This document shows positions 1 to 64,000 of a stretch of 64,000 nucleotides of DNA, piece by piece (positions within the stretch are counted from its first letter, which is position 1; each line of letters starts with the position of its first letter). This DNA is from a virus. The notes under the pieces are model-generated. The model worked only from the letters and a program-made list of their open reading frames with translations. It was not told the DNA's origin and made no database searches. Where the stretch lies: the IMG/VR virus record IMGVR_UViG_3300036861_000495, positions 1-64,000 of that record. The stretch is one strand, 5' to 3'. Position numbers and translations under genes: made by a program.

Positions 1-1210
1 TCAGCTCGGCAGACACCCAACGTGGCGTTGCGTTCTTGACTCTGTGGTAGACCTCGTTATGCAGGCTCTTCTCGTCGTTAGCGGTGTTGACACCGGTCCA
101 GGACGCTACCTCGGCCATGTGCTCGAATTTCGCATGGTCCAGCAGGAAGCCTGGAGCGCCATCCGAGCCGCCAGTAGACGGACCGTACGCCACCAAGATG
201 GACGGCGTGCCCTGGAGAGCGGCCTGAATCACCAGCGTGGAGAAGGCGGTCACCACTACCCGGACGCGGCCCAGAACGGCCGAAAGAAATCCTGAAGGCT
301 CATCCCAAACTGAACCCGGATCGAAGTAGACGCCGAGGCTATTCCAGTACCGGGCCGTCTCGGAGCACATCTTCGCCCTCTTCGTCATGCGTCGAGGATG
401 AGGTCTGTACCAGACCCGAAAACTGCCGTAGTTGGAGGCCATGGCCGCCAGGTGCCGTACCAGGGTCTCCTCGTGCTCCAAGTAGGCGATCGACGTGCCG
501 GCCACCATGACGACCGGCCGGCTGCCTGGTGCGAGCACGTCAGGGAGCTCCTGAGCGCGTGGCACGTCCAGCCGGAGCGAGCCGATCACGTGTACCCGAT
601 CCTTCGGGAAACCGTGGCGCTCGATCGCGTGCTCTGCCGAAGCGCGGCCCCAGACGGCGATGTCATCCGGCGGCACCAGGTACGAACCCTTACTCGTCAG
701 TGTGTCCCAAGAACCGATCAGACCTAGAGTCGGAATGCCAAGCGAGTGCGCGGCCTTGAATAGCTCGACATCCTGGCCGCGGTAAATGTCAGTCGCAGCA
801 ATGACTAGGTTGATCCGGTGCAGCGTGAGCATCTGCCGGGTCCGTTCCAGGACCGGAATCAGGTGCTCGATCGCACGCGCGAGCCGTACCCCATCGCACA
901 CAAACCGATCTAACAGATTACAGATCCAGCGCTCCAGCCGTAGTCGACGCGCCAACCTGCGTTGGAGCTTCGTGGCCGCGGTCACGGACCCAGTACGAGC
1001 CCAGGCGCAATAGATCAGGGTCCGGAGCGTACGACGCCGGAGCCATCTCTTGATCAGGCCGCCCTCGTGGGCGCCGTCAATCCAGGCGACGCGATGAAAG
1101 GTCTCTATTCCGGCCTCGGTGAGCCGCTCGTCCATACCGGCCTCGCACCAGTCGCGTTGCAGCGCCTCACTCCCGAAGTAGATTAGAACTCGTTTCACGG
1201 CCGTGGTCAT
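1..1210 (-). CDS. Glycosyltransferase, GT-B/CDP-glycerol- or polysialyl-transferase-like (3' end outside window)
   Basis: An open frame starts at ATG 1210 and runs without a stop to the left edge, giving at least 403 residues. The start overlaps the stop of the next gene in an ATGA. The middle has a Rossmann-like stretch (TDIYRGQDVELFKAAHSLGI, then PTLGLIGSWD). The C-terminal half has YRPHPRR followed by VTAFSTLVIQAALQGTP. An HP motif followed by an S/T-rich segment in a GT-B fold is known from capsule and polysialic-acid transferases and from CDP-glycerol glycerophosphotransferases. It closes an operon making CMP-nonulosonate-type sugars, so transfer of that sugar to host polysaccharide is an attractive but unproven role. 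Specificity cannot be read from sequence. Confidence 0.72.
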   Translation of the reverse strand, partial: MTTAVKRVLIYFGSEALQRDWCEAGMDERLTEAGIETFHRVAWIDGAHEGGLIKRWLRRRTLRTLIYCAWARTGSVTAATKLQRRLARRLRLERWICNLLDRFVCDGVRLARAIEHLIPVLERTRQMLTLHRINLVIAATDIYRGQDVELFKAAHSLGIPTLGLIGSWDTLTSKGSYLVPPDDIAVWGRASAEHAIERHGFPKDRVHVIGSLRLDVPRAQELPDVLAPGSRPVVMVAGTSIAYLEHEETLVRHLAAMASNYGSFRVWYRPHPRRMTKRAKMCSETARYWNSLGVYFDPGSVWDEPSGFLSAVLGRVRVVVTAFSTLVIQAALQGTPSILVAYGPSTGGSDGAPGFLLDHAKFEHMAEVASWTGVNTANDEKSLHNEVYHRVKNATPRWVSAEL

Positions 1211-1575
1211 AGCGGCGTCCTTATCTTCTTGCCGGTGGCCGGGTCAGCGATGATGGTGGCGATCGGCATACCGTTGGCATCGTACACGGTACATGGCGCC
1301 GCCGGAGGTCTGCGGAGAGCGCTTAGTAACATCCAAGAGACCGATAGGGTCGGGTTGTGTATAACACCGCCGCGGGTCTGAAAAGCCGCCATCACTACCT
1401 TGCGGCGACCTGTCCTTATCATGGCCGAGCCGGACTTACCAGGCAACGACTGGGTCGTGTCCAGTCTCTTGGCCAGCTTTAAGTTGTTCTTCTGGTACCG
1501 CTTCTGGAAATGCCATCCGCAGAATCGGCTTTCCGGTAGCTTGTCGCGTGTACAGCGTGGGATAGCGCACTTCAT
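1207..1575 (-). CDS. Small zinc-binding protein, function unknown
   Basis: 122 residues. The N-terminus has a compact Cys/His pattern (CAIPRCTRDKLPESRFCGWH), probably one zinc site, followed by a basic segment. The C-terminus ends VYDANGMPIATIIADP then ATGKKIRTPL, which resembles the end of the rightward protein at 13729-14055 (ILDAQGKPTGVIMDPLTRKR). It overlaps the glycosyltransferase start by 4 nt and follows an HNH gene. A DNA-binding or homing-endonuclease accessory role is possible but not shown. Confidence 0.55.
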   Translation of the reverse strand: MKCAIPRCTRDKLPESRFCGWHFQKRYQKNNLKLAKRLDTTQSLPGKSGSAMIRTGRRKVVMAAFQTRGGVIHNPTLSVSWMLLSALRRPPAAPCTVYDANGMPIATIIADPATGKKIRTPL

Positions 1576-1584
1576 GCTGGTTTG

Positions 1585-1917
1585 TTATACCATACCTTGC
1601 CCACACGGGCAAGAACATAGGAGACGCACGCCACGCGCCAGCTTACTACCCCACGTTCTTTCTGCGTGGCAGTTAGCGCATACCAGATCACATTTCTCGA
1701 TCTCGGCAAGCACTTCCGACCATGGGCCATGGTAAAACGCGGCAGCTATATTGAATTTTTTCTCTGACTTGACGCGGTGATCGAACTGCATCACGTATGG
1801 CGGATAAAGGCGATGGCAGTCCGTGCACGGCCTATCTTTGAGGGCGTCTAGCTTGGCCCTTCTTATCCAGTATGTCTGACGAGATTGACGCCGGTGCTCC
1901 GGGCTAAGCTTGAACAC
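1585..1917 (-). CDS. HNH endonuclease
   Basis: 110 residues. A CxxC knuckle (CTDC) is followed by the catalytic HNH-like segment QFDHRVKSEKKF and a second knuckle CANCH, the usual order of a small zinc-bound HNH nuclease. Its start overlaps the end of the upstream glycosyltransferase gene by 14 nt. It is one of seven HNH or endonuclease VII-like genes scattered between unrelated genes here, so a free-standing homing nuclease is likely. No intron boundary was seen. Confidence 0.8.
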   Translation of the reverse strand: MFKLSPEHRRQSRQTYWIRRAKLDALKDRPCTDCHRLYPPYVMQFDHRVKSEKKFNIAAAFYHGPWSEVLAEIEKCDLVCANCHAERTWGSKLARGVRLLCSCPCGQGMV

Positions 1918-2923
1918 GCTTTTCCAGGTCGGTCAAGATGCGCATACCCGCTCCACCGTCCGCCCAGCCGAGGTATCGGTCGATGTACTCCTGCCGGGCC
2001 GACTTGAAAACCCCGAATGGTACGAATCCATACTTGGCTTCGTAGCGCATGCCCGTGCCGGGCCAGCAGTAAAAATTACGCTCAGACCAGGGATTGAAGT
2101 CCACACCGCGGTCGGCGTAAGCTTTCCATCCGTGGGGCGCGATATTCCAGGATGGCACGTTTGCGAGCACGGCCTCAGCCACTCCAGATGAGCAATGGTG
2201 AATGAAGACCCCGGCCCTACTTAACAGCGTTGCCGGATCATCGTGAGCCACTACGTCGGCCGCATTTCGTGTGTAATCTGGTAGATATACCTTGTCTCGT
2301 GCCGAGACTACCAGCGGCCAGCCTAGCTTATCGGCGGCCTGCCGTGCTGCCTTCACATTCCACCGGTCCTCGAACTGCATCTTGAAGTAGAAGAGACTGT
2401 CGAGGTGATGCGCTCCCCACGGGAACGGATAGTAGAGCACGGACTTCGGCGGCAGGGGTAGTGGATCGGTTGTCCCACTCATAGGATGTCCTACTGGCAC
2501 GAAGTTGCGAGGCGACTGTCCCGGTGTGCTCATGTTGGCGCCACGCCACCATTGCCCCCACGACTCGCTCCAGGTGTAGACAGCGTCCCACGTTTCTGGG
2601 GTATCCATCATGGCCACGTCGGACCAACACGTCTGGAGGGCGGCCCAGACAGGTTGTTCGTCCCTCCAACTTCTGTCCTGAAACGGCTGGAAGTTGAGCG
2701 CGGCCGGGATCAGCATGGCGTCCATGCCTGGCCTGTTCTCCGCCTCATCCAGGATCTCAAAGCCCGGCGCCGAAACGGTCATCTTGGTGGCCGCCACCTT
2801 TGCGTCGCCCTCCTGAGGCCAGCACAGGAGGTAGACGTTGTGGCCGCGCGCCTTGGCAACCAACGCCGTACTCTCGGCCCACCTCCATTGGTTCGCGCGC
2901 CGGAGGACGATGCCTAGATTCAC
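1904..2923 (-). CDS. GT-B-type glycosyltransferase-like protein
   Basis: 339 residues. The start MNLGIVLRRANQWRWAEST resembles the donor-independent N-terminal Rossmann lobe of GT-B enzymes. The C-terminal half has HHCSSGVAEAVLANVPSWNI, matching the conserved Ser/Glu segment that binds nucleotide in capsule-type transferases. It overlaps the NeuB-like gene upstream by an ATGA. Its place between sugar-acid synthesis and the last glycosyltransferase suggests it moves a sugar of this pathway. Family assignment is by motif only. Confidence 0.55.
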   Translation of the reverse strand: MNLGIVLRRANQWRWAESTALVAKARGHNVYLLCWPQEGDAKVAATKMTVSAPGFEILDEAENRPGMDAMLIPAALNFQPFQDRSWRDEQPVWAALQTCWSDVAMMDTPETWDAVYTWSESWGQWWRGANMSTPGQSPRNFVPVGHPMSGTTDPLPLPPKSVLYYPFPWGAHHLDSLFYFKMQFEDRWNVKAARQAADKLGWPLVVSARDKVYLPDYTRNAADVVAHDDPATLLSRAGVFIHHCSSGVAEAVLANVPSWNIAPHGWKAYADRGVDFNPWSERNFYCWPGTGMRYEAKYGFVPFGVFKSARQEYIDRYLGWADGGAGMRILTDLEKRVQA

Positions 2924-3972
2924 GCCAGATACTCCTTCAGTATCGGCCCAGAGATCCTAGTGGCTGCGCGGCGCCCCACAAGGTGGGCCTCGTCCTGTGG
3001 CTCGAAACCGTTTTCCACCGCTGGGCGCCTGTAGACTATATCTTCCCGCTTGATCCTCAGCCCTGCGGCCAGATCATACCTCGTCCAGGCGCAGCGTCGA
3101 GCGGCGGCCCGGCCTTTGCGCTCCCCCGACGAGATGCGCTTCCGCGGCTTGCCTAAGGACCCCCAGACATCGAGCATGGCACACACGAACTGCCTCGCCT
3201 GCGCCGGCTCTACGGCGGTGGATTGTTCTGGCCCGGCCTTGCTCCGATCCAGCGTCAGATTCTTCTCGATCATGACGGCGCCAAGAGCAACGGCGGCGGC
3301 GTCCACATGCCAGTTATCGACATGGGAACTGTACCCAATAGCCACGTCCGGAAACATGGCTATCAGGGACGGTATCTGGGCCAAGTTGACACGGGTCGCA
3401 GGATAGCCACCGGCCACATGGTGGACCATGACCCTAGCGCCGACATCGAGGGCCGTATCGACGGCGCGCTCCAGTTCCCCGAGTTCAGCGTGTCCTGTGT
3501 CGAACAGGATCGGCAAATGACCGTTCCGCCCCTCATGGCCGGCCACTTCCTTAATGAGGCCCAAGTTGGTAATGTCGCCGGAGCAAATCTTCACCGCCGC
3601 TGCTCCGGCTTCGACTGCTACCACCAGCGACTCGAAGCAGTCCACGGTAGCGATCAGGTCAATGCCGCGCTCTCGACACACCTGACCGAGCGCCAACCAA
3701 CCTTCCTTGGGCAGGAATCGGCGATTGAGGGCATCCTTCTGTGGCTCCTCCCTCTTGTTACCGGTGGCATCCGTGAACTGCACCATGGGATTCCCGCCGA
3801 CGAGGCTATCCGGGTCCAGGATCTGCACTTTCAACGCATCGGCGCCGGCATCTGCGGCCACATGGGCCAACCGGACGGCCGAGACCAGGCCGCTCATCGT
3901 ACCTCCTACCTCCATCGCGATATACGGGAAGTACCCCTGGCCTACTTCCTTGTCGCCGATTGTGAAATCCAC
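2920..3972 (-). CDS. NeuB/PseI-family sugar-acid synthase with SAF domain, altered metal site
   Basis: 350 residues, the normal NeuB length. The family condenses phosphoenolpyruvate with an N-acyl hexosamine to give a nine-carbon sugar acid. Visible family segments are ADAGADALKVQ near residue 40, AVKICSGDITNLGLI near 130, DTGHAELGE, IGYSSH (one metal-ligand His retained) and a C-terminal SAF-like domain (YDLAAGLRIKREDI near 300). Two consensus sites differ: the early E-I-G-x-N-H becomes EVGGTMSG, and the EKHFTLD metal-ligand motif becomes EKNLTLD (His to Asn). It may be inactive, regulatory, or use a modified mechanism beside the second synthase in the same operon. Confidence 0.82.
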   Translation of the reverse strand: MDFTIGDKEVGQGYFPYIAMEVGGTMSGLVSAVRLAHVAADAGADALKVQILDPDSLVGGNPMVQFTDATGNKREEPQKDALNRRFLPKEGWLALGQVCRERGIDLIATVDCFESLVVAVEAGAAAVKICSGDITNLGLIKEVAGHEGRNGHLPILFDTGHAELGELERAVDTALDVGARVMVHHVAGGYPATRVNLAQIPSLIAMFPDVAIGYSSHVDNWHVDAAAVALGAVMIEKNLTLDRSKAGPEQSTAVEPAQARQFVCAMLDVWGSLGKPRKRISSGERKGRAAARRCAWTRYDLAAGLRIKREDIVYRRPAVENGFEPQDEAHLVGRRAATRISGPILKEYLA

Positions 3973-4472
3973 TCTGTCCCTCCAATCGAAAAGTAGAGGC
4001 TGCCGAAGAGTTCGCCGTCCCAGAACTTCCGACGCGGTAAAACCGTTTTAAAGCCGCCGTGCTCCTTGACTACCTTCTGCCAGAACTCCACGGCAGGATT
4101 ACAGAAGTAGCACTCACCATAGACCGTCGAGAGCCGCATGCGCTCGAACGCTTCCGACAGAATCAGCCCGAAGGCGATACGGCCATTGCCAAGTTTGGAG
4201 TAGGCCGGATTGATGATTAGGCTGATCTCGGCCGAACCATTTTCCCAGGATATGTCGGTTAGTCCCGCCATGCCGACGAAGTCGTGTCGGCGCAAGGCCC
4301 AGTACCGGTGCGGGCTTGACGGATTTAGGACCACGTCGCGGTAAAACCGCTGCTGAGAGTCCGGCGTTGACAGCGTCGTCGTGCGCAGCGTCTCACGGGC
4401 GGCATTGCGCCATTCGCCAACTACGATGCACTCTTCCTCGGAAAGCGGCGCGAGTCTCATGTCAGCCACCAT
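3942..4472 (-). CDS. GNAT N-acetyltransferase, PseH-like
   Basis: 176 residues from ATG 4472; ATG 4460 is an equally good start because the upstream stop lies between them. The GNAT core is visible: beta strands, then AGLTDISWENGSAEISLII, an acetyl-CoA loop (YSKLGNGRIAFGLIL), and NPAVEFWQKVVKEHGGF near residue 130. PseH enzymes acetylate the 4-amino group of a UDP-dideoxy sugar in pseudaminic acid synthesis, and sitting between two NeuB-like genes fits that. The 3' end overlaps the next NeuB start by 31 nt. Confidence 0.75.
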   Translation of the reverse strand: MVADMRLAPLSEEECIVVGEWRNAARETLRTTTLSTPDSQQRFYRDVVLNPSSPHRYWALRRHDFVGMAGLTDISWENGSAEISLIINPAYSKLGNGRIAFGLILSEAFERMRLSTVYGECYFCNPAVEFWQKVVKEHGGFKTVLPRRKFWDGELFGSLYFSIGGTEWISQSATRK

Positions 4473-5268
4473 GCACCTGAAATTTCGCCATTTCCTCTTC
4501 GCATGGCTGGGGGCGTTTGATGCCGTGCCCGACCATCACTTCGGCCTGACGGACAAAAGCGATGTACTCGACCAAGGACTGCGGCCCATGGGAGACCACA
4601 TAGTCGGCGTTCGTGGTCGGTGTGTCTTCCAGTCGCGCGTGCACCTCGATCAACTGGGCACCGGCCGCCACCGCTAGGCCGCCGGTAGGTCTCAACCTGG
4701 TGTGGTCGCTAAAGCCGACGGGCACAGGCGACACCATGCCACGCAGCTGGGAGATGGCGTCTAGGTGGACCTGGTCGGGTGGTGTCGGATAGGCGCTCAC
4801 ACAATGGAAGACCCCGCCGAGGTTGCACACCTTGCCGATCTGTTCGGCCGTCTGGCGCAAGTCCAGCATTCCGGTCGAGATGAATACCGGTGTCTGTGGC
4901 CATTCGTCGTGGGCCTGAATGAAAGCGTCGTCGGTGGCCTCGAAGCTGGCGATTTTGAAAGTGTTCACCAACGGCACGATCTCCACGATATCTTCCGGGA
5001 GGTAAACGGTACACATGAAGTCGAGTTTGACATCATTCGCCTCGTCGGCCAGGTCGTAAAGCCACGTCCGTGGGAACTCGATCAGCTTGTAGGCATCCAG
5101 ATACTCCGGGGCCCGTCGTCGCTCACAGATAGCCTTAGCGGCGGACGTCCATTGGAACTTCACGGCATCGGCGCCGGCCGCCTTGGCGTTGGAGATGTGG
5201 GCCCGCATGGCGTTAAGGTCTCGCTGATGCGTGCTGCCAGTCTCGACTATTATGTAAGTCTGGCTCAT
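4462..5268 (-). CDS. NeuB-like nonulosonic acid synthase, catalytic domain only
   Basis: 268 residues. It contains only the TIM-barrel part of NeuB and lacks the C-terminal SAF (antifreeze-like) domain that normally completes the partner's active site in the dimer. Catalytic features are well kept: IVETGSTHQ near the start, AKAAGADAVKFQ, FISTGMLDL, CVSAYPTPP, GFSDHT (metal His) and IEVHARLED (second metal His). Compared with the 2920-3972 protein, this one keeps the metal site but lacks SAF. It overlaps the dehydratase gene by an ATGA. Confidence 0.8.
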   Translation of the reverse strand: MSQTYIIVETGSTHQRDLNAMRAHISNAKAAGADAVKFQWTSAAKAICERRRAPEYLDAYKLIEFPRTWLYDLADEANDVKLDFMCTVYLPEDIVEIVPLVNTFKIASFEATDDAFIQAHDEWPQTPVFISTGMLDLRQTAEQIGKVCNLGGVFHCVSAYPTPPDQVHLDAISQLRGMVSPVPVGFSDHTRLRPTGGLAVAAGAQLIEVHARLEDTPTTNADYVVSHGPQSLVEYIAFVRQAEVMVGHGIKRPQPCEEEMAKFQVHGG

Positions 5269-6206
5269 ATATAGATAATATCCTTGGCTAAAGCGAGTAG
5301 ATCGAACTTCGGCACAGTTTCGCTCGATACTTCTGCTGTCACATCCGAGGCAAAGTCCGGTTCTTGATATGGCCAGGCGGGCGATGCTGGATTGATCACG
5401 TAATAGCAGCCGCCCATCGAGACCGCCCGCGGCAACTCGTCTCTGGAGATGACCACTTCGTGTATCTTCTCGCCGGCCCGCATCGGGATACGCCTTGTGC
5501 GGGCACCAGGGGCCACTAGAGCCGCCATGTCGGCCAGGGTGGTGGATCGCATTACCGGGATGAACACCTCGCCTCCACGCATCAGATCGAGCGCCTGGAG
5601 CACAAAGGAGACGGCCTGGTCCATGGTGATCCAGAACCTGGTCGCGGAGGGATCGGTGATGGTCAGGGGCTGACCTGCTGCTGCTTGCCTGCGCCAGGTT
5701 GGTAGTACCGATCCAGCACTACCCAAGACGTTTCCCCAACGCGTGCAACTTATCCTGGTGTGCGGATTGGCCCATCTGTTCGCGTAGACGGCGTAGAACT
5801 CGGCGGCCAACTTGCTGGCACCATAGGCGGTCGCGGGGGCACACGCCTTGTCTGTCGAGAGCACCAGCACCTTCGGGACTTTCCTCTTCAGGGCGGCTCG
5901 CACCACTTGGATGGTGCCGTCGATGTTGACCGAGTACAGTTCCCGCGGGTCATTGCCATCCACCCGCTTCAGCGCCGCCGCGTGGATGATGGTGTCGATG
6001 CGGTGCATGGCATCGTACAGCGATTCCGGGTCGCGGACGTCTCCCAGAATCCATTCTACGCTGGCCGGATTGCCCAGGGCCTCGCGTAGCCTGGCCTGAA
6101 CCGATTCGTTCCTGGAGAATGCCACGATTTTCTCGGTAGTCGGGATCAGGCGCCGGATCATGGCGTTCCCGAAAGAGCCGGACGCGCCTGTGATTAGAAC
6201 CTTCAC
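5265..6206 (-). CDS. PseB-like UDP-GlcNAc 4,6-dehydratase (extended SDR)
   Basis: 313 residues. The Rossmann motif TGASGSFGNAMIRRL sits at residues 6-20. The PseB/CapD signature IHAAALKRVDGNDPRELYSV is near 90, and STDKACAPATAYGASK carries the catalytic Y-x-x-x-K near 130. PseB removes water from UDP-GlcNAc (4,6-dehydration with 5-epimerisation) as step one toward pseudaminic acid; CapD-type relatives act in capsule synthesis. It is slightly shorter than typical PseB. The downstream aminotransferase (PseC) and UDP-sugar hydrolase (PseG) are not in the window, so the pathway is incomplete here. Confidence 0.85.
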   Translation of the reverse strand: MKVLITGASGSFGNAMIRRLIPTTEKIVAFSRNESVQARLREALGNPASVEWILGDVRDPESLYDAMHRIDTIIHAAALKRVDGNDPRELYSVNIDGTIQVVRAALKRKVPKVLVLSTDKACAPATAYGASKLAAEFYAVYANRWANPHTRISCTRWGNVLGSAGSVLPTWRRQAAAGQPLTITDPSATRFWITMDQAVSFVLQALDLMRGGEVFIPVMRSTTLADMAALVAPGARTRRIPMRAGEKIHEVVISRDELPRAVSMGGCYYVINPASPAWPYQEPDFASDVTAEVSSETVPKFDLLALAKDIIYI

Positions 6207-6904
6207 GACTTGGGCCGCGCGGCCAAGGCATTGGCCAGCAAGAGGTCGATCTCGTCGTCTACATCAACTGATTCCTCCGGCTTCATCAGATAGGGCCGGA
6301 TGTGGCTCGATGAATACCAGTCGGCGGGATGTGTGCGCAGCCAGCCGGTTCGTGCCCAGAGTACGGTTCCGTCATGCTTCAGGCCCCCGGTCGGCCAATC
6401 ATGCGAGTCGGCCAAATCCAGCATACCGCTGCCCGGATCTTGAAAACACATATACCGATAGTCTTGACGAAATGGCACCATGGACATGACGGCATCGTCG
6501 TCGTCCCGCAAGAGCAGCCTCGATTCCACAATGTGGCGCAACGTACGCAGCGGCGAGGTGGGAAGCAACAACAGGACCAGGTCGTGGCCAGCGTACGCAG
6601 GCACCCGCAATCCCAGGTCGTGGCCAACATGCGCTGGCTCGATCAGTTCCTGCACAACTTCCAGCGTCCTGGTTGGCAGCGGCGCGTTTTGCTGGTGCAT
6701 ACCAACGCCAACGGTACCTGAGTACAGGGCGTTATCCCAGACGTCGTAGGAAACAACGATGTCGTTCACGATGCCAGCATGCTTGGCGTCAAACGCTACC
6801 TGGACGGCGAGTTGCACCAGCGACCGGGAGCCGACCCTCAGGAAGTTCTTCCCGGGGAGTCGTTTGGATTCAGCCTTGACAGGAATGATAGCCACAGAAC
6901 TCAT
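6203..6904 (-). CDS. CMP-nonulosonate cytidylyltransferase (NeuA/PseF-like)
   Basis: 233 residues. The N-terminal CTP-binding loop IIPVKAESKRLPGKN matches the NeuA/PseF/KdsB consensus. LLLLPTSPLRTLRHI near residue 112 is the second family motif, and the C-terminal DVDDEIDLL matches the metal-binding end of the family. The enzyme activates a nine-carbon sugar acid with CTP for transfer. It is the first enzyme of the leftward sugar operon and overlaps the dehydratase gene by 4 nt, so the operon order is CMP-transferase, dehydratase, synthase, acetyltransferase, synthase, transferases. PseF, NeuA and LegF types cannot be told apart here. Confidence 0.85.
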   Translation of the reverse strand: MSSVAIIPVKAESKRLPGKNFLRVGSRSLVQLAVQVAFDAKHAGIVNDIVVSYDVWDNALYSGTVGVGMHQQNAPLPTRTLEVVQELIEPAHVGHDLGLRVPAYAGHDLVLLLLPTSPLRTLRHIVESRLLLRDDDDAVMSMVPFRQDYRYMCFQDPGSGMLDLADSHDWPTGGLKHDGTVLWARTGWLRTHPADWYSSSHIRPYLMKPEESVDVDDEIDLLLANALAARPKS

Positions 6905-7242
6905 TAAAATGTCACCTCTTCGCCGCGGCGTTTCAGATGGTCTTTGTATACTTCAAGGGCCCGCATCGCTCGATCCAGCCTTTCCTCCGGACTCCAGGCC
7001 GCGGCCGGCCGGTCTGGCAGATCCGTAGATCCCGGCTTATGCTCTTTGCGCCAAGCTGTCATTCTGGCGCTCATGGCGTTGACCACGGCACGCAGCGTAA
7101 CTCTGGCGGCGTCGATAGCGGCTATACATGCCGGGCATTGACATCCAGGCACATCGCAGTCTACACACGGCAGGTCTGGCCCACAGATACGGCGCTGCGG
7201 TTCACCCACCCATTCGGGAACCGGGTCGCTCGGCAGCGTCAT
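6904..7242 (-). CDS. Cys-rich hypothetical protein
   Basis: 112 residues, not recognised. The N-terminal third is cysteine rich (CGPDLPCVDCDVPGCQCPAC), enough for one or two zinc ions. The remainder is a helical, Arg-rich segment. It overlaps the initiator-like gene by an ATGA and the CMP-transferase start by one base (TAATG), so it bridges the replication and sugar operons. Possible roles are DNA or protein binding. Confidence 0.6.
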   Translation of the reverse strand: MTLPSDPVPEWVGEPQRRICGPDLPCVDCDVPGCQCPACIAAIDAARVTLRAVVNAMSARMTAWRKEHKPGSTDLPDRPAAAWSPEERLDRAMRALEVYKDHLKRRGEEVTF

Positions 7243-7820
7243 GGGATCACTCGGTACATGCCATGATTAGGCACAACGTCAAGCCTTGGCGATGATCCAA
7301 CAACAACATCAATCTCATCGTCCCATCGCCCCTGATGTAACCATGTCGCCGGATACGGAATGAACTGACCTTGATCCTTAGTCCAAGCCGCGCTGGTTTT
7401 ACTCCTACCTACAGCTAGGAGTATCCGGTCGAGCAGTACCGAATCCGGCTTTAGTTTTAGCCATATACGATACGCTTGTTGCTTTCCGACACGTCTCGGA
7501 TAAGCAGACCAGAATCTTAGGAAAGCAGGAGAAAACTCCGAAACACTCGAACGCTCAGGGTACTCCCTTTGAGCCTCATTTTGAGCCTCATTTGGGGCTC
7601 GTTGAGTACCGGTTTGAGCCTCACTTGGGGCTCGTTGAGTACCGGTTTGAGCCTCATTCTGAGCCTCACTCTGAGCCTCATGAGCAGCGATTTGAGCCTC
7701 ATTGGCATCAGATTGAGCACCATGTGACGGGAATAGGCACGTCAAATAGAGCATGGTGGCAGACAACTCGTCCGGAGTCATGGACCGAAGCCAACGGACA
7801 ACAGCGTCTAAACGTAACAC
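7239..7820 (-). CDS. Phage replication initiator / replisome-organiser-like protein
   Basis: 193 residues from GTG 7820. The C-terminal domain (about 105-170) has FWSAYPRRVGKQQAYRIWLK and later FIPYPATWLHQGRWDDE, a conserved module in phage replication-organiser proteins (lambda O / DnaT / DnaD-like contexts). Residues about 33-90 are a low-complexity Glu-Ala-Gln repeat encoded by iteron-like DNA (see 7570-7701). Lambda O also holds its origin inside the gene, so this may be both initiator and origin. No helicase loader was seen beside it. Confidence 0.6.
   Translation of the reverse strand: MLRLDAVVRWLRSMTPDELSATMLYLTCLFPSHGAQSDANEAQIAAHEAQSEAQNEAQTGTQRAPSEAQTGTQRAPNEAQNEAQREYPERSSVSEFSPAFLRFWSAYPRRVGKQQAYRIWLKLKPDSVLLDRILLAVGRSKTSAAWTKDQGQFIPYPATWLHQGRWDDEIDVVVGSSPRLDVVPNHGMYRVIP
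7570..7701. repeat. Iteron-like direct repeats inside initiator gene (candidate replication origin)
   Basis: The 9-mer TGAGCCTCA occurs seven times, starting at 7570, 7582, 7615, 7648, 7660, 7672 and 7693. Two of the intervals are a 33-bp tandem unit that also repeats GTTGAGTACCGG. All spacings are multiples of three, so the coding frame is kept. Repeat clusters within an initiator gene are the hallmark of oriLambda-type origins. An expanded coding microsatellite is the alternative. Confidence 0.5.
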
Positions 7821-7832
7821 GGGGAAACCATC

Positions 7833-8360
7833 CTACAGCAGGTCCCAGTTCGCGCGCAAGAACGTTTCGATCCCCTTGCCGGGTTGGTAGGCCGGATAGT
7901 TGAATGCGAATTCGGTCGCGGCCCGGGCGAAGTCAGACGACTCGATCACCTTCGCCCTCTTTGCCAACCACAGGAGCGCCAGGGACGGCGCCCGGCTTAG
8001 GCCCTGGTTGCAATGGACGATCACGCCCGGCCCTGTCGGATAGCCTGGCCCTTTTCCGTCCGGGTCGCACTGGTGGTACATCCATCGGTCCAAAAAGTCC
8101 AAGGCTGTCTGAAACGACAGCAACTGGAATAGCGGCACCGGCGGGTCGATCAGATTTAACACCAGGTGCTCGTTTCTTTCGCCTCGCAGGCACGACAAAT
8201 ACTCCGGATTTAGCTTGTTCGGAGACCTTGTCCCCACTGCCAGCGAGTGGCACGGATCTTTGCAGCCGTGAATCATCGCCGGCTTGTCTGACTGGCGTGT
8301 GGTCCAGTGGCGGCAATCCGTCACGTTCCCGATCCAGAGCCTCGGATGTACCTCGACCAT
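7833..8360 (-). CDS. Dual-specificity protein phosphatase-like
   Basis: 175 residues. It begins MVEVHPRLWIGNVTDC, as many small dual-specificity phosphatases do, and carries the catalytic P-loop VIVHCNQGLSRAPSLALLWL (HCx5R) near residue 117. The general-acid Asp is probably in LNLIDPPVP about 40 residues before. The family removes phosphate from Tyr/Ser/Thr or from RNA or glycans. A ribosome site (AGAGAGG) precedes ATG 8360. It lies between the ParB-fold gene and the initiator. The phage substrate is unknown; host kinase signalling or capping are possibilities. Confidence 0.78.
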   Translation of the reverse strand: MVEVHPRLWIGNVTDCRHWTTRQSDKPAMIHGCKDPCHSLAVGTRSPNKLNPEYLSCLRGERNEHLVLNLIDPPVPLFQLLSFQTALDFLDRWMYHQCDPDGKGPGYPTGPGVIVHCNQGLSRAPSLALLWLAKRAKVIESSDFARAATEFAFNYPAYQPGKGIETFLRANWDLL

Positions 8361-8553
8361 TAACTGTTACCTCTCTGGCCGGCGGATGACCGGCCGCGGC
8401 ACCAATCGCTAGCACAAGCCCGCAACGACACTGATGCGCGCCGATGTGGCCCCGGGGCTGTATGCACCAATGCGCGATCCCAGTCGGCCCAGGCACCAAG
8501 TTCAAATCCCGACACCCCGGCATCTCGGGGCGCAGGTCCGGCAGCCAGGTCAC
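7933..8553 (-). CDS. Small Cys/His protein; long frame overlapping the phosphatase gene
   Basis: The frame starts at GTG 8553 in a GTGA overlap with the ParB-fold gene, typical of real genes here. Residues 1-65 fill the otherwise empty 8361-8549 stretch and contain CIQPRGHIGAHQCRCG, a Cys-GHxGxH pattern seen in small phage and actinobacterial zinc proteins. The frame then stays open for about 430 nt on the same strand across the phosphatase gene, where its composition looks like a shadow. Either a truly overlapping gene or a frameshift ends it near 8360. The N-terminal part is the believable section. Confidence 0.35.
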   Translation of the reverse strand: MTWLPDLRPEMPGCRDLNLVPGPTGIAHWCIQPRGHIGAHQCRCGLVLAIGAAAGHPPAREVTVNGRGTSEALDRERDGLPPLDHTPVRQAGDDSRLQRSVPLAGSGDKVSEQAKSGVFVVPARRKKRAPGVKSDRPAGAAIPVAVVSDSLGLFGPMDVPPVRPGRKRARLSDRAGRDRPLQPGPKPGAVPGAPVVGKEGEGDRVV

Positions 8554-9341
8554 CCCAAGAGCCCTTTGCCTTCTGGGAGCGGAAACTGCTCTGACGTTGC
8601 CGCATAGATGCGGGTCAGCACTTCCCCGACAGAGAATGCCTTCAGGGCGCGCTCGGTCTTCCAGTAGATTTCGGCGTTGATGGTGCCGTTGCTGGCTCCC
8701 ACCATGTCCTTGAGGAAGCCCCTGAAGTGCATCATGGTGGCCTCTTCTTGCTTGGGGAGGCCACCAGCTAGAACCGCTGCGGCCCGCTCCAGGGTGGCGG
8801 AAGAGAGATGATAGTAGGCACGCCCGAACACCGATCTCACTGGAGCGATGTCCACACCCTTGCCGCCCCTGGACAAGAGCTTGGTGGCGTATCGGATGGC
8901 CAGTTCGTGTTGTTTGAAGAACGCCCTGGCTGCGTTCAAGCTGCTCGGCCTCAAGCTGGGGGCACCAGCCCGAGACATCTGGTTGGCCGTCGCCGACTCG
9001 GCTGCTGAAATCGAGACGTCGTCCACGATTCTCATGGTATCCGCCAGCGTGCGTCCGCGCTGTTGGTCGATGGCGGAGACCGCCTCATCCGATAGCCCAT
9101 AAGCCACCATCATCCACACGCCGCGGTTGGCCCGGATGATCGCCAGAAGCCGGTGCTGGCCGTCGCGTAGCCGGCCCTTATCGTCGAACGCGATCCCCTG
9201 ATGATGCAGATAGAATCTGCCGGCGAGGATGTCCGATGCCAACCTCGCGACGTCGTACTCGTTGATCTTCTTGTTTTTGTGGTTAAGAGCAAAGTACGCT
9301 TCTGCCAATGCCGGGTCGATGTACTGCTGCTCGATTCTCAT
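8550..9341 (-). CDS. ParB/sulfiredoxin-fold phage protein
   Basis: 263 residues from ATG 9341, chosen because AAGGAG lies just upstream and the family begins at MRIEQQYIDPALAEAYF; earlier codons look non-coding. FYLHHQGIAFDDKGRL is followed by RDGQHRLLAII, the DGxHRL box of ParB-like N-domains that bind nucleotide. The rest is helical. Homologues occur widely in phages and genomic islands with no settled role. A 13-bp palindrome (GAGCGG-C-CCGCTC, 9382-9394) lies in the gap upstream and could be a regulatory site. Confidence 0.65.
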   Translation of the reverse strand: MRIEQQYIDPALAEAYFALNHKNKKINEYDVARLASDILAGRFYLHHQGIAFDDKGRLRDGQHRLLAIIRANRGVWMMVAYGLSDEAVSAIDQQRGRTLADTMRIVDDVSISAAESATANQMSRAGAPSLRPSSLNAARAFFKQHELAIRYATKLLSRGGKGVDIAPVRSVFGRAYYHLSSATLERAAAVLAGGLPKQEEATMMHFRGFLKDMVGASNGTINAEIYWKTERALKAFSVGEVLTRIYAATSEQFPLPEGKGLLG

Positions 9342-9414
9342 GACGGTCTCCTTACGCCCTGATAGTGGCTGGATGTGTGTAGAGCGGCCCGCTCCCCATG
9401 ATGCTGCACTTTTG

Positions 9415-10662
9415 TTACGCCCTGTACGGACCCGGCGTAAAGGTGAGCCCGGACGTCTCGAATTCCGCCCGGTCAATTTTCCAATGAGGCTTCGAGTCAA
9501 CCTCAAGTGTAACCATCGGAAAACACGTGCGAACGACACTGCAATACGAACACGGGAAGCCTAACTCCACCGTCGATAGATTGCCGGTCGACTGGCAGTC
9601 AGGGCACGCCTTTGACCCCTTCTTCAACAGTGCGTGGCCGCCCTTGGCGCGGGTCTGGATGCCGGTGCCGTCGCAGGTCGCGCACGCGAAGCTAGGACCG
9701 TACTGACGGAACACATCTTTCGAGCCAGGGCCAGCGTCGCCGCTAAAGAGAAGGGTGCGGCGAACATGATCATGGATCAGCCCCAACATCTCCTCGTCGA
9801 ACGGATTGTCCACGGAGGCAAGATCCCAGTCAGCATCAGCCGGAAGTTCCGGCTCCGTGCCATCTTTCAGAGAGAACTCCTCCGATATCCCATTCAGCTT
9901 GGTGATGGTCAGCCTCTTGCGCTTATGCCGGCGCGAAAAGTCCAGCTCCACCAAGTGGTGAGTTTCTTTTCTCTCCACAACCATCAGCACATCCAAGCGG
10001 GTCGCCTCGACGAAGCCTATCAACTGTGCCAATCGGCTCCAGCCAAGCCGCCCCAGCAAGACGTCTCGAAACCCGAAATTCGACATGCTCTTGCCTTCGA
10101 CCACGACAAGCCGGTCGCCGATCTTGGCGATCCAGTCCACGAACGTCGGAACCCAGACACACGAACGCTCGGAGTCGACGACGAAGCCCAACATCTTGCC
10201 GCACCAACCGTGTTCCTTGCGATTATCTCGTGAGATACCAAGATCGCAGGATGGACACGGGAGCAGCTTGATTTTGAGCCGGCCGTCTACCGGGCGCACG
10301 TAGGGCGGCACAAAGCCCGGGCGAGACGTACCCCACACCTTCCGTGTCTCCACCAAGTTGAGCAGTGTCACCATGTCGACACCGTCGAGCGGCACCGGGA
10401 AGTAGAACGGTTCCTGTCGCAGGCCGGTCAGATTCGGGATGGACTTCCTGAAGACGTCGTTCAGCCACTCTTCCTCGATGTGGCCATGATCGAAGCGGAT
10501 GATGTCACGTGGCTTGAGAGGCTCCGGATGCGACTGCTCCGGGAACCGCTGGAACTGAAGGGCGGCCGTGCATGACCCGAGCGCGGACCCAGTAGGGTTG
10601 CCGCGGAACTTCCTCTCAGCGGCTAGGCCGGCGTAATACTGTCGAATCGCCTCGACGATCAA
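9415..10662 (-). CDS. Cas4/AddB-type PD-(D/E)XK nuclease with 4Fe-4S site and extra zinc fingers
   Basis: 415 residues from a TTG start in a TTGA overlap. The nuclease core is VPTFVDWIAKIGDRLVVVEG then KSMSN (Asp, Glu-x-Lys) followed by a Q-rich helix. Cys31 (LGSCTAALQF) together with the C-terminal CSYCSVVRTC (C-x2-C-x5-C) gives the four iron-sulfur ligands of Cas4/AddB/Dna2. Two extra cysteine units are inserted: CPSCDLG...WCGK near 135-155, and a DnaJ-type CATCDGTG...CPDCQSTG near 330-365. Likely a 5'-end-processing recombination exonuclease. It sits with other recombination-type genes. Confidence 0.75.
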   Translation of the reverse strand: MIVEAIRQYYAGLAAERKFRGNPTGSALGSCTAALQFQRFPEQSHPEPLKPRDIIRFDHGHIEEEWLNDVFRKSIPNLTGLRQEPFYFPVPLDGVDMVTLLNLVETRKVWGTSRPGFVPPYVRPVDGRLKIKLLPCPSCDLGISRDNRKEHGWCGKMLGFVVDSERSCVWVPTFVDWIAKIGDRLVVVEGKSMSNFGFRDVLLGRLGWSRLAQLIGFVEATRLDVLMVVERKETHHLVELDFSRRHKRKRLTITKLNGISEEFSLKDGTEPELPADADWDLASVDNPFDEEMLGLIHDHVRRTLLFSGDAGPGSKDVFRQYGPSFACATCDGTGIQTRAKGGHALLKKGSKACPDCQSTGNLSTVELGFPCSYCSVVRTCFPMVTLEVDSKPHWKIDRAEFETSGLTFTPGPYRA

Positions 10663-10862
10663 GCCCGGCCCTCCTCCTTCTTCGGCTTGCGAGCACGAAG
10701 AACCTCCTGGATGTTCTCGATCTGTTCTTTAGCATGTTCTGCGGTTGCGATCAACAGCCGATCCTGTAGCTTGTCGCCGACGCCATCTCTGGCGCGCAAC
10801 GCTTCGATGAGATGCCGCACAGCCCTGAGAGCCTCTTCCTTTGCGTTTACGCTCGCGTTCAC
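10659..10862 (-). CDS. Small coiled-coil protein
   Basis: 67 residues from GTG 10862, mostly one charged helix (AKEEALRAVRHLIEALRARD) ending in a basic tail. It overlaps both neighbours by 4 nt, between the RDF-like gene and the Cas4-like nuclease, and may be an accessory subunit of either. Not recognised. Confidence 0.5.
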   Translation of the reverse strand: MNASVNAKEEALRAVRHLIEALRARDGVGDKLQDRLLIATAEHAKEQIENIQEVLRARKPKKEEGRA

Positions 10863-11962
10863 ACTACCCTCCTCTTGTTAGCTTTGAGGCGGATCACCTG
10901 AGCCAGCACGTCCCGTCCAACTTTGCCGCCGGCCTCCGCCTGTTCTAGGGCGTCGCCCTGGGTCTTGATCTGCTGGCCGGTTACGTTGTCCACGCTCCCG
11001 TAGAGAGCGCTCAAATACAGGCCATAGGTAGTCGAGTCCACGCCGATACCCTTGGCCGCCAGGAATAACCCCTCGATCGTCCAGCCAACCACTACCCTGT
11101 CCATCGACGCCTTCACGGCCGCGTTGATATCCTGCTGCAGCGGCTTAATCTTGTCCATGGTTGGTGATGCAGGCGCCCAAGCACCCTCCGCCGGGGTGCG
11201 TTCGACGGCGGGGCCCATTGCCTGGGTCGCCTGCACGTCCTCGATCGGGACTGTCTGCGCTTCCTCGATCGTTTCAGAATCATCGGCCACTGGGGCTCCC
11301 GGGAGCATCATCATCTCGATCTTGGCACCCAGTGACCGGCGATAGTTGAAGACGTCGGCATAAGAAATTGGTGCAGTCAAGGTGGGCACGTAGATCGTTT
11401 GCCGCACCATGCCCTTGACTTTATCGTGACGCTGCGTCTCTTGCTGCTCCAGGCGAAGCAGGAATGGGATGCCGCGCAATCCCCCGAAGGTCGCCGTGAA
11501 GTGGTCGAGCGCCGAATTCAGGGACACGATGGCTGTCCTTCCATGACATACCAATTGCCAGACGCCTAGTTGCTTGACCTCCGGCAGGAGGAAATTGAGC
11601 ACCGCTGTCGGCTTGCATTGCGGCTTGTCTCCATCCAGGTATTCGCACGGGCAGGAACGCTCCACCAGTTCCCCTTGATCGCTCCAGCGTCGCGCCGTCT
11701 CGCCGTTGCCGGCACAGAAGAGACCGCCGCCGGAACGGTACATTTTTAGCTCCTGCGGAAACAGCTTTTCCTCGTCGTCCAGGGGGAACATGATGCGCAG
11801 TTCCTTGGGCTGGACTCCGAAGACCTCCTGGACTATGTCGGGGCAGACAAAATAGTCCGTGGCCCTTGGATATGGCTTACCGTTGGCCGGCGTGACCATA
11901 ATCCCTAGCTTGATCTTGCCGGCCCTCGGCAACCGGCGCTTCTCGGAGAGTCCTTTTATCAC
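10859..11962 (-). CDS. Conserved phage protein, possibly Gp3-type recombination directionality factor-like
   Basis: 367 residues from GTG 11962, chosen for the GTGA overlap and because the sequence before it is the shadow of the upstream gene. It starts VIKGLSEKRRLPRAGKIKLG, then has KPYPRATDYFVCP, KELRIMFPLDDEEKLFPQ and a four-cysteine region (CAGNG ... CPCEYLDGDKPQCK), so a zinc-bound fold is likely. This arrangement recalls phage proteins annotated as phiC31 Gp3-like directionality factors. That is from memory and tentative: no serine integrase is in the window. The C-terminal third is Ala/Pro rich. Confidence 0.5.
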   Translation of the reverse strand: MIKGLSEKRRLPRAGKIKLGIMVTPANGKPYPRATDYFVCPDIVQEVFGVQPKELRIMFPLDDEEKLFPQELKMYRSGGGLFCAGNGETARRWSDQGELVERSCPCEYLDGDKPQCKPTAVLNFLLPEVKQLGVWQLVCHGRTAIVSLNSALDHFTATFGGLRGIPFLLRLEQQETQRHDKVKGMVRQTIYVPTLTAPISYADVFNYRRSLGAKIEMMMLPGAPVADDSETIEEAQTVPIEDVQATQAMGPAVERTPAEGAWAPASPTMDKIKPLQQDINAAVKASMDRVVVGWTIEGLFLAAKGIGVDSTTYGLYLSALYGSVDNVTGQQIKTQGDALEQAEAGGKVGRDVLAQVIRLKANKRRVV

Positions 11963-12780
11963 AGCGCCTGCACCGCGAGCGATTCTTTCTGGTACGCCTC
12001 GATCCCAGGGATGCGGGCATTGATCTGCGCGGCCGTCTGTCCTTCTCGGGCCAGGAGTATGACGAGCGCCCGTATTGCCTTCTCGTCCGGCACCTTGAGA
12101 CTGTTCGGCACTAGCGCCGCGTCGACTATCTTGATCTCCCACGTCTTCTTCGTGGTCGACTTCGCCTCTTCAGTCACGGTCTGGCCTCGCGGCGCCATGG
12201 CCTCGACGCGCAGCGCTGCCGCTGCGACGGTGTGCGTGGCGGCGACTTGGTCAGCCTCGGCGGCTTTGTCCAGGGCCGCAGACACAGCCTCGGTATCCTT
12301 GACAGCGTCGGCTGCGAGGGCCGCTTGCATGGCGGCGTCCGCAGCGCGCTTGGCATCGATGGCGGCTTGTTGAGTGATGGCAGCCTGGCGCGCCTTTTCC
12401 GTGGCCACCACACGCTGTTCACGGTCAAAGCTAAGTACGCGATCGCGCAGGAGAGTGTCGGCCTGGGTCACAGGCAGCATGACATCGCGGAAGGCATTGG
12501 TGAGGCGTTCCTTCCATGCCTCGGCCGGTTTGAGAGCGTCGCGACGTGCAGTCTCGGCCTTCTTGATGATGGTGGCTATCCTGCCAAGATAGGTAACAGC
12601 CTTGCCCTTGGACTCGGCGTCTGTCACCAACATCAACTTGGCGGCTAACAGGATCGCGGCGGCCTGGTCCCGGTACTCCTTGACGGCCGACTCAGAGTCG
12701 ATCAGAGCCGGCACCTTGGGCGCGACTCCAGGCACCAGGGCCTGGCTACCGATGGGCGTCTCTTCGTATTCCAGGGCCAT
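11959..12780 (-). CDS. Long helical coiled-coil phage protein
   Basis: 273 residues. The centre (about 60-200) is almost entirely heptad-like helix, rich in Ala and Lys (KAETARRDALKPAEAWKERL then TNAFRDVMLPV). It resembles a conserved coiled-coil family found beside single-strand annealing and recombination genes in phages. The C-terminal 50 residues form a separate small domain (EIKIVDAALVPNSLKVPDE). It precedes the RDF-like protein in the same operon. Function not known. Confidence 0.6.
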   Translation of the reverse strand: MALEYEETPIGSQALVPGVAPKVPALIDSESAVKEYRDQAAAILLAAKLMLVTDAESKGKAVTYLGRIATIIKKAETARRDALKPAEAWKERLTNAFRDVMLPVTQADTLLRDRVLSFDREQRVVATEKARQAAITQQAAIDAKRAADAAMQAALAADAVKDTEAVSAALDKAAEADQVAATHTVAAAALRVEAMAPRGQTVTEEAKSTTKKTWEIKIVDAALVPNSLKVPDEKAIRALVILLAREGQTAAQINARIPGIEAYQKESLAVQAL

Positions 12781-12803
12781 ACTGTTCTCTCCTGTGGTGG
12801 GCT

Positions 12804-12830
12804 GGGAGCCCGGCCAACCGCCGAGCTCCC
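12804..12830 (-). terminator. Intercistronic hairpin, possible attenuator
   Basis: GGGAGC-C-CGGC, loop CAACC, GCCG-A-GCTCCC: an 11-bp stem with one C/A mismatch between the Gly-rich secreted gene and the coiled-coil gene. There is no U run, so it may be an RNA processing or weak termination site. Confidence 0.35.
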
Positions 12831-12840
12831 GACCACGAAC

Positions 12841-13593
12841 TCAGCTTTGGGTCTTATCGTCGCTACGTGGCGCCTGCGGATCATCCTCGCCGCGTGGCGC
12901 CTGCGGTTCATCTCCGCGGGGCGCGAAATAGATCTTGTCGTCCAGCTTGTCACCGAGGCGTGCGCCCTGCACTCGGTTCAAAGTCGCGGCAGCAGCAGTC
13001 GGCAGCGAGACACCGGCCTGCTTCAGAGCCGCCGCCACCTTCTCATTCTGTGCCAGCAAGAGCAGCGCCGCCTGGGACTGGCCGAGCCCCTGAAGGGAGC
13101 GGGCGTACATCCTCAGCTCGCAGTCACTGGACTTCCACGTCGTGCCAAACGTAATGCCGAAGCCTAAGAGCCCATTCGATCCGCTCCCGCCGCCCGACGT
13201 CGATCCCATGCAAGTCTCAGGCGCGACGGCAAGCGCCGGACCGAAAACTGCCGGCGCAGACGCGGGCGAGATGATCTCGACGGACTGCTTCGACGAGGCA
13301 TCGGACGCGGTAGTGGCCGACGCCGAATTCGTGTTGGTGTTGGTGATCGCGTTGTTGGCGCTACCGCCGTATCCCTGGCCGCCCTCACCGTAGCCACCCT
13401 GGCCGCCCTGGCCGTTGCCACCCTGGCCACCGTTCCCCCCTTGACCGCCGTTTCCGCCGTTGCCGCCCTGACCGCCGTTGCCGCCCTGACCGCCGTTGCC
13501 CTGGTTCTCGGCGAATACGACGGCGGGAGCGAGCACCATCACAAAAGCGAGAACCGCCGCAACCAACCCCACCGACGCCACTTTCCTGTTCAT
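12841..13593 (-). CDS. Secreted Gly-rich repeat protein
   Basis: 250 residues. Residues 1-28 form a classical Sec signal peptide ending VVFAEN. About 45 residues of NGGQGG/NGGNGGQGG repeats follow, then a Ser/Thr/Asn linker and a conserved domain starting PETCMGSTSGGGSG, then FGITFGTTWKSSDCELRMYA, near residues 125-160. The Cys-Met-Gly start plus a later Cys is a pattern in a poorly described phage and prophage protein family. The tail has repeats of QAPRGDD type. Placed at the start of the left-arm leftward operon, facing the rightward gene pair, so it is likely transcribed from the divergent gap. Periplasmic or surface role inferred. Confidence 0.7.
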   Translation of the reverse strand: MNRKVASVGLVAAVLAFVMVLAPAVVFAENQGNGGQGGNGGQGGNGGNGGQGGNGGQGGNGQGGQGGYGEGGQGYGGSANNAITNTNTNSASATTASDASSKQSVEIISPASAPAVFGPALAVAPETCMGSTSGGGSGSNGLLGFGITFGTTWKSSDCELRMYARSLQGLGQSQAALLLLAQNEKVAAALKQAGVSLPTAAAATLNRVQGARLGDKLDDKIYFAPRGDEPQAPRGEDDPQAPRSDDKTQS

Positions 13594-13728
13594 CCTGTCT
13601 GTCCCCCTGCTTGATTAAGAGTAAACTGCGCTGAACACAATGCGCATACTACACGGAATCCACGGGTAGGCGCAAGAGTGAATGTGCGCCGTTGCGATGG
13701 TGAACCGTAATGTGGTTAAGTACCGTCC
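13594..13728. promoter_or_regulatory. Divergent promoter region
   Basis: The only divergent gap in the window, 135 bp and less GC-rich than the genes. Leftward, TTGTGT and TTAATC are separated by 16 bases before the Gly-rich gene, whose ribosome site is GGGGGA. Rightward, TTGCGA and TTAAGT are 18 bases apart before ATG 13729. Both matches to sigma70 sites are weak. The position is stronger evidence than the motifs. Confidence 0.4.
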
Positions 13729-14055
13729 ATGGATGACAAGCTAGTGACCGCACAGAGACAGTCGAAGCGGAACTCGCGATTCATAAAGGACTGGAACAAG
13801 GGTCTCGACCCGGAAGTCTTGAAGGAGAAATACAGCCTGTTCAACAGGCGCTCCGTATTCGATCTAGCGTCTCTGCTACGGCGTCTAGGCCATCCGATCC
13901 AGAAGCGGACTGTATATGTCTCCCGGCGGGCTATCTTGGCCACCATGACACAGGATAGAACTAGCGGTGTGGCGCCGGCCATCATCTTAGATGCACAAGG
14001 GAAACCAACAGGGGTGATTATGGACCCGCTGACTAGGAAGAGGAAACAGAAGTAG
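13729..14055 (+). CDS. Rightward small basic protein, HTH-like
   Basis: 108 residues. The N-terminal part is basic and helical (KRNSRFIKDWNKGLDPEVLK then LASLLRRLGHPIQKRT), reminiscent of a helix-turn-helix. The C-terminus (APAIILDAQGKPTGVIMD then PLTRKRKQK) matches the end of the zinc protein at 1207-1575. It is the first of only two genes on this strand, so it is expressed separately from everything else, as expected for a regulator. No family was recognised. Confidence 0.55.
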   Translation: MDDKLVTAQRQSKRNSRFIKDWNKGLDPEVLKEKYSLFNRRSVFDLASLLRRLGHPIQKRTVYVSRRAILATMTQDRTSGVAPAIILDAQGKPTGVIMDPLTRKRKQK

Positions 14056-14285
14056 TGGACCTCAGCCTCGCGCCGACGGATGACCTTGTAGGTGAACTCG
14101 TGCGCCGCCATGACTACGGAGTTGTCGCGATAGTGAGGGAGGGGGAGCACGGCGAGGGGACGTTTACGGTGCGTCGCCGCTGGTTCGGCAAGGAGCACGC
14201 CTGCGTCGGCGTGGCTATGGATCTCGTCCACTACATCCTCCGCGGGGTTCACGACACGAAGGAGCCCATCTCCGATGAAGACTGA
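14055..14285 (+). CDS. Small rightward phage protein
   Basis: 76 residues from GTG 14055, which overlaps the previous stop by one base (TAGTG), so the two are coupled. The N-terminus LAPTDDLVGELVRRHDYGVV resembles many small phage proteins that begin with a DDL-x-x-EL-x-R-R helix followed by a beta strand. It ends 3 nt from the leftward gene at 14289-14468, making a tail-to-tail junction with no room for a terminator between. Confidence 0.55.
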   Translation: MDLSLAPTDDLVGELVRRHDYGVVAIVREGEHGEGTFTVRRRWFGKEHACVGVAMDLVHYILRGVHDTKEPISDED

Positions 14286-14288
14286 CGC

Positions 14289-14468
14289 CTAACCGTGTAT
14301 TCCTAGCCTCCGACTAAGGCAGTAAGAGCACTCTTGCGATTTCCAGTAGTAGGTGTCAGGACCAAGCCTGAAGGCTTTGGTGATCGTCCACCGGTGACCC
14401 AGCCACGAACAGAGTAGCCAGCCAATAAGCCGGTGCCGAAGCCTGCGCGGCCGAGCTAGGCGGCGCAT
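14289..14468 (-). CDS. Small Cys/His protein (59 aa)
   Basis: Open frame from ATG 14468 to TAG 14289, 59 residues. A basic amphipathic start (RRLARPRRLRHRLIGWLLC) is followed by GHRWTITKAFRLGPDTYYW and KSQECSYCLSRR. The C...GH...C-x-x-C order suggests one zinc site of a type common in tiny phage proteins. It is the last gene of the lysis-end operon. Confidence 0.6.
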   Translation of the reverse strand: MRRLARPRRLRHRLIGWLLCSWLGHRWTITKAFRLGPDTYYWKSQECSYCLSRRLGIHG

Positions 14469-14484
14469 CGTGGCATCAGGCGAC

Positions 14485-14769
14485 TTACTTCTGCGGCGGA
14501 GTACCGATACCTAGCTTCTGGGCCAGGTTGACCGCGACGTCACCGGTGAAGTAGGCGATGACGGCGATCATGACCGCCTGCTGGAGCAGGCCCGCATTCG
14601 GCGGCAATGCGATGATCGGAAAGAGAGGGTACAGCACCCCGACAGCGCCGCCGATCAGAATGTCCGCAACCGACTTCCTGCTAAACGTGATCTGATCATT
14701 TGCCGTGACGGCTTTGAGAGAGCTACCCGCGATGCCTCCGAGGGCAAGGGCGATGCTGGTGACGTCCAT
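14485..14769 (-). CDS. Holin-like membrane protein
   Basis: 94 residues from ATG 14769, chosen for its GGAGGTACGCC ribosome site; the longer upstream frame is a shadow. Two or three hydrophobic helices are visible (SIALALGGIAGSSL, LIGGAVGVLYPLFPIIALP, LLQQAVMIAVIAYFTGDVAV) and a short charged tail. Small size, multiple helices and position next to the endolysin fit a holin. Confidence 0.55.
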   Translation of the reverse strand: MDVTSIALALGGIAGSSLKAVTANDQITFSRKSVADILIGGAVGVLYPLFPIIALPPNAGLLQQAVMIAVIAYFTGDVAVNLAQKLGIGTPPQK

Positions 14770-14936
14770 GGCGTACCTCCAGTCATTGTTGATGGAACTG
14801 CGTTCCGTGATTTCAGGATAGCGCAGATCACGCCGGTCAGGGCCAGAAATGTTGTCATGGCGGCACAGACCATCGCGATGAGCCCGGCCGTGGCCGACGT
14901 CTGTGCGGAAAAGAGCACCAGATCGCGAATCTCCAT
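14655..14936 (-). CDS. Single-span membrane protein overlapping the holin-like gene
   Basis: 93 residues from ATG 14936, sharing one base with the stop of the zinc-ribbon gene (TGATG). Residues about 18-42 form one strong membrane helix (GLIAMVCAAMTTFLALTGVI). The last ~40 residues overlap the holin-like gene in another frame and look low-complexity. It could be an antiholin, a spanin-like part or a second holin. Confidence 0.45.
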   Translation of the reverse strand: MEIRDLVLFSAQTSATAGLIAMVCAAMTTFLALTGVICAILKSRNAVPSTMTGGTPWTSPASPLPSEASRVALSKPSRQMIRSRLAGSRLRTF

Positions 14937-15091
14937 CAAATCGCCTGACGCCGGCCGTCGCGCCAACCACACGGGCACACCCACAGGCGGGCCACCGGGT
15001 CGAAGTGCGCCGTGTCCCGACCGCAGTCGATACAGTGGTTCGGGTTATTCGCCGGCTTCTCGTCTTGCCTCTGGCCGCGTTCAATGATCAC
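14936..15091 (-). CDS. Zinc-ribbon microprotein (51 aa)
   Basis: Starts at GTG 15091 in a GTGA overlap with the endolysin stop and ends in a TGATG with the next gene. NHCIDCGRD ... LWVCPCGWRD gives CxxC and CxC knuckles. It is the coupled link between endolysin and holin-like genes; role unknown. Confidence 0.6.
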   Translation of the reverse strand: MIIERGQRQDEKPANNPNHCIDCGRDTAHFDPVARLWVCPCGWRDGRRQAI

Positions 15092-15510
15092 TTCCATTCA
15101 CCAGTCCTTAATTGATTGGCCAAGCGTTCCGCTCGGATGCCAACCTGTTTGTGGTAGACGCCATCGAGTAGTTCCGACGCCGCCAGTTCCCAATTGCCGG
15201 CTTCGGCCGCTAGCAGCATCTTCGGAGACTTTTTCAAGCCGGCCACGCCGACGTTGAATGCCATGTTGACAAACGCGCCCAGCCGGATCTCGCCGATGGT
15301 CCGCATCCATGGGTAGGTTGCAATCACCTCGGCCGAAGTCTCGGAGATTTGCTCATCCAGGACAAACTCTGCGGCTCGCAGGGACATCGGCCGCCGTTCC
15401 AGACACCAGCCGAACCCTACAGTCCACAGCCCGATCGGGTCCCTATACGGAGTCGGGCGGTAAGACTCATCCCGCTGAAGCTGCTCCCTAAGATTGGTCG
15501 GCGTGCTCAC
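15088..15510 (-). CDS. Endolysin, T4-type lysozyme (GH24)
   Basis: 140 residues from GTG 15510, chosen because it forms a GTGA overlap with the preceding gene and gives the family start STPTNLREQLQRDE. The catalytic triad of the fold is visible: Glu in QRDESYRPTPYRDPIG, Asp in the YRD that follows, and Thr in WTVGFG. FVNMAFNVGVAGLKKSPKML near residue 85 is the conserved helical region. It hydrolyses the N-acetylmuramic acid-GlcNAc bond in peptidoglycan. No signal peptide is seen, so it needs the holin. Confidence 0.9.
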   Translation of the reverse strand: MSTPTNLREQLQRDESYRPTPYRDPIGLWTVGFGWCLERRPMSLRAAEFVLDEQISETSAEVIATYPWMRTIGEIRLGAFVNMAFNVGVAGLKKSPKMLLAAEAGNWELAASELLDGVYHKQVGIRAERLANQLRTGEWK

Positions 15511-15734
15511 GGATGTAGGCACTCGCGTTGGGCGGCTGGATCTCCTCGCCATGTGCCGGAGCATATCAGACGGAGGATGGATTGGGTAGTCTCATCATGC
15601 TTTCTGATGGCTGTCGTGATCGGACTAGCCAGAACCCCGTCGAAGGCGCCCATCATCCACAGGAGGAAGAATGTTGGCACCCCGATCGAGACGATGATCT
15701 TAACCCACCACGGCTCAGGAGAGGGCATCATCAT
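15507..15734 (-). CDS. Small membrane protein of lysis cassette
   Basis: 75 residues from ATG 15734, which overlaps the giant gene stop in an ATGA. Residues about 9-30 are one membrane helix (WVKIIVSIGVPTFFLLWMMG). The remainder is a soluble tail with two Cys (SILRLICSGTWRGDPAAQRE, then CLHP). It could be a spanin component or a holin; not decided. Confidence 0.5.
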   Translation of the reverse strand: MMMPSPEPWWVKIIVSIGVPTFFLLWMMGAFDGVLASPITTAIRKHDETTQSILRLICSGTWRGDPAAQRECLHP

Positions 15735-18700
15735 TTCCTCATTTTCTCTATCAGCCGTTGGGCCTGCGGATGCATGCTCGGCCAGGCACTGTTGAACCAC
15801 CGGTCCGCTTTAATGATCGCCCTCTGCTCCCTAGCCTCGCGCTCTATAGGCCCGGCGGCCAAGTACTTCTGGTCACGCCTTAAATCGTTCAGGGCTTGCT
15901 GGCGATTCATCCCCATAGCCTCGGACCGGATGCGCACCCTTTCACCCAGTTCGGCCTCCTTAACCTTGACAGGTTCTGGGTATATCTGCCCCAGGCCCAG
16001 GCCGAAACGTGACCGCAAGAGGTTCTCCGGCTCATGCTTGCCTGCTTCCTCCGCCAGGAGTCGCGCCTCACGCGCCGGACGATATGCCGTCTCGACGGCG
16101 TGCCGAACCTGGCGCCAAAACTCATCGTCCGTCCCCCTGAGATGCCGCGGCACTATCGGAGCGCCGGTCAGTAGGCTCTGACCCGTAGTCGCCTCCACAG
16201 GTCCTTTGATGAGCGGCGTGAGTAAGCTGATACCTTTCCTAGGAATCGCCGTGAGGCTGTCGTGTAGCTGCTTCTTGATGACGTCTGACAAGTACATTTC
16301 CACCGGCTTGACGTGCCCTTCGACGATATGCGCAGTTTTGCGGCCACTCAGGAAGTCTGCGAAGTTGTGCATAGTGTTGCCGAATCCGATGGCCGCCAGC
16401 CAATCTATGAACGGGTCACCGGGAAGGTAGAGTACGTGCATCCTTCCGTCGCTGTGGAAGAAACTGGTATTGAAATGGAACGACTGACGCTTCCACGGAG
16501 GCAGGGCCCACTCGACGTGGCGCTTCTCGTCGTCCGAGTTGTTCCACGCCTCGGCCATCAACCGGAGACCAAGATATGCCAGAGGCGCAACAGCGAGGCG
16601 GGACATAAACCGTGTCCAGGCGGCGGCATTGCCGCGCGGCCACGAGTAAAACGGCATCAGGAAGCCCCGGAACAGGCGCTTCTCGTCCGGTGTCAGCTTA
16701 TTGGCGTCCACCAGGGATTCCCGGGCCACCTTCGCTGCACCGCGCTCCATATGTTCCATCTCTCGCAGGTCAACTGCGCCATCTCGCACGGGTAGACCGC
16801 GGGCTAATCTACCCATTTGGTAGCGCATCATGCCGGCCCGCAGCCCAGCCTCTCTTGCTCTTGGCAATTTATACATATAGCGCTCGTATCCGATAGTGCC
16901 ACCCACGACTCCGCCCGCGATTCCACCCACAGTTCCACCTCGCGCGAATCCAAATCCGGCTCCTGCGGCGACCCCCTTGGCCCGATCTAGTGCCATCTCC
17001 AGCATGATCGCCGCGTACGATCGGAATGCGTTGATCTGCGGCGCTTGAGGCCCGCCACTGATCTGGGAGCCGACCATGCCGGACTCCAGGACGTCGTACT
17101 TGGACATGATGTCGACCAATGCGTTAGGCGTGCCGCGGCTCCAATCCACTATGTCCTTGATCGCTAATATATTGGCCCAGGCCAATCGAAACACTTCGCC
17201 GCGCTTGATCTCCGACAGGTCGGTGGATAGCTCGATAGCCAACCGACCCATATTCGCCGCGTCTCCTACCAAGTTGGTGACGTGACCGCCCTGACCCCAG
17301 TATCCAATCGTCATCCGCTTCCACGGACCCTGCGAGTTCTGGAGAAGCGACAACAGATCCGACTGCATAGCCGGGGCGAAGTTCTCGAACCGGGCCGCCA
17401 GGGGCTGCGGAATCAGATACCTGCGGTAGTACTGGCCCAACACGCTGATCCTCTTCGCGTCCCCAGGGCTGGCCAGGAAAGACTCGCCCGATGCTATAGC
17501 GCGCTCCAGAGCTCCGTCGATGATGGCATCGGTTCTGTAGATGGTCCGGCCGGGGGTGTACTGGAAGACCTGGTACAGAACAGTGCCTGGGGCCATCCCG
17601 TATTGCTCCATGTTGACCACATCGCCAGGTTCCAGGCCGTCGCGTACCTCCTTCGGAAGGAGTTTTAACTTATCACGCCTATCCAGGATACCCTTCGCGA
17701 AGTCATCCACAGAATTCGTGAACCGCACCTCATAGCGGTGCCGGAACATGGCTTGGATGTAGTCGGTTGTGATCCCTTTCGATGATCCCTCCGCCCGCTG
17801 GAGATAGTGCCGAAACGGGTTCCTGATTCTCTTGCCGGCGCCAGGAAGCGGGATCGTTGCCTTCCCACCCTCGACATGTCCGCCCACCTCTAGCTCCGTT
17901 CTCTGTTCGACGAAGTGCGGAAAGTAGTCAGGCAGATCCGTGTCCGGGTCAAGCTGCTCGCGCTGGTACAGATCCTGCTTTTCGCCACTCTGTAAACGCT
18001 GGTGAGCGTCGAGGGCGTTCTGTACCGTTGCCATCTGCTGACCAGTGTCAATCTCCGCCAGCCGTGCCTCTACCTCTGGCAACGTGAGACCAAATGGCAC
18101 ACCGTTGGGATACCGCTCTGGACGTAGCAGGATCTGCTTGTAGTTGCGTAGCAGAATGATCTCGGTGAAGTGGTCTAGGTCTGCTATGTTTTCAGCGTGG
18201 CTCCTGTTCTTTAGCCCCATGAACTCCACAACACCGCGCACATCCTTTTCCGCCAGTTCGCGTGCATGACGCTTCGCGGCCTCGAAGACTCTGAACTCAT
18301 CCTGCTCGATAGGCATGCCGCGCAGATCCCACTCGAAGACGGTCGCACGCCGGAACTTCTGCCAGGTCGCGGAGCCCTGGACGGTAGCAATTGGGTGCGT
18401 CACCGCTCCAGTAACCGACTCGACCACGCCCTTGATTCTGTCGCTCAGGATCTGGCCCAGACTGCCCACCGCCCTGACGTTGTACCGTCCGGTCGCTGCG
18501 CGCATTCGCTCTTCTGGACTCATTCCCTCCGGGCCAGTCGGCGGAGCAGTTGGAGGAGGCGTAGGCGGCGTACCGGCACCGCCGCCGGTCACGATCTTGG
18601 CTCCAGATGGCTTCAGGCCGCCAGTAACCTGCATACCGCCAGGGACGAAGCCCCCGCCGGTTACCTCCTTGACTTGAGCCTCAGCCTCTCGCTGCTGTTG

Positions 18701-21700
18701 CAGGAGCCTCTGGTTCTCCTTCGTCGCATCGTTGGCAGCATCGCCGCCGCCCTCAAGAGGATCTGGCTGTCGACTCTTCTTCGACGTCGGCTTACCGCCA
18801 GGACCAGCAGGAGGATCATTCGGCGGCGTGGTATCAGTATCGGTTGCCTCGGCATCTGGGTCCTCGGCGTCCGGGTCCTTGATCTCGACGTCGGGATCGG
18901 TGTCGGCGGCCTGATGATCGGTCTTGTTCAGGTCGAGTTGGTCGATGATCTGCTGCTGGCGCTCGATGGTCGCGGCCAGCTCACGCTCCTTATCGAATGG
19001 CTTGCCTGCTTCTTTCTTCAGGTCTGTCAGGCGCTTTTCGTATTCAGAGACCCTGCCTCGCGATGCCGCCTCTTGGCCTTCCAGGCCGGACAACACGTTT
19101 TCGAGCACCCGTGTTGTGAAGTTGTGCGCATAGTGTTTGTTTTCGCCCAGCACCAGGTAGGTGGTGATGGAGCCGCGCGAATCTGTCTCAATCCGGACAC
19201 GGAACCCTAACAGGCTGCCGACGTCGTTAGAAAACCCCGCATTGATGCGGTCTGACTCATTAGCTTGCTTCGTGGCCAGCTTGGAGAGCGCGGTGTCGGC
19301 CTGGTCGCGGGCACCCTTACCTCCAAAAAACTCCCCCTGCAACATCATCGAGAAACCCTCGCCGCTGGCATCCCTCTCAGCTTTGGCCTTCTTGTAGATA
19401 TCGAAGTCGTATGCCAGTCGCTTGGCGTTTCTCTGCTCCGCCTCGATCTTGCCGGGAGCGTACCTGATCTCCTGACCAATGTGCATCTGCTGATTCTCGT
19501 GGGCGGCTCGCAGCCTAGACAAGCGGGCCACTTCGGTATCGACCTTGATCTTTTCCATCATGATCGGGTTTCCGGTCGCCAGAGCCTTGATCTCAGCGTG
19601 TGTCGCCACCGCCGCTTCGATATCTTCCATGGTCCACTGTGAGGTCCCGCCGGCCATACCCTGAGCGATGAAACGGGCCTTACCCTCGTTAACTTGTCGC
19701 ATATAGGCGTCCAGCGAGCCCTCGGTGACGTAGTGAAGGATGTCCACCGTCGGATTCGTGTTGCCCTGGCGCAGAATGCGACCGTCACGCTGGTAGCCAT
19801 CTCGCGGGCGCCAGCCGATGTCGAGGTTGTGCGAGGCGATGAGGCGCTTTTGGATATTCGTGCCCGCCCCCATCTTCTCCGTAGACCCGATAAGGACACG
19901 CACCCGGCCGGAGTTCATGCTATCGAATAGGCGCTGCTTGTCCTCTGGACCGGCCGCGCTCTGGATGAACTTGATCTCCTTCTCCGGGATACCCTTCGCG
20001 ACCAGTTTACTTTTCAGATCATCGTAAGCGTTGAATAGATGGCGCCGAACGTCGCCCTTCTTATACTTCTTCGGCACCGACAAGTCTAGAAATACAACCT
20101 GAGTCAACCGCTTATCCGCGCCCTCCCTGTACTGGCTGTATATCCGCTCGGCCGCATACCGCAACTTGCTCTGCGCCGGTTCACCGGCTAGGTTTTGAAC
20201 CAGTCTCATGTCCAGGGCGGCCTTCTTGCCGTCGCTAGTCACCTTCAGCATGTTGTCGTCTTTGGGATCAGGTCGGGTAACACGGATTCGCTGGCCCTTC
20301 GAGTCGTATCCGATGCCTTTGATGGCGTCCGACCTGCGGTCCAGGTCTTTCACGTATGCCTTCAAGGCCAGCGAGCCTGGGACAACCACCACTGTCTCCT
20401 TGCCACCTTTCAGCTTAGGCCGCTCTAGTTTCAACTCAGCCGCCGTCCTGACGTCGGAGAATGACCGGAACATCTTGATCAGGGCCGGCCAGTTCGTGAA
20501 CCTTGCGAACCGAGTCGCCTGACGGATACCGGAGCCTGTGATGTTCACTTCCCATGCCGTGATCGTATCGCCGAACGTGCGGGCCCAAGCATCGAAGTGC
20601 TCAACACCATGCTGGCGTAGCAAGTCCGGCCGTAGGAACCGCTTCATCGTATACATCTCGGCTATGGTGTTCGAGATCGGCGTGGCGGTCGCGAAAGTGA
20701 GCCCACGCTTGCCACCGTTCCGGTCCGATGTGTACCGAGCCTTGATGAACATATCGAAGGCGCGATTACTCTCGCTCTTCGGCAGCCCGGATATATTCCC
20801 CATCTTCGTGGTGAAGTATAGATTTTTGAAGGCATCCGCCTCATCCACGAAGAGTTGATCAATGCCCAGCTCCTCGAATGTGAGGGCGGTATCCTTGTCC
20901 TCCCGGTTGGCTCGCGAGCGCAGCTTCGACTCCAGGTTCTTCTTGGCCTTCGCTAACTGCTTGACAATGCCTGGACCGGCCTGCTTGCCTCTGCCTCTCC
21001 TGCCTCCTCCGCCAGCAGCCTTGGCCTCGGCGTGGGCTTGCAGGATGGCCGCCTCCAGATCGTCGATTTCCTTCTGGAGGAACTTGTTGAACGTCTCATC
21101 GGACACCGGAAGAGACTCGAACTGGGTATAGGTCATGATGACCGAGTCCCAGTCGTTGGTCGCCACGCGCGCCATGAACCTTTGCCGCTTACCAGCGCTC
21201 AGATCCTCCTCGGTAGCCAGGAGCACGTTCGAGCCGGGGTAGAGAGCCGAAAATGAGTCCGCCGTCTGTGGAGCTAGATGGTTAGGGACTACGAATACCG
21301 GCTTTTTAGCGAGCCCCAGTCGGCGCATTTCCATGGCTGCTGCGATCATGCTGTAGGTCTTCCCGCCTCCTACGTCATGCGCCAGTAGAGTATTTCCGGT
21401 CAATAGTTGCCGTGCTATGGCTTCCTTCTGGTGAGGATCGAAGTCCCCGAGCCTCAGAATCGACTTGTTCGCCCCAGGCGCGGTGATGTGCTCGCCCTTC
21501 ACGGTGCGCAACACGTCGGTGTTGTGCCGTTCGTTGAAGATCCGGCTATGCAAATCGGCCCGGTCGGCGTCTTTCCAGAGCCACGGCGAGAACCGGGCTT
21601 TGATGTCCTCCATCTTCTCGCGTGCCGCCAATGTGGCGTCCTGATTGAGAGACCGCCTCTGATTACCCTCGGCGTCGAAGAATCGAGGATAGATTGCCGT

Positions 21701-24700
21701 CTCCATAACCGCCTGTTGAGCCCTAGTGGCCTTCAGATACTCCTCGCTCTGTTGCAGGTCGTTTAGGGCCTGATGGAGGGTATCGTAGACAGTAATGGTA
21801 CGCCCATTAAGCGCCGCCTCGATCAGATCCGACGCCCACACTCTAGACGTGCCGTAAGTAGTCGTGTTGCTCACGCGATCCTGGACACTTTTGTCCAGGT
21901 CGAGGTTCCACGTGGCTATCGGTTCGGCGTACTGTAACTTGACAGAGTATGGGTAGACTTCCAGCAGTTCAGCTATGAAATCGCGCACGGTCTCCGCTGG
22001 AACCCATGGCGAGCCGAGTCGCACACCGATGTTGCCTGGCTCCACATCTGGTGGCATCACCGATTTAAGAGCCTCTACGTTTCGCCGGAACGCCGGATCA
22101 TTCGCTGCCGCCATCTCGGCTTTAGCTAGTTTCTCGCGCACATTACCGGATAGGTACTCGTCCTGAGGCTTCCAGGCATTGCCGTCCGGGTCCATGTAGA
22201 CCTCAGGCCCTAATTCAGTCTGTAGGTCCTGCGGACTGCGCCCGGTCAGTTCCTCCATGCGCAACCAGTCCAGCCGCCCCATCTCGTTCATAGATACAGC
22301 CAGCGCTTCCGTAGCTGTCTCGACGTGCGCCACCGGCTTGTAGGCTCCCAGACCGGGCAGGTCCATCGTGAAGATGTCTGCCTTGTCTGCCACATTGGTG
22401 ACTTCGTCATACTTCTCCAGGCCGGCTAGCAGCGGAGCGTCCGGATCATCGGCAAAGACATGCCGATTCGGTTTGCTGTTCAGGGCCCCTTTCTGGGCTA
22501 CAAAGGCGTCGTACACCTTGTTAAGAGCGTCTCTGGCTGCCTGCCGCTCTGCTGCTGGCGCATCGGTGATCTGCGAGCGGATAACGGTCCGCGCCGCGTC
22601 CCTAATACCGATCATGCCGCGCACTCGGGAGGCGGCCTCCGGCTGCATCGTGACCGGCTCGAAGTAGGACCCTTGGCGCGACACCAGTTGACCGTCGTGG
22701 ATCGTGAACGCCCCATCCTTGATGTGTTCGGGTGCTAACTGGTCCTCACGCTTCGTGGGCTGTACTTCTCCGACTGGCTGCCACGTCGAGATGCTGTTAG
22801 CCGGTAGCCGACGCAGAGCGTCTTCGAGTTGCGCCTGGGTCGGCGGCGGGCCTTCCAGGGTAGGCTCTCCGCTTCGGTACATCGACCCCTGGAGTGTCAT
22901 TTCGCCCAGCATCATTTCGGGGTGCTTCACGAAGTATTCGTTGACGTATATCTTCTTGTGCTCTGGCTCATCGGGATTGAGCGGCTTGACGTTTAGCCAC
23001 GATTCCCCGGCGGCTGCCTGCCCCGGCGCACGCTTCTGAAGGAAGATGATGTCAGTGGTGACCTCGGTGCCGGCGTTGCCCTTGAAGGCAGTATTCGGCA
23101 GCCGGACGGCGCCGAGCAGATCCGCCCTTTCAGATAGGTATGCGCGCACATCATTGGCCCGCTTATCGAACGTGCCCTTAGAAGAGATGAAGGCGATCAC
23201 GCCTCCAGGCCGCACGGTATCCACTGCCTTGGCGAAGAAGTAGTCATGGATGTGGCTCAGGATCAGCGGATTCCTTCTGTACTTCGGATCGTGGATGGCC
23301 CCGCCGAACGGCACGTTAGAGAACGCGACGTCGTAGAAGTTGTCCGGCAGGCGCACAGTCTCGAAGCCAGCCACGTGAATGGCTGCTTCCGGGTAAAGCA
23401 ACTTACCGATGCGGCCCGTAATCGGATCGAGTTCTACGCCAGTCAGGCGGGTGCCTACCAGTGAATCCGGCATCAGGCCGAAGAAGTGGCCGATACCCAT
23501 GGACGGCTCCAGTCCGCGCCCACCGGATCGCATACCTAGATGCTCCAGGGCCGTCCACATGGCCTTAACCACCGTCGGCGAGGTGTAGTGAGCGTTCTGA
23601 GTCGAGATGCTGGCCGCCTCGTACTCATCTCTTGTCAGCAGGCCGCGCAACTCCGCCTGCACAGCCCGCCACATCTTGGAGTTAGCGTAATCGTTCCAGG
23701 GATTGAAGGCGTTCGACAGGCCGCCCCAGCCAACGTACCTGACCAGTTTCTCCTGTTCGGCAGGTGTCGCGACACGACCCGCGGTCTCGATCTCTTTCAG
23801 GATGCGGATAGCGTCGATGTTGCCGCGTATCCTTTCCCTGGGGGTGCCGGTACCAATGTCGGCTGCGACGGCGTCTGTGATACGGAAGTTTCGTCCGGCT
23901 GGGTGGGAGGCTGTTCCGGGCTGACCGGAGTCTGGCTTTGGGGCTGGGACGGTGGGCTTGGGCGCTTCTGCCTCGGCGCCGGTGCGTCCGGCAGGTAGAT
24001 GTACTCCCGGCTCGCCTCCTGCCACGCCTGGGAGTACGGAAGCCCCTTCTTCAGTCCCTGGTCCAACATGTCCAGGGCGTTCTGGGAGGCGTTCGCCGCC
24101 GCCTCGTCCAGGTAATTCCCCTTCAGGAGTGCCTTGTACAGGTTCGGACGGTTTTCCTTCCAGTGGCTTTTCACCCTCTGCGCTAACTGGTCCAGGTTTG
24201 GCGGTTGCTGTGGCTCCAGTGGGACCACCCCCCTCAGCCGGTTTACCGGCTACTTCTCGTTCGATCATATCGCTTAACCGACGTCTCAGATCCACGAGTC
24301 GCGGTGGCGCATTCTCCATCTGGGCGATCAGGTTACGTACCTGTTCTATACGGATGGGCGTCATGTTGGCGCCGAGCATGGCCCAGCCAATGCGCTCGAT
24401 CTCGTCCCAGTGAGGCTTGTTCTCTGCCGGCTGTGTCTTGGCTGCGTTCTTGTACTCGATACCAACTATACGACCGTCGTCGATCCCCTGATACCATTCC
24501 CCGCGCAGGTTTGCGCCAGACTCACTACGGAAACCGCCGGTCACCTTCTGGAAGATACCGTTGCCAGTGCCTGAAGGCGCCCACGCTTCTGTCTTGCCGT
24601 TCTTGTACTTCACAATGAACCGGTCCGCAGTCCCGGCGTTGTTCATTAGCGCCGGAACCGGGATCGTAACCTCGGCAACAGGCGGTATCTCTGGTGTCTC

Positions 24701-27700
24701 GGCCGGAGCGGCCTGTGCAGCGGCGGCCGGCTTTGCGACTTCTGCGGCCGGCGCTGGCGGCGCTTTTGGCATCTCCGGCTTTTCGGCCCACTTCTTGGCC
24801 TCTGCGACAATAGTAAAGTTGTCAGGTGGCTTAACGCCGGCGCCCCTGAGCGCGTCTCGGAAGATGCTCAGCGCCTCCCTGGTCATACCAGCCGGAGGGC
24901 CGCCGAATGATGGCATACGGCCCTCGTACTCTGCGTCTAGAGCCTTCAGAAACGTGGCGGCGGCGTTGGCGGCATGCTCGCCACGCGGGCTACGCTTCTG
25001 TGGGGTCGATTTCGGTGTCCACGTAGGCGCCTCGGTCTTCGGAGCGGTAGCGGCCGGCGCTGTCTCGGTTGTAGGTTTCTCGGCGTCTAGGTGACGCCCC
25101 AAACTTCCGGATAACGGCCCAAGATTTTTACCAGTCCCGACGTCGTTGGCCACCATTTTATGGTCCTGAAAATCAGACCAGCCGCGCGGGCCAATTACAA
25201 TATCTTGTCCGGGATGCTCCGGATGCCTATAGACGATAGAGTTGCTCGAATCTAATTCAGGCCTGGTTACAGACCGCCACCCGCGCGCTACGGCCTCTTC
25301 GTGGGCCTGACGAGATGTATCTGACCATTTACCTCGCCTCGCCTGCAAAGATGCTTCTATAGGCTTGGCCGGCTCCTCGGCTGGCGCGATCGGCTTCACT
25401 TCCGGCTGAGCGTGAGGCTTACCCACGAAACCGGGCAGCACGTATCCGGTCTTGGGTTCGTTCGGGATCTGTGGCGTTTTCTTGACCGGCTCGGTCATGT
25501 TGGACGGGATCTTCTCCGTCGTCCCGTCCGTCATATCTACCTTGTAGACCGGCAGTTCGGCGCCCCGCGTCGGGTGCGGCTCGATCCCGATAACGATGAC
25601 GATCTTGCCGCGGTCAGGACCGTCGGTGATCTTGACGCGGTCTCCGGACTCAGCTAGGAGTGTCTTCTGCTTCTCCGGTTTCGCTGCCGGCTCGACTAAT
25701 GGTGAGCGCTTCCCGAGCGGAATATCAGTAGTCTTCCCCGACTTGGCCGAAAACTGGACCGAGTTGACTGTCGCCGATACTTCTGGTGTATGGCCGACGT
25801 ACTTATCGCCCTCCCCGGGTTTCAGGTACGCGATAGTGACGTGCGGCACGTACTCGCCGTGCTCATTTGTGTTCGGCAGAGTACCTAGTTTCTGGTGTAG
25901 CCTGGCCAGTTCCGGGCTATCGACTTTGGCGTAGAGCACGTCGTAGTCGGGCTGCTTGAATACTCCTACGCCGCCGATCTTGAGATTCACCGGCCCCTCG
26001 CCGGCCAACTTCTCTTCGACCGCGGCCGGTTCTTCGCCGTGTAGGCCAAAACGGACGGTGACGTGCGGAGATTGTTCCCGCCCTTTCTCCGCAAGTTCGG
26101 CGTCCGGTATGGTCTTGCCATAGTCGGTAACCTTCTTCGCGATCTCTGGCGGCAGGTTTACCTGCGTGCTGGAATGCTCGAACTCGGCCTTGGGCGCCTC
26201 TTCTGGGGCGGCGGCAGCGGCCTGCTGACCTTCGGCCGGCTTGCCCTCGGGGGCAGGTTTCTCGACCGGCAGCTGCTGCTTAGGTTGTGGCTCCGCCTCA
26301 CTAGGCTGGCCAGTGATCGGCGCTTCTTCTGGCGCTTCGGCCAGCGGCTTCTCTGCTGATGGTTGAACCTCAGCGGCAGTCTCGGCCGGCGGCGGTGCAG
26401 CAGCCTTGCGACGTCTAGCAAGCTCCTTATGTAGGCGCGCCACAACAGCATTGAGTGCATCCCCATCACCGCGTTCGATGGCTGGATAACTAAGACCCAG
26501 GAACTCCTCGTTCAGCCTAGATATCTCCGCCTTCAGTTCGGCGTCACTGCCGTTTTTGATCAGTTCTTCCACTTCCGGAGATTTGGCGGCGCGCACGGCT
26601 TCCCCGGCTTTTACGCTCTGTCTGCCAGGCCGGTTCATCGCGATACCCTGCGCCGCCTTCTGCTCGGCGTCTTCCTGACTCATACCGCGTTTCACTAGAA
26701 CCGAGACAGTTTTCTTAAATTCCTCCGGTTCCATGCTGAGCGCCTGCCTAATCAGCTCCTGCGTCTGAGGAGTTGGCGGCGGCTTGAAGAAATCCTCGAC
26801 CTTGGTAGCCTCTGCCTGCGGCTGCTCCTTCTGCGGCTGCTCCTTTGGAGTCGGCGGACCAGTGATAGGCTCGGCTACCGGCTTACCGGCGGCGGCCAAT
26901 ATCTCTTCGTTACGCTTCACCTGTTCGAGGGTCGCCTGTGCCTCTGGCGAAACAGGCTGCACTTGTGCAGACGGCCTGAACTTACCAGCCGCCGGCATTG
27001 CAGGTTCTGCCGGCGCGGCCGGCTGCTTGTCTAAAGCGTCCAGATCCGCGACTGTCGGCCCGGTGGCCATCTCGGGCTTGACTGGTTCAGCCTGCCCCTC
27101 GACAAGGTCCCGGAGTGGTGTTACCTCTTCGGTTGGAGCAGTAGCAGGCGCCTCAGTCGGCGGCTGTTTTTCGCCCTTCGGTTTCGTGCCGCGTAACAGG
27201 ATTGCCTGCGCGGCCTTGAACTCAGCTTCGGCCGGCGCTATCCCGCGCTTAGCAAATGAGGACACCGTCTTCTTGAAGTAATCCTCTCCTACAGCATCCC
27301 TGGCCTTGGCGATAGCGTCACGCCTGAATGCCTCTTCCTCTGTAATCCCGCGAGCCTTAGCTTCGGCCCGCACCCGGTCGCCTTCTTCATGAAGGATCGA
27401 GTGGGCGGCGTGCATGTCGGCTTCGTCTTCGTTACCGCCGCTTTTGATAAAGTCCTCACGGATGCGATCGAACTTCTCGTCGCCGGCACGTTGACGCGCT
27501 TCGGTTATCCACCGATCCCATAGCACTTGAGCCTCTGTGACGCCTCTGTTCTGAGCCTCGTGGTGAACTTCGTTGCCGATCTGTCGCAGGTCTCTACCGT
27601 GAAACAGAAAGTAAGCGTCCAACCCGAAGTCATAGGCTGATTCGGCCCACGCCTGATCAGTCCAAGGCGGCTTCCCGCTCTCGACCCATCTCTGGGCTTT

Positions 27701-28834
27701 CATCAAAGCTATACCCATGCCCATACGAGCTAGGGTTCTGGGCTCGGCTAACTGTTGAGCGACCCCGGCGGCACGCTCTGCTAACGGGACGGTCTCGCCA
27801 GCGGCTTTAGCCGTAGCTATCTTGCCTGCTCGCAGTAACCCAGCGGCGCTCTCAGGCACAGCCGCGCCCAGGGCTCCAAATATGCCTCCGGTCACAGCAC
27901 CGCTAGCTGCCGCCTTCCCTAGTTCCGCTACGGCTGCACCAGGAGTCGGCTGCTCGATAGCCGTGCCGGTCTGTGCCACGGCAGACATGGTAGCCATACG
28001 ACCCGCTTCATCGGCAATGAACTTGGCAATGCGAACCCCGAGAGACCCCTTCGCTAATGGCATCAACAACTTACCCACCGTAGCCGAGTAGATCGCAGCG
28101 CCTGCCTTGACAGGTGCTCCACCGATAAAGCCAACCAGGTGGCCAGCGGTGGCAGCAATCCTCTCAGCGGCGTTTTCAGGAGGAGCTGGCGTTTCCACGC
28201 CCATAGCGTGACCAACAGCGTCCATGATACCGGCCGAGCCGCTGCTGACATATCCACCCGCGGCAGCACCCGGCACACGCATGGCTCGTTCTAGCGGCGT
28301 GCGCGCTTGACCAGGTAAGCGCCCAGATAGCCCCTTGGCCTTGGCTTCCGGTGAAATTTCAGCTCCACTGGTGACAGCGTAGGGCGCCCCGACAGGATTG
28401 CCCGCCACGTCAAGTTGCTGCCGCATCATCGTAGCCGAGCCACCAGGAGCCGCGGAGATGACTGCCTCCGGTGGCTGTTCCGTCTGAGGTAGCCCCATGT
28501 GCAGACCAACCTCCCGCGCTGTCCGTGGAGTAGGTGGCGGCTGTAGCATGTTCTGCGTAAGCAGGTCCCGCAGCGGAGTGACGGCGCCGGGAGTGGCCGA
28601 AGCTGGTAGTGGTTGTGCGGTCTTGACCGGCTCAGGCCCGGGAACAGCCCCTGTCGGCTCTTCACCCGTGACCGACGGAAGTTCTTCAGCGCCGGTGACC
28701 TGGGCGGATTGCGCTTGCGCGTCGAGAGCGTCCAGATCTTCTACGGACGGACCCGCGCCGGCCGATCGCGCCCTCTTAGGCGTCAGGAGTTGCTGATCTA
28801 GCCGGTCAAGGTCCGCGACGGATGGGCCGGCCAT
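15731..28834 (-). CDS. Giant polyvalent protein: 2H phosphoesterase, adenine methyltransferase, SNF2 helicase, membrane-like C-terminus
   Basis: 4367 residues. Short motifs GPSVADLDRLD, GPSVEDLDALD and GPTVADLDALD lie near residues 3, 28 and 590; TPLRDLLTQ near 85 and again near 570. A hydrophobic Gly/Ala region spans ~195-330. A 2H phosphoesterase (HVTV near 925, HVTI near 998) and a KOW-like patch follow. The N6-adenine methyltransferase has LEPSMGIGHFFG near 1781 and SNVPFG near 1841. The SNF2-type helicase has HDVGGGKT near 2488, VDEAD near 2663 and QRDGRILRQG near 3018. An acidic Pro-rich linker leads to a ~930-residue C-terminal domain with a glycine-zipper segment near 3960. Methylase-helicase fusions like DarB of P1 enter cells with DNA and block restriction. 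Position beside virion genes suggests packaging in the capsid. Confidence 0.85.
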   Translation of the reverse strand: MAGPSVADLDRLDQQLLTPKRARSAGAGPSVEDLDALDAQAQSAQVTGAEELPSVTGEEPTGAVPGPEPVKTAQPLPASATPGAVTPLRDLLTQNMLQPPPTPRTAREVGLHMGLPQTEQPPEAVISAAPGGSATMMRQQLDVAGNPVGAPYAVTSGAEISPEAKAKGLSGRLPGQARTPLERAMRVPGAAAGGYVSSGSAGIMDAVGHAMGVETPAPPENAAERIAATAGHLVGFIGGAPVKAGAAIYSATVGKLLMPLAKGSLGVRIAKFIADEAGRMATMSAVAQTGTAIEQPTPGAAVAELGKAAASGAVTGGIFGALGAAVPESAAGLLRAGKIATAKAAGETVPLAERAAGVAQQLAEPRTLARMGMGIALMKAQRWVESGKPPWTDQAWAESAYDFGLDAYFLFHGRDLRQIGNEVHHEAQNRGVTEAQVLWDRWITEARQRAGDEKFDRIREDFIKSGGNEDEADMHAAHSILHEEGDRVRAEAKARGITEEEAFRRDAIAKARDAVGEDYFKKTVSSFAKRGIAPAEAEFKAAQAILLRGTKPKGEKQPPTEAPATAPTEEVTPLRDLVEGQAEPVKPEMATGPTVADLDALDKQPAAPAEPAMPAAGKFRPSAQVQPVSPEAQATLEQVKRNEEILAAAGKPVAEPITGPPTPKEQPQKEQPQAEATKVEDFFKPPPTPQTQELIRQALSMEPEEFKKTVSVLVKRGMSQEDAEQKAAQGIAMNRPGRQSVKAGEAVRAAKSPEVEELIKNGSDAELKAEISRLNEEFLGLSYPAIERGDGDALNAVVARLHKELARRRKAAAPPPAETAAEVQPSAEKPLAEAPEEAPITGQPSEAEPQPKQQLPVEKPAPEGKPAEGQQAAAAAPEEAPKAEFEHSSTQVNLPPEIAKKVTDYGKTIPDAELAEKGREQSPHVTVRFGLHGEEPAAVEEKLAGEGPVNLKIGGVGVFKQPDYDVLYAKVDSPELARLHQKLGTLPNTNEHGEYVPHVTIAYLKPGEGDKYVGHTPEVSATVNSVQFSAKSGKTTDIPLGKRSPLVEPAAKPEKQKTLLAESGDRVKITDGPDRGKIVIVIGIEPHPTRGAELPVYKVDMTDGTTEKIPSNMTEPVKKTPQIPNEPKTGYVLPGFVGKPHAQPEVKPIAPAEEPAKPIEASLQARRGKWSDTSRQAHEEAVARGWRSVTRPELDSSNSIVYRHPEHPGQDIVIGPRGWSDFQDHKMVANDVGTGKNLGPLSGSLGRHLDAEKPTTETAPAATAPKTEAPTWTPKSTPQKRSPRGEHAANAAATFLKALDAEYEGRMPSFGGPPAGMTREALSIFRDALRGAGVKPPDNFTIVAEAKKWAEKPEMPKAPPAPAAEVAKPAAAAQAAPAETPEIPPVAEVTIPVPALMNNAGTADRFIVKYKNGKTEAWAPSGTGNGIFQKVTGGFRSESGANLRGEWYQGIDDGRIVGIEYKNAAKTQPAENKPHWDEIERIGWAMLGANMTPIRIEQVRNLIAQMENAPPRLVDLRRRLSDMIEREVAGKPAEGGGPTGATATAKPGPVSAEGEKPLEGKPSEPVQGTPEGELPGRGGGERLPERPGHVGPGTEEGASVLPGVAGGEPGVHLPAGRTGAEAEAPKPTVPAPKPDSGQPGTASHPAGRNFRITDAVAADIGTGTPRERIRGNIDAIRILKEIETAGRVATPAEQEKLVRYVGWGGLSNAFNPWNDYANSKMWRAVQAELRGLLTRDEYEAASISTQNAHYTSPTVVKAMWTALEHLGMRSGGRGLEPSMGIGHFFGLMPDSLVGTRLTGVELDPITGRIGKLLYPEAAIHVAGFETVRLPDNFYDVAFSNVPFGGAIHDPKYRRNPLILSHIHDYFFAKAVDTVRPGGVIAFISSKGTFDKRANDVRAYLSERADLLGAVRLPNTAFKGNAGTEVTTDIIFLQKRAPGQAAAGESWLNVKPLNPDEPEHKKIYVNEYFVKHPEMMLGEMTLQGSMYRSGEPTLEGPPPTQAQLEDALRRLPANSISTWQPVGEVQPTKREDQLAPEHIKDGAFTIHDGQLVSRQGSYFEPVTMQPEAASRVRGMIGIRDAARTVIRSQITDAPAAERQAARDALNKVYDAFVAQKGALNSKPNRHVFADDPDAPLLAGLEKYDEVTNVADKADIFTMDLPGLGAYKPVAHVETATEALAVSMNEMGRLDWLRMEELTGRSPQDLQTELGPEVYMDPDGNAWKPQDEYLSGNVREKLAKAEMAAANDPAFRRNVEALKSVMPPDVEPGNIGVRLGSPWVPAETVRDFIAELLEVYPYSVKLQYAEPIATWNLDLDKSVQDRVSNTTTYGTSRVWASDLIEAALNGRTITVYDTLHQALNDLQQSEEYLKATRAQQAVMETAIYPRFFDAEGNQRRSLNQDATLAAREKMEDIKARFSPWLWKDADRADLHSRIFNERHNTDVLRTVKGEHITAPGANKSILRLGDFDPHQKEAIARQLLTGNTLLAHDVGGGKTYSMIAAAMEMRRLGLAKKPVFVVPNHLAPQTADSFSALYPGSNVLLATEEDLSAGKRQRFMARVATNDWDSVIMTYTQFESLPVSDETFNKFLQKEIDDLEAAILQAHAEAKAAGGGGRRGRGKQAGPGIVKQLAKAKKNLESKLRSRANREDKDTALTFEELGIDQLFVDEADAFKNLYFTTKMGNISGLPKSESNRAFDMFIKARYTSDRNGGKRGLTFATATPISNTIAEMYTMKRFLRPDLLRQHGVEHFDAWARTFGDTITAWEVNITGSGIRQATRFARFTNWPALIKMFRSFSDVRTAAELKLERPKLKGGKETVVVVPGSLALKAYVKDLDRRSDAIKGIGYDSKGQRIRVTRPDPKDDNMLKVTSDGKKAALDMRLVQNLAGEPAQSKLRYAAERIYSQYREGADKRLTQVVFLDLSVPKKYKKGDVRRHLFNAYDDLKSKLVAKGIPEKEIKFIQSAAGPEDKQRLFDSMNSGRVRVLIGSTEKMGAGTNIQKRLIASHNLDIGWRPRDGYQRDGRILRQGNTNPTVDILHYVTEGSLDAYMRQVNEGKARFIAQGMAGGTSQWTMEDIEAAVATHAEIKALATGNPIMMEKIKVDTEVARLSRLRAAHENQQMHIGQEIRYAPGKIEAEQRNAKRLAYDFDIYKKAKAERDASGEGFSMMLQGEFFGGKGARDQADTALSKLATKQANESDRINAGFSNDVGSLLGFRVRIETDSRGSITTYLVLGENKHYAHNFTTRVLENVLSGLEGQEAASRGRVSEYEKRLTDLKKEAGKPFDKERELAATIERQQQIIDQLDLNKTDHQAADTDPDVEIKDPDAEDPDAEATDTDTTPPNDPPAGPGGKPTSKKSRQPDPLEGGGDAANDATKENQRLLQQQREAEAQVKEVTGGGFVPGGMQVTGGLKPSGAKIVTGGGAGTPPTPPPTAPPTGPEGMSPEERMRAATGRYNVRAVGSLGQILSDRIKGVVESVTGAVTHPIATVQGSATWQKFRRATVFEWDLRGMPIEQDEFRVFEAAKRHARELAEKDVRGVVEFMGLKNRSHAENIADLDHFTEIILLRNYKQILLRPERYPNGVPFGLTLPEVEARLAEIDTGQQMATVQNALDAHQRLQSGEKQDLYQREQLDPDTDLPDYFPHFVEQRTELEVGGHVEGGKATIPLPGAGKRIRNPFRHYLQRAEGSSKGITTDYIQAMFRHRYEVRFTNSVDDFAKGILDRRDKLKLLPKEVRDGLEPGDVVNMEQYGMAPGTVLYQVFQYTPGRTIYRTDAIIDGALERAIASGESFLASPGDAKRISVLGQYYRRYLIPQPLAARFENFAPAMQSDLLSLLQNSQGPWKRMTIGYWGQGGHVTNLVGDAANMGRLAIELSTDLSEIKRGEVFRLAWANILAIKDIVDWSRGTPNALVDIMSKYDVLESGMVGSQISGGPQAPQINAFRSYAAIMLEMALDRAKGVAAGAGFGFARGGTVGGIAGGVVGGTIGYERYMYKLPRAREAGLRAGMMRYQMGRLARGLPVRDGAVDLREMEHMERGAAKVARESLVDANKLTPDEKRLFRGFLMPFYSWPRGNAAAWTRFMSRLAVAPLAYLGLRLMAEAWNNSDDEKRHVEWALPPWKRQSFHFNTSFFHSDGRMHVLYLPGDPFIDWLAAIGFGNTMHNFADFLSGRKTAHIVEGHVKPVEMYLSDVIKKQLHDSLTAIPRKGISLLTPLIKGPVEATTGQSLLTGAPIVPRHLRGTDDEFWRQVRHAVETAYRPAREARLLAEEAGKHEPENLLRSRFGLGLGQIYPEPVKVKEAELGERVRIRSEAMGMNRQQALNDLRRDQKYLAAGPIEREAREQRAIIKADRWFNSAWPSMHPQAQRLIEKMRK

Positions 28835-28849
28835 TGGGTCTCAGTCTCC

Positions 28850-30787
28850 TCACTTTTCAGACAAACTATCTTGTACCCTTAGTTTCTGGGCAGGAGTCAG
28901 TTGCTCCCATGTCTTGCCACTGAAGAGAGTCGACACCGCCTGCGCGCGGCGCGCCATCTTATCGGCCAGGCTAAGAGTATCCCACTTTGGCGTAGGCTGT
29001 CCAGTGCTGGTCATGGGGCCACCTGTTCCGGCCGGCTCTTTGCCAGGCGCTGGCGCTGGAGCCGGTTGTTTACCTGGCGCTGGAGCCTCGACCGTGGCAC
29101 CGAAATATCCCTTCCAACCCGGCGCCGGTACTAGGGTCGGTGCTGGTTTTACACCAGTAGTACCGGCCCTGACCTCTGCGATGAGTTGCTCTACGCTCTT
29201 GCTTTCCTCACCCATACCCGCTTTCTTACGCTCATCATTGTATAGCCTAATGAGCTCCAGCGCTTCCTTGGTACCTTCGCCAAACTCCTTTGAGGCTACA
29301 TCATTGACGTAGCCTTGCTGTGTGCCGCGGCCTGGCGCTGGCTTTAGTTTCGCCGCGGTCCGAGCCCTCTGGAGATCCAGAAACTTCGCCTGTTGTTTTT
29401 CCTGATAAGCCGCAGAGTTTCTATCCAGGCCAGGATTTTCGGCACTCACCTGACGATCGGCCATTTCCAACAGAATGGCGTCTGGATTATGGGCGGTCTC
29501 GGTCTGGATTCTGATGACCTCAGAAGCGAATGCCTCACCGTTCTTGTCGAGGTTCGGATCTAGACCGCGGTCGCGGAGTCGCTGGCCCGCCAGGTCCGCG
29601 GCATCCTTGGTGACCTTATGTAGACCGGTAACGCGCAGTTGCCACTCGGGAGGCTTCTTCCCCTGCTCGATCTGGTTAAGGAGCACACTTTGGACAGCGG
29701 CGCGACGCTTCGGGTCCTGGTTTAAGATGGACTCCGCCACCTTCTCTTGTGTCATCGTGGCATCCGTCCCCTCCGGGATTCCATTACTCCCCATCGCATC
29801 GACGTCGCGGCGCAGCGCTTCAAGCGTCGGGTGCGACTGCGTGCTAGTGTGCTCGGCAAGCTGCCTCATCATGATTGGCGCCGCCTGCTGGGCTAGATGG
29901 CTCTCCTTCGGATAGTTCCAGATCGCCTTGCGGTAGGCTTCCAGATTGGCCGAGGACGGGTCGTTATTGTATTTTTCCTGATGCTTAGACACGTCCGCAT
30001 ACCAGTCTTGCAGGGCCTGGGCGATCTTGGGGTTATCTTGGTCCTTGGCCCATGCCTTGATCTCGCCCTGCTTGGCCTCGTATTTGTCGAACCACTTCTG
30101 GGGATCGTCGTCCAGGTCTGCTTTCGCCAGGAAGCCGGCGGCCTGAGCATGTAAGCCAGCGGAGACGTCACCGTTGTCGAAGGCTATCTGTGCGTCCTCC
30201 ATGTTCTTTTTTAGACGCTTGAAGCCCTCCCGGTTCCGCTGCATCTTGTCGACCTCGGCCTCGGTCATGACGTTCTTCAGCTTGAATAGCGTCTGCCCCC
30301 TTGGACTCATGGCGAGAGCCGCGAATTCCTTGGGAGACATTACGCTCTTCAGCGATGCCATCGAGGTATACGGCGCCCCTGTTACTGCCGGCTTCCCGGC
30401 CGCGATAGATATACCGGGAGCAGTAGCAGCAGATGCGCTGGGGGCGGCAACGTAGTTGCTGGGGCCGCCTTCCATCTGAGGCTGTCCGGGCGGCGCCCAT
30501 GGCTCTACGCCAGGAGTCACGCCTGGAATGTTGGCGGCGATGCTGCCCTCCGTGGCCGGCTCGTACATGGGCGTTTCCTGTGGGGCGTTCATTCCCTTTA
30601 CGAAGGCGGACTCCGCATTCTGTTCCTGCGCTAGCCCCAGAGCCTCCCGTTGCGCTTGGAGACCTCGGACCAGTGATAGCTCGTCCGCCTGACGCATCTC
30701 CAGGCCGGTCTTGATCCCGGATGCGAGCCCATGCTGAGCGCCGAGTGCGGCTGCTCCGCTGACGCCTGGGTACGAGATGCCAGCCAT
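28850..30787 (-). CDS. Internal virion protein, mostly helical
   Basis: 645 residues, directly before the giant gene. The N-terminus is Gly/Ala rich (ISYPGVSGAAALGAQHGLAS). The middle is long charged helices (FKRLKKNMEDAQIAFDNGDV; KWFDKYEAKQGEIKAWAKDQ). The end is Pro/Ala linker plus a short helical tail. Position and composition fit an inner-core or ejection protein, as in podoviruses. No catalytic motif was found. Confidence 0.6.
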   Translation of the reverse strand: MAGISYPGVSGAAALGAQHGLASGIKTGLEMRQADELSLVRGLQAQREALGLAQEQNAESAFVKGMNAPQETPMYEPATEGSIAANIPGVTPGVEPWAPPGQPQMEGGPSNYVAAPSASAATAPGISIAAGKPAVTGAPYTSMASLKSVMSPKEFAALAMSPRGQTLFKLKNVMTEAEVDKMQRNREGFKRLKKNMEDAQIAFDNGDVSAGLHAQAAGFLAKADLDDDPQKWFDKYEAKQGEIKAWAKDQDNPKIAQALQDWYADVSKHQEKYNNDPSSANLEAYRKAIWNYPKESHLAQQAAPIMMRQLAEHTSTQSHPTLEALRRDVDAMGSNGIPEGTDATMTQEKVAESILNQDPKRRAAVQSVLLNQIEQGKKPPEWQLRVTGLHKVTKDAADLAGQRLRDRGLDPNLDKNGEAFASEVIRIQTETAHNPDAILLEMADRQVSAENPGLDRNSAAYQEKQQAKFLDLQRARTAAKLKPAPGRGTQQGYVNDVASKEFGEGTKEALELIRLYNDERKKAGMGEESKSVEQLIAEVRAGTTGVKPAPTLVPAPGWKGYFGATVEAPAPGKQPAPAPAPGKEPAGTGGPMTSTGQPTPKWDTLSLADKMARRAQAVSTLFSGKTWEQLTPAQKLRVQDSLSEK

Positions 30788-32565
30788 TAGCTTACGCTCC
30801 CGACCAGCTTCGTGTTGTCAGTGCCAGGCGCCAAAGTGAACATGGGTCTGCTGGCGCCAATGGCGGCCCCGGCCGCACCAGTGAACAGGCCGGCGATACC
30901 TGAGGCTGTGTTGGCAGCATTCTGCCCGCCAGCCTTGAAGGCTTCCAGGGCGGCCTGGTTCTGTAGCTGGTTCGCCTGCTCGGCCGAACGGCCGGCCTGA
31001 TCGAGACCAAGTAGTTCACGCGCCGTGGGTGCAGCAGATGTCAGCGTCGTGGCCGTATTCGCCAGCGGTTGACGGCCAAAGCCGCCAGCAATACCCTGGG
31101 CTTGATTCATGCGATTAGCTTGCACATTCTCCGCGAACTGGGCCCGCTGCAACTCGTTAGGTGCGAAGTTGGCAAGCCGGCCCTGGAATTGCGCCTCTGG
31201 CTGCGTGATATCGAACTGGCGGCGCGACTGCTGCTGACCGCCCAGCGTATTGATGACCTGCATCTTGTACTGTTCGCGACGGATCTGCTGACTCTCGCGC
31301 ATCCTCTGGAGAGTCTCGATACCAACCGAGGACGTCGCGTACCCTGGACCATTAGAACGCAAGAGTTGGTTCCTCAACGCTAACTCCTCCTCCTTGAACT
31401 GCCGGTCTAGCTCAGGAGTCGGTAGATCGCCGCCAAGCACGTGTTCCAGTTGCCGCGCCATGGCGATGCGGATGGGGTCCTCGTATAGAGCGGGGGCTAT
31501 GGTCTGGCCCGGCTGCGGGGCAGCGTTCAGCGTGTTCTGGGTCGCGTTGCCGAACATGAGACCACTAGCCAGAGTCGGCGCCAGATTGGCAGTCGGCCCT
31601 TGCAGGCCACGGACATCCTGGAGGGCTTGTAGCCTAGCCTCGCGCTCGCCTGGGGCCTGTTCTTGCTGGGCTAGCAGTTCTCTGCCGGCGGCACCAAGAG
31701 CAGCGTCTGAGATGGTCCGCTGGCCCGCTACAGCGTTCTGTACGTTCGAGGTCAGGTCCGCGGCTATACCACGCGGCGCGAACTGGGCTAGATTCTGGGC
31801 GCCACCTGTACCCGGAACTGTACCAGGTCCGCCGGCCAGCGAGCCTGTCAATGAAGACGGAGCACCGGCTGGGGCATTCAAAGCGCCCGCTAGTACTCCA
31901 GTGCCAATCTGCTGAGCAGGCGACTGAACAGGTGTCGGCGTCTGAAGTTTCGGCGGTGTCGGGGCGAACAGTTGGCCGGCCAGCATCCCGACGGCGCCGA
32001 GACCGAGGGACACCATGGCCATCTTGCCGCCCGGATCGGCCCAGACCTTACCCAGAACTCCAAGCGCTTTGTCGATCACGCTGTCACCGGAGCCGGGCGT
32101 TACCGGCTTGCCAGCCTTGTCTGCTCCAGCGGCGGCGGTATAGACCAGTTTGCCGTCGGCACTTATCCCGATCCTGTCTGAGGCGGCGTCCAGGTCATCC
32201 CGGTCATTCTGGCCCATTGATTGGATCTGCTGCTGGAATGCCGTCTGAGCCGCCTGCTGTGTCATTTGCGGCGGCTGGGCACCAGTCGCGAGACCTGCGT
32301 TCGGATTAAGGCCGAATTCTCCGCCCATGCTAGGCGCCGGTATGTTTAGGTTGGCATTCGGATTGAGACCAAACTCGCCGGTATCTTGGGCGCCGGCAGT
32401 CGGTTCGGGAGTGCCCACCATGGTGCCGGTATTAAAGTCCTGGGGATTCGGTTGATTCAGGTCTATCGGGACGTTCTGCTGCTGCCATTCCCAGGAGGGA
32501 ACCCCAAGGTCGAACGTGTTCCCGTCCTGCGTGATGGTGCTGTCGAGCCAGCTAAAGTCGGCCAT
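30787..32565 (-). CDS. Virion structural protein, probably internal/ejection
   Basis: 592 residues from ATG 32565 (AAGGGGA ribosome site; earlier codons rejected). Low-complexity N-terminus rich in Asn, Pro and Gln with EFGLNPNANL and EFGLNPNAGL as a two-copy repeat near 70-95. A hydrophobic helix (MAMVSLGLGAVGMLAGQLF) near 185-205 and a long Gln-rich helical region follow, then a Gly/Ala tail (AGLFTGAAGAAIGASR). The next gene starts with a one-base overlap. Ejection proteins of podoviruses have this type of composition. Confidence 0.6.
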   Translation of the reverse strand: MADFSWLDSTITQDGNTFDLGVPSWEWQQQNVPIDLNQPNPQDFNTGTMVGTPEPTAGAQDTGEFGLNPNANLNIPAPSMGGEFGLNPNAGLATGAQPPQMTQQAAQTAFQQQIQSMGQNDRDDLDAASDRIGISADGKLVYTAAAGADKAGKPVTPGSGDSVIDKALGVLGKVWADPGGKMAMVSLGLGAVGMLAGQLFAPTPPKLQTPTPVQSPAQQIGTGVLAGALNAPAGAPSSLTGSLAGGPGTVPGTGGAQNLAQFAPRGIAADLTSNVQNAVAGQRTISDAALGAAGRELLAQQEQAPGEREARLQALQDVRGLQGPTANLAPTLASGLMFGNATQNTLNAAPQPGQTIAPALYEDPIRIAMARQLEHVLGGDLPTPELDRQFKEEELALRNQLLRSNGPGYATSSVGIETLQRMRESQQIRREQYKMQVINTLGGQQQSRRQFDITQPEAQFQGRLANFAPNELQRAQFAENVQANRMNQAQGIAGGFGRQPLANTATTLTSAAPTARELLGLDQAGRSAEQANQLQNQAALEAFKAGGQNAANTASGIAGLFTGAAGAAIGASRPMFTLAPGTDNTKLVGSVS

Positions 32566-32575
32566 CCCGTTCCCC

Positions 32576-34120
32576 TTACACCACGACGTCCAAGCCAATG
32601 TAGAGTTTCATCAGGGATACATCGACAGCCGATGTGGTATGACCCGCAAACGCCCACCTGTAGGCTATCCCCTTCAGGCGCTTCTGCTCGGTCCGCTTCG
32701 GCGACGCCTGACCCAGGACGAACGGTAGCACCGCCGGCAACGTAGCCGGCTGTTCGGCCAGGTTGAAACTGAGAGACTGAGCCAGGCCGCCGTCCCGGTT
32801 CACGTTGATCGTGTGCGTGGCCGCATTTCTGGGATCGTATTCGAGTTGCAGAAACCTGCCAGCAGTCCGGCGCCCGACGGCCTGACCAACGAATTGGGAG
32901 AAGTCCGTGTCCCACAGTTGCCACTCGAATGTGAAGGCGGCACCGTCTTGGCTTCTGTTCGTCCGATCCAGCTCCCACAGTTTGCCGTTTGCATCGACCA
33001 TGGCCGGGATCGCAAAGTTGCCCTCCTTGCGCATGAAGAGCGCCTCATTCCTGTCGCGATCCGAGTATGCCCATTTCTCTCCTGTTTCGGCCGCGTCCAG
33101 AGTGTCCAGGGTGATTCTGATATTTTTTGTCGTCAACCCGGCCTGGTGGCACGCCAACATGGCTACGGCCTTCTGCTCATAGTATACAAGCTGCGCAGTC
33201 GCCAGTTGTGACAGATTGACTCTCTCGCGCATGAACGATCCGAGTTTCTTGGCGGTCAAGTCCGAGGCCCGCACCGAGCCCGATGCTTGTGTCTGAGAAA
33301 GCAGATGCCAGCCTCCGGCCGGATCAACAGACAAAACATCGTCCTCCAGCCCGATCACGTTGTATGGTCCTACGGCACCGGCTGGACCCACCTGGTTCAG
33401 TCCCCATTGCGCTTCTGCCGGATCTCTCGTGTCCAGAAGAAACACGCCACGCGGGTACTTCCAGATGACCAGAAAGCCCTTGTAGGACCACATGGCCACG
33501 ATGTATTCGCCGACACCCGGGAAGACGGGCCGCTGGTATGGAAATGTCAGGAAGTCCTCGTGGTCAAGCTGGGACGATCTGTAGACGCGATCCCCCAGGG
33601 CGCCCCACAAGAAACCGCCGTGGTTGCACAAGCAGAATGGCTGGTTCGCGCCAGCCCAGTCGGCCGGCGGATTGGCGATGGTGGTCATGGCGGCCCCGTC
33701 GCCGGACAGAACACGGACAGCATTGACCCTGTCCGCCATGAACAGTTTTTTGTTGTTCCCAAGCGCCTCGGCGCCAGCCTCGACGAAGTGAGGGATCTGG
33801 CCGGATGTAGTGAGACCCGAGACCAGGGCGGCGCTGTAGGTGCCCTCGCCATCGTCCTTCCGCACGGTGCCATCAGCAAACGCCGTAACGGTGCGCTGCT
33901 GCGTCGACGTCGGAAAGTAGTCGATAGATGCTCTGGCGCTGGAGCCCACCGCGGTGCCTAGCGAGGCGGCCCCACCCTCGGTGCGAAGCGTCCTATCTTC
34001 CATCGACACGTTCCGTAACAGTTTGGCGCCGCCCATCGGAACACGGTCGGCGTTGCGAATGCCGTACACGCCGTCCTTGCCCAGAACGATCGGAACTATG
34101 ATCGAGCTATCCCACGGCAT
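32576..34120 (-). CDS. P22 gp10-like tail hub / packaged-DNA stabilisation protein
   Basis: 514 residues, close to the P22 gp10 size (472). Repeating beta-propeller-like strands are seen, e.g. GNNKKLFMADRVNAVRVLSG, FLWGALGDRVYRSSQLD and IVAMWSYKGFLVIWKYPRG, followed by a C-terminal beta domain. In P22, gp10 sits below gp4 and holds DNA in. The neighbours (gp4-like 36661-37527, tailspike 34359-36641) support the call. Sequence similarity alone is weak. Confidence 0.6.
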   Translation of the reverse strand: MPWDSSIIVPIVLGKDGVYGIRNADRVPMGGAKLLRNVSMEDRTLRTEGGAASLGTAVGSSARASIDYFPTSTQQRTVTAFADGTVRKDDGEGTYSAALVSGLTTSGQIPHFVEAGAEALGNNKKLFMADRVNAVRVLSGDGAAMTTIANPPADWAGANQPFCLCNHGGFLWGALGDRVYRSSQLDHEDFLTFPYQRPVFPGVGEYIVAMWSYKGFLVIWKYPRGVFLLDTRDPAEAQWGLNQVGPAGAVGPYNVIGLEDDVLSVDPAGGWHLLSQTQASGSVRASDLTAKKLGSFMRERVNLSQLATAQLVYYEQKAVAMLACHQAGLTTKNIRITLDTLDAAETGEKWAYSDRDRNEALFMRKEGNFAIPAMVDANGKLWELDRTNRSQDGAAFTFEWQLWDTDFSQFVGQAVGRRTAGRFLQLEYDPRNAATHTINVNRDGGLAQSLSFNLAEQPATLPAVLPFVLGQASPKRTEQKRLKGIAYRWAFAGHTTSAVDVSLMKLYIGLDVVV

Positions 34121-34362
34121 TACTGCTTATCCTTCCCCTTCAGAATGAGGTCGATTTGGGTCTGAAGCGTCTCAATCTGCTTCAGGAGCCGGCTGATAAC
34201 CTGAGCCGCGTCCGTCTCGCCCCTCGTCCGACTAGCGACAAGCTGGTCCAGAGCCACGCGCGCTGTGCGAAGCTGGTCCTCGCAGGTAGCCTGTTGTCCC
34301 CATGTTGGATACGGCAAGAACGTCCATAGCAGGACCAGGATCGGGACTAGGCGGCGCTTCAT
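34120..34362 (-). CDS. Secreted coiled-coil small protein
   Basis: 80 residues from ATG 34362. The signal peptide RRLVPILVLLWTFLPYPTWG is followed by one Cys and a charged helix (AQVISRLLKQIETLQTQIDL). It overlaps the tailspike stop by 4 nt and the gp10-like start by one base. Periplasmic export with helix-driven oligomerisation is the simplest reading. A spanin o-subunit is possible, though no lipobox is clear. Confidence 0.6.
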   Translation of the reverse strand: MKRRLVPILVLLWTFLPYPTWGQQATCEDQLRTARVALDQLVASRTRGETDAAQVISRLLKQIETLQTQIDLILKGKDKQ

Positions 34363-36641
34363 GGCGTACTCTCGTGGATATAGTTCCACCCCATGTAGTC
34401 ATTGAGCGCCTTCATCATCTTCTCCATGTCGATCTTCAGACGTCGGCCGGTGGTGGTCTCGATGGAGTCGAAGATCCATAGGTTCGTGCCCTTTTCGTGG
34501 GGTGACAGCAGAGTAGCGGTGCCCCCGGAGTCCATGACCCGTAGCTCGCCCGCCGTCGAATACAGCGAAATGCCGTTGGCTAGGGTACCGACCGGCGCCG
34601 TCCCATCGAAAAGGTTGAGACACAAGGTGCAACTGGTCGTGGCGCGAGCGGTGTCATTGCCAATAGACACCGAGGTCAGGGTGCCGTTTTTGAGCATGAG
34701 GAGTCCGTTCGTCCGCAACTCCAGCAGAGTACCCCCGACGACACCGCCGGCAATATGAGCCAGTTGGAGAGGTGCCCCGGTCCCGTCAGGTGCAGATAGC
34801 TGCTGCCATCCATCGCCGTTACCCATGAATGTAAGACCGGTCCGCCTGCCGGAACCAGATAGAGCCGTCGAATGAATTGCAAGGAGTGGAATCGACGTCG
34901 CGTAGAGACCGGTCCGATTAGAGTCCGCAACGAATGCTTGGGCACCGAGGCCGGCAGACTTGAAGTACGCGCCCAGCCTTAATCCTGTATTCGAGTATCC
35001 GACCGGACTATCAAGGACAGAGAACTGGCCGCTAGCCCTCGTCAGTCTGGAAATATCCACGGAGCCGGACGTGTGAAGAGAGACTTGCGCCTGCTGACCC
35101 GTGCCAGAATACGTCATGCCCTGTAGGATGAGATCCGAGTTGTTCCCCGCGAACACACCGATCTCGGCATTCTCCACGTTCAGGCCGTAGATACTCACCC
35201 CGCCCGAACTACCGCCCTGGGTTTCCAGCCACACCCCAGCTCGACCGAATGTCGTTGTGCCGTTACTATTACTGACCGTGAGCCGGTGCACCCGTCCGCC
35301 CGTTTTGAGCGTGTTCAGATAGAGTCCTACAGCCACATTGGACGTGGTGTCAGATCTCCATAATTCAGTCTCTGCGATCCTCCAGTTGTCGTTGTAAATC
35401 GTGGAGGAGGTGTCAATGAAACTCGCCCCATGGGTTAGGAATGCACGGATACGAACACGATAGAGGCCGGAGTTCTCATTGGCTCGGTCAGAAAAAACAC
35501 CAATGTTTACAACGTGATTCAGGTTCATCTGAAGGCTTTCCAGCCGAGTGTTGAACGCGAGCGCCGTCCCGCTTGGACTGCCTAGCAGGATTGCAGGCGT
35601 GGCAATCGCGAGAGCCGTCGTGTAGTGGAGTGTCGTCTGTTGTGGTCCGCGGCCACGCAGCGTGACGCCGTTCTGGAGAATCAGTTGTCCGCTAACAACG
35701 CAGTCTCCTGCCGGCAGATCGACGTAATTACCCGCACTCATGTTTCCGATGGTATGGGCGGCCCGGACTAGCGCAGACCTGATGGAGGCCGTATCATCCG
35801 TCACGCCATCGCAGCGTACGCCATGATCGGCGGCATTGATCACATCGTTCGCGGCTACCGGTGGGCGACCGAATAGCAGAGCTCGGATGTGCCGCGTCGT
35901 GGAACTTTGGGGACCGGCTGTGGCGTGGAGTGCCACCGCGAAGGCGCCGGCCGGCGGAGAAGACGAGGTTGCGTGATACCGAGTCGCCGCCGCCAACTTG
36001 GCCGTACCGGAGGCCACCAGGTAGGCGCCGACATGGACGTCGCCAGTGACACCGATGTGGTGGATACCCCAGAAGGCGATCCGGCCATAAGTCGCGTGAG
36101 CGATGCTCTCTATGGCAACTCCGACCATCCCTCTCTGTGCGTAGACGGCCGTCGTGGTGACCCTTGGGCCTGGAGTGTCCTGAGAAGAGGCAGCCGGGCC
36201 ATTGTAGGTGGCCACCGGGGAACCGGGGTCCAACATCACCACGTCGCCAAGAGTGATGCCACCACCGGAGTGGTTCTCGAACCGCATCGGCGGGACATAC
36301 CACTGTGACGATGTGGCACTATCCTGCGATTGAAGGAGACGCAGTATCAGACCGCGTAGACTCTGGATTTCGCCGGTCATAGTCGGGGTCAGGTCCGGAG
36401 CTAGTCCGACCTGGAGCGGCTGACGCGACGCCTGGATTGCTGTCGTGGAGCTGGCGTGACTCGCCATGCAGTCCGGGTTGTCGTTCGTGACGCCAACATT
36501 GGTGAAAGACGTCGTCAAGTCGCCGGCCGTGAGCTGGTCGCCTGTCGACCACGAGCGGAAGATTGAACAATTCCCGTTAACGGCGAAAACAGAACTAGGA
36601 AGGCACAGGAGCACCATCACAGCGAACAGCAGTTTCTTCAT
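34359..36641 (-). CDS. Tailspike-like beta-helix protein with Sec signal peptide
   Basis: 760 residues from ATG 36641 (GGGGG before it). Residues 1-20 are a clean signal peptide (KKLLFAVMVLLCLPSSVFA). An N-terminal beta domain is followed near 290 by HGVRCDGVTDDTASIRSALV, the entry motif of pectate-lyase-3-type right-handed beta-helix spikes. A long Ser/Thr/Asn/Gly-rich solenoid follows, with a helical tail (MEKMMKALNDYMGWN) that could trimerise. Spikes bind or cut host polysaccharide. A cleavable export signal is unexpected for a virion protein assembled in the cytoplasm. Confidence 0.75.
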   Translation of the reverse strand: MKKLLFAVMVLLCLPSSVFAVNGNCSIFRSWSTGDQLTAGDLTTSFTNVGVTNDNPDCMASHASSTTAIQASRQPLQVGLAPDLTPTMTGEIQSLRGLILRLLQSQDSATSSQWYVPPMRFENHSGGGITLGDVVMLDPGSPVATYNGPAASSQDTPGPRVTTTAVYAQRGMVGVAIESIAHATYGRIAFWGIHHIGVTGDVHVGAYLVASGTAKLAAATRYHATSSSPPAGAFAVALHATAGPQSSTTRHIRALLFGRPPVAANDVINAADHGVRCDGVTDDTASIRSALVRAAHTIGNMSAGNYVDLPAGDCVVSGQLILQNGVTLRGRGPQQTTLHYTTALAIATPAILLGSPSGTALAFNTRLESLQMNLNHVVNIGVFSDRANENSGLYRVRIRAFLTHGASFIDTSSTIYNDNWRIAETELWRSDTTSNVAVGLYLNTLKTGGRVHRLTVSNSNGTTTFGRAGVWLETQGGSSGGVSIYGLNVENAEIGVFAGNNSDLILQGMTYSGTGQQAQVSLHTSGSVDISRLTRASGQFSVLDSPVGYSNTGLRLGAYFKSAGLGAQAFVADSNRTGLYATSIPLLAIHSTALSGSGRRTGLTFMGNGDGWQQLSAPDGTGAPLQLAHIAGGVVGGTLLELRTNGLLMLKNGTLTSVSIGNDTARATTSCTLCLNLFDGTAPVGTLANGISLYSTAGELRVMDSGGTATLLSPHEKGTNLWIFDSIETTTGRRLKIDMEKMMKALNDYMGWNYIHESTP

Positions 36642-36660
36642 GTGTGCCCCCATAATGCCA

Positions 36661-37527
36661 TTATGCCCCATAGGCGCCCCGGTAGCCAGTTGGGCTCTTG
36701 GTCTGTAGTCCAGACATCCGCTGTTTCTCGTAGGTAATACACCGCTCGATCATCCGCTCTGCGCGCGCCATCGTGTCATTCTCTCGCCGGTCGAATTTCA
36801 TGCCGATCAGAATAGCCAGCGCGAGCTCGGCCAGGGCCGGACGCCAGAACGTGGGTATGGCCAGCGTAGTAGTCCCGGATGGATCATCCGGCACAAACGA
36901 GTAGAGGTACTCGACCCGCTTCACACTGGTCGGATAACTGGAGAGCCGGATCGTGCGCTGGCCGATGCGGGCGAAGTATTCCGGGATATCGCTCGCGTGC
37001 GGCACCGGGAAGGCTGACCGCATGTACTCTTCGCTCTTCAGCGCCACGAACTTGCTGGTCGGGTACCAGAGGCCATCCACAAAGAGCCCCAGATCAGCAT
37101 TCAGGGTGTACTCGTCCTTGTAGATGGTGCATGCCGTCCCGGCCGCGATGGCCTCTTGGGCCACGTCCAGGGTGACGGCTGTGTCGCCAGCGGTGTGTGC
37201 CGTGACGATGGCGTACCATTCCTTGCCGGTAGGCTTGATCTTCCGGCCCACGATCGAGGTGGCTGGGGCCACGGATAGGGTAGCGGCTACAGCCTCACCG
37301 GCCGCGGCAATCGTCAACGTCGTGGTCGTGATTGAGGCCACCGTGATGAAGGCTCCGACAGGACTCTTCCTCCATTCCAGGATCGGCCAGCGAGTCGCGA
37401 TATCTCGCCAGGCTTCGATGATGGCATCGGACGACAGTGTGAAGAAGTCGCCGGTCAGATCCGTGGAATCTTCGTAGCCCCGCTCCAGAATGTGCGCCTG
37501 AATCTGCGCGAACGTATCGAGTGGCAT
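36661..37527 (-). CDS. P22 gp4-like head-tail adaptor
   Basis: 288 residues. The start TFAQIQAHILERGYEDSTDL followed by DAIIEAWRDIATRWPILEWR is typical of adaptor proteins joining portal and tail hub. A beta insertion (TTTTLTIAAAGEAVAATLSV) lies near residues 68-90. The C-terminal half has RIGQRTIRLSSYPTS and a closing helix (AELALAILIGMKFDRRENDT). It is longer than P22 gp4 because of the insertion. Located between tailspike and other tail genes. Confidence 0.6.
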   Translation of the reverse strand: MPLDTFAQIQAHILERGYEDSTDLTGDFFTLSSDAIIEAWRDIATRWPILEWRKSPVGAFITVASITTTTLTIAAAGEAVAATLSVAPATSIVGRKIKPTGKEWYAIVTAHTAGDTAVTLDVAQEAIAAGTACTIYKDEYTLNADLGLFVDGLWYPTSKFVALKSEEYMRSAFPVPHASDIPEYFARIGQRTIRLSSYPTSVKRVEYLYSFVPDDPSGTTTLAIPTFWRPALAELALAILIGMKFDRRENDTMARAERMIERCITYEKQRMSGLQTKSPTGYRGAYGA

Positions 37528-37530
37528 GGG

Positions 37531-37887
37531 TTACCCCAGTGTTCCGCCGAAGCCAGGTGGAGCAGGCGCGGCCGGCGTAGGCGTTGGCGCTGGCCGCGGC
37601 GCGGCGGCGGCCCCGTCGGGCAGGAGGCCCTTTTCCTGGAGGAGCGAAACCAGCCAGTCGTATAGTTCCTTAGAGAGCGCGTCGGGTAGTTTCTCCGCGA
37701 TGCCTGGCTCTAGTGCGAACCGGTGGACCATCTTCTCTGGTTTACCGTCCCGGGTGCAGACCACGGCTACCTCGCCGCCGGACTGGCCGTCGAGCGGCGC
37801 CCGGAGGATGAACTCCGTGAGCACCATGCCGTCGAAGGGCTGGCTGCCAAGTTCTGGCTGTGATTTGAACGCCCACGCAAGCATCAC
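37531..37887 (-). CDS. Hypothetical tail-region protein
   Basis: 118 residues. A small alpha/beta part (LTEFILRAPLDGQSGGEVAV) is followed by a helix and a Pro/Ala tail (APTPTPAAPAPPGFGGTLG). No signal peptide. It overlaps the upstream secreted gene by 4 nt. Not recognised; could be a tail chaperone or minor structural protein. Confidence 0.5.
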   Translation of the reverse strand: MMLAWAFKSQPELGSQPFDGMVLTEFILRAPLDGQSGGEVAVVCTRDGKPEKMVHRFALEPGIAEKLPDALSKELYDWLVSLLQEKGLLPDGAAAAPRPAPTPTPAAPAPPGFGGTLG

Positions 37888-39149
37888 TGATTACTCCTAT
37901 AGGACATCCCGCCGGCCACCCTGCCGCCGGATACGAAGATACACACCGCGTTACCAGCCACATCTGTTGAAATGAACGGGAACGTCGCCGTTGCCGACAG
38001 TGTCGTGCTGCCGATCGGGATTCCGTTAGCAGCCACAGTCGAGCCCAGCATGGCGCGAGTGTTCGTGCCGCACGTGGTCCCGGTACCCTCCACCAGGGAG
38101 AAGTTTGAGGAGGCCGAACCGCCGGCAATGATCGCGCAGATGAAGATTTTCTGCCCGGCTGCGCCATGAGCGATGATCCCGTCCGTCGACTGCGAGAAGC
38201 CGACGTAGGTGTGGCAGACCAAGTTGTTGCTGCCCGTCCCGCCGGCTATGTGTAGCGGCGCCGCGGCGGTTGTTGCGATATGCGTCACCGAGGAAATATG
38301 ACTGAGCGTCCAGGGCGCGCCTCCCTGGTGGGACAGGACAATCCAGGGAGTTCCTTCGACTGCCTGTACCACCCGCAATGGGATCGGACCGGACGCCACG
38401 TGCGTTACAGAGCTGATGTGGTCGATCGTCCAGAAGGCCGTCGTCGCCTTGTGGGCCGCAACAGGCCAGATTCCTCCTTCAGGAGATTGGACCACTGGCA
38501 ATGGTCGAGCCGCAGCCACATGCTGTACGGAGGAAACGTGATCCACCACCCAGAAGGCACCAACCGCCTTGTGAGCCAAGACCGGGATCGGGAAGGTGGA
38601 GGCATTCAGGTGGGCCACAACTGGTACTGGCGAGCCCTGCGGCGAGATCACCACCGGCACAGGGCCGGTCGACGTGTCGATCGTGGTCCCGCCGGTGGAC
38701 GACACCTGCGGGTCGCCAGACGTCATGATGCCGAAAACCGAGACCGATCCTGGCCCAGAAAACTCCCGCAGGTCGGTACGGAACCAGTACGAACCAGAGA
38801 CGTTACAGCGCCATTGGAGATCCGCGATACCGACGTTGGCCGGCGTGAACTTGACCGACACGTGTGCCGTATTGCCACTGACTGGCAGGCAACGTACGTT
38901 CGTGTAGTGGGTGTTGTTAAGCGATGTCTGGAAGACTACCGTGGCGGCCGGGGAGGCCCCTGTTGGCACGACAATCTGGACGGTAGCTACTGTGAAGCCG
39001 GCGACGTGCGCCACGGTCCCGGTGCTGGCGGTCGTGGCAGCAGACTGTAAGATCCACGTCTTGGCGATGCCCTGGCTGCTGGCTTCTCGACCGGCCATGG
39101 CCAGCGCGAGAACTCCCAGGACCAATGCCAACCAGGAGCGTGGCTTCAT
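37884..39149 (-). CDS. Secreted beta-rich protein with HISSV repeats
   Basis: 421 residues. Signal peptide residues 1-25 (RSWLALVLGVLALAMAGREA). A beta-sandwich-like domain is followed by about four ~30-residue repeats carrying HVSSVQHVA, HISSVTHVA and HISSVTHIA between residues ~185 and 290. The C-terminal domain (GIIAHGAAGQKIFICAI ... FSLVEGTGTTCG ... VCIFVSGGRVAGGMSYRS) is homologous to that of the next gene. Four Cys suggest disulfides, consistent with export. A tail or surface-fibre role is inferred. Confidence 0.6.
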   Translation of the reverse strand: MKPRSWLALVLGVLALAMAGREASSQGIAKTWILQSAATTASTGTVAHVAGFTVATVQIVVPTGASPAATVVFQTSLNNTHYTNVRCLPVSGNTAHVSVKFTPANVGIADLQWRCNVSGSYWFRTDLREFSGPGSVSVFGIMTSGDPQVSSTGGTTIDTSTGPVPVVISPQGSPVPVVAHLNASTFPIPVLAHKAVGAFWVVDHVSSVQHVAAARPLPVVQSPEGGIWPVAAHKATTAFWTIDHISSVTHVASGPIPLRVVQAVEGTPWIVLSHQGGAPWTLSHISSVTHIATTAAAPLHIAGGTGSNNLVCHTYVGFSQSTDGIIAHGAAGQKIFICAIIAGGSASSNFSLVEGTGTTCGTNTRAMLGSTVAANGIPIGSTTLSATATFPFISTDVAGNAVCIFVSGGRVAGGMSYRSNQ

Positions 39150-39157
39150 GGGCCTAC

Positions 39158-40183
39158 TTATCTACCGGTACCGTCCGGATAGGCTCCATAGATAACGATG
39201 CCGGAAACTCTCGAAGTCGCGTTCAGTTTATGCACGCAGAGCGGATTTCCGGCGGTCTGAGTCGACAGCCACGAGGTCGGGTGAACTGACTCCATGATTG
39301 GCAATGCGCTCACGTGCCACACCGCAGCCAGATGAGGCGCTGACGGCCCCGGCCATACACCGAGCGTGCCGGTCTTGCATCCAGCAGTCGTCCCTTCGAC
39401 CAAAACCACCTGTTCGTCCTGCGTCGGCGTGAGGGAATAGCCGCAGATGTAGAGCCTCTGACTGTTGCCTGCGTGGGCAATGATGCTCTCCGGGGCCGAC
39501 GTGACGAAGTTGGCTTGGGAGTGGCAGTAGAATCCGGTCTTGCTGCTGGCGCCTTGGTGATATACAGGCGGCGTCCATCCGCCGCGGATACCGCGAGATC
39601 TAACCACAACAGAGCCGGACGTAAAGTCGATGACGCGTGTACGTGTAGCCTGTGCTCCACCAGTCGGGAATACATAGACTCCATTCGCCGTAATATTCAT
39701 CACTGGCACGCCATTTTGATCAAGTCCGGCCCTCGTCAGAAATGTCGTACTGGCATCGTTAGATGTCTCGAAGACCAGCGAGATTCCTGCGGAAATAGAG
39801 GATACAGCGACTTGCACAGTGCTCACGCCCGCGTCCGTGAGGTTGCCAAAGCCCGATGTGGCCCCAAGCGAGGAGAGAGTCGCGGACACTGTCGGATCTG
39901 ATCCGTAGCTGTTGATGGCGACGTGCGTCACGCTGGAGATGTGGTTGACGGTGGCCACGTGGGCGGACGACACGATCAACGTCGACTGTGGAGAGACGAC
40001 AATCGGGATCGGAGAGGCCGCCGAAACGTGAAGCACCGAAGAGATGTGGCTGACGCCGAAAAGTCCACCTAGAGGTGTCACGTTCATGAAGTCGACCGAC
40101 CGTGTCACTGTGGCAGCGCCCATCAAGAACATGGCCGCCAGAGCGACGGCAAAGACCTTCTCACGCTTCGTCCATGCCTTCAT
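39158..40183 (-). CDS. Secreted paralogue with HISSV repeats
   Basis: 341 residues from ATG 40183, preceded by AAGGAG at six bases; ATG 40198 (TAATG overlap) is the alternative. A signal peptide covers about 1-29 (REKVFAVALAAMFLMGAATV). HISSVLHVS and HISSVTHVA repeats lie near 45-90. The C-terminal half matches the neighbour: ESIIAHAGNSQRLYICGYSL, then VLVEGTTAGCKTGTLG and AGNPLCVH...RVSGIVIYG. The pair probably arose by tandem duplication. Confidence 0.6.
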   Translation of the reverse strand: MKAWTKREKVFAVALAAMFLMGAATVTRSVDFMNVTPLGGLFGVSHISSVLHVSAASPIPIVVSPQSTLIVSSAHVATVNHISSVTHVAINSYGSDPTVSATLSSLGATSGFGNLTDAGVSTVQVAVSSISAGISLVFETSNDASTTFLTRAGLDQNGVPVMNITANGVYVFPTGGAQATRTRVIDFTSGSVVVRSRGIRGGWTPPVYHQGASSKTGFYCHSQANFVTSAPESIIAHAGNSQRLYICGYSLTPTQDEQVVLVEGTTAGCKTGTLGVWPGPSAPHLAAVWHVSALPIMESVHPTSWLSTQTAGNPLCVHKLNATSRVSGIVIYGAYPDGTGR

Positions 40184-40197
40184 CTGGCTCTCCTTCA

Positions 40198-40545
40198 TTA
40201 GCGCGTCTCTTCTAGGATCTGAAGCTGTACGGTTCCGGGCGCGCGACAATCCAGGCTCCCGACGTAGTTGTCGAGCGATAGCGTCGCCCCGGCGTGGAGC
40301 GTGAATGGCTGCGCCTCACCCCTGCTGCTATTCCAGAGAACGACGTGTGTCGTGCCGACATTCTCGATGCTGATAGACAGGCGCTCAGTGTTATGCGAGA
40401 ACACGTTGACCGGGTTGGCCAACAGGCAGTTCACGTTCGCGGTGCTGATGTTCCTGCCCTTCTGAAGCGTAGGCTGAGCGAAGACGCCCTGGCCCGCTAA
40501 GACCAGGGCGCCCACAAATAGCAGTACAGCGAGCGTTCGCTTCAT
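40198..40545 (-). CDS. Small secreted beta protein
   Basis: 115 residues with a textbook signal peptide (KRTLAVLLFVGALVLAGQGV then FAQP). The mature part is a beta domain with two Cys (NVNCLLANPVNVFSHNTERL ... YVGSLDCRAPGTVQL), likely disulfide bonded. It is coupled to the HISSV paralogue by a TAATG and may be an accessory or capping unit of that assembly. Confidence 0.6.
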   Translation of the reverse strand: MKRTLAVLLFVGALVLAGQGVFAQPTLQKGRNISTANVNCLLANPVNVFSHNTERLSISIENVGTTHVVLWNSSRGEAQPFTLHAGATLSLDNYVGSLDCRAPGTVQLQILEETR

Positions 40546-40548
40546 GGC

Positions 40549-40896
40549 TTACCCTTTGTAAAAGGGGCTGTCCGAATTCCAGCCGTAGTCGCTGCCCTTG
40601 CCGATGCTGAGAACGTCACCAGCGAAGTCGCTTTCCTTTTCGGACGAAAGTTTGCCGGCGGCCGTCGGACTTCCGGCGAAGTCGGCGAGGGCCCCATCTT
40701 GCCCCTCGGCAACGTAGACCGCCTCGTCGCTCTCGTTGGTCTTGCTTCGGTTCGCACCGTCGGCGGCCTTGAAGTTGCCGCCCGGCTTCTTGTTCAGATT
40801 CTTGAACTCGCCCACGCCAGCGAACTGGCCGAGGGCCTGCTCTTGACTGCCTGGCTCATATACCGCCCCACCCGTCTTGTCATCCTTGTGGAACAT
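40549..40896 (-). CDS. Hydrophilic hypothetical protein
   Basis: 115 residues, charged and Gly/Ser/Asp rich throughout (QEQALGQFAGVGEFKNLNKK; KLSSEKESDFAGDVLS), with no signal peptide or motif. Similar low-complexity short proteins are found beside capsid genes as minor head proteins. Not recognised. Confidence 0.45.
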   Translation of the reverse strand: MFHKDDKTGGAVYEPGSQEQALGQFAGVGEFKNLNKKPGGNFKAADGANRSKTNESDEAVYVAEGQDGALADFAGSPTAAGKLSSEKESDFAGDVLSIGKGSDYGWNSDSPFYKG

Positions 40897-40937
40897 AGGC
40901 GTTCTCCTCTCCCTGGCAGTGCCAGGATGTCTCTAGT

Positions 40938-41471
40938 TTACACCGCGCCCTGGGCGTCACTTGCGGTCGCGTTCATGCGCACCGCGTTAAAGTCGTCGTC
41001 GGCAACTCTGAGAGCCCGCGTCCGGCGGATGAAATACTCGTCGATCAGCGCAGCGCTTTTCCCGCTCGAAATGATCTCGAATTCCGGATTCCCCTCGGCG
41101 TCCCTGGAACGATGGAGCGCCCAGAGATGGTCCGGGTGTTTGCAGATCACGAACGGCTTGCCGCGGACCTTGTGAATCGGATGGTCCATCGGCATCAGCT
41201 TTTTCTCCAACAACTTGCCGCGCAGGTCGTGACTGGAGAAGTCGTAGGGCGTAAAGCCCGTATCGGCGATATCCTCGGTTACCTCGCCATCGGCGAACTT
41301 CGTGCTGCTGATGGTTCCCTTCAGCGGGAGCTGTCGGTTTCGGCGAGAGCCTAGATAGGCCACTTTGGCTTGGACGACGCCAAGCCTGCCCTCAGTGAGT
41401 CCAGCCCCTACCGTCCGCTCCGCCTGGCTGTCCATAACTTCCTCGATCGTACGATCCGTGATCTTAGGCAT
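40938..41471 (-). CDS. Hypothetical structural-region protein
   Basis: 177 residues from ATG 41471 (AAGGAG seven bases upstream; earlier codons belong to the previous gene). Begins PKITDRTIEEVMDSQAERTV and includes CKHPDHLWALHRSRDAEGNP near 115. No signal peptide. The ribosome site lies just beyond one of the two hairpin repeats that border the O-antigen gene. Function unknown. Confidence 0.5.
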   Translation of the reverse strand: MPKITDRTIEEVMDSQAERTVGAGLTEGRLGVVQAKVAYLGSRRNRQLPLKGTISSTKFADGEVTEDIADTGFTPYDFSSHDLRGKLLEKKLMPMDHPIHKVRGKPFVICKHPDHLWALHRSRDAEGNPEFEIISSGKSAALIDEYFIRRTRALRVADDDFNAVRMNATASDAQGAV

Positions 41472-42774
41472 GAACGTGCTCCTTCCCGCTCGGACCTTTT
41501 CCGGCGGCTTTTTGAGTTGCGCTTCCACGCGCGCCACGCGCTCTACCTAGAGACACCACTGGCTTGTCGAACGCTAGCCAAGTCGTGGCGGATGACTGTA
41601 AGCGAGCTAGAGCGAAGACGGCGATGGCCGCCTGCGCAGGGAGATGGAGCGTCGGGCTTCCGAAACTATTCACCACCGCTACAACAACTACGCCGAGCCA
41701 TGCCATGTCCCATGGTATAGGCCGTTTCCACCAATCCGGCCTGCGGACTTCATTGTTCTTCTTCCAGACTATTCGGGCGGATACGCCGGCCTGAAGAACG
41801 ATCAGCAGGCCCAGCACCAAGCCGATGAGCCCCAACTCGAATAGAAGCTGATATGGCTCGTTGTGCGCCTGGAGCGTTGCGAACGCCTCTATCTTGCCCG
41901 TGACAGCGCCCAGTTTGGCGTTGTATTGCTCTGCCCACACCCGCCAGTCACCGAAGCCCTGGCCGATCAGTGGGTACCGGATCAACTCGGGCCAGACCGC
42001 TTGCCAGACTTCTCGGCGTCCGGAAAGTCTCCACTCGTGGACCGTCATCACCCAGCTTGCTACGCCAGACACCAGACCCAGGACAAAGTATCGAGTCTTG
42101 CGCCCCAGGTCAGGCCAGACAGCCACCACGATGCCAGCGAAGGCCGAGATGACTGGTCCGGCGGACTGGGAGAGCACAACCGGGACCAGGATGGCAATGG
42201 CCGCCAGCGGGCCTAGTAGAGCCCACATGATCGGGAGGGAAAGGGCCATGACCGAACCGTAGTAGTTGGGATGCGTCAGGAGCCCCATGGCTCGGCCCAC
42301 CTGGTCAGGCAACACCCAACCCATCCACGGATAGATGTGGAATAGATTCAGGTAACCCAGTGCCAACTCGAAGCCGATACCGGCAGCTAGGGCCCAGCAG
42401 AAGAGCCGGACGCGGGGGGCGTCCATGTCGCGCGCGACTGCGTAGAGATAGCTGACGAAGGCGGTGAGCACAAGAAGCTGGAGCGAACGCAGCGGAAAGG
42501 CGTTGATGCCCGCACGGACAACTGCCCATGAGATCAGAGCGGCTAACGGGATTGACGCTTTAGCCACCCGGAACATTAGGGCGGCGGCGCCAGCCAGCAG
42601 CAGCCACATGATGGGGATGGCGCGCTCCAGAAGCGGCAACTGGATCATCGGAAACGGGGCGATCGGGGTATAGCCGATGACTGGGACCAGGAGCAGGAAA
42701 CCTAGCGGCAGCCAAAGCCAGCCGACCAGACTGTCAGCGTTGCGCAACTCGAAAGTCTTGGGATTCAGGATCAT
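41464..42774 (-). CDS. O-antigen ligase/polymerase-like membrane protein (Wzy/WaaL)
   Basis: 436 residues with about ten to twelve hydrophobic helices, beginning LVGWLWLPLGFLLLVPVIGY. The large periplasmic loop between late helices contains QGFGDWRVWAEQYNA and LQAHNEPYQLLFELGLIGLV, the usual O-antigen ligase/polymerase signature. The family joins O-units to each other or to lipid A core. It sits between tail genes, bordered on both sides by a conserved hairpin repeat, so it looks like a later-inserted moron gene. Phage-coded polymerases are known to change host serotype. Confidence 0.78.
   Translation of the reverse strand: MILNPKTFELRNADSLVGWLWLPLGFLLLVPVIGYTPIAPFPMIQLPLLERAIPIMWLLLAGAAALMFRVAKASIPLAALISWAVVRAGINAFPLRSLQLLVLTAFVSYLYAVARDMDAPRVRLFCWALAAGIGFELALGYLNLFHIYPWMGWVLPDQVGRAMGLLTHPNYYGSVMALSLPIMWALLGPLAAIAILVPVVLSQSAGPVISAFAGIVVAVWPDLGRKTRYFVLGLVSGVASWVMTVHEWRLSGRREVWQAVWPELIRYPLIGQGFGDWRVWAEQYNAKLGAVTGKIEAFATLQAHNEPYQLLFELGLIGLVLGLLIVLQAGVSARIVWKKNNEVRRPDWWKRPIPWDMAWLGVVVVAVVNSFGSPTLHLPAQAAIAVFALARLQSSATTWLAFDKPVVSLGRARGARGSATQKAAGKGPSGKEHVHA
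41482..41510 (-). repeat. Hairpin repeat copy B, downstream border of O-antigen gene
   Basis: On the minus strand AAGCCGCCGGAAAAGGTCCG continues AGCGGGAAG. It folds as CCGCCGGA, loop AAAGG, TCCG-A-GCGG with one bulged A. It pairs with copy A at 42789-42816. Confidence 0.5.
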
Positions 42775-42788
42775 ACTCTCCCTTTCGT

Positions 42789-42816
42789 CTTCCCCCCGGA
42801 CCTCTTCCGGGGGCTT
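42789..42816 (-). repeat. Hairpin repeat copy A, upstream border of O-antigen gene
   Basis: On the minus strand AAGCCCCCGGAAGAGGTCCG continues GGGGGAAG. It folds as a perfect 8-bp stem CCCCCGGA / TCCGGGGG with loop AGAGG. Relative to copy B one stem pair is switched from C-G to G-C on both sides. Confidence 0.5.
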
Positions 42817-42877
42817 GTTGTGAAGGATGCGGCGACCCCGATGCTCTGAGGCCGCCGCCGTGGTACACAGGCGCCGG

Positions 42878-43795
42878 TTACTGACCAGCCGGCGACCGAT
42901 TTACTGACGTGTGGAACTTCGACCAGTAGATGAACACGTGCGCTCTGATATTGGCGCCCGTCGTAACCGTCGGCGAGTAGGACACGCCGAGGCCGGTGGC
43001 CACATGGATCAGGTACGACGTCTCCATGTAGAAGTTGCCGACTCCAACTCCGTCTCCACCAGACTGGTTGCCGACGTGAAACTTCAGTGCGAGACCTCGA
43101 TTTGATACGAACGCCTGGCTGGCCGTCTGATTGGCTAGCTGTACGATGCCAGGGCGAATCCACTCGGCCGCACCAGAACCGAAGGTACCGGTGTGTAGGC
43201 CGACCATGTTGACAAGGGCGTTGTTGACGGCGACGGCGTGATTACCCAGGAATCCCACGCTGAGATGGCTCGTCTGTGAGCCGGTATTCGGCGTGAGGTT
43301 CTGGATGATGACGTCCGTAATCATCGCGCCACTTGGCAGGAAGATACCGCTGTCTGACTGGTACGCCGTCGCCGCAGCGTTGACGGCGAATCGAGAGATG
43401 TTGCGCGCAGCGTCACGCGGAATGACGATCTTGTGCGTGAACCGGTCCAGCTTGCCCACGCTCGTGGAACCACCGTACGCGTAGAAGCAGGTCAGGTCGA
43501 CCGGATCGGCGATGGTGCTGTAGAAGTGGAGCCGCCCATTGGAGTCGCTGAACGTCGGATTGTCCTTGGCGGTCGTGAGAGCCGTTGTGGCATGCAACAG
43601 AGCGGAGCCGTGGATGTTCGTCCTGTAGACCGAGCACTGCACGTCGCCAACACCGGCCGTGTTGGTCTTGTAGACCCGGCCCTGTTCGTCGACCGTGGTC
43701 CACCAGAAGTAGAACGGGATCTGCGCCGAAGCAGGAGCCGCGGCGAAGAGGACAAGGGCGGCCAGCGAGGCCGCCAGCCACTTGAACATCTTCAT
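42878..43795 (-). CDS. Secreted tail-region beta protein
   Basis: 305 residues from ATG 43795 (AAAGGGGG before it). Signal peptide: FKWLAASLAALVLFAAAPAS ending AQ. Near residue 35 VYKTNTAGVGDVQCSVYRTN followed by SDSNGRLHFYSTIADPVDL recalls the tail-fibre N-terminal module seen in many phages. The C-terminal half is a beta domain (SHLSVGFLGNHAVAVNN; GVGNFYMETSYLI). The gene follows the capsid gene directly, so a surface or decoration protein is likely. Export signal again unexpected. Confidence 0.65.
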   Translation of the reverse strand: MKMFKWLAASLAALVLFAAAPASAQIPFYFWWTTVDEQGRVYKTNTAGVGDVQCSVYRTNIHGSALLHATTALTTAKDNPTFSDSNGRLHFYSTIADPVDLTCFYAYGGSTSVGKLDRFTHKIVIPRDAARNISRFAVNAAATAYQSDSGIFLPSGAMITDVIIQNLTPNTGSQTSHLSVGFLGNHAVAVNNALVNMVGLHTGTFGSGAAEWIRPGIVQLANQTASQAFVSNRGLALKFHVGNQSGGDGVGVGNFYMETSYLIHVATGLGVSYSPTVTTGANIRAHVFIYWSKFHTSVNRSPAGQ

Positions 43796-43817
43796 GGTGT
43801 ATCCCCCTTTCCTCATG

Positions 43818-44798
43818 TTAGGCACCCAGGTTGGTGCGGGCCGTGCGAAGCGCGATGACGGCGTGATCTTGGGCTGAGAAGACCGATTTCTTGAAGCCCC
43901 AAATCGCACCTATCGCATAGCCAGGGCTGTTCCCGTAATCGAATTCCTTCTCCCACGCGAACGGTCGGCGGCCCCAAGCGAAGAGACCGGCCTGCATTCC
44001 GAGGAAGTAGTTGGAGGCGTAGGCTACGGCGCCAGCGCCACCATCGTTCGCCGCTGGAACCTTCTCGTGCGCGTGAATGACCACGCTTCTCCACATGCCG
44101 TACCGGCCCGTGAAGATCTTGTTCTCGTCGCCGCGGAGACCGGCATCACGTTGCGTCGCGTGCCACGTGGTGTCCTGTTCCAGGTCGAACGCGACGTCGG
44201 TATGGATGACGAGGACGAAGTACGCCTCGCCTGCGATCTTGACCGGCCAGATCTTCGGATCGGCCTTCGCCGCACGACCCACACAGCGGTCGATGAGGCT
44301 CGGGGTGATGACGTCGGCAGCCGTGAGGTTGCCCAGAGTGGTCCGGTTGCCGCCGAACTGGATGGTGCTGGAGTTGGTGTCGATCTTCGTGAAGATGTCG
44401 TCGTCGATCACCTCCGCCAGCCACGTCTTCAGGTGACCCTTGGCCTGGGTCGGCTGGTCGTAGGCGGTGCGCTTCATGGAAAGCTGACCCTTCAACCGGA
44501 CGGCGTTGCGCCGCTGGTCGAGAGTCACGGTGTCCTGGAAGGTGTTCAACAGCTCTTCCGAGCCTTCCAGTTGGTTATCTCCCGAGACGCCCGCGCCCGT
44601 CAACTTCCGGGATAGCGAGTAATTGTAGACGTCGCCGGGCATTCCCTCCAGATCACGCCTCACTTCGATGATGGCGTTCTGGTCATTTTCCTTCATGAAC
44701 CTACCCCAGAAAATTTCTCTTGGGAGTTCGACCCATAGGCGCTTCGCCCAGAGCTGAACCCTCTCGCTCGATGCCGTCGTGTACTCTGTCTCCGCCAT
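43818..44798 (-). CDS. Major capsid protein, N4-gp56 family
   Basis: 326 residues. Matches family landmarks: WVELPREIFWGRFMKENDQN then IIEVRRDLEGMPGDVYNYSL near 25-60, GVSGDNQLEGSEE near 70-82, VTLDQRRNAVRLKGQLSMKR near 90-112 and FKKSVFSAQDHAVIALRTAR at the end. N4-gp56 proteins have the HK97 capsid fold. The first 16 residues, MAETEYTTASSERVQL, closely match the start of a 77-residue protein at 53163-53396. The scaffold gene lies just upstream and a good ribosome site (AAGGAGG) precedes. Confidence 0.9.
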   Translation of the reverse strand: MAETEYTTASSERVQLWAKRLWVELPREIFWGRFMKENDQNAIIEVRRDLEGMPGDVYNYSLSRKLTGAGVSGDNQLEGSEELLNTFQDTVTLDQRRNAVRLKGQLSMKRTAYDQPTQAKGHLKTWLAEVIDDDIFTKIDTNSSTIQFGGNRTTLGNLTAADVITPSLIDRCVGRAAKADPKIWPVKIAGEAYFVLVIHTDVAFDLEQDTTWHATQRDAGLRGDENKIFTGRYGMWRSVVIHAHEKVPAANDGGAGAVAYASNYFLGMQAGLFAWGRRPFAWEKEFDYGNSPGYAIGAIWGFKKSVFSAQDHAVIALRTARTNLGA

Positions 44799-44825
44799 TG
44801 GCGGTCCTCCTTGTTGAAACTGCGC

Positions 44826-45950
44826 TCAGGACTTGGGGCGTCCGCGATCGAACCAGGCCGAGATGGCCGGATTCTTATCCATGAAGTCCACAAACTTCTC
44901 AGAGTTCGTGTCCATCATGCGGTTGAGCGAATCCCAGAACTCAGGCGATCTCCCCACCTGCGGAGAAGCACCAGCACTTTGGAAAACGCGCACGCCGCGC
45001 GGTTTCGCGGCAGAACTCACAACCGTCTCCATCACTTCCCGGGCCCCTTCCCGTCGAGCCGCTTCGATCTCCGTAGGTTTCGCCGGTTCAGCCGGCTTAG
45101 CCTTGATCGCGACTTCTTTGAGCGGCTCCTCCACTTCCTCCACCTCAGCGACTTCAGGTTCCATCGAAGCGGTCTTTGCGCGCGCGATACGAAGAGCGGC
45201 CTTGGCCGGATTGGCCGAACCGTAGATCCTCTTTGCGATCACAGGGTCCGCGTAGTTGCCTTGCGCGTCCCGGGCGATGGCGTTGTAGATGCCGGCCTTC
45301 GTAAGAATCTCGGTCAGGTTTTCGCCGGTGTCATCGGCCAGATCCTCGGCAAGTTCACGCTCCTGTTGCTGGATGCGCCTCTCATCGAGTTTCTCGACCA
45401 GTTTCTCGGTCGCCTTCTGGGCGGCCAAGTCGACCGCCTCTAGGACTCCGGTAATGACCTTCGGGTGCGTGCTCTCGCCTCTGGCCTCAGCCTCATTGGC
45501 AGCCCGAAGAATCTCGTCGGGCTTGCTCTTTTCGACCCTGACCTGAAGCGGGGGCAGAGCCCCAACCATGGTCTTCATGCCTACCGTGCGTTCGCCCTCG
45601 ATCTCGGCCCACTTCTCACGGAGGCGCTTGTTCTCGGCGCGCAGATCCTTCGACTTCACACGTTCAGCGGCCAGCGCCTTGCCAGTGGACCCTTTGGCTG
45701 GGGCCGTGGTAGTGGCTGGCTCTGCTTTGACTTCCGGTGCTGTGGTGGTGACTACTGGAGTTGTGACGGCGGGCTTGACCTCGTCGGTGGGTTTGGCTGC
45801 GGGTTTCTCCTCCGCGGGCGCTTGAATGGCGCGCTCGAAAGTTTCCGCGTCCATACCCTCCGGGAGTTCGATGTCAAAAGCATCGTCTCCAGGTGAGTCG
45901 GTCCGGGACCCGTTGGTGACTTCAGCGGTTGTGCTAGCTGCCTTGGCCAT
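44826..45950 (-). CDS. Scaffolding-like protein
   Basis: 374 residues: acidic N-terminus (SPGDDAFDIELPEGMDAETF), Pro/Thr/Ala linker, long charged helices (KSKDLRAENKRLREKWAEIE; KLVEKLDERRIQQQERELAE), then a basic C-terminal end (PAISAWFDRGRPKS). This charge order and its place immediately before the capsid gene are typical of phage scaffolds that bind capsid protein through a basic C-terminus. No protease domain was seen. Confidence 0.65.
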   Translation of the reverse strand: MAKAASTTAEVTNGSRTDSPGDDAFDIELPEGMDAETFERAIQAPAEEKPAAKPTDEVKPAVTTPVVTTTAPEVKAEPATTTAPAKGSTGKALAAERVKSKDLRAENKRLREKWAEIEGERTVGMKTMVGALPPLQVRVEKSKPDEILRAANEAEARGESTHPKVITGVLEAVDLAAQKATEKLVEKLDERRIQQQERELAEDLADDTGENLTEILTKAGIYNAIARDAQGNYADPVIAKRIYGSANPAKAALRIARAKTASMEPEVAEVEEVEEPLKEVAIKAKPAEPAKPTEIEAARREGAREVMETVVSSAAKPRGVRVFQSAGASPQVGRSPEFWDSLNRMMDTNSEKFVDFMDKNPAISAWFDRGRPKS

Positions 45951-46084
45951 TATGGCCCTCCCTGTGTTGTAGTCGATCGCGGGATCAACTTATCCCGAAG
46001 CGCCGTATCCAAGGTCGGCGACCCCTACCGGTTTCATTCCTTATACGGGGGTGTCCGGCACCCGCCGAAAGCGAGCAACCCTGG
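45951..46084 (-). promoter_or_regulatory. Leader of scaffold-capsid operon
   Basis: 134-bp gap after the terminator. A short inverted repeat GGGTG-tccgg-CACCC (46049-46063) lies just upstream of GTATAAGG (46039-46046 on the minus strand), a possible -10 without a clear -35. A 15-codon ORF with AAGGA before its ATG follows, then GGGAGG before the scaffold ATG. Late phage polymerase or sigma specificity cannot be judged. Confidence 0.25.
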
Positions 46085-46150
46085 AAAAACAAAAGGCGCC
46101 TGGAGATGAGCGGTCCGGATTCAAACCGGATACTCACCACCAAGCGCCTT
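46085..46150 (-). terminator. Rho-independent terminator, three-tier hairpin
   Basis: Arms AAGGCGC (46093-46099)/GCGCCTT (46144-46150), TGG/CCA, TGAG (46107-46110)/CTCA (46133-46136) and TCCGG (46114-46118)/CCGGA (46126-46130) stack with small internal loops. On the minus strand the stem ends CCTTTTGTTTTT, a U tract. It acts on leftward transcripts. Confidence 0.65.
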
Positions 46151-46182
46151 GGGCATCCCCGAGGTCGGCTCGGTACTACCTT
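46085..46182 (-). ncRNA. Candidate ~98-nt noncoding RNA before capsid operon
   Basis: A sigma70-like promoter (46189-46218) would start transcription near 46182, and the U-tract terminator ends it near 46085. There is no gene between. The RNA would contain a 5-bp hairpin CCGAG-ccgac-CTCGG (46159-46173) and then the long three-tier hairpin with apical loop TTTGAAT. A promoter followed this closely by a terminator is either a standalone small RNA or an attenuator controlled by antitermination. Confidence 0.4.
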
Positions 46183-46188
46183 ACTATC

Positions 46189-46218
46189 AGATTACATCTA
46201 GTTACGTCATTGCGTCAA
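46189..46218 (-). promoter_or_regulatory. Candidate leftward promoter
   Basis: TTGACG (46213-46218 read on the minus strand), 18-base spacer, TAATCT (46189-46194), beginning seven bases past the stop of the gene at 46225-46602. The -35 is near consensus and the -10 is weaker. Confidence 0.4.
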
Positions 46219-46224
46219 CTTGTC

Positions 46225-46602
46225 TCAGGCTCGGCGGTGATACATCGGCACCGCCCCGATAGTCCTACGGCCACGCTGATCCTGGACCGCGTCGGCCATC
46301 ACCATCTCTCGGTTGGCCTCTGCCGGCGTGACTACGATCTTCTGTGTGATCGGCGCAGGCTCTTGCTGGCCACTCATGCTCTGGGCTAGTCGTTCCAAGC
46401 CGGCCATCATCAGATGTTCCAGGAATGAGTCGAATGATACCGTCGGCAGCTTGCGTTCTTTCTGGGCCGCGGTTAGCCGTTCGTGGCCCTCACGAAGTAG
46501 CACAGCGGCACGTTTGCTGAGCCTGATCGAGAACTTTTCTATCTCAGGCAGGATTGGCTGGACTGGTCCGGCGGCCAACTTCCTTATCCTAGCGACGCCC
46601 AA
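46225..46602 (-). CDS. Ribbon-helix-helix-like small protein
   Basis: 125 residues. EKFSIRLSKRAAVLLREGHE ... SFDSFLEHLMMAGLERLAQS looks like a strand-helix-helix DNA-binding unit, where FSIRLSK would be the ribbon. The C-terminal third is flexible. The gene lies directly upstream of the candidate promoter and RNA, so it may regulate capsid expression. A minor head protein is the alternative. Confidence 0.5.
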   Translation of the reverse strand: MGVARIRKLAAGPVQPILPEIEKFSIRLSKRAAVLLREGHERLTAAQKERKLPTVSFDSFLEHLMMAGLERLAQSMSGQQEPAPITQKIVVTPAEANREMVMADAVQDQRGRRTIGAVPMYHRRA

Positions 46603-47039
46603 GTATGTCTCCTTCTGATGAGCGAGATGTTAGACTCCGAGACTCCATACTCACAAGCCAGAACTCTGCCTAGCTCAGATTCTCGCTGTCGAATCTTGAG
46701 TACCTGATCCGCCGTCACCTTGAAGGTTCTAGGATGGTGGTGCGGTAACAGCCGGCCCCTAGTAACTGCGTCGCGCATATTTTGGCTCTTGGTGCCGGCA
46801 TATAGATGATCCGGACGCCAGCACGACGGAGTATCACACAGGTGAAGAACGTCCATTCCTGGAGGAATTGGGCCGAAGTGTATTTCATAACTCAGACGAT
46901 GGACGGCAACAGTCGACCCCGTGATACACATGTGTCCGTAATGCCTTGCATTCTGGGAACCTATGAACAGCCAGCACCCAGGCAAATCAGGCAGCCACAT
47001 TGTCTTACTCTCGATCCTCTCCAGGATAGACACGCCCAC
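46584..47039 (-). CDS. HNH homing endonuclease (HNH_3 type)
   Basis: 151 residues from GTG 47039; ATG 47000 is an alternative. GCWLFIGSQNARHYGHM near the start and VLHLCDTPSCWRPDHLYAGT near 85 with SQNMRDAVTRGR are the HNH_3 signature. The C-terminal 40 residues form a HTH-like targeting domain (EYGVSESNISLIRRRHTW). It abuts the gene before with no gap and overlaps the next by 19 nt, typical of a free-standing homing gene inserted between coupled genes. Confidence 0.85.
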   Translation of the reverse strand: MGVSILERIESKTMWLPDLPGCWLFIGSQNARHYGHMCITGSTVAVHRLSYEIHFGPIPPGMDVLHLCDTPSCWRPDHLYAGTKSQNMRDAVTRGRLLPHHHPRTFKVTADQVLKIRQRESELGRVLACEYGVSESNISLIRRRHTWASLG

Positions 47040-47468
47040 CTAGCCCTCCATCTTGTCAGTGACGCTTTGTCTCTGTGGGTTGCGGAGAGCGGCCCGTAGA
47101 TCGCTGGCCGATCCGCGCCAGTCGCCATTGTTGCAGACCCTGATATTGCCGTAATCCTCTTCTACTGCGCTCAGGGTACCGCCACATCGAGGACACCGGT
47201 CTTCCCGGGGAGGGAATAGGACCTGGGACTCTACTATCTCGACCAGCGCCCCCGAGACAAGGTAGATATCGACGTGGCCGGTCCTTCCTTCTCGGAGCCA
47301 CGTTCCAAGTACCTCCGGAACGTCCTTCGAGGCCCCAGAGCTAGGCGGCGTCTGCATCGAGACTCGCTCAATATGTTGCACGCGACCGTGTCGAAAATCC
47401 ACATGGAGACGCCCGGTTAGATGGTCTTTTTGAGCGTCCTCTAGAGTCCTGATCGTCCAGTTCAGCAC
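47040..47468 (-). CDS. Protein with C-terminal zinc ribbon
   Basis: 142 residues. The N-terminal part includes GRLHVDFRHGRVQHIERVSM, similar to small phage DUF2292-like beta units. The C-terminal part has CPRCGGTLSAVEEDYGNIRV followed by CNNGDW, a plausible zinc knuckle. It is placed just after the portal gene. Function unknown. Confidence 0.5.
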   Translation of the reverse strand: MLNWTIRTLEDAQKDHLTGRLHVDFRHGRVQHIERVSMQTPPSSGASKDVPEVLGTWLREGRTGHVDIYLVSGALVEIVESQVLFPPREDRCPRCGGTLSAVEEDYGNIRVCNNGDWRGSASDLRAALRNPQRQSVTDKMEG

Positions 47469-47480
47469 TGACTACTCCTT

Positions 47481-49658
47481 TTAACCTACGCCGTGAGGAG
47501 GTGGAGTAGGGGCCGGGGGTGGAGCTACTGTCTGGGGTGTTTCTCCACGGGTCGAGTTTACTCCGGAAACCCCTTGAGTCGGTGGCGGAAGAGCCGGCGG
47601 CCCGCCTCCTCCCGGCATACCAGGTGGACCTCCCGGCGGTGGACCACCGATACCCTGAGCCATCTGTAGCTGCTTCACGCGCGCCAGCAGTTCTGGCTTG
47701 TCCGGCAAACCGTCCGTCAGCCGAATCACGGTGTCCATGACAACAGGGAGTATTGCGGGCATCCTTTCGACCATCTTCATGAGCGTCTCCAGCGCCTCGG
47801 ATCTGGCCGTCGGACTGGACGGCGTTTCCGAGAGCACCAGATCCCACTTGAACTTGTCGACGTTGGCCAGGATTTCTGGTTTGGACGGGTCGATGGCTGC
47901 CAGTTTCCGCCATTCCTTTACGCTGTTGCGGCGCTCGTCCTTGTCTTTGACCCGATTGACGGCAGGTGGGTTAAGATGCACCATCACCGATGATCCGAAA
48001 TCATTGGTCAGCCTGACGTACTCTTCCTTGGTAAACTTCTGCTGGATACGCCGTCCGAGTTGTCGGCCGAAGATTTCTCCAGACCACCGGTTCTGGTCGA
48101 AGACCTCAGTAGCGATGATCTGTCCCTGCGCCTGCCGGCGGGCTATTGCGATACCAGAAGCGGTCTCGCCACCGCGTTGTCCGAGCAGATCCGAGTTGAC
48201 CCCTGACGTCTCCTTGATCGACACCTTCATTTGGTCAGCGAGCCCCACGATCAGACGTGTCAAATCGGCGATGCCTTGCGGCACGTCCCATCCAGGCGGC
48301 TGCTTTCCGACACGGTAGTAGATGACTCCCTCGCCCAGAGGATCGGTCATGAGCCCCTCGGACTGCGGCGAGATACTGTTTTCCTCCGCCACGCGGCGTA
48401 TTTTCCCCCACCTGCTCACCAGGTCAATAGCTTGACTCACGCGCTTGTTCTCGACCCGTTGGGCGTCTCGAAGGTCTCTAACGATGCCGCGGATATCGTC
48501 GGCCGTGCGCTCTCCTATGACCAGCGTGTACGGATAGCTTTGCCGGTCATTGACGTAGGGAGTCTCGTCCTCTTCCAGCGTCACGTTGACCGCCGGCAGG
48601 ACGGTGCCGGTCCGCATGTATCGCCGCACCCGCTTGATGGCCTGTACTTGATCCCCGCTCGCCCTCTGGGAGTCGATGGCGAACTGGCCCGGTTTGGGCA
48701 TGTCTTCTGGCACCTCTTCCAACTTGCCGGAATCCTTATGGTAGAGGTGCCACCGTGTCTCATAGTCCGGGTACCACGCCTCTACAACCAGGACTCGCTG
48801 TAGCTGCTTGTCGTAGAAGTACCGATCGGCATTCAGTTCGTCGACGTGTGGCGACACGACACCGCCGTAAGCATCTCCGGAGTATCCGCGCGACACGCCG
48901 CCTGTCTGCGACAGGTCTGCGAGGATCTGATTCAGGTCGCCAACGGCTGCTTCAATTTCCTTTTTCCGCTCATCGTACTGGGCAATGACGTCTCTAATCC
49001 AGACCCACCGGTATCGGAGAAAGTGGCTCGCATCAGAGAAGTCCGGTTGAGTCCAGTGAGGGTCCCAGATGCAGTCCCGGCCCGGGGTGAGCGCTTCCCC
49101 TACTATCTCCCCCGAGATGGGGTTGTCGTCCCAGGTCATGCCACAATGGAGTACAGACATACCACGGATGAGCGCCTGCTTGAAAGCGATCGAACGCATC
49201 TCCGGTATGTGGATGTTGTTGGAGACGAACTTGAACAGCCAGCTCATGATCTTGGCGTCGTCTTCGTCCTCTTCACCTTGCGGCAGAATCTTCGTGTCGA
49301 AGCGCGTCTGGCGCTCCAGACCAGTCAGGACCTTGATGATCGGCTTGATCTGATTGATGCTGATAGTGGCGCGCTTTTGCAGGCGCAGCGAGTCGTAGTC
49401 GTCCTTGTTGCCGTTGTCGTCGACCCACTGATGGGCGCCGCCGATATAAAACCCCTCGTCTATGTCGGCCTGCTTCGTGTACGTAGACCAGAGCTGGTGG
49501 CTGACGTCAGAGAGAAACCACGTACGGACTCTGCGGGCAAAATCGGAGTCGTTCTTACCGGGGCCGTCGTCTGAAGTGCTGGCCGCGCCGCCGGCAACAC
49601 CAGCCCCAGGAGGTGCAACCCCCTCGGCCAGACTTAGAAGATCGGCGCCCTGGGTCAT
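47481..49658 (-). CDS. Portal protein, P22-like
   Basis: 725 residues, the P22 gp1 size (725). LWSTYTKQADIDEGFYIGG then QWVDDNGNKDDYDSLRLQKR followed by ISINQIKPIIKVLTGLERQT is the P22-type N-terminal landmark. Later RFDTKILPQGEEDEDDAKIM and FKQALIRGMSVLHCG belong to the stem region. The C-terminus is a helical barrel followed by Gly/Pro-rich linker. It forms the dodecameric DNA channel at one capsid vertex. Upstream is a 63-residue basic protein, downstream a zinc-ribbon protein. Confidence 0.88.
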   Translation of the reverse strand: MTQGADLLSLAEGVAPPGAGVAGGAASTSDDGPGKNDSDFARRVRTWFLSDVSHQLWSTYTKQADIDEGFYIGGAHQWVDDNGNKDDYDSLRLQKRATISINQIKPIIKVLTGLERQTRFDTKILPQGEEDEDDAKIMSWLFKFVSNNIHIPEMRSIAFKQALIRGMSVLHCGMTWDDNPISGEIVGEALTPGRDCIWDPHWTQPDFSDASHFLRYRWVWIRDVIAQYDERKKEIEAAVGDLNQILADLSQTGGVSRGYSGDAYGGVVSPHVDELNADRYFYDKQLQRVLVVEAWYPDYETRWHLYHKDSGKLEEVPEDMPKPGQFAIDSQRASGDQVQAIKRVRRYMRTGTVLPAVNVTLEEDETPYVNDRQSYPYTLVIGERTADDIRGIVRDLRDAQRVENKRVSQAIDLVSRWGKIRRVAEENSISPQSEGLMTDPLGEGVIYYRVGKQPPGWDVPQGIADLTRLIVGLADQMKVSIKETSGVNSDLLGQRGGETASGIAIARRQAQGQIIATEVFDQNRWSGEIFGRQLGRRIQQKFTKEEYVRLTNDFGSSVMVHLNPPAVNRVKDKDERRNSVKEWRKLAAIDPSKPEILANVDKFKWDLVLSETPSSPTARSEALETLMKMVERMPAILPVVMDTVIRLTDGLPDKPELLARVKQLQMAQGIGGPPPGGPPGMPGGGGPPALPPPTQGVSGVNSTRGETPQTVAPPPAPTPPPHGVG

Positions 49659-49659
49659 G

Positions 49660-49851
49660 TTAGCTCAACTTCTTGAAGATGGCACCGGCGATGTCGTCCA
49701 GTTTCTTCTGGCGTCGGTCGCGTTCCTTGGGATCTGCGTCCAGCGCCACGCGCGCTCCGTCCTCAGCCGCCCAGCGACGACGCATCTTGTTGGTGTTCGG
49801 GCCCGTCACCATCTCTGGAGCATCTGGGAACTTCTTTTTCTTCTTTGACAT
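49660..49851 (-). CDS. Small basic head-region protein (63 aa)
   Basis: Starts at ATG 49851; earlier in-frame codons overlap the upstream gene. SKKKKKFPDAPEM ... NKMRRRWAAEDGARVALD, then a helical Lys/Arg end (AGAIFKKLS). One base separates its stop from the portal ATG. Likely a minor head or DNA-packaging accessory protein. Confidence 0.5.
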   Translation of the reverse strand: MSKKKKKFPDAPEMVTGPNTNKMRRRWAAEDGARVALDADPKERDRRQKKLDDIAGAIFKKLS

Positions 49852-49862
49852 CTTGGTCTCCT

Positions 49863-51230
49863 TTACCAGCTCCCGCCAGCAGTAGCATCTTGCCATCCCT
49901 GGCTCACAAGGCTAGGAGGCGGTGCTGGTGCTGCTGTCGGCCCTGGTGCTGTTGTCGGAGCCCCACCATGCGACGCGATGACGGCAGCGTATATCCTGCG
50001 TTCGCGTTCACCTATCGGGTTGTTAGCCTGATAGTCGATGAGGGCCTGGAGTCCGTTAGTAGAAACGAAACTCTCGGCGCGACGCATGAATTCGCTGTCT
50101 GGTAGACCGACCTCAGCCTTACGCCTGGCCTCTACTCTCTCTACAGCACGCGTCAGTGCGGTCTGAACGTACTGATCGACTTGCCCCTCGTCTCCGTAGA
50201 AGTGCGCGGCCATCACGGACGGAGTCTTACCAGCCTTGATCATCGCGACGAGTTCTTGATAGCTATAGTAGTTGGCCCCATCGTGACGATTAAACTGGCC
50301 GTCGAACAGGGCACCAGCTACATCCTCCGCTGTCCTGGCGGTGCCAAGACCAGCCACTGCCCCCGGAAGTCTTTGAGCCATGTCGATCTGGGATTGCTGT
50401 CTCTTCACGTCGTATACTCCTGGTTTGCTGACTAGGTTGTAAATCAGGTTCCCGACAGCTATGACAGCGCCAACGTATGGGATTGCTTCCGCGGCCGTCA
50501 TCAGACCCAGCTCGGCCGCCGTCGTGGCTGCTGATGTGGCCACGCTGGCCGTGCCTAATGCTTTCTGTGTGTCGTCCATTCTCGACCAGTTCTGGGCCAG
50601 ATTGACAGCGCCGGCCACTGCTCCCGCGCCGGCACCGATAGCACCGAGCCCTCCAGACAATCCCGCAGGCAGTTTTACCAGGCCCAGATCGCTAGCACCT
50701 CGAACCACGTCAGCCGCGCCTCCAATTCCGGAGGCTACGCGAGCGACTGGATGACCTTGTTCGTTTAGAACGGCATTGGCAATGTTGCTGACTCCGCCAG
50801 CTAGCCCCAGTCCTCCAGTGACTTCCTTGGGTACTATCGGCTCAGCGCCACCAGCCAGTTTGCCGACCAAATTAGCTGCGTTAACGCCGGTGCGAGCGCT
50901 CCCTATCAGGCCGCGAATCGACTGCAACTCCGGCGGAGGCCCAGCGGGACCAGGTACCGAGACTATACCTCGCGAAGTCCCCTGGACAAAGGGTGACGGC
51001 TGCTGGCTCCGGAACTGTGCGGTATGCATTAGCGCTGCGGCTGGCGGCTGCTGTTGTGTGAATATGTCACGCAGCGGCCTGATGCTGCCGGCAGGTGAAG
51101 TCGCGGGCAAAGAAGTAGCAGGTGAAGTCGCGGATGGAGTCAGAATCTGGCGCAGAGGCGTGTAGCCGCCGGCTCCTGGAGATTGGACCTTCGGCACCTC
51201 TAGAGTCGGCGGTGCCAGTGTATCCGCCAT
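49863..51230 (-). CDS. Internal virion-like protein with PLRDI motifs
   Basis: 455 residues. The Pro-rich N-terminus contains GYTPLRQILTPSA near 22 and IRPLRDIFTQQQ near 50, which match TPLRDLLTQN in the giant protein. The centre is a long Gly/Ala hydrophobic region (GGLGAIGAGAGAVAGAV; GAVIAVGNLIYNLVS), likely membrane-active. The C-terminal part is helical (DQYVQTALTRAVERVEARRK). It lies before the portal gene. An ejected protein that helps form a membrane conduit is a reasonable inference. Confidence 0.55.
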   Translation of the reverse strand: MADTLAPPTLEVPKVQSPGAGGYTPLRQILTPSATSPATSLPATSPAGSIRPLRDIFTQQQPPAAALMHTAQFRSQQPSPFVQGTSRGIVSVPGPAGPPPELQSIRGLIGSARTGVNAANLVGKLAGGAEPIVPKEVTGGLGLAGGVSNIANAVLNEQGHPVARVASGIGGAADVVRGASDLGLVKLPAGLSGGLGAIGAGAGAVAGAVNLAQNWSRMDDTQKALGTASVATSAATTAAELGLMTAAEAIPYVGAVIAVGNLIYNLVSKPGVYDVKRQQSQIDMAQRLPGAVAGLGTARTAEDVAGALFDGQFNRHDGANYYSYQELVAMIKAGKTPSVMAAHFYGDEGQVDQYVQTALTRAVERVEARRKAEVGLPDSEFMRRAESFVSTNGLQALIDYQANNPIGERERRIYAAVIASHGGAPTTAPGPTAAPAPPPSLVSQGWQDATAGGSW

Positions 51231-52228
51231 CAGACCACCAGACTCCGATACAGATAGTCATGCGACATGATCATCCGCCCGTATTCGGCCAGGTCCCGTC
51301 CGACTACGCAGGGCTGTTTATGCGGCCCCAGCGCTTGTGTCATCTTGGCGTTCCAGTCATAATCCAACTTGACTAGATATGGATTGTTCACACCAAGTAG
51401 TTCTCGGTGCGCCGGGATGTCCGAACACAAGATTGGTACTCCAAGCGCGGCGGCTTCCAGGACGATCAGTGGCCGGCCCTCTGCGCGGGATGGCAGGGCC
51501 AATATATCGAATGCTCGCAGATAGGCCCAAGCGTCGATTCTTGGCGACAGGAAGTGGGCCCGCACGCCTATGCGGCGGGCACGTCGCCAGAGACGATCAT
51601 GCTCGGTGCCGTTGCCCATGAAGGCAATCCCAGCACTCTCCGGCACACCGTATAGAGCCAGATCCCATCTCTTCACTCGATCTAGACGGCCCACGGCGCC
51701 GATGATCTTCTCGTATTGAGGCAGCCCCAGCGCGAAACGTGCCTCTTGTTTCGTGAGCGCGGCGGCGCGCATCGCCTTCTCGTCTAGACCGAGTGGGATG
51801 GTCACTCCAGGAAGTCCTATACGGTATCCCAGGGCGGCCTGGTGATGCGCTACGTGGACCGTGGCGGCCGTGAAGCGACGAGCCAGCCAGCGCTCTACGC
51901 GAAGCCATAACCACCCCTTCGGACCTCGTAGATGGATTCCGTGATGTGTATGAACCGCCGGTTTGCCGTACCGGCGCGCCGTGAGTCGCCCCAGAAGGCC
52001 GGCCAGTTTACCATGGGTGTGGACCACATCGGCGCCGGCCATGAGATCACTGATGTTCCCATCGACAGAGACCGCGGCTCCAGAGACCATTACCACGGCA
52101 TTGGCGGGTCCACGTGGCATCGCCACGGCCACCTCGTGCCCCATCTTGCGCAGTCCGGCGGCAAGTAATGCAACAGCCCTAGGACCTCCACCGAGATCCG
52201 CCGTTCCTATGACGTGCAGTATCCTCAC
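51230..52228 (-). CDS. Glycosyltransferase family 4
   Basis: 332 residues from GTG 52228. MRILHVIGTADLGGGPRAVA with VVHTHGKLAGLLGRL are the N-terminal GT4 features. KIIGAVGRLDRVKRWDLAL starts the donor domain, and LALPSRAEGRPLIVLEAAAL contains the conserved E-x7-E. GT4 enzymes use nucleotide sugars to build polysaccharide. It stands between an endonuclease VII gene and a virion gene, with GTGA and TGATG couplings to both. Confidence 0.85.
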   Translation of the reverse strand: MRILHVIGTADLGGGPRAVALLAAGLRKMGHEVAVAMPRGPANAVVMVSGAAVSVDGNISDLMAGADVVHTHGKLAGLLGRLTARRYGKPAVHTHHGIHLRGPKGWLWLRVERWLARRFTAATVHVAHHQAALGYRIGLPGVTIPLGLDEKAMRAAALTKQEARFALGLPQYEKIIGAVGRLDRVKRWDLALYGVPESAGIAFMGNGTEHDRLWRRARRIGVRAHFLSPRIDAWAYLRAFDILALPSRAEGRPLIVLEAAALGVPILCSDIPAHRELLGVNNPYLVKLDYDWNAKMTQALGPHKQPCVVGRDLAEYGRMIMSHDYLYRSLVV

Positions 52229-52638
52229 TGATAGCGCTCCAAGTACTCCCGCGCTTGATACAACTTAGGATTCTCCACCGCCCCTACCAGCAGATTGCAG
52301 CCCTGGCATAGTAATCCGCGATACCGGCCAGTGGCGTGGTTGTGATCTACAGATAGTTTCCCACCCTTACCACAGATCGCACACCCGCCACCCTGTTCTA
52401 TCAAGATCCGATCGAACTCAGCCGCGGCGATGCCATATCTATATTGCCTGGTAAGACCTAGAAAGCACTGCCCACAGACACGACCAGTCGTAGCGGCCCG
52501 GTTTGGCTTTGGCGACACTTTCGTTTCGCGCCATTTACCTGTATGGCCGCGGCGGCATACCAACATTGTCGTGTTCGCCATCTCGGCACTAATCCTCATC
52601 CTGCTCAGTACATGCGGGCCGCTACGTGGCTTCTTCAC
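52225..52638 (-). CDS. Recombination endonuclease VII-like
   Basis: 137 residues from GTG 52638 (GGAG eight bases before). Core GGGCAICGKGGKLSVDHNHA then GRYRGLLCQGCNLLVG contains both Cys pairs and the DHNH catalytic centre of T4 gp49-type nucleases. In T4 the enzyme resolves branched DNA during packaging. Copies like this also act as homing nucleases, and a second is at 62237-62689. GTGA overlap with the GT4 gene. Confidence 0.8.
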   Translation of the reverse strand: MKKPRSGPHVLSRMRISAEMANTTMLVCRRGHTGKWRETKVSPKPNRAATTGRVCGQCFLGLTRQYRYGIAAAEFDRILIEQGGGCAICGKGGKLSVDHNHATGRYRGLLCQGCNLLVGAVENPKLYQAREYLERYQ

Positions 52639-52652
52639 CTGTGGCTCTCCGA

Positions 52653-52910
52653 TTAGCCGTCGGCCGCGGTCTGCACAGGAAGGCGTTCAGCAGGATCTCG
52701 GTACTCGATTGGCGTCCGGTGGGCAATATGGAGCAGTAGGTCCATCCGGAATTGTCCGCGAGTCCTCGCTATGCGACCGAACGACTCCAATACGTCGTAG
52801 TCGACGGTGAAACTCTCCTCGTCGGCGCAGACAAAGACACAGCCGCCGATCACGCGTCCATTCCCAAGCCAGACATCGAACGGTACCCCGAGTGGGAATT
52901 GCCAAACCAT
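52653..52910 (-). CDS. Small hypothetical protein
   Basis: 85 residues with a clear AAGGAGACC ribosome site. Beta-rich start (VWQFPLGVPFDVWLGNGRVI) and a helical end. Not recognised. The 67 bp upstream (52911-52977) hold only this leader. Confidence 0.5.
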   Translation of the reverse strand: MVWQFPLGVPFDVWLGNGRVIGGCVFVCADEESFTVDYDVLESFGRIARTRGQFRMDLLLHIAHRTPIEYRDPAERLPVQTAADG

Positions 52911-52977
52911 CTGGTCTCCTTCTCGCGAGTAACAGCCCCCGCAACCACGTGGCTTACCGGCGCCACGAACCGGTACT

Positions 52978-53163
52978 TCAGGGCTGGGCCGCGCGCCCGC
53001 CGGAACTCAGCTTTTGGAAGCCGGCGTTCCCGTACTTTTTCCTGCCGATGGCGGCAGCTACCGCGCCTGCGTCTCGGACATTGCCCTTCTTCGCGATCTT
53101 GGTCTTCAACGCGGCGAACCTTCCGCCTTCGCCTAGCGGCGCCTTGGCATTCGGCTTAGCCAT
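52978..53163 (-). CDS. Small basic head protein (61 aa)
   Basis: GGRFAALKTKIAKKGNVRDA then AAAIGRKKYGNAGFQKLSSG: the F-x-A-L...A-A-x-I-G-R-K-K-Y-G pattern occurs in small basic proteins near phage portal and capsid genes. It shares one base with the stop of the preceding gene (TGATG). Confidence 0.6.
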   Translation of the reverse strand: MAKPNAKAPLGEGGRFAALKTKIAKKGNVRDAGAVAAAIGRKKYGNAGFQKLSSGGRAAQP

Positions 53164-53396
53164 CAGTATCCTCCCACCGCCGGACGTCCACCGCCCGGTA
53201 GCTTCTTAAAAGGCATGGCACCCTTGGCCAGTCCAGGACCCTGGGGCATCTGCTCTTCCTGCTGGACAGGCGTGGGCAGCACTTTCGGCTTTTTCTTGAT
53301 CGGCCGCTTCATCTGCTTACCCTTGCCTTTCATCTTGTCACCCCTCCAATGCTGCACTCTCTCGGGCGAGCCGGTCCCGTAGTCGGTCTCAGCCAT
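53163..53396 (-). CDS. Small basic protein sharing the capsid N-terminus
   Basis: 77 residues from ATG 53396. The first 17, MAETDYGTGSPERVQHW, match the major capsid N-terminus MAETEYTTASSERVQLW at 11 of 17 positions. Then come a Lys/Gly stretch (KMKGKGKQMKRPIKKKPKVL) and a Gly/Pro tail. This suggests a capsid-binding or co-assembly tag joined to a DNA-binding tail. Confidence 0.6.
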   Translation of the reverse strand: MAETDYGTGSPERVQHWRGDKMKGKGKQMKRPIKKKPKVLPTPVQQEEQMPQGPGLAKGAMPFKKLPGGGRPAVGGY

Positions 53397-53406
53397 TATG
53401 ACACAC

Positions 53407-53610
53407 CTACCGGGGTTCGTCCATGAAAGGCGCCTTGATGTTGTTCTCGATAGATTCCCGGGTGATGGGCGAACAGAGAAACAGATTGTCTCCATCACGG
53501 TCTACGCCTGGGTAACAGACCGTGTACGGCGTGGTCTGTGTAGTGGCGCATCCGGTCAGGGCCAGAGTCACTGCCATTCCTACCGCGAACCACAACCAGA
53601 ATACTCTCAT
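53407..53610 (-). CDS. Small lipoprotein
   Basis: 67 residues. WLWFAVGMAVTLALTGC is a signal sequence ending in a lipobox (LTGC), so the mature Cys would be lipidated. The short mature part has two further Cys. It overlaps the GT2 gene by an ATGA. Superinfection exclusion or an outer spanin-like role are possibilities; it is far from the lysis genes. Confidence 0.65.
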   Translation of the reverse strand: MRVFWLWFAVGMAVTLALTGCATTQTTPYTVCYPGVDRDGDNLFLCSPITRESIENNIKAPFMDEPR

Positions 53611-54347
53611 GTTCGCCTCCTGTGTAGTGCTGTATTAAGGGCGATGCGGTAACTATTCCACCGCCTCCGCCAAGTACGGTTAGAGCGTTGCGCTGAGTGG
53701 ATATTGCGGACTGTCATGGGGGTGTCCAAATTTCCGAGCCAGCCAGGCCGCCGGGCCATTCGTAGCCACAGGTCAAGATCTTGAGACAGATCGTACTTAG
53801 CGTCGTAGTTACCGGCCGCCAGTACTGCCTCCCGGTTCATGAGAACCGCCGGATGAGCGAATGGCGACTCTGGCTTAAAACCTGCCAGCATCTCACGGCA
53901 CCCCGCATCCGTGAGCGGGTATTGGACGACGCTCGCTTCCCTGTTCTCCTGGTTCCATTCAAAGACCGCCGAACCAAGAACGACGTAACGACCATTCTGC
54001 GCGGCCCGTATTTGACGGTCCAGGCGATCTGACATCATATAGTCATCCGCGTCCAAGCGCGCGACCCAGGGCGACTGTACCGCCGCTACCGCATCACGCA
54101 GCACTACGGTCAGGCCGCGATGCTCGCCCGGCACAACGGTGCATCTAGGATCTCGCCCGCATGCCTCTATGGCAATAGCTCGGGTCCCATCCGTTGACCC
54201 GTCATCCATTACGAGCAGCGTCCATTCGGCAAAAGTCTGCCTCCGGACTGACTCTATGGCGTCAGCTATGAAAGCCTCGGCATTGAAGGCTGGCAATATG
54301 ACCGTCACCGGGGGCGTCAAGTTCCTGAGCAGCTTTCGGAAGTACAT
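53607..54347 (-). CDS. Glycosyltransferase family 2
   Basis: 246 residues. VTVILPAFNAEAFIADAIES, then LLVMDDGSTDGTRAIAIEA (DDG) and WVARLDADDYMMSDRLDRQI (the DxD metal site) are standard GT2 landmarks of the GT-A fold. No membrane helices, so a cytoplasmic transferase. It sits between a lipoprotein gene and a secreted protein gene and adds to the glycan set. Confidence 0.85.
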   Translation of the reverse strand: MYFRKLLRNLTPPVTVILPAFNAEAFIADAIESVRRQTFAEWTLLVMDDGSTDGTRAIAIEACGRDPRCTVVPGEHRGLTVVLRDAVAAVQSPWVARLDADDYMMSDRLDRQIRAAQNGRYVVLGSAVFEWNQENREASVVQYPLTDAGCREMLAGFKPESPFAHPAVLMNREAVLAAGNYDAKYDLSQDLDLWLRMARRPGWLGNLDTPMTVRNIHSAQRSNRTWRRRWNSYRIALNTALHRRRT

Positions 54348-54661
54348 GTCGGCGTCGCTTCATCCGGCGCCTTAGGTTCAAGCGGCGATACTTCCTGGCA
54401 TGGAGCCTGCGCAACCACGCTCCAACCATCCGTGTGCGTCGAACTCAGCGGCCTGTCTTCGGCGTCGATCAGGCGGGACGAGACGAACACGCGGCACTGT
54501 TGGATTGGATTCCAGCTAGTGGGGGCTTCCGCACAGGTCGAAACTTGCACTTCCTGGCGCCAATTCGGCATGCCTTGGGGGGCTAAGTTGGGCAGGATGG
54601 GGAAGAAGTCAGAGAATACGATCGTGCATGCGAACAGGAAGAAGGTGCGGATAGTGGTCAT
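54317..54661 (-). CDS. Secreted small protein, Cys-rich
   Basis: 114 residues. The hydrophobic start (TIRTFFLFACTIVFSDFFPI) is a likely signal or anchor. The mature part has five Cys (STCAEAPTSWNPIQQC; APCQEV; CTSESC), fitting disulfides in the periplasm. The 3' end overlaps the GT2 gene by 31 nt. Unknown role. Confidence 0.5.
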   Translation of the reverse strand: MTTIRTFFLFACTIVFSDFFPILPNLAPQGMPNWRQEVQVSTCAEAPTSWNPIQQCRVFVSSRLIDAEDRPLSSTHTDGWSVVAQAPCQEVSPLEPKAPDEATPTCTSESCSGT

Positions 54662-55254
54662 GCGATGAACCGCAGGACCATATTCCGGCCCTTAGTTAGC
54701 CAGGCCGGTTGGCGCCGCTGGTCTTGGTTGCGCCGTCGCATACAGGCTCGACAGTCGCGCTGACCATCCCTCCTAATGCGGATACCGTCGCCAAACAGTC
54801 TGTGTCCGTGGAGACAATACTCCTTCAGGTCCAGCAGGATAGGTCGCGTGAGTTCGTCATGAGAGAACTCGTGTATCACTGAGCGAGTTTCTCGGTTGAC
54901 ACGCATCTTGATGGCGTTGCAGTTGGCGCATAGTATCTGATACTCCTGGCTGCCAGCTAGGATACGCCGCAAGATGGTGGCAAAGTAACGGCTACCCAGA
55001 GGCTCCCGGTCCTTGCCGCCGCATCCGTGGACATGGTCGATGTGAAGCGCCCGCTCATCCTTGAATCCGCACGCTACACACAAATCACCCAGGGCCGCTA
55101 GACACCGCAACCGATCCCGCCTAGTCTTGCGGCGACGGTAGAGCGCCATCCTGCGGCGTGAGTTGGTTGCGCTGTCCGGATCTGCCCCGGATGGTTTCCG
55201 CCGTATGGGGGCGGCGAGCCGATCTAATGCTCCACCAGCGCTATCCAACATCAT
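54658..55254 (-). CDS. HNH endonuclease with second zinc knuckle
   Basis: 198 residues from ATG 55254, which overlaps the small upstream gene by ATGA. CVACGFKDERALHIDHVHGC near 75-95 and LCANCNAIKMRVN near 130 make the HNH site. The C-terminal CLHGHRLFGDGIRIRRDGQR then DCRACMRRR forms another zinc unit often fused to phage HNH proteins for DNA contact. A free-standing homing enzyme is likely. Confidence 0.8.
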   Translation of the reverse strand: MMLDSAGGALDRLAAPIRRKPSGADPDSATNSRRRMALYRRRKTRRDRLRCLAALGDLCVACGFKDERALHIDHVHGCGGKDREPLGSRYFATILRRILAGSQEYQILCANCNAIKMRVNRETRSVIHEFSHDELTRPILLDLKEYCLHGHRLFGDGIRIRRDGQRDCRACMRRRNQDQRRQPAWLTKGRNMVLRFIA

Positions 55255-55370
55255 ATCAGAGCCCACAAAATCAGCAACCCCACGAACGCCGCCCATCCGA
55301 AGGCTCCCGCCCACGACACGTCGCTACAACCCGGACATTCGGCGACGAAATGTTTCTTGCACTTGGCCAC
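55251..55370 (-). CDS. Microprotein: Cys knuckle plus membrane helix (39 aa)
   Basis: From GTG 55370 (AGGA seven bases before) to TGA 55251. AKCKKHFVAECPGCSDVSW carries three Cys, then AFGWAAFVGLLILWALI is a membrane helix. It couples to the HNH gene by ATGA. Too small for a family call. Confidence 0.5.
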   Translation of the reverse strand: MAKCKKHFVAECPGCSDVSWAGAFGWAAFVGLLILWALI

Positions 55371-55408
55371 TTTCTCATCCTACTTCTCCCGAGACGGTGA
55401 GGTCAAGT

Positions 55409-55732
55409 TTAGGGAGTCTGCATCTCGAATTCTAACTTCCCTGGCACAGTCGCGGGTACAGTCTCCGAGCAGTCATCCTCTCGTTCATCCGTCGTCCAGT
55501 TCCAGTGACCAGGCCATCCGCCAAAGATCCTGACAGCATCGTAAGCGGTCTCGCACACAACGCCTGGAACTGGCGTTTCAAGTAGCAGTCAGAGAAGAAA
55601 TTCCGCGTCGGCGATGTGGCGCAACCTAGCGTCACCGCCGGTGGTATAGGCTTCGTCGTGAGCGACACAACACGCTTCAGCGTCTGGCCAGATACCGGCC
55701 ATGAAGGCGCCGGGCCCTGAACAGGCCGTCAC
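55409..55732 (-). pseudogene. Phospholipase A2-like protein with in-frame TGA
   Basis: One frame reads from GTG 55732 (or ATG 55702) to TAA 55409 with a single TGA at 55589-55591. Before it: GIWPDAEACCVAHDEAYTTG, GDARLRHIADAEFLL, with the CC-x-x-HD-x-x-Y catalytic pattern of PLA2-like phage proteins. After it, in the same frame: LLLETPVPGVVCETAYDAVR, then IFGGWPGHWNW, which matches the usual C-terminal half. So it is a recent nonsense mutant, a sequencing error, or a readthrough gene. Other genes end in TGA, so wholesale recoding is unlikely. Confidence 0.55.
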
Positions 55733-55736
55733 GGCT

Positions 55737-55874
55737 TCATCTGGGTCGCGCCGGCGGGCGCTTCATCACGCCGTCTTCAGTGGCGAGAGGATCGGGCACC
55801 TCGAATGACAGCCTGGAATCCGGCTGTCGCCCACATGGTGTTCCCATCCGCTGGCGCATGGATGGCATGAACAT
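55737..55874 (-). CDS. Possible small gene (45 aa)
   Basis: ATG 55874 lies just after the stop of the nucleotide-hydrolase-like gene. The product ends FEVPDPLATEDGVMKRPPAR. Composition is plausible but no motif, and the ribosome site is poor. It could also be untranslated leader for the PLA2-like gene. Confidence 0.25.
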   Translation of the reverse strand: MFMPSMRQRMGTPCGRQPDSRLSFEVPDPLATEDGVMKRPPARPR

Positions 55875-55875
55875 A

Positions 55876-56253
55876 TTATATAGGCTTATCGGCGCTGGCC
55901 AGCGCGGCCTTCTGACGTTCATGTAAGGTCCCGAAAGCATTGAATAGAATGCCGCAGAGCGCGTCATCTACCGATTCCCTGGCTACCTCGCCGACACCAT
56001 CATGGTGGAGCCACAAATCCATGACGTGACGGAGCAGACTCTCTAGATATACGGCTTCCGGTATGCCTTTCTTCCAGTTGGATGAACTCCGAAGCTTTCC
56101 GTCGGCCTGTATTCTGTGCTGGTGCATGTAGGCTGCGTACCTGCGAAGGGCGAGCGGGGAGAGAAATCCTCCGTACTCATACTTGCCATTCTCGGTGTCT
56201 CGTGTGGCGCCGGTCGAAAAGGTGCGAATGGTTTGTTTGCCGTCTGGTTCCAC
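55876..56253 (-). CDS. dATP/dGTP diphosphohydrolase N-terminal-domain-like protein
   Basis: 125 residues from GTG 56253. FSTGATRDTENGKYEYGGFL, then SPLALRRYAAYMHQHRIQAD and NWKKGIPEAVYLESLLRHVM with DLWLHHDG and CGILFNAFGTLHER follow a conserved phage family named for dATP/dGTP diphosphohydrolase. It is thought to be MazG-like and to trim nucleotide pools. Here it stands alone without the catalytic partner domain seen in longer members. The family name is recalled, not searched. Confidence 0.6.
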   Translation of the reverse strand: MEPDGKQTIRTFSTGATRDTENGKYEYGGFLSPLALRRYAAYMHQHRIQADGKLRSSSNWKKGIPEAVYLESLLRHVMDLWLHHDGVGEVARESVDDALCGILFNAFGTLHERQKAALASADKPI

Positions 56254-56619
56254 TTACCAGCCCTCCGTGTCGACTGCTTGATGGGGGCAGCGGCCGTAGA
56301 ATCCTTTCGCCAGGTTACAGTTGTGGCAGAGCACCTGATACTGACCATCCTGTGGGTAACCTGCCTGTTTCAGTAGAGATGCGATAGAGTGATTGCTACC
56401 GCCGGCTCGATGCGGTTTCCCATCTCCATTCACATGATCGAAGGCGAGGAATTCGTACGTTTTCTCCCCACAGCATCGGCATTCTCCGCCGTAGGCGGCC
56501 AGCGCCTGCTCTCTAATCTTGCGCCACCACTTCCTAGAGTATGCCCGGAGACGCTCACGCGGCTGTCTTCGTTCCCATGCCCGCGTTCGCGCCCTCTTCT
56601 CCGCCAGCGTCAAAGCCAT
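56254..56619 (-). CDS. HNH endonuclease
   Basis: 121 residues. CRCCGEKTYEFLAFDHVNGD then GKPHRAGGSNH and VLCHNCNLAKGFYGRCPH give the two Cys pairs and the HNH core. A basic helical N-terminus (RTRAWERRQPRERLRAYSRK) may bind DNA. Inserted between the metallophosphoesterase and nucleotide-hydrolase genes with an overlap of 10 nt on one side and none on the other. Confidence 0.82.
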   Translation of the reverse strand: MALTLAEKRARTRAWERRQPRERLRAYSRKWWRKIREQALAAYGGECRCCGEKTYEFLAFDHVNGDGKPHRAGGSNHSIASLLKQAGYPQDGQYQVLCHNCNLAKGFYGRCPHQAVDTEGW

Positions 56620-57656
56620 ACACGGTGCTCCGACGTAACTCCTCTCCGATCATGAGCGAACAGAAGCCATTGGCCCGGATCGGCTTGTGCTTTCAATTCT
56701 TCCCTGAGCCATTCGTTGTCCGATTCCGTCGAGCCGTTGATCCAGAGGATGCGCTTGTTGATAGGGACCGATGCTAATTGGTGCCAGTGGCCGGCCAGTG
56801 CATAGTCGAATCCCCCAGAGATGACCCCGGATGACCAGTTATTGATAGCTCTGATGAATCCGTAGTATGGAATGCCCGCGAATCCGCCCCCGCGCATTTG
56901 ATCGCCATGCAGCAAGAAATAGCGCTTGGTACCGATCATGACTACTTTGTGCCAGGCCCGCTCTCCGGGAACATAGGTGGGGGCCCAGGTAAGGCGCGGT
57001 TCCTTCCCTAACATCTTCCGGGTCGCCTCGTACATCATGGCGTCGGCGTTGGACTCCGGATGGTAATGTTTACGACTAGGACCACCAAGTGCCCCGTGGT
57101 TACCAATGACATCATCGACGATGACCTCATCGAAGTAGTTCAGGGTATCCCGGATCATGGTGCCGAGGATCTCGGGGCCGTCCAGCATAACCTGCCGGAA
57201 GAGGCTAGTATCTATACGATGCTCCTGGCCAGGGAAGATAAGCTCTCCCTCGACTAGATCCCCGAGAAGAAAGATGCGCGCTCTGCGGATCGGCCTGTTG
57301 GATCTCTGGATGTCGGTCAGACGTCGAACCCTATTCGAGTACATGGCCACTCGCTTGGCGCAGACATCGCTGTTGTAGGTCGGTGTCTTCTTGCCCAACT
57401 GCCAGTCCGAGACAACCATGATGGCCGTCTCTGGGTCGTCGCTTCTCTGGTCTCGCTTGGGAGCAACCACAGGTTTGTAGACGACCTGCTCGGCCGCATC
57501 GCGGGCAGCTTTATAGACGGCCGCCACCAACTTGTCAGTTGAATGCTTTGCCGCGTCCAGGCGCCGCAGGAGTGAGGCGTTGACCGTCTGGAGTTTTCCT
57601 ATCTGGTTCTCGGTCTTCGCCTCGGCGTGGATATTTCCAGCGGATCGTTTGGCCAT
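56610..57656 (-). CDS. Calcineurin-like metallophosphoesterase
   Basis: 348 residues. A helical N-terminal part (IGKLQTVNASLLRRLDAAKH) precedes the five metallophosphoesterase motifs: MVVSDWQLGKK near 98, LLGDLVEGE near 143, GNHGA near 195, LLHGDQ near 265 and AGHWHQ near 305. Two metal ions bind Asp/Asn/His in this order. Substrate may be DNA, RNA or nucleotide. Position directly after the DNA-packaging genes suggests a DNA-handling nuclease, but similar enzymes appear in many phages with unclear roles. Confidence 0.82.
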   Translation of the reverse strand: MAKRSAGNIHAEAKTENQIGKLQTVNASLLRRLDAAKHSTDKLVAAVYKAARDAAEQVVYKPVVAPKRDQRSDDPETAIMVVSDWQLGKKTPTYNSDVCAKRVAMYSNRVRRLTDIQRSNRPIRRARIFLLGDLVEGELIFPGQEHRIDTSLFRQVMLDGPEILGTMIRDTLNYFDEVIVDDVIGNHGALGGPSRKHYHPESNADAMMYEATRKMLGKEPRLTWAPTYVPGERAWHKVVMIGTKRYFLLHGDQMRGGGFAGIPYYGFIRAINNWSSGVISGGFDYALAGHWHQLASVPINKRILWINGSTESDNEWLREELKAQADPGQWLLFAHDRRGVTSEHRVWL

Positions 57657-57941
57657 TCAGCGTGCCTCCCGTTTGAGGGTGGACTTCAGCCTATTGCAAT
57701 GTGGGCATCCCTGTCGAGTCCTGTTGATGGATTCCCGGGCTCCGGTATAGCCCCGCCTGGCTAGTGTCCTATGGATGGCGGCGATAGAGATGGTTGGATC
57801 TTCTATAGCCTCAAAGGTCATCGCCGCGTCTTCCGGGTGCTCCTTGAGGTACAGCATCAGTTTGCATGTGTTTGGTCCGGCCGATTTCGACTCGACGATG
57901 AATGTCTTCAGCGACAGTTTCTCGCGTTTCGGGATGGCCAT
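57657..57941 (-). CDS. Small winged-helix-like protein
   Basis: 94 residues from ATG 57941 (AGGG before). AIPKREKLSLKTFIVESKSA, then helices KLMLYLKEHPEDAAMTFEAI and a second helix-turn-helix-like pair, ending GCPHCNRLKSTLKREAR. The DNA-binding look next to the large terminase allows a small terminase or regulator role. Terminase small subunits usually precede the large one, so this is uncertain. Confidence 0.45.
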   Translation of the reverse strand: MAIPKREKLSLKTFIVESKSAGPNTCKLMLYLKEHPEDAAMTFEAIEDPTISIAAIHRTLARRGYTGARESINRTRQGCPHCNRLKSTLKREAR

Positions 57942-58018
57942 ACACCCTCCAATGGAAAGTGATCGTACCGTATCATCCTTTTCGGCTCTGATACAAGAGG
58001 CGAGGAGGCACACCGTTA

Positions 58019-58058
58019 GACCCCCATCAATAAATCCCGCCAGATATGCTGGAGTCAA
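58019..58058 (-). pseudogene. Relic of LAGLIDADG homing endonuclease start
   Basis: Between terminase and the next gene, TTG 58058 opens LTPAYLAGFIDGG, which is the typical N-terminal motif of LAGLIDADG enzymes except that the second acidic residue is gone. The following residues no longer resemble the family. Best read as what remains of an inserted homing gene. The rest of the 58 kb gap (57942-58018) holds only the leader of the next gene. Confidence 0.4.
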
Positions 58059-58059
58059 A

Positions 58060-59682
58060 CTATATCCCCATGAAAGACCGCGGCGGTGGTTGTCGCGGAG
58101 CCGGCGCCGACGTACGTGTAAGGCGTCGCAGCCATTCAGCGGCCGGGTACTTGACCGCGAGTCCATAGAATAGGGCGTCGCATGGATTCGACCACTTTCC
58201 CGACACGCGTTTAGCGGCCTCGGAAGTCATGATGATCCTACCTGTCGTGTGATCCTTCGGATACCGGAAGCGCCCGGATAGGCCCGAGATCAAATCCTTG
58301 TTCTCGTCCTTTTCTATCAGGACGAACCGCCGGCCGCCCTTAGCTCCGCGCTCGAAACAAGCCAGGGCCGACGCGCGCCTTTCCTCCCAACCCACAGGGC
58401 CAGGCTGTAGCGACGTCCCGAGTAGTTGCATGAGAACCTGGCCGGCTGTGAGTTGCGTATGCAGGAACACCGGGTCTCCTATATCCTCGAATGTCAGTCC
58501 ACCCTTTGGACCACGGCCCCATGACGTCGGCTGGGCGCCTCGCGTCAAGAGTTGGTTCTTACCAAGCCACGGAATGAGCCACTGTTTGATCAACTGCTCC
58601 ATGGTGGCGTTTTCCATCACGTGGCTACCCAGAACGTTGATCCCCCTGTTCTCCGGAAGCACCTGAAAGATACATACGGCCGGGTTCGGCTCCTGGTCCC
58701 AACCCCGCAGAATAGGAAGGTGCCTGAAGACCGGAAGCGCCTCGGCCGAGATATGCTCCTGCGAGAAATTCGGCACTACGGGTTCGCCGATCTGTACACT
58801 GCCGCGCCGTCCCTCCACAAGCCTGACAACCAAATCTTGGCGTCCTATAGATTCCAGGAGAGCTCTATTGCGCTCAGTGTATCGCTCGAATTCTTCGGCC
58901 GATTCTGTCCAGGCCTCACTCGTTGCATGATCTGTGGCCGTCTCTATCGCCAGCGCTCGAAAGTGTGCTGCTTTTTCATGCCCTGGAATTGGGACTCGGA
59001 AGACTCGGATACTGGCCAGGCCGCGGGTCTCTAACTCATCTTCCACTTTGCCGATCCAGTGGTCATCATCCGGGCTGTTCATAGTGACCAGGATGCGCGG
59101 CCACGAGACACCAGGCTGCCGCAGGGACGTACCGCCCAGGGCCAGCACGTCGGCCGGGATGCCAGTGTCCAATCCGGCAGCAGCAGCAATCTCTTCTAAC
59201 CACAGAACCCCACAGACAAAGCCCTGCAACTTGTCAGCATCGTCAGGTCGATCTAGGCCGAAGAAGTAGATGTGCACCATCGGCACGAGACCGTCGCTAT
59301 CGTAGAGCACGCACTCGCGGCGTCCGTCACGCCATGCCATCTTGATACCCTTGCGCCCCATCTCTTCGATAGAGGCCAGAGTCGTTCGCTGGAGGTTGAT
59401 GAAGGTGTCTCGGACACAGCCTACCCGAAGCGGGAGTGCCCACTTTCTGCCCTCGCGGTCAATTCTATCGGCCAGGGCGACACAGGCTAATAAACCCGTC
59501 GCCGTCTTGCCTACGCCTCTCGGGCCTTCTCCAATGACTAGCCGCAACTCTCCAGCCGGCCCTTCCGCAACAGCGCCAAGAAAGTACTCCTGAGAAACTG
59601 TCGGTATGAATTCCCGGGTGATGGAAGGGGCGCTAGCCTGAAAGGCTTCGAGGGGAGTAACGCCGATGGAGCGCTCGGCCAT
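58060..59682 (-). CDS. Terminase large subunit
   Basis: 540 residues. Walker A is GEGPRGVGKTATGLL near 52, and Walker B with the catalytic Glu is GVLWLEEIA near 155. LVTMNSPDDDHWIGK is the coupling motif. The nuclease half has RGWDQEPNPAVCIFQVLPEN near 330 (first metal Asp) and a final Asp in SNPCDALFYGLAV near 505. The enzyme pumps and cuts DNA at the portal. The upstream gap contains an extended inverted repeat that could be part of a packaging or regulatory site. Confidence 0.85.
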   Translation of the reverse strand: MAERSIGVTPLEAFQASAPSITREFIPTVSQEYFLGAVAEGPAGELRLVIGEGPRGVGKTATGLLACVALADRIDREGRKWALPLRVGCVRDTFINLQRTTLASIEEMGRKGIKMAWRDGRRECVLYDSDGLVPMVHIYFFGLDRPDDADKLQGFVCGVLWLEEIAAAAGLDTGIPADVLALGGTSLRQPGVSWPRILVTMNSPDDDHWIGKVEDELETRGLASIRVFRVPIPGHEKAAHFRALAIETATDHATSEAWTESAEEFERYTERNRALLESIGRQDLVVRLVEGRRGSVQIGEPVVPNFSQEHISAEALPVFRHLPILRGWDQEPNPAVCIFQVLPENRGINVLGSHVMENATMEQLIKQWLIPWLGKNQLLTRGAQPTSWGRGPKGGLTFEDIGDPVFLHTQLTAGQVLMQLLGTSLQPGPVGWEERRASALACFERGAKGGRRFVLIEKDENKDLISGLSGRFRYPKDHTTGRIIMTSEAAKRVSGKWSNPCDALFYGLAVKYPAAEWLRRLTRTSAPAPRQPPPRSFMGI

Positions 59683-59712
59683 GTCTCTATTCTACCCTTC
59701 GTTGTGATGCTC

Positions 59713-59777
59713 GCCGGTCACGAGTCTGTCCGCAAAGCAGACACGGCACAACTAGCGTCGTACCGCCCGTGACCGGC
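59713..59777. repeat. Inverted repeat upstream of terminase
   Basis: GCCGGTCACG (59713-59722) and CGTGACCGGC (59768-59777) are perfect 10-bp arms 45 bp apart. Inside, GTCTG (59724-59728) and CAGAC (59738-59742) form a smaller hairpin. The structure spans the end of RusA and most of the 69-bp gap. No U tract. A cos/pac or translational control element is possible. Confidence 0.35.
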
Positions 59778-60240
59778 GCGCCCAGATTCCTACTTCCCCT
59801 TCTTGCCGAACGGATTTGGCTTTGGAGCGCCCTTCGGGGGCGCCGGAGTCTTGGGGTACGCCATTGACATCACCTCCTTCCACGCGTTCGACGGTCAGTT
59901 CCAGCCTGGGCCATAACTGCCCCAAACGCAATGATGCCTCGATCCAGTGCACCTGGGAATCGTCTTCCCAGAGCCCAGACCGCGTGATCCCATCGAGGAC
60001 AGACTTGAACAGATTGTCAATGTCCACACGCCGCCGGGTTGCTCGGTGAAACGCGGCCGAGACACGAAATGGACCCAGTAATCCACGCGCCGGTGTGGCC
60101 CCTCTCACGGCTAGGGAGATCTTCTTCTGGTAGTCCTTACTGGTCTTGGGGGTGTAGACAACACCCACGCCGGCATGCCGGACAAACCTAGCGCGAGCAG
60201 TTGGAATAGGATCGCCCGAGACTGTGATCGTGAGGATCAC
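59752..60240 (-). CDS. RusA-family Holliday junction resolvase
   Basis: 162 residues from GTG 60240 (GTGA overlap with the 56-aa gene). TITVSGDPIPTARARFVRHA starts the family; RRRVDIDNLFKSVLDGITRS near 70-90 and GLWEDDSQVHWIEASLRLG hold the metal-binding Asp residues. RusA resolves four-way junctions, useful for recombination and for clearing branches before packaging. The last ~40 residues after ERVE look non-conserved and overlap the 24-residue gene at 59790-59864 in another frame. Confidence 0.82.
   Translation of the reverse strand: MILTITVSGDPIPTARARFVRHAGVGVVYTPKTSKDYQKKISLAVRGATPARGLLGPFRVSAAFHRATRRRVDIDNLFKSVLDGITRSGLWEDDSQVHWIEASLRLGQLWPRLELTVERVEGGDVNGVPQDSGAPEGRSKAKSVRQEGEVGIWARRSRAVRR
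59790..59864 (-). CDS. Nested Lys/Pro-rich microprotein (24 aa)
   Basis: ATG 59864 is preceded by AAGGAGGTGATGTCA, the strongest ribosome site in this area. The product AYPKTPAPPKGAPKPNPF followed by GKKGK ends at TAG 59790. Lys/Pro-rich ends like this occur in tiny phage head proteins. It lies within the 3' end of RusA in a different frame. Confidence 0.4.
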   Translation of the reverse strand: MAYPKTPAPPKGAPKPNPFGKKGK

Positions 60241-60407
60241 GCCGACCGCCCCGGCTTTTTGAGTACCGGGTCTCCTTGCCATTGCCGCCAGGGGTGTCCA
60301 GATTTGTGCTTACGTGCGAGGTTGGCCGCTTCCTGGGAACTAAAGCGTCCCTTTGCATCTCGGCCGTCTCGTCTCGGCTTCTGGCGAGGAGTCCGCATCT
60401 CGCTCAT
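60237..60407 (-). CDS. Small basic protein (56 aa)
   Basis: From ATG 60407 (ATGA with the deaminase stop) to TGA 60237 (GTGA with the RusA start). SEMRTPRQKPRRDGRDAKGR then FSSQEAANLARKHKSGHPWR. Strongly basic, so nucleic-acid binding is likely. Not recognised. Confidence 0.55.
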   Translation of the reverse strand: MSEMRTPRQKPRRDGRDAKGRFSSQEAANLARKHKSGHPWRQWQGDPVLKKPGRSA

Positions 60408-60868
60408 ATCAAGACCACCTTGGCTCCGGCTTCCCAGCAGAGATCCCTGGCCCTATCAAGGGTGGCGCCCCATCTATCCCGCTTGTCATCAGGACATACT
60501 GGAGCCACGAATCTTTTGATGCCGGCAGCTAGCATCAAAACTGCGCACGGCGTACATGAAAAGTAGGGCCAGGTATACAGGGTGGCTCCACGGACTGATT
60601 GTCTAGCGTTGGCCAGAGCGTTGCGTTCGCAGTGCACTATCAGTTCGTATTTGATCTCTCGGCTATTGAGTCGCTCCGCGGTGTCTGCGATGCCTGGCGG
60701 GAAGCCGTTATATCCGGAGGCCAGCATGATTCGGTGATCGTCCACAATCACGGCTCCGGTCTTAGTGGACGGGTCTTTGCTCCAACCGGCGATGAGCTGT
60801 GCCATAGCAAGGAAGCGTAGATCCCACTTCCTCTGTCGCTCTACCGCTTCTACCTCGGATAACTTCAT
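60404..60868 (-). CDS. dCMP/cytidine deaminase family protein
   Basis: 154 residues from ATG 60868 (ATGA overlap). SKDPSTKTGAVIVDDHRIML then VHCERNALANA (zinc His and catalytic Glu) and SCTPCAVLMLAAGIKRFVAP (the PCxxC zinc ligands) define the fold. GYNGFPPGI is the ring-like loop typical of dCMP deaminases. It would convert dCMP to dUMP and feed dTTP synthesis. It lies between RNA ligase and RusA genes. Confidence 0.85.
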   Translation of the reverse strand: MKLSEVEAVERQRKWDLRFLAMAQLIAGWSKDPSTKTGAVIVDDHRIMLASGYNGFPPGIADTAERLNSREIKYELIVHCERNALANARQSVRGATLYTWPYFSCTPCAVLMLAAGIKRFVAPVCPDDKRDRWGATLDRARDLCWEAGAKVVLI

Positions 60869-61806
60869 ACCTGACCCCCGGGCCCGATGACGAAGGCGCT
60901 GTCTTTGACCAGTAACGCCTTGTACCACGCCGGAACGCCACCGGCCACACCCCTAAGGATCTGAGGCATTGCCCACTCCACCAGTTTCTTGGCGATCTCG
61001 GCACCACATTCCCGCTCGACGTCGGCCCTCACTTCGACCATCAGCTTACCGATATCCTGCGGGGCGTTAACTAGCTCGCCCCGCTCGGCCAGGTGAATGA
61101 CGGCCTTCTGGTACCGTGCCGGCGTCATCAGGGCGCCTACCAGCGCAGCCACGATGTCGTTCTTGTTGGGATTGGCAGATTTCCACTCGGCGGCATGGAC
61201 TTCCCGGAAGGCGGCCGACACCCACTTCGCCATGAGCGGGTAGCGCTTCGAGTTGGGGTCCATCTCGGCGTAGTTCTTGACTACGACGCCTTCGATATTC
61301 TGACCGCCCAGAACGCTCATGGTGTTGAACCAGTCGCCCGCCAGGAATCCGGCCAGATCCATCGGACCTAAGTAGAGAGTAGGTACAGATTCCAGACCGA
61401 GCCTGGTAGCTTCAGCTTTGAGTGCGTTCGGGACCATGAACCAGCCAGGAAGAAACTCGACATCGAAGAGAATGATGTTGTCGGCCGGGATGCGATCATA
61501 GGAGAGGGCGTTGTGCTTCGGCTTGGACAGGTACTCGCCGCGGTATATGGTGCCCGGCAAAAGCCGGCTCTCCAGCCCTCGGATAGTTCTCACACCGGCA
61601 GCGAATAGCTTCTCGGGGCCGTCCGGCTGAATCTCGGCGCCCTTTGACCGGATACACAGTCTCGGCTCGGCACCCTCTGACGGAGACACGATCCCGAAGC
61701 TGATCTGACTTCCGTCAATCTTCTCCTGCACCACGACAGGGTTATTCCAGAGACACTCGGTAGCCCGATGTTTGACGTGGTAGATTCCGGCGTAGCTCTC
61801 TAGCAC
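60865..61806 (-). CDS. RNA ligase, Rnl2-like
   Basis: 313 residues from GTG 61806 (GGAGAGG before). Nucleotidyltransferase motifs are in order: VVVQEKIDGSQIS (adenylated Lys29), RGEYLSKPKHN (III), FDVEFLPG (IIIa), NIEGVVVKNY (IV) and LMAKWV (V). The C-terminal third is helical as in Rnl2. T4 and related phages use RNA ligases to repair tRNA cut by host defence. A DNA-nick ligase is less likely without the OB and zinc domains. Confidence 0.8.
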   Translation of the reverse strand: MLESYAGIYHVKHRATECLWNNPVVVQEKIDGSQISFGIVSPSEGAEPRLCIRSKGAEIQPDGPEKLFAAGVRTIRGLESRLLPGTIYRGEYLSKPKHNALSYDRIPADNIILFDVEFLPGWFMVPNALKAEATRLGLESVPTLYLGPMDLAGFLAGDWFNTMSVLGGQNIEGVVVKNYAEMDPNSKRYPLMAKWVSAAFREVHAAEWKSANPNKNDIVAALVGALMTPARYQKAVIHLAERGELVNAPQDIGKLMVEVRADVERECGAEIAKKLVEWAMPQILRGVAGGVPAWYKALLVKDSAFVIGPGGQV

Positions 61807-61819
61807 CCCTCTCCCCCTT

Positions 61820-62005
61820 CTAGGCGTCCGTCGCGCTCACGTACGGGTTGTGCCGGTTGCTGCCCGGCTCTGTGCATGGCTCGTTCAGGTCGTCCTCGTC
61901 GCCACCCGGCTCGATCGTACCATCGGCGAGCGCGATCTCGTTCTTGTCCTCAGATCCGCAATCAAGACAAAACGCCCCGGGCCATCCGCTCCACCTGTGA
62001 TTCAT
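61820..62005 (-). CDS. Small zinc/acidic protein (61 aa)
   Basis: From ATG 62005, sharing ATGA with the gene before. NHRWSGWPGAFCLDCGSEDK then an acidic middle (EPGGDEDDLNEPCTEPGSNR). Cys pair CLDC plus later Cys/His may bind zinc. This type of tiny protein with WSGWPGAxCLxC is common in phage early regions; function unknown. Confidence 0.55.
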   Translation of the reverse strand: MNHRWSGWPGAFCLDCGSEDKNEIALADGTIEPGGDEDDLNEPCTEPGSNRHNPYVSATDA

Positions 62006-62286
62006 TCTTTCACTCTCTTTCCGTTCTTTCGTGCCCGGATCAAGCCTTCCTGCACCTTGCAACGAAGCGCCTCCTCGATCAACGTCAGAGCCACCTCCTC
62101 GATCGACTTCCCGAACAGGCCAGTGCGGCCCAGGTCGTCGAGATATGGCACCAGCCTGGCCGGCAGCAGGACGGTGGACGATTCCGCGGTGTCGGCCAAA
62201 GCGACCGGCACGCGGCCGTCAGGTTCAGAGGCTGAGTCACTCAGCAAGATACTCTGCCGCCCGCCGGCACAACGCCGGGCTGTCAC
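62002..62286 (-). CDS. Small RHH-like protein
   Basis: 94 residues from ATG 62286, but that start overlaps the endonuclease VII gene by 50 nt. TTG 62247 or GTG 62208 are better. STVLLPARLVPYLDDLGRTG then GKSIEEVALTLIEEALRCK resembles a ribbon-helix-helix regulator or a protein-binding helix pair. Confidence 0.45.
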   Translation of the reverse strand: MTARRCAGGRQSILLSDSASEPDGRVPVALADTAESSTVLLPARLVPYLDDLGRTGLFGKSIEEVALTLIEEALRCKVQEGLIRARKNGKRVKE

Positions 62287-62689
62287 GAAGATTCCCGATC
62301 GCGAGATTGCAGTTGGAGCAGAGCAGGCCCCTCACGTCGCCGGTCGTATGATCGTGGTCCACGGCCAATTCCCCCATCACGCTGCTAGCCGCCCCACAGA
62401 TAGCGCATTTACCGCCCTGTTCCTTCCACCGCTGCCGATACTCTTCATCGGATATGCCGTACCGCTTCAGCCGAGCCTTTGCGCGAGTGCTGTTCAGGTG
62501 ATCCCGGCACAGCGACCGGCCTTCAAGTTTCGGTGCTCCGCATTCTGAACACTGAGTTTTCCTTCTCTCAGATGCGCAGCATGTATTGCACAGCCCTCTG
62601 GAATGTGATCGTCGTTCTGGATGACACGTCGCTGGTCGTCTACCGGCGCCGCCCCACTTCGCCGTCCGGCCGATGGCGTCAAGGGTCAC
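62237..62689 (-). CDS. Recombination endonuclease VII-like, zinc-rich
   Basis: 150 residues from GTG 62689. An N-terminal zinc part (CHPERRSHSRGLCNTCCASE; QCSECGAPK) precedes the nuclease core GGKCAICGAASSVMGELAVD then HDHTTGDVRGLLCSNCNLAI. It shares the core with 52225-52638 but has the extra N-terminal module found in homing versions. It overlaps the zinc-ribbon gene by 11 nt. Confidence 0.8.
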   Translation of the reverse strand: MTLDAIGRTAKWGGAGRRPATCHPERRSHSRGLCNTCCASERRKTQCSECGAPKLEGRSLCRDHLNSTRAKARLKRYGISDEEYRQRWKEQGGKCAICGAASSVMGELAVDHDHTTGDVRGLLCSNCNLAIGNLRDSPALCRRAAEYLAE

Positions 62690-62798
62690 TGCAGTCTCGC
62701 GTCATCCCGCACGCTTCGCAACGCAGCTTGCAGTGATGCTCGACCATGGCGTTGCCGCATTGATCGCAAAGGAATGGGGGCGCCGCCACGTCAGGCAT
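62679..62798 (-). CDS. Zinc-ribbon microprotein (39 aa)
   Basis: Start ATG 62798 preferred (overlaps the small ORF stop by 8 nt, AAGGGG upstream); ATG 62867 is an alternative in the same frame. PPFLCDQCGNAMVEHHCKLR then CEACGMTRDC gives two CxxC knuckles and His. Such ribbons are common between phage early genes. Confidence 0.6.
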   Translation of the reverse strand: MPDVAAPPFLCDQCGNAMVEHHCKLRCEACGMTRDCSDP

Positions 62799-62883
62799 TG
62801 GCGGTTTCAATCCCCTTAGGGACACCGGGCCGGTCGGGTACGGCCGGTGCGCTCCCTCCAGGGCCATCGCCCTTGTCTGTCAT
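62791..62883 (-). CDS. Possible Gly/Pro-rich microprotein (30 aa)
   Basis: ATG 62883 forms ATGA with the HNH stop and the frame ends at TGA 62791, just after the next ATG. TDKGDGPGGSAPAVPDRPGV. The coupling pattern supports translation, but the sequence shows no fold. Confidence 0.35.
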   Translation of the reverse strand: MTDKGDGPGGSAPAVPDRPGVPKGIETANA

Positions 62884-63287
62884 TGCCTCACCCGTTCTCG
62901 CGCATCTCTACGCCTATCGGCTTCTAGTCGGCATATTCGGCAACCCCTCATCCCTCCTGGGCTGATATATAGGTTCGTTCCTATATACTGATGTCCACCT
63001 GGACAGCTCGGCCGAGCCAACAGTCCATCGATGGATGCATCCCGCATATTGTCCACATGGTAACCACGATAAAGGTGCGCCGGATTGAAACATGCCTTGT
63101 TGTTGCATGTATGGCACACCTCCGGACCTTCTCCCGGCAGGGTAATCAGGTCCGCCATGACGCGATGTACCCGCATCGTGCTGCCGGCCACCTTGATGTG
63201 TCCGTACCCGCCGGAGTGGCATCCGGTCCAGATCCAGCACCACCCATCCACGGCCAGGTGTTTGAATAAACGGTCCGCCAGACTCAT
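62880..63287 (-). CDS. HNH homing endonuclease with C-terminal zinc unit
   Basis: 135 residues. CWIWTGCHSGGYGHIKVAGS then VCHTCNNKACFNPAHLYRGY and DNMRDASIDG are the HNH_3 core. The C-terminal SCPGGHQYIGTNLYISPGGM then RGCRICRLEADRRR is a separate zinc/DNA-contact unit. It overlaps the epimerase stop by ATGA and the next ATG likewise. Confidence 0.85.
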   Translation of the reverse strand: MSLADRLFKHLAVDGWCWIWTGCHSGGYGHIKVAGSTMRVHRVMADLITLPGEGPEVCHTCNNKACFNPAHLYRGYHVDNMRDASIDGLLARPSCPGGHQYIGTNLYISPGGMRGCRICRLEADRRRDARERVRQ

Positions 63288-64000
63288 CGCCGTACTTTAT
63301 CATGAGCCTCTTCTAACATGTCCTGAAGAGTCGTCTCGAACGGTATCGACGGCGCCCAGCCCAACTCTTTGTTGATCTTGTCATAGCTGCCGCGCAACAC
63401 GGGTACGTCAGACGGACGGAGTCGACTCTGGTCAAGGCGAATGTCTGCCTGATCCCGGGTCAGCCCGGCTAACTCTAGCAACTTGTCGAGCACGTCTCCG
63501 ATGCTCCAGTCGAGCCCGCTGCACAGGTTGTAAACCTCGCCCGGCGTGCCGCGCATCAACAGGCCGTAGTAACCCCGGACGATATCCCGAACGTCAGTAT
63601 AGTCACGCCTGGTAGTCAGGTCGCCAACGTGGATGATCGGGGCATCTTTGGTACCGGCTTTGATTTGTGCGGCGGCCCTGGCCACCTGGCGGGCGAAGTT
63701 GGACGTCACAAAGTGCTCGCCGCGACGCCGACCTTCGTGGTTAAAGGCCCTGGCCCGCACAATAGGTAAGCCATAAGAGCGATTGTATTGAAATCCTTGC
63801 AGGTCCTGGGCGATCTTGCTCACGGCGTACGGCGACAGCGGCCGTAGCGGCTGCTCCTCCGTGATGGGTAGCTCCTTCTCGTGAACCAGGCCATACTCTT
63901 CGCTCGACCCGATGATGAGGACCCTGGTCTCGATACCCTCTAGAGCATCCTTCAGGACTTCTTCCAGGAGGTTGGCCTGGCTCTGGATGTTGTTGGTCAG
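63284..64000 (-). CDS. NAD-dependent sugar-nucleotide epimerase/dehydratase (5' end outside window)
   Basis: The frame is open to the right edge, 238 residues visible; the missing N-terminus should hold the Rossmann GxxGxxG. Visible are RVLIIGSSEEYGLVHEKELP, then PYAVSKIAQDL with the Y-x-x-x-K catalytic pair, ARAFNHEG, DYTDVRDIVRGYYGLLMRGT and GEVYNLCSGLDWSIGDVLDK. This order matches GDP-mannose 4,6-dehydratase and GDP-6-deoxy-lyxo-hexulose reductase (GMD/Rmd) relatives. The gene reads into the window from the right and probably belongs to another sugar-nucleotide set. Confidence 0.78.
   Translation of the reverse strand: MTNNIQSQANLLEEVLKDALEGIETRVLIIGSSEEYGLVHEKELPITEEQPLRPLSPYAVSKIAQDLQGFQYNRSYGLPIVRARAFNHEGRRRGEHFVTSNFARQVARAAAQIKAGTKDAPIIHVGDLTTRRDYTDVRDIVRGYYGLLMRGTPGEVYNLCSGLDWSIGDVLDKLLELAGLTRDQADIRLDQSRLRPSDVPVLRGSYDKINKELGWAPSIPFETTLQDMLEEAHDKVRR

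Follow-up and report, generated by a model that had tools for sequence, protein, structure and literature searches.

The assembly of tailed phages is regarded, in the textbook view, as a cytoplasmic process, and the question raised by the locus described here is what purpose Sec-type signal peptides could serve on proteins encoded among the structural genes of such a phage. The DNA analysed (the window, 64 kb) is a portion of an IMG/VR virus record totalling 67.8 kb; all the genes discussed lie on its minus strand and are read from the major capsid protein (MCP) gene (44798) towards the DarB gene (15731). Judged by its portal, its MCP and a 4367-aa DarB-like protein, the virus is a podovirus and a distant relative of the Bcep22-like phages. 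In fact, these phages (Lessievirus: BcepMigl, BcepIL02, DC1, JC1) have homologous portal, MCP and giant DarB-like proteins and likewise place adhesive or fibre genes between the MCP and the internal virion proteins, but portal and MCP identity to the window amounts to merely 25-31%, and the comparison with BcepMigl gave no clear match for the window's other structural proteins tested. The virus is not assigned to the genus Lessievirus, since a shared structural module with fibres was not found. The search of genome contigs with the MCP returned distant relatives only, and no cultured phage with the same gene set was found.

A sequence-only reading of the window had proposed that six genes (34120, 34359, 37884, 39158, 40198 and 42878, named by their lower coordinate) begin with Sec-type signal peptides, and had named signal-peptide prediction as one check. 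All genes of the window were run through a predictor combining a von Heijne-type cleavage matrix with an h-region rule and an n-region charge rule. On 65 E. coli K-12 genes its strong rule recovered 10 of 13 known signal peptides and none of 52 cytoplasmic proteins (any alternative start allowed), a validation made on E. coli alone. The proposal was borne out, five of the six genes passing the strong rule with a positive n-region, a hydrophobic h-region and small residues at -3/-1; their cleavage scores were 9.5 (34359), 10.4 (37884), 9.5 (39158), 8.8 (40198) and 12.4 (42878). In the sixth, 34120, hydrophobicity and charge are fine and the cleavage score alone (3.6) is borderline, failing the strong rule. 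After shuffling of residues 2-40, the rule was still passed in just 0.2-4% of cases. Chance hydrophobic starts are thus ruled out by the E. coli controls, by the shuffles and by the conservation described below. Moreover, six of the seven clear signal-peptide genes of the window fall within one 11-gene block among 59 genes (p 7e-5, for a block picked post hoc). The paired cysteines noticed earlier in several of these genes were also recovered, the mature proteins of 34359, 37884, 39158, 40198 and 42878 carrying 6, 6, 4, 2 and 2, respectively; 34120, with a single Cys early in its mature part, is the sole one of the six with an unpaired count. Three further candidates fared differently: 12841 has a clear signal peptide and 53407 is supported as a lipoprotein by its lipobox and its orthologue in the closest relative (L001), while 54317 was not convincing, with a score of 3.7 and five Cys beyond the predicted site. 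The 12841 gene lies near the lysozyme gene, and its family, phrog_20531, is perhaps a widespread exported phage family.

Table 1. Predicted features of the window bearing on the export of virion-related proteins
Feature	Position	Strand	Characteristics
Pse-type nonulosonic-acid cluster	2920..6904	-	two NeuB/PseI-like, PseB-like, PseF-like, PseH-like; all under NCBIfam equivalog cut-offs
Further exported protein, Gly-rich, 2 Cys	12841..13593	-	phrog_20531; signal peptide; outside tail block
DarB-like protein, 4367 aa	15731..28834	-	no signal peptide; connects window to Bcep22-like phages
Tail hub / head-closure-type protein (by position)	32576..34120	-	no signal peptide; adjoins spike; orthologues beside spike in L008, L009
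Small exported coiled-coil protein, 80 aa	34120..34362	-	signal peptide MKRRLVPILVLLWTFLPYPTWG; start overlaps spike stop
Tailspike	34359..36641	-	phrog_18522 tail protein 2e-7; PF12708 1.4e-8; signal peptide, 6 mature Cys
Core structural gene, adaptor by position	36661..37527	-	no signal peptide; equivalent place in L008, L009, L002
Exported fibre-like protein	37884..39149	-	signal peptide; HISSVTHV-type repeats; C-terminal four-Cys jelly-roll-like domain
Exported fibre-like protein	39158..40183	-	signal peptide; HISSVTHV-type repeats; four-Cys C-terminal domain, as in 37884
Small exported protein, 2 mature Cys	40198..40545	-	signal peptide MKRTLAVLLFVGALVLAGQGVFA, then QPTL
Polytopic Wzy_C-family membrane enzyme	41464..42774	-	PF04932 above curated cut-off; invariant Arg, His (SGRxxVW, QAHNE)
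Exported protein directly downstream of MCP, FWW family, 2 mature Cys	42878..43795	-	signal peptide
Major capsid protein	43818..44798	-	phrog_334 9.7e-65; no signal peptide; anchor gene for finding relatives
Portal	47481..49658	-	no signal peptide
Small lipoprotein	53407..53610	-	LTGC lipobox; conserved in L001

The signals are not distributed over the structural proteins at large. Within the block and its surroundings the core structural proteins lack them (portal, MCP, 36661, 32576, 30787, 28850 and DarB), so that the earlier suggestion of exported tail-region proteins stands for the appendage-type ones and falls for the core. Among the former, 34359 is predicted to be cleaved between MKKLLFAVMVLLCLPSSVFA and VNGNC, and its signal peptide is followed by an N-domain (CSIFRSWSTGDQLTAGDLTTSF...C) and a pectate-lyase-like body; this beta-helix body and its place in the structural operon mark it as a tailspike- or fibre-type protein. 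It resembles the pectate-lyase-type tailspikes (PF12708; phrog_18522) in its body and its fibre-style N-domain, while its Sec-type signal and its six mature Cys set it apart from them. The N-domain, with an invariant Cys pair and the motif FRSW..GDQLTA, follows immediately on the signal peptide in each of five genomes, and searches of INPHARED phages and bacterial genomes gave no significant match to it; the spike gene adjoins that of the tail hub in L008 and L009, and lies between the adaptor and hub genes in the window. In 37884 and 39158 the repeats are seen directly in the sequence, and such a repeat shaft within the structural operon likewise marks them as fibre-like. The 39158 gene probably starts at 40183 (MKAW, with AAGGAGA upstream), and its cleavage site is the least clear. 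The MCP-FWW gene order is kept in L001, L010, L011, L012 and L013; the AlphaFold model of the FWW protein was uninformative (pLDDT 34). Small genes encoding a signal peptide and a coiled coil, like 34120, were also seen near fibre genes in other records (L008:16822-17076, L011:3671-3928, L056:2173-2421, L049:3241-3594), and these recurrent proteins could be periplasmic fibre partners or spanin-like proteins.

The signals are conserved in the relatives. The MCP of L001 is 94% identical to that of the window, and the clade search by MCP added L008-L013 at 58-47% identity. In L001 the counterparts of 42878, 40198, 39158, 37884 and the spike all keep a signal peptide, and such signals are still present in L008-L013, where MCP identity falls to about 47%, with the proviso that gene starts in metagenomic contigs are predicted and most of the relatives' contigs are fragments. 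Between the window and L001 the n- and c-regions are preserved in character, and the fast drift with kept hydrophobicity is clearest in 40198 and 34359: all ten signal-peptide changes in 40198 replace one hydrophobic residue by another, with 7 of 93 mature positions changed (92% conserved), and so do 12 of the 14 changes in the spike. This pattern bears on the possibility that the N-terminal segments are not cleavable Sec signals, being instead inner-membrane anchors or pieces that a phage protease cuts off while the particle assembles in the cytoplasm. Propeptides and membrane-piercing ejection proteins do exist in phages, and the cleavage sites of 39158 and 34120 are indistinct; nevertheless, such rapid hydrophobic-to-hydrophobic drift typifies signal peptides, most members agree with signal peptidase I substrates in the charge of the n-region, the length of the h-region and their AxA-type sites, and the even Cys counts and conserved Cys pairs suit an oxidising compartment. 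This explanation is therefore highly improbable, and export of the appendage-type proteins by Sec, as their N-termini predict, is very probable indeed.

The cysteines were examined across the clade. The number of mature Cys is even in 24 of 24 exported proteins, as against 99 of 223 Cys-containing non-exported ones; the 24 comprise fibre-, spike- and FWW-type proteins, with 12841 and the L010 esterase counted among them, whereas membrane proteins, uncertain calls and the small coiled-coils, with 0 or 1 Cys, were set aside. Four additional exported proteins of G006 carry 6, 2, 14 and 2 mature Cys, all even. Since many of the compared proteins are related (orthologues), the p-values overstate independence. 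In addition, a four-Cys C-terminal domain is common to 37884, 39158, a protein of L009 and one of the unrelated phage L050, with three of the four Cys invariant across all six sequences. It always occurs in signal-peptide proteins where the start is visible, the L009 protein being hardly more than signal peptide plus domain. The domain is modelled as a beta-sandwich (pLDDT 67), and the folds that match it best belong to small proteins from uncultured tailed phages (best BFVD E 1.6e-4, a modest value), with no significant match in the PDB. Disulfide formation in the periplasm is, by these sequence patterns, a strongly supported prediction for the exported appendages.

It could be argued that the signal peptides are a general trait of the Bcep22-like lineage, but this was ruled out by BcepMigl, MW202615 and the distant MCP relatives. 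The fibres and other structural proteins of BcepMigl lack convincing signal peptides (weak spurious flags only), and the structural genes of MW202615 gave no signal-peptide flags. Flagged genes numbered 41 of 370 in the clade versus 12 of 365 in twenty more distant MCP relatives, both counts coming from an automatic caller and including some false calls; the latter 12 are apparently lysis genes, membrane genes or spurious ORFs. Two distant MCP relatives, L066 (a Nitrosomonas MAG contig) and L002, have a signal-peptide gene immediately after the MCP. In the uncultured sister clade the signal peptides sit on the spike, on fibre-like proteins and on those encoded next to the MCP, and the core virion proteins are without them; the signal-bearing fibre types of the sister genomes comprise fibre-like proteins of 1017 and 1425 aa, an adhesin-like protein rich in Gly and proteins with QPVSGTV repeats.

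This last family provides the strongest independent test in this analysis. A search with L056:2761-4056 yielded 79 loci and 69 distinct 5'-complete proteins, 14 of which have a signal peptide. The median Cys content per 1000 aa is 9.9 in these and 1.4 in the 55 without it, an about seven-fold difference (p 2.7e-6), and the fact that the Cys-rich pattern tracks the signal peptide inside one family fits an oxidising compartment. Runs of exported fibre-like genes were found in L050, L077, L078, L085, L143 and L156, unrelated phages among them having such runs in fibre position.

The export signals and paired Cys of the spike and fibre-like proteins, in this phage as in many others, make it probable that these proteins leave the cytoplasm for their maturation. 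Of the two interpretations offered by the sequence-only reading, surface proteins of the infected cell or an assembly route that passes partly through the periplasm, the latter is favoured and the former stays as its rival; the export as such has strong support. On balance, we favour as slightly more likely than not a system divided between compartments, in which a cytoplasmic core virion is joined at or after lysis by Sec-exported, oxidised appendages. The portal, capsid and connector, the tail hub and the internal proteins would come together in the cytoplasm, as they do in podoviruses otherwise. The spike, the four-Cys fibre-like proteins, the FWW protein and the small partners would cross the inner membrane by means of cleavable Sec signals and form their disulfides in the periplasm, where the neighbouring Wzy_C-family enzyme may glycosylate them. 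Holin lesions and endolysin would then bring particles and periplasmic appendages together, and the mature appendages would dock through their N-terminal domains, completing the virion outside the cytoplasm. More speculatively, early export of a glycan-cutting spike could strip receptors off the producing cell. Attachment to virions is inferred from the protein families, the spike N-domain, the gene order and the lack of any other fibre candidate in the structural block, where no recognisable cytoplasmic fibre was found. A point against this assembly route is that appendages must meet particles during or after lysis, facing dilution.

The rival interpretation takes the exported proteins not as virion parts but as late envelope or secreted adhesins, receptor-masking or receptor-destroying proteins or superinfection blockers of the infected host, acting with the Wzy_C and sugar genes. 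The signal peptides and even Cys counts indicate export as such; Wzy_C, the Pse-type genes and two glycosyltransferases resemble surface-glycan modification; L010 encodes an exported PHB-depolymerase-like esterase, an enzyme type without a known virion role; and the annotated tail fibres of the Bcep22-like phage JC1 are missing from the proteins listed from purified virions (PMC9144972). Nevertheless, this interpretation would leave the structural block without a recognisable receptor-binding protein, the spike has a fibre-like N-domain and sits among core virion genes, unrelated phages carry their runs in fibre position, and the late operon position by the MCP suggests expression shortly before lysis, rather late for a surface change to be of benefit. 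We consider it rather unlikely, while the contrast between signal-free core genes and signal-bearing spike and fibre genes, together with the spike N-domain, its tail-hub neighbour and the missing cytoplasmic fibre, would favour assembly. The L010 esterase (L010:610-1731) begins with a signal peptide, contains 12 Cys and is similar to extracellular PHB depolymerase/esterase; its gene adjoins the end of a fibre-like gene.

A further explanation, compatible with either interpretation, starts from glycosylation: the exported proteins would be substrates of the adjacent Wzy_C enzyme (in L002, of a polytopic TPR protein), which would transfer a lipid-linked Pse-type sugar. The order MCP, exported FWW protein, Wzy_C is conserved in six records (window, L001, L010, L011, L012 and L013), and 41464 has orthologues in L001, L010, L011 and L013, with a weaker Wzy_C match near the end of L008's contig (G006:86786-87253). 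It shares the domain and the conserved Arg and His with the Wzy_C family (O-antigen ligases, Wzy polymerases, PglL-type O-oligosaccharyltransferases), and departs from it in lying within a structural operon, where its neighbours encode exported proteins of the phage. In the same place, L002 (L002:11214-13593) has, after the MCP, two small signal-peptide proteins and then an unrelated polytopic protein with C-terminal TPR repeats, which we take to be possibly TMTC-like. Pse-type genes accompany the system in the window and in L001, whose contig holds three NeuB-family genes. Against this, L009 encodes many exported fibres and no Wzy_C within the 35 kb examined, the FWW family being absent there; Pse-type genes occur in only 2 of 9 records; and O-antigen modification fits the enzyme family as well as protein glycosylation does, NCBIfam naming no subfamily for 41464 and the search of PDB sequences giving no useful match. 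Glycosylation as the primary explanation is accordingly rather improbable.

Partial parallels to the favoured assembly route are available. The coat and adsorption proteins of filamentous phages also are virion proteins with signal peptides, maturing at or beyond the inner membrane, but those phages are extruded through the envelope, whereas the window belongs to a tailed phage with a lysozyme gene, in which the capsid would be kept cytoplasmic and the appendages alone exported. Phage endolysins with Sec or SAR signals, such as fOg44 Lys44 and the SAR endolysins, similarly use the host Sec before lysis (PMC6116005); theirs are lysis enzymes, while those of the window are appendage-type proteins. 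In rumen Bacteroides phages, signal peptides were noted by the authors without follow-up (PMC5723332). In the open-access full text searched, tail fibres or spikes that tailed phages export were not described, a coverage that mostly leaves aside subscription papers, including the original Bcep22 description. A further possibility, somewhat less likely than not, is a widespread, apparently undescribed tailed-phage strategy, arisen or spread in several unrelated groups, by which Sec-exported, disulfide-bonded and perhaps O-glycosylated adhesins might be mounted during or after lysis. Should a large set of uncultured phages mature its receptor-binding proteins in the periplasm, the host Sec, Dsb and glycosylation machineries would take part in building the virion and in recognising the host, such proteins of many environmental phages may be passed over because they look like exported proteins of bacteria, and spikes of this kind would need export and oxidation when produced in the laboratory. 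The combination of a fibre domain, a signal peptide and an even Cys number provides a sequence rule for finding exported fibres.

As regards the remainder of the window, HNH or endonuclease VII-type genes are scattered in the late region (46584-47039, 52225-52638 and 54658-55314), and a tRNA-Met (CAT) gene lies at 55164-55242 on the minus strand.
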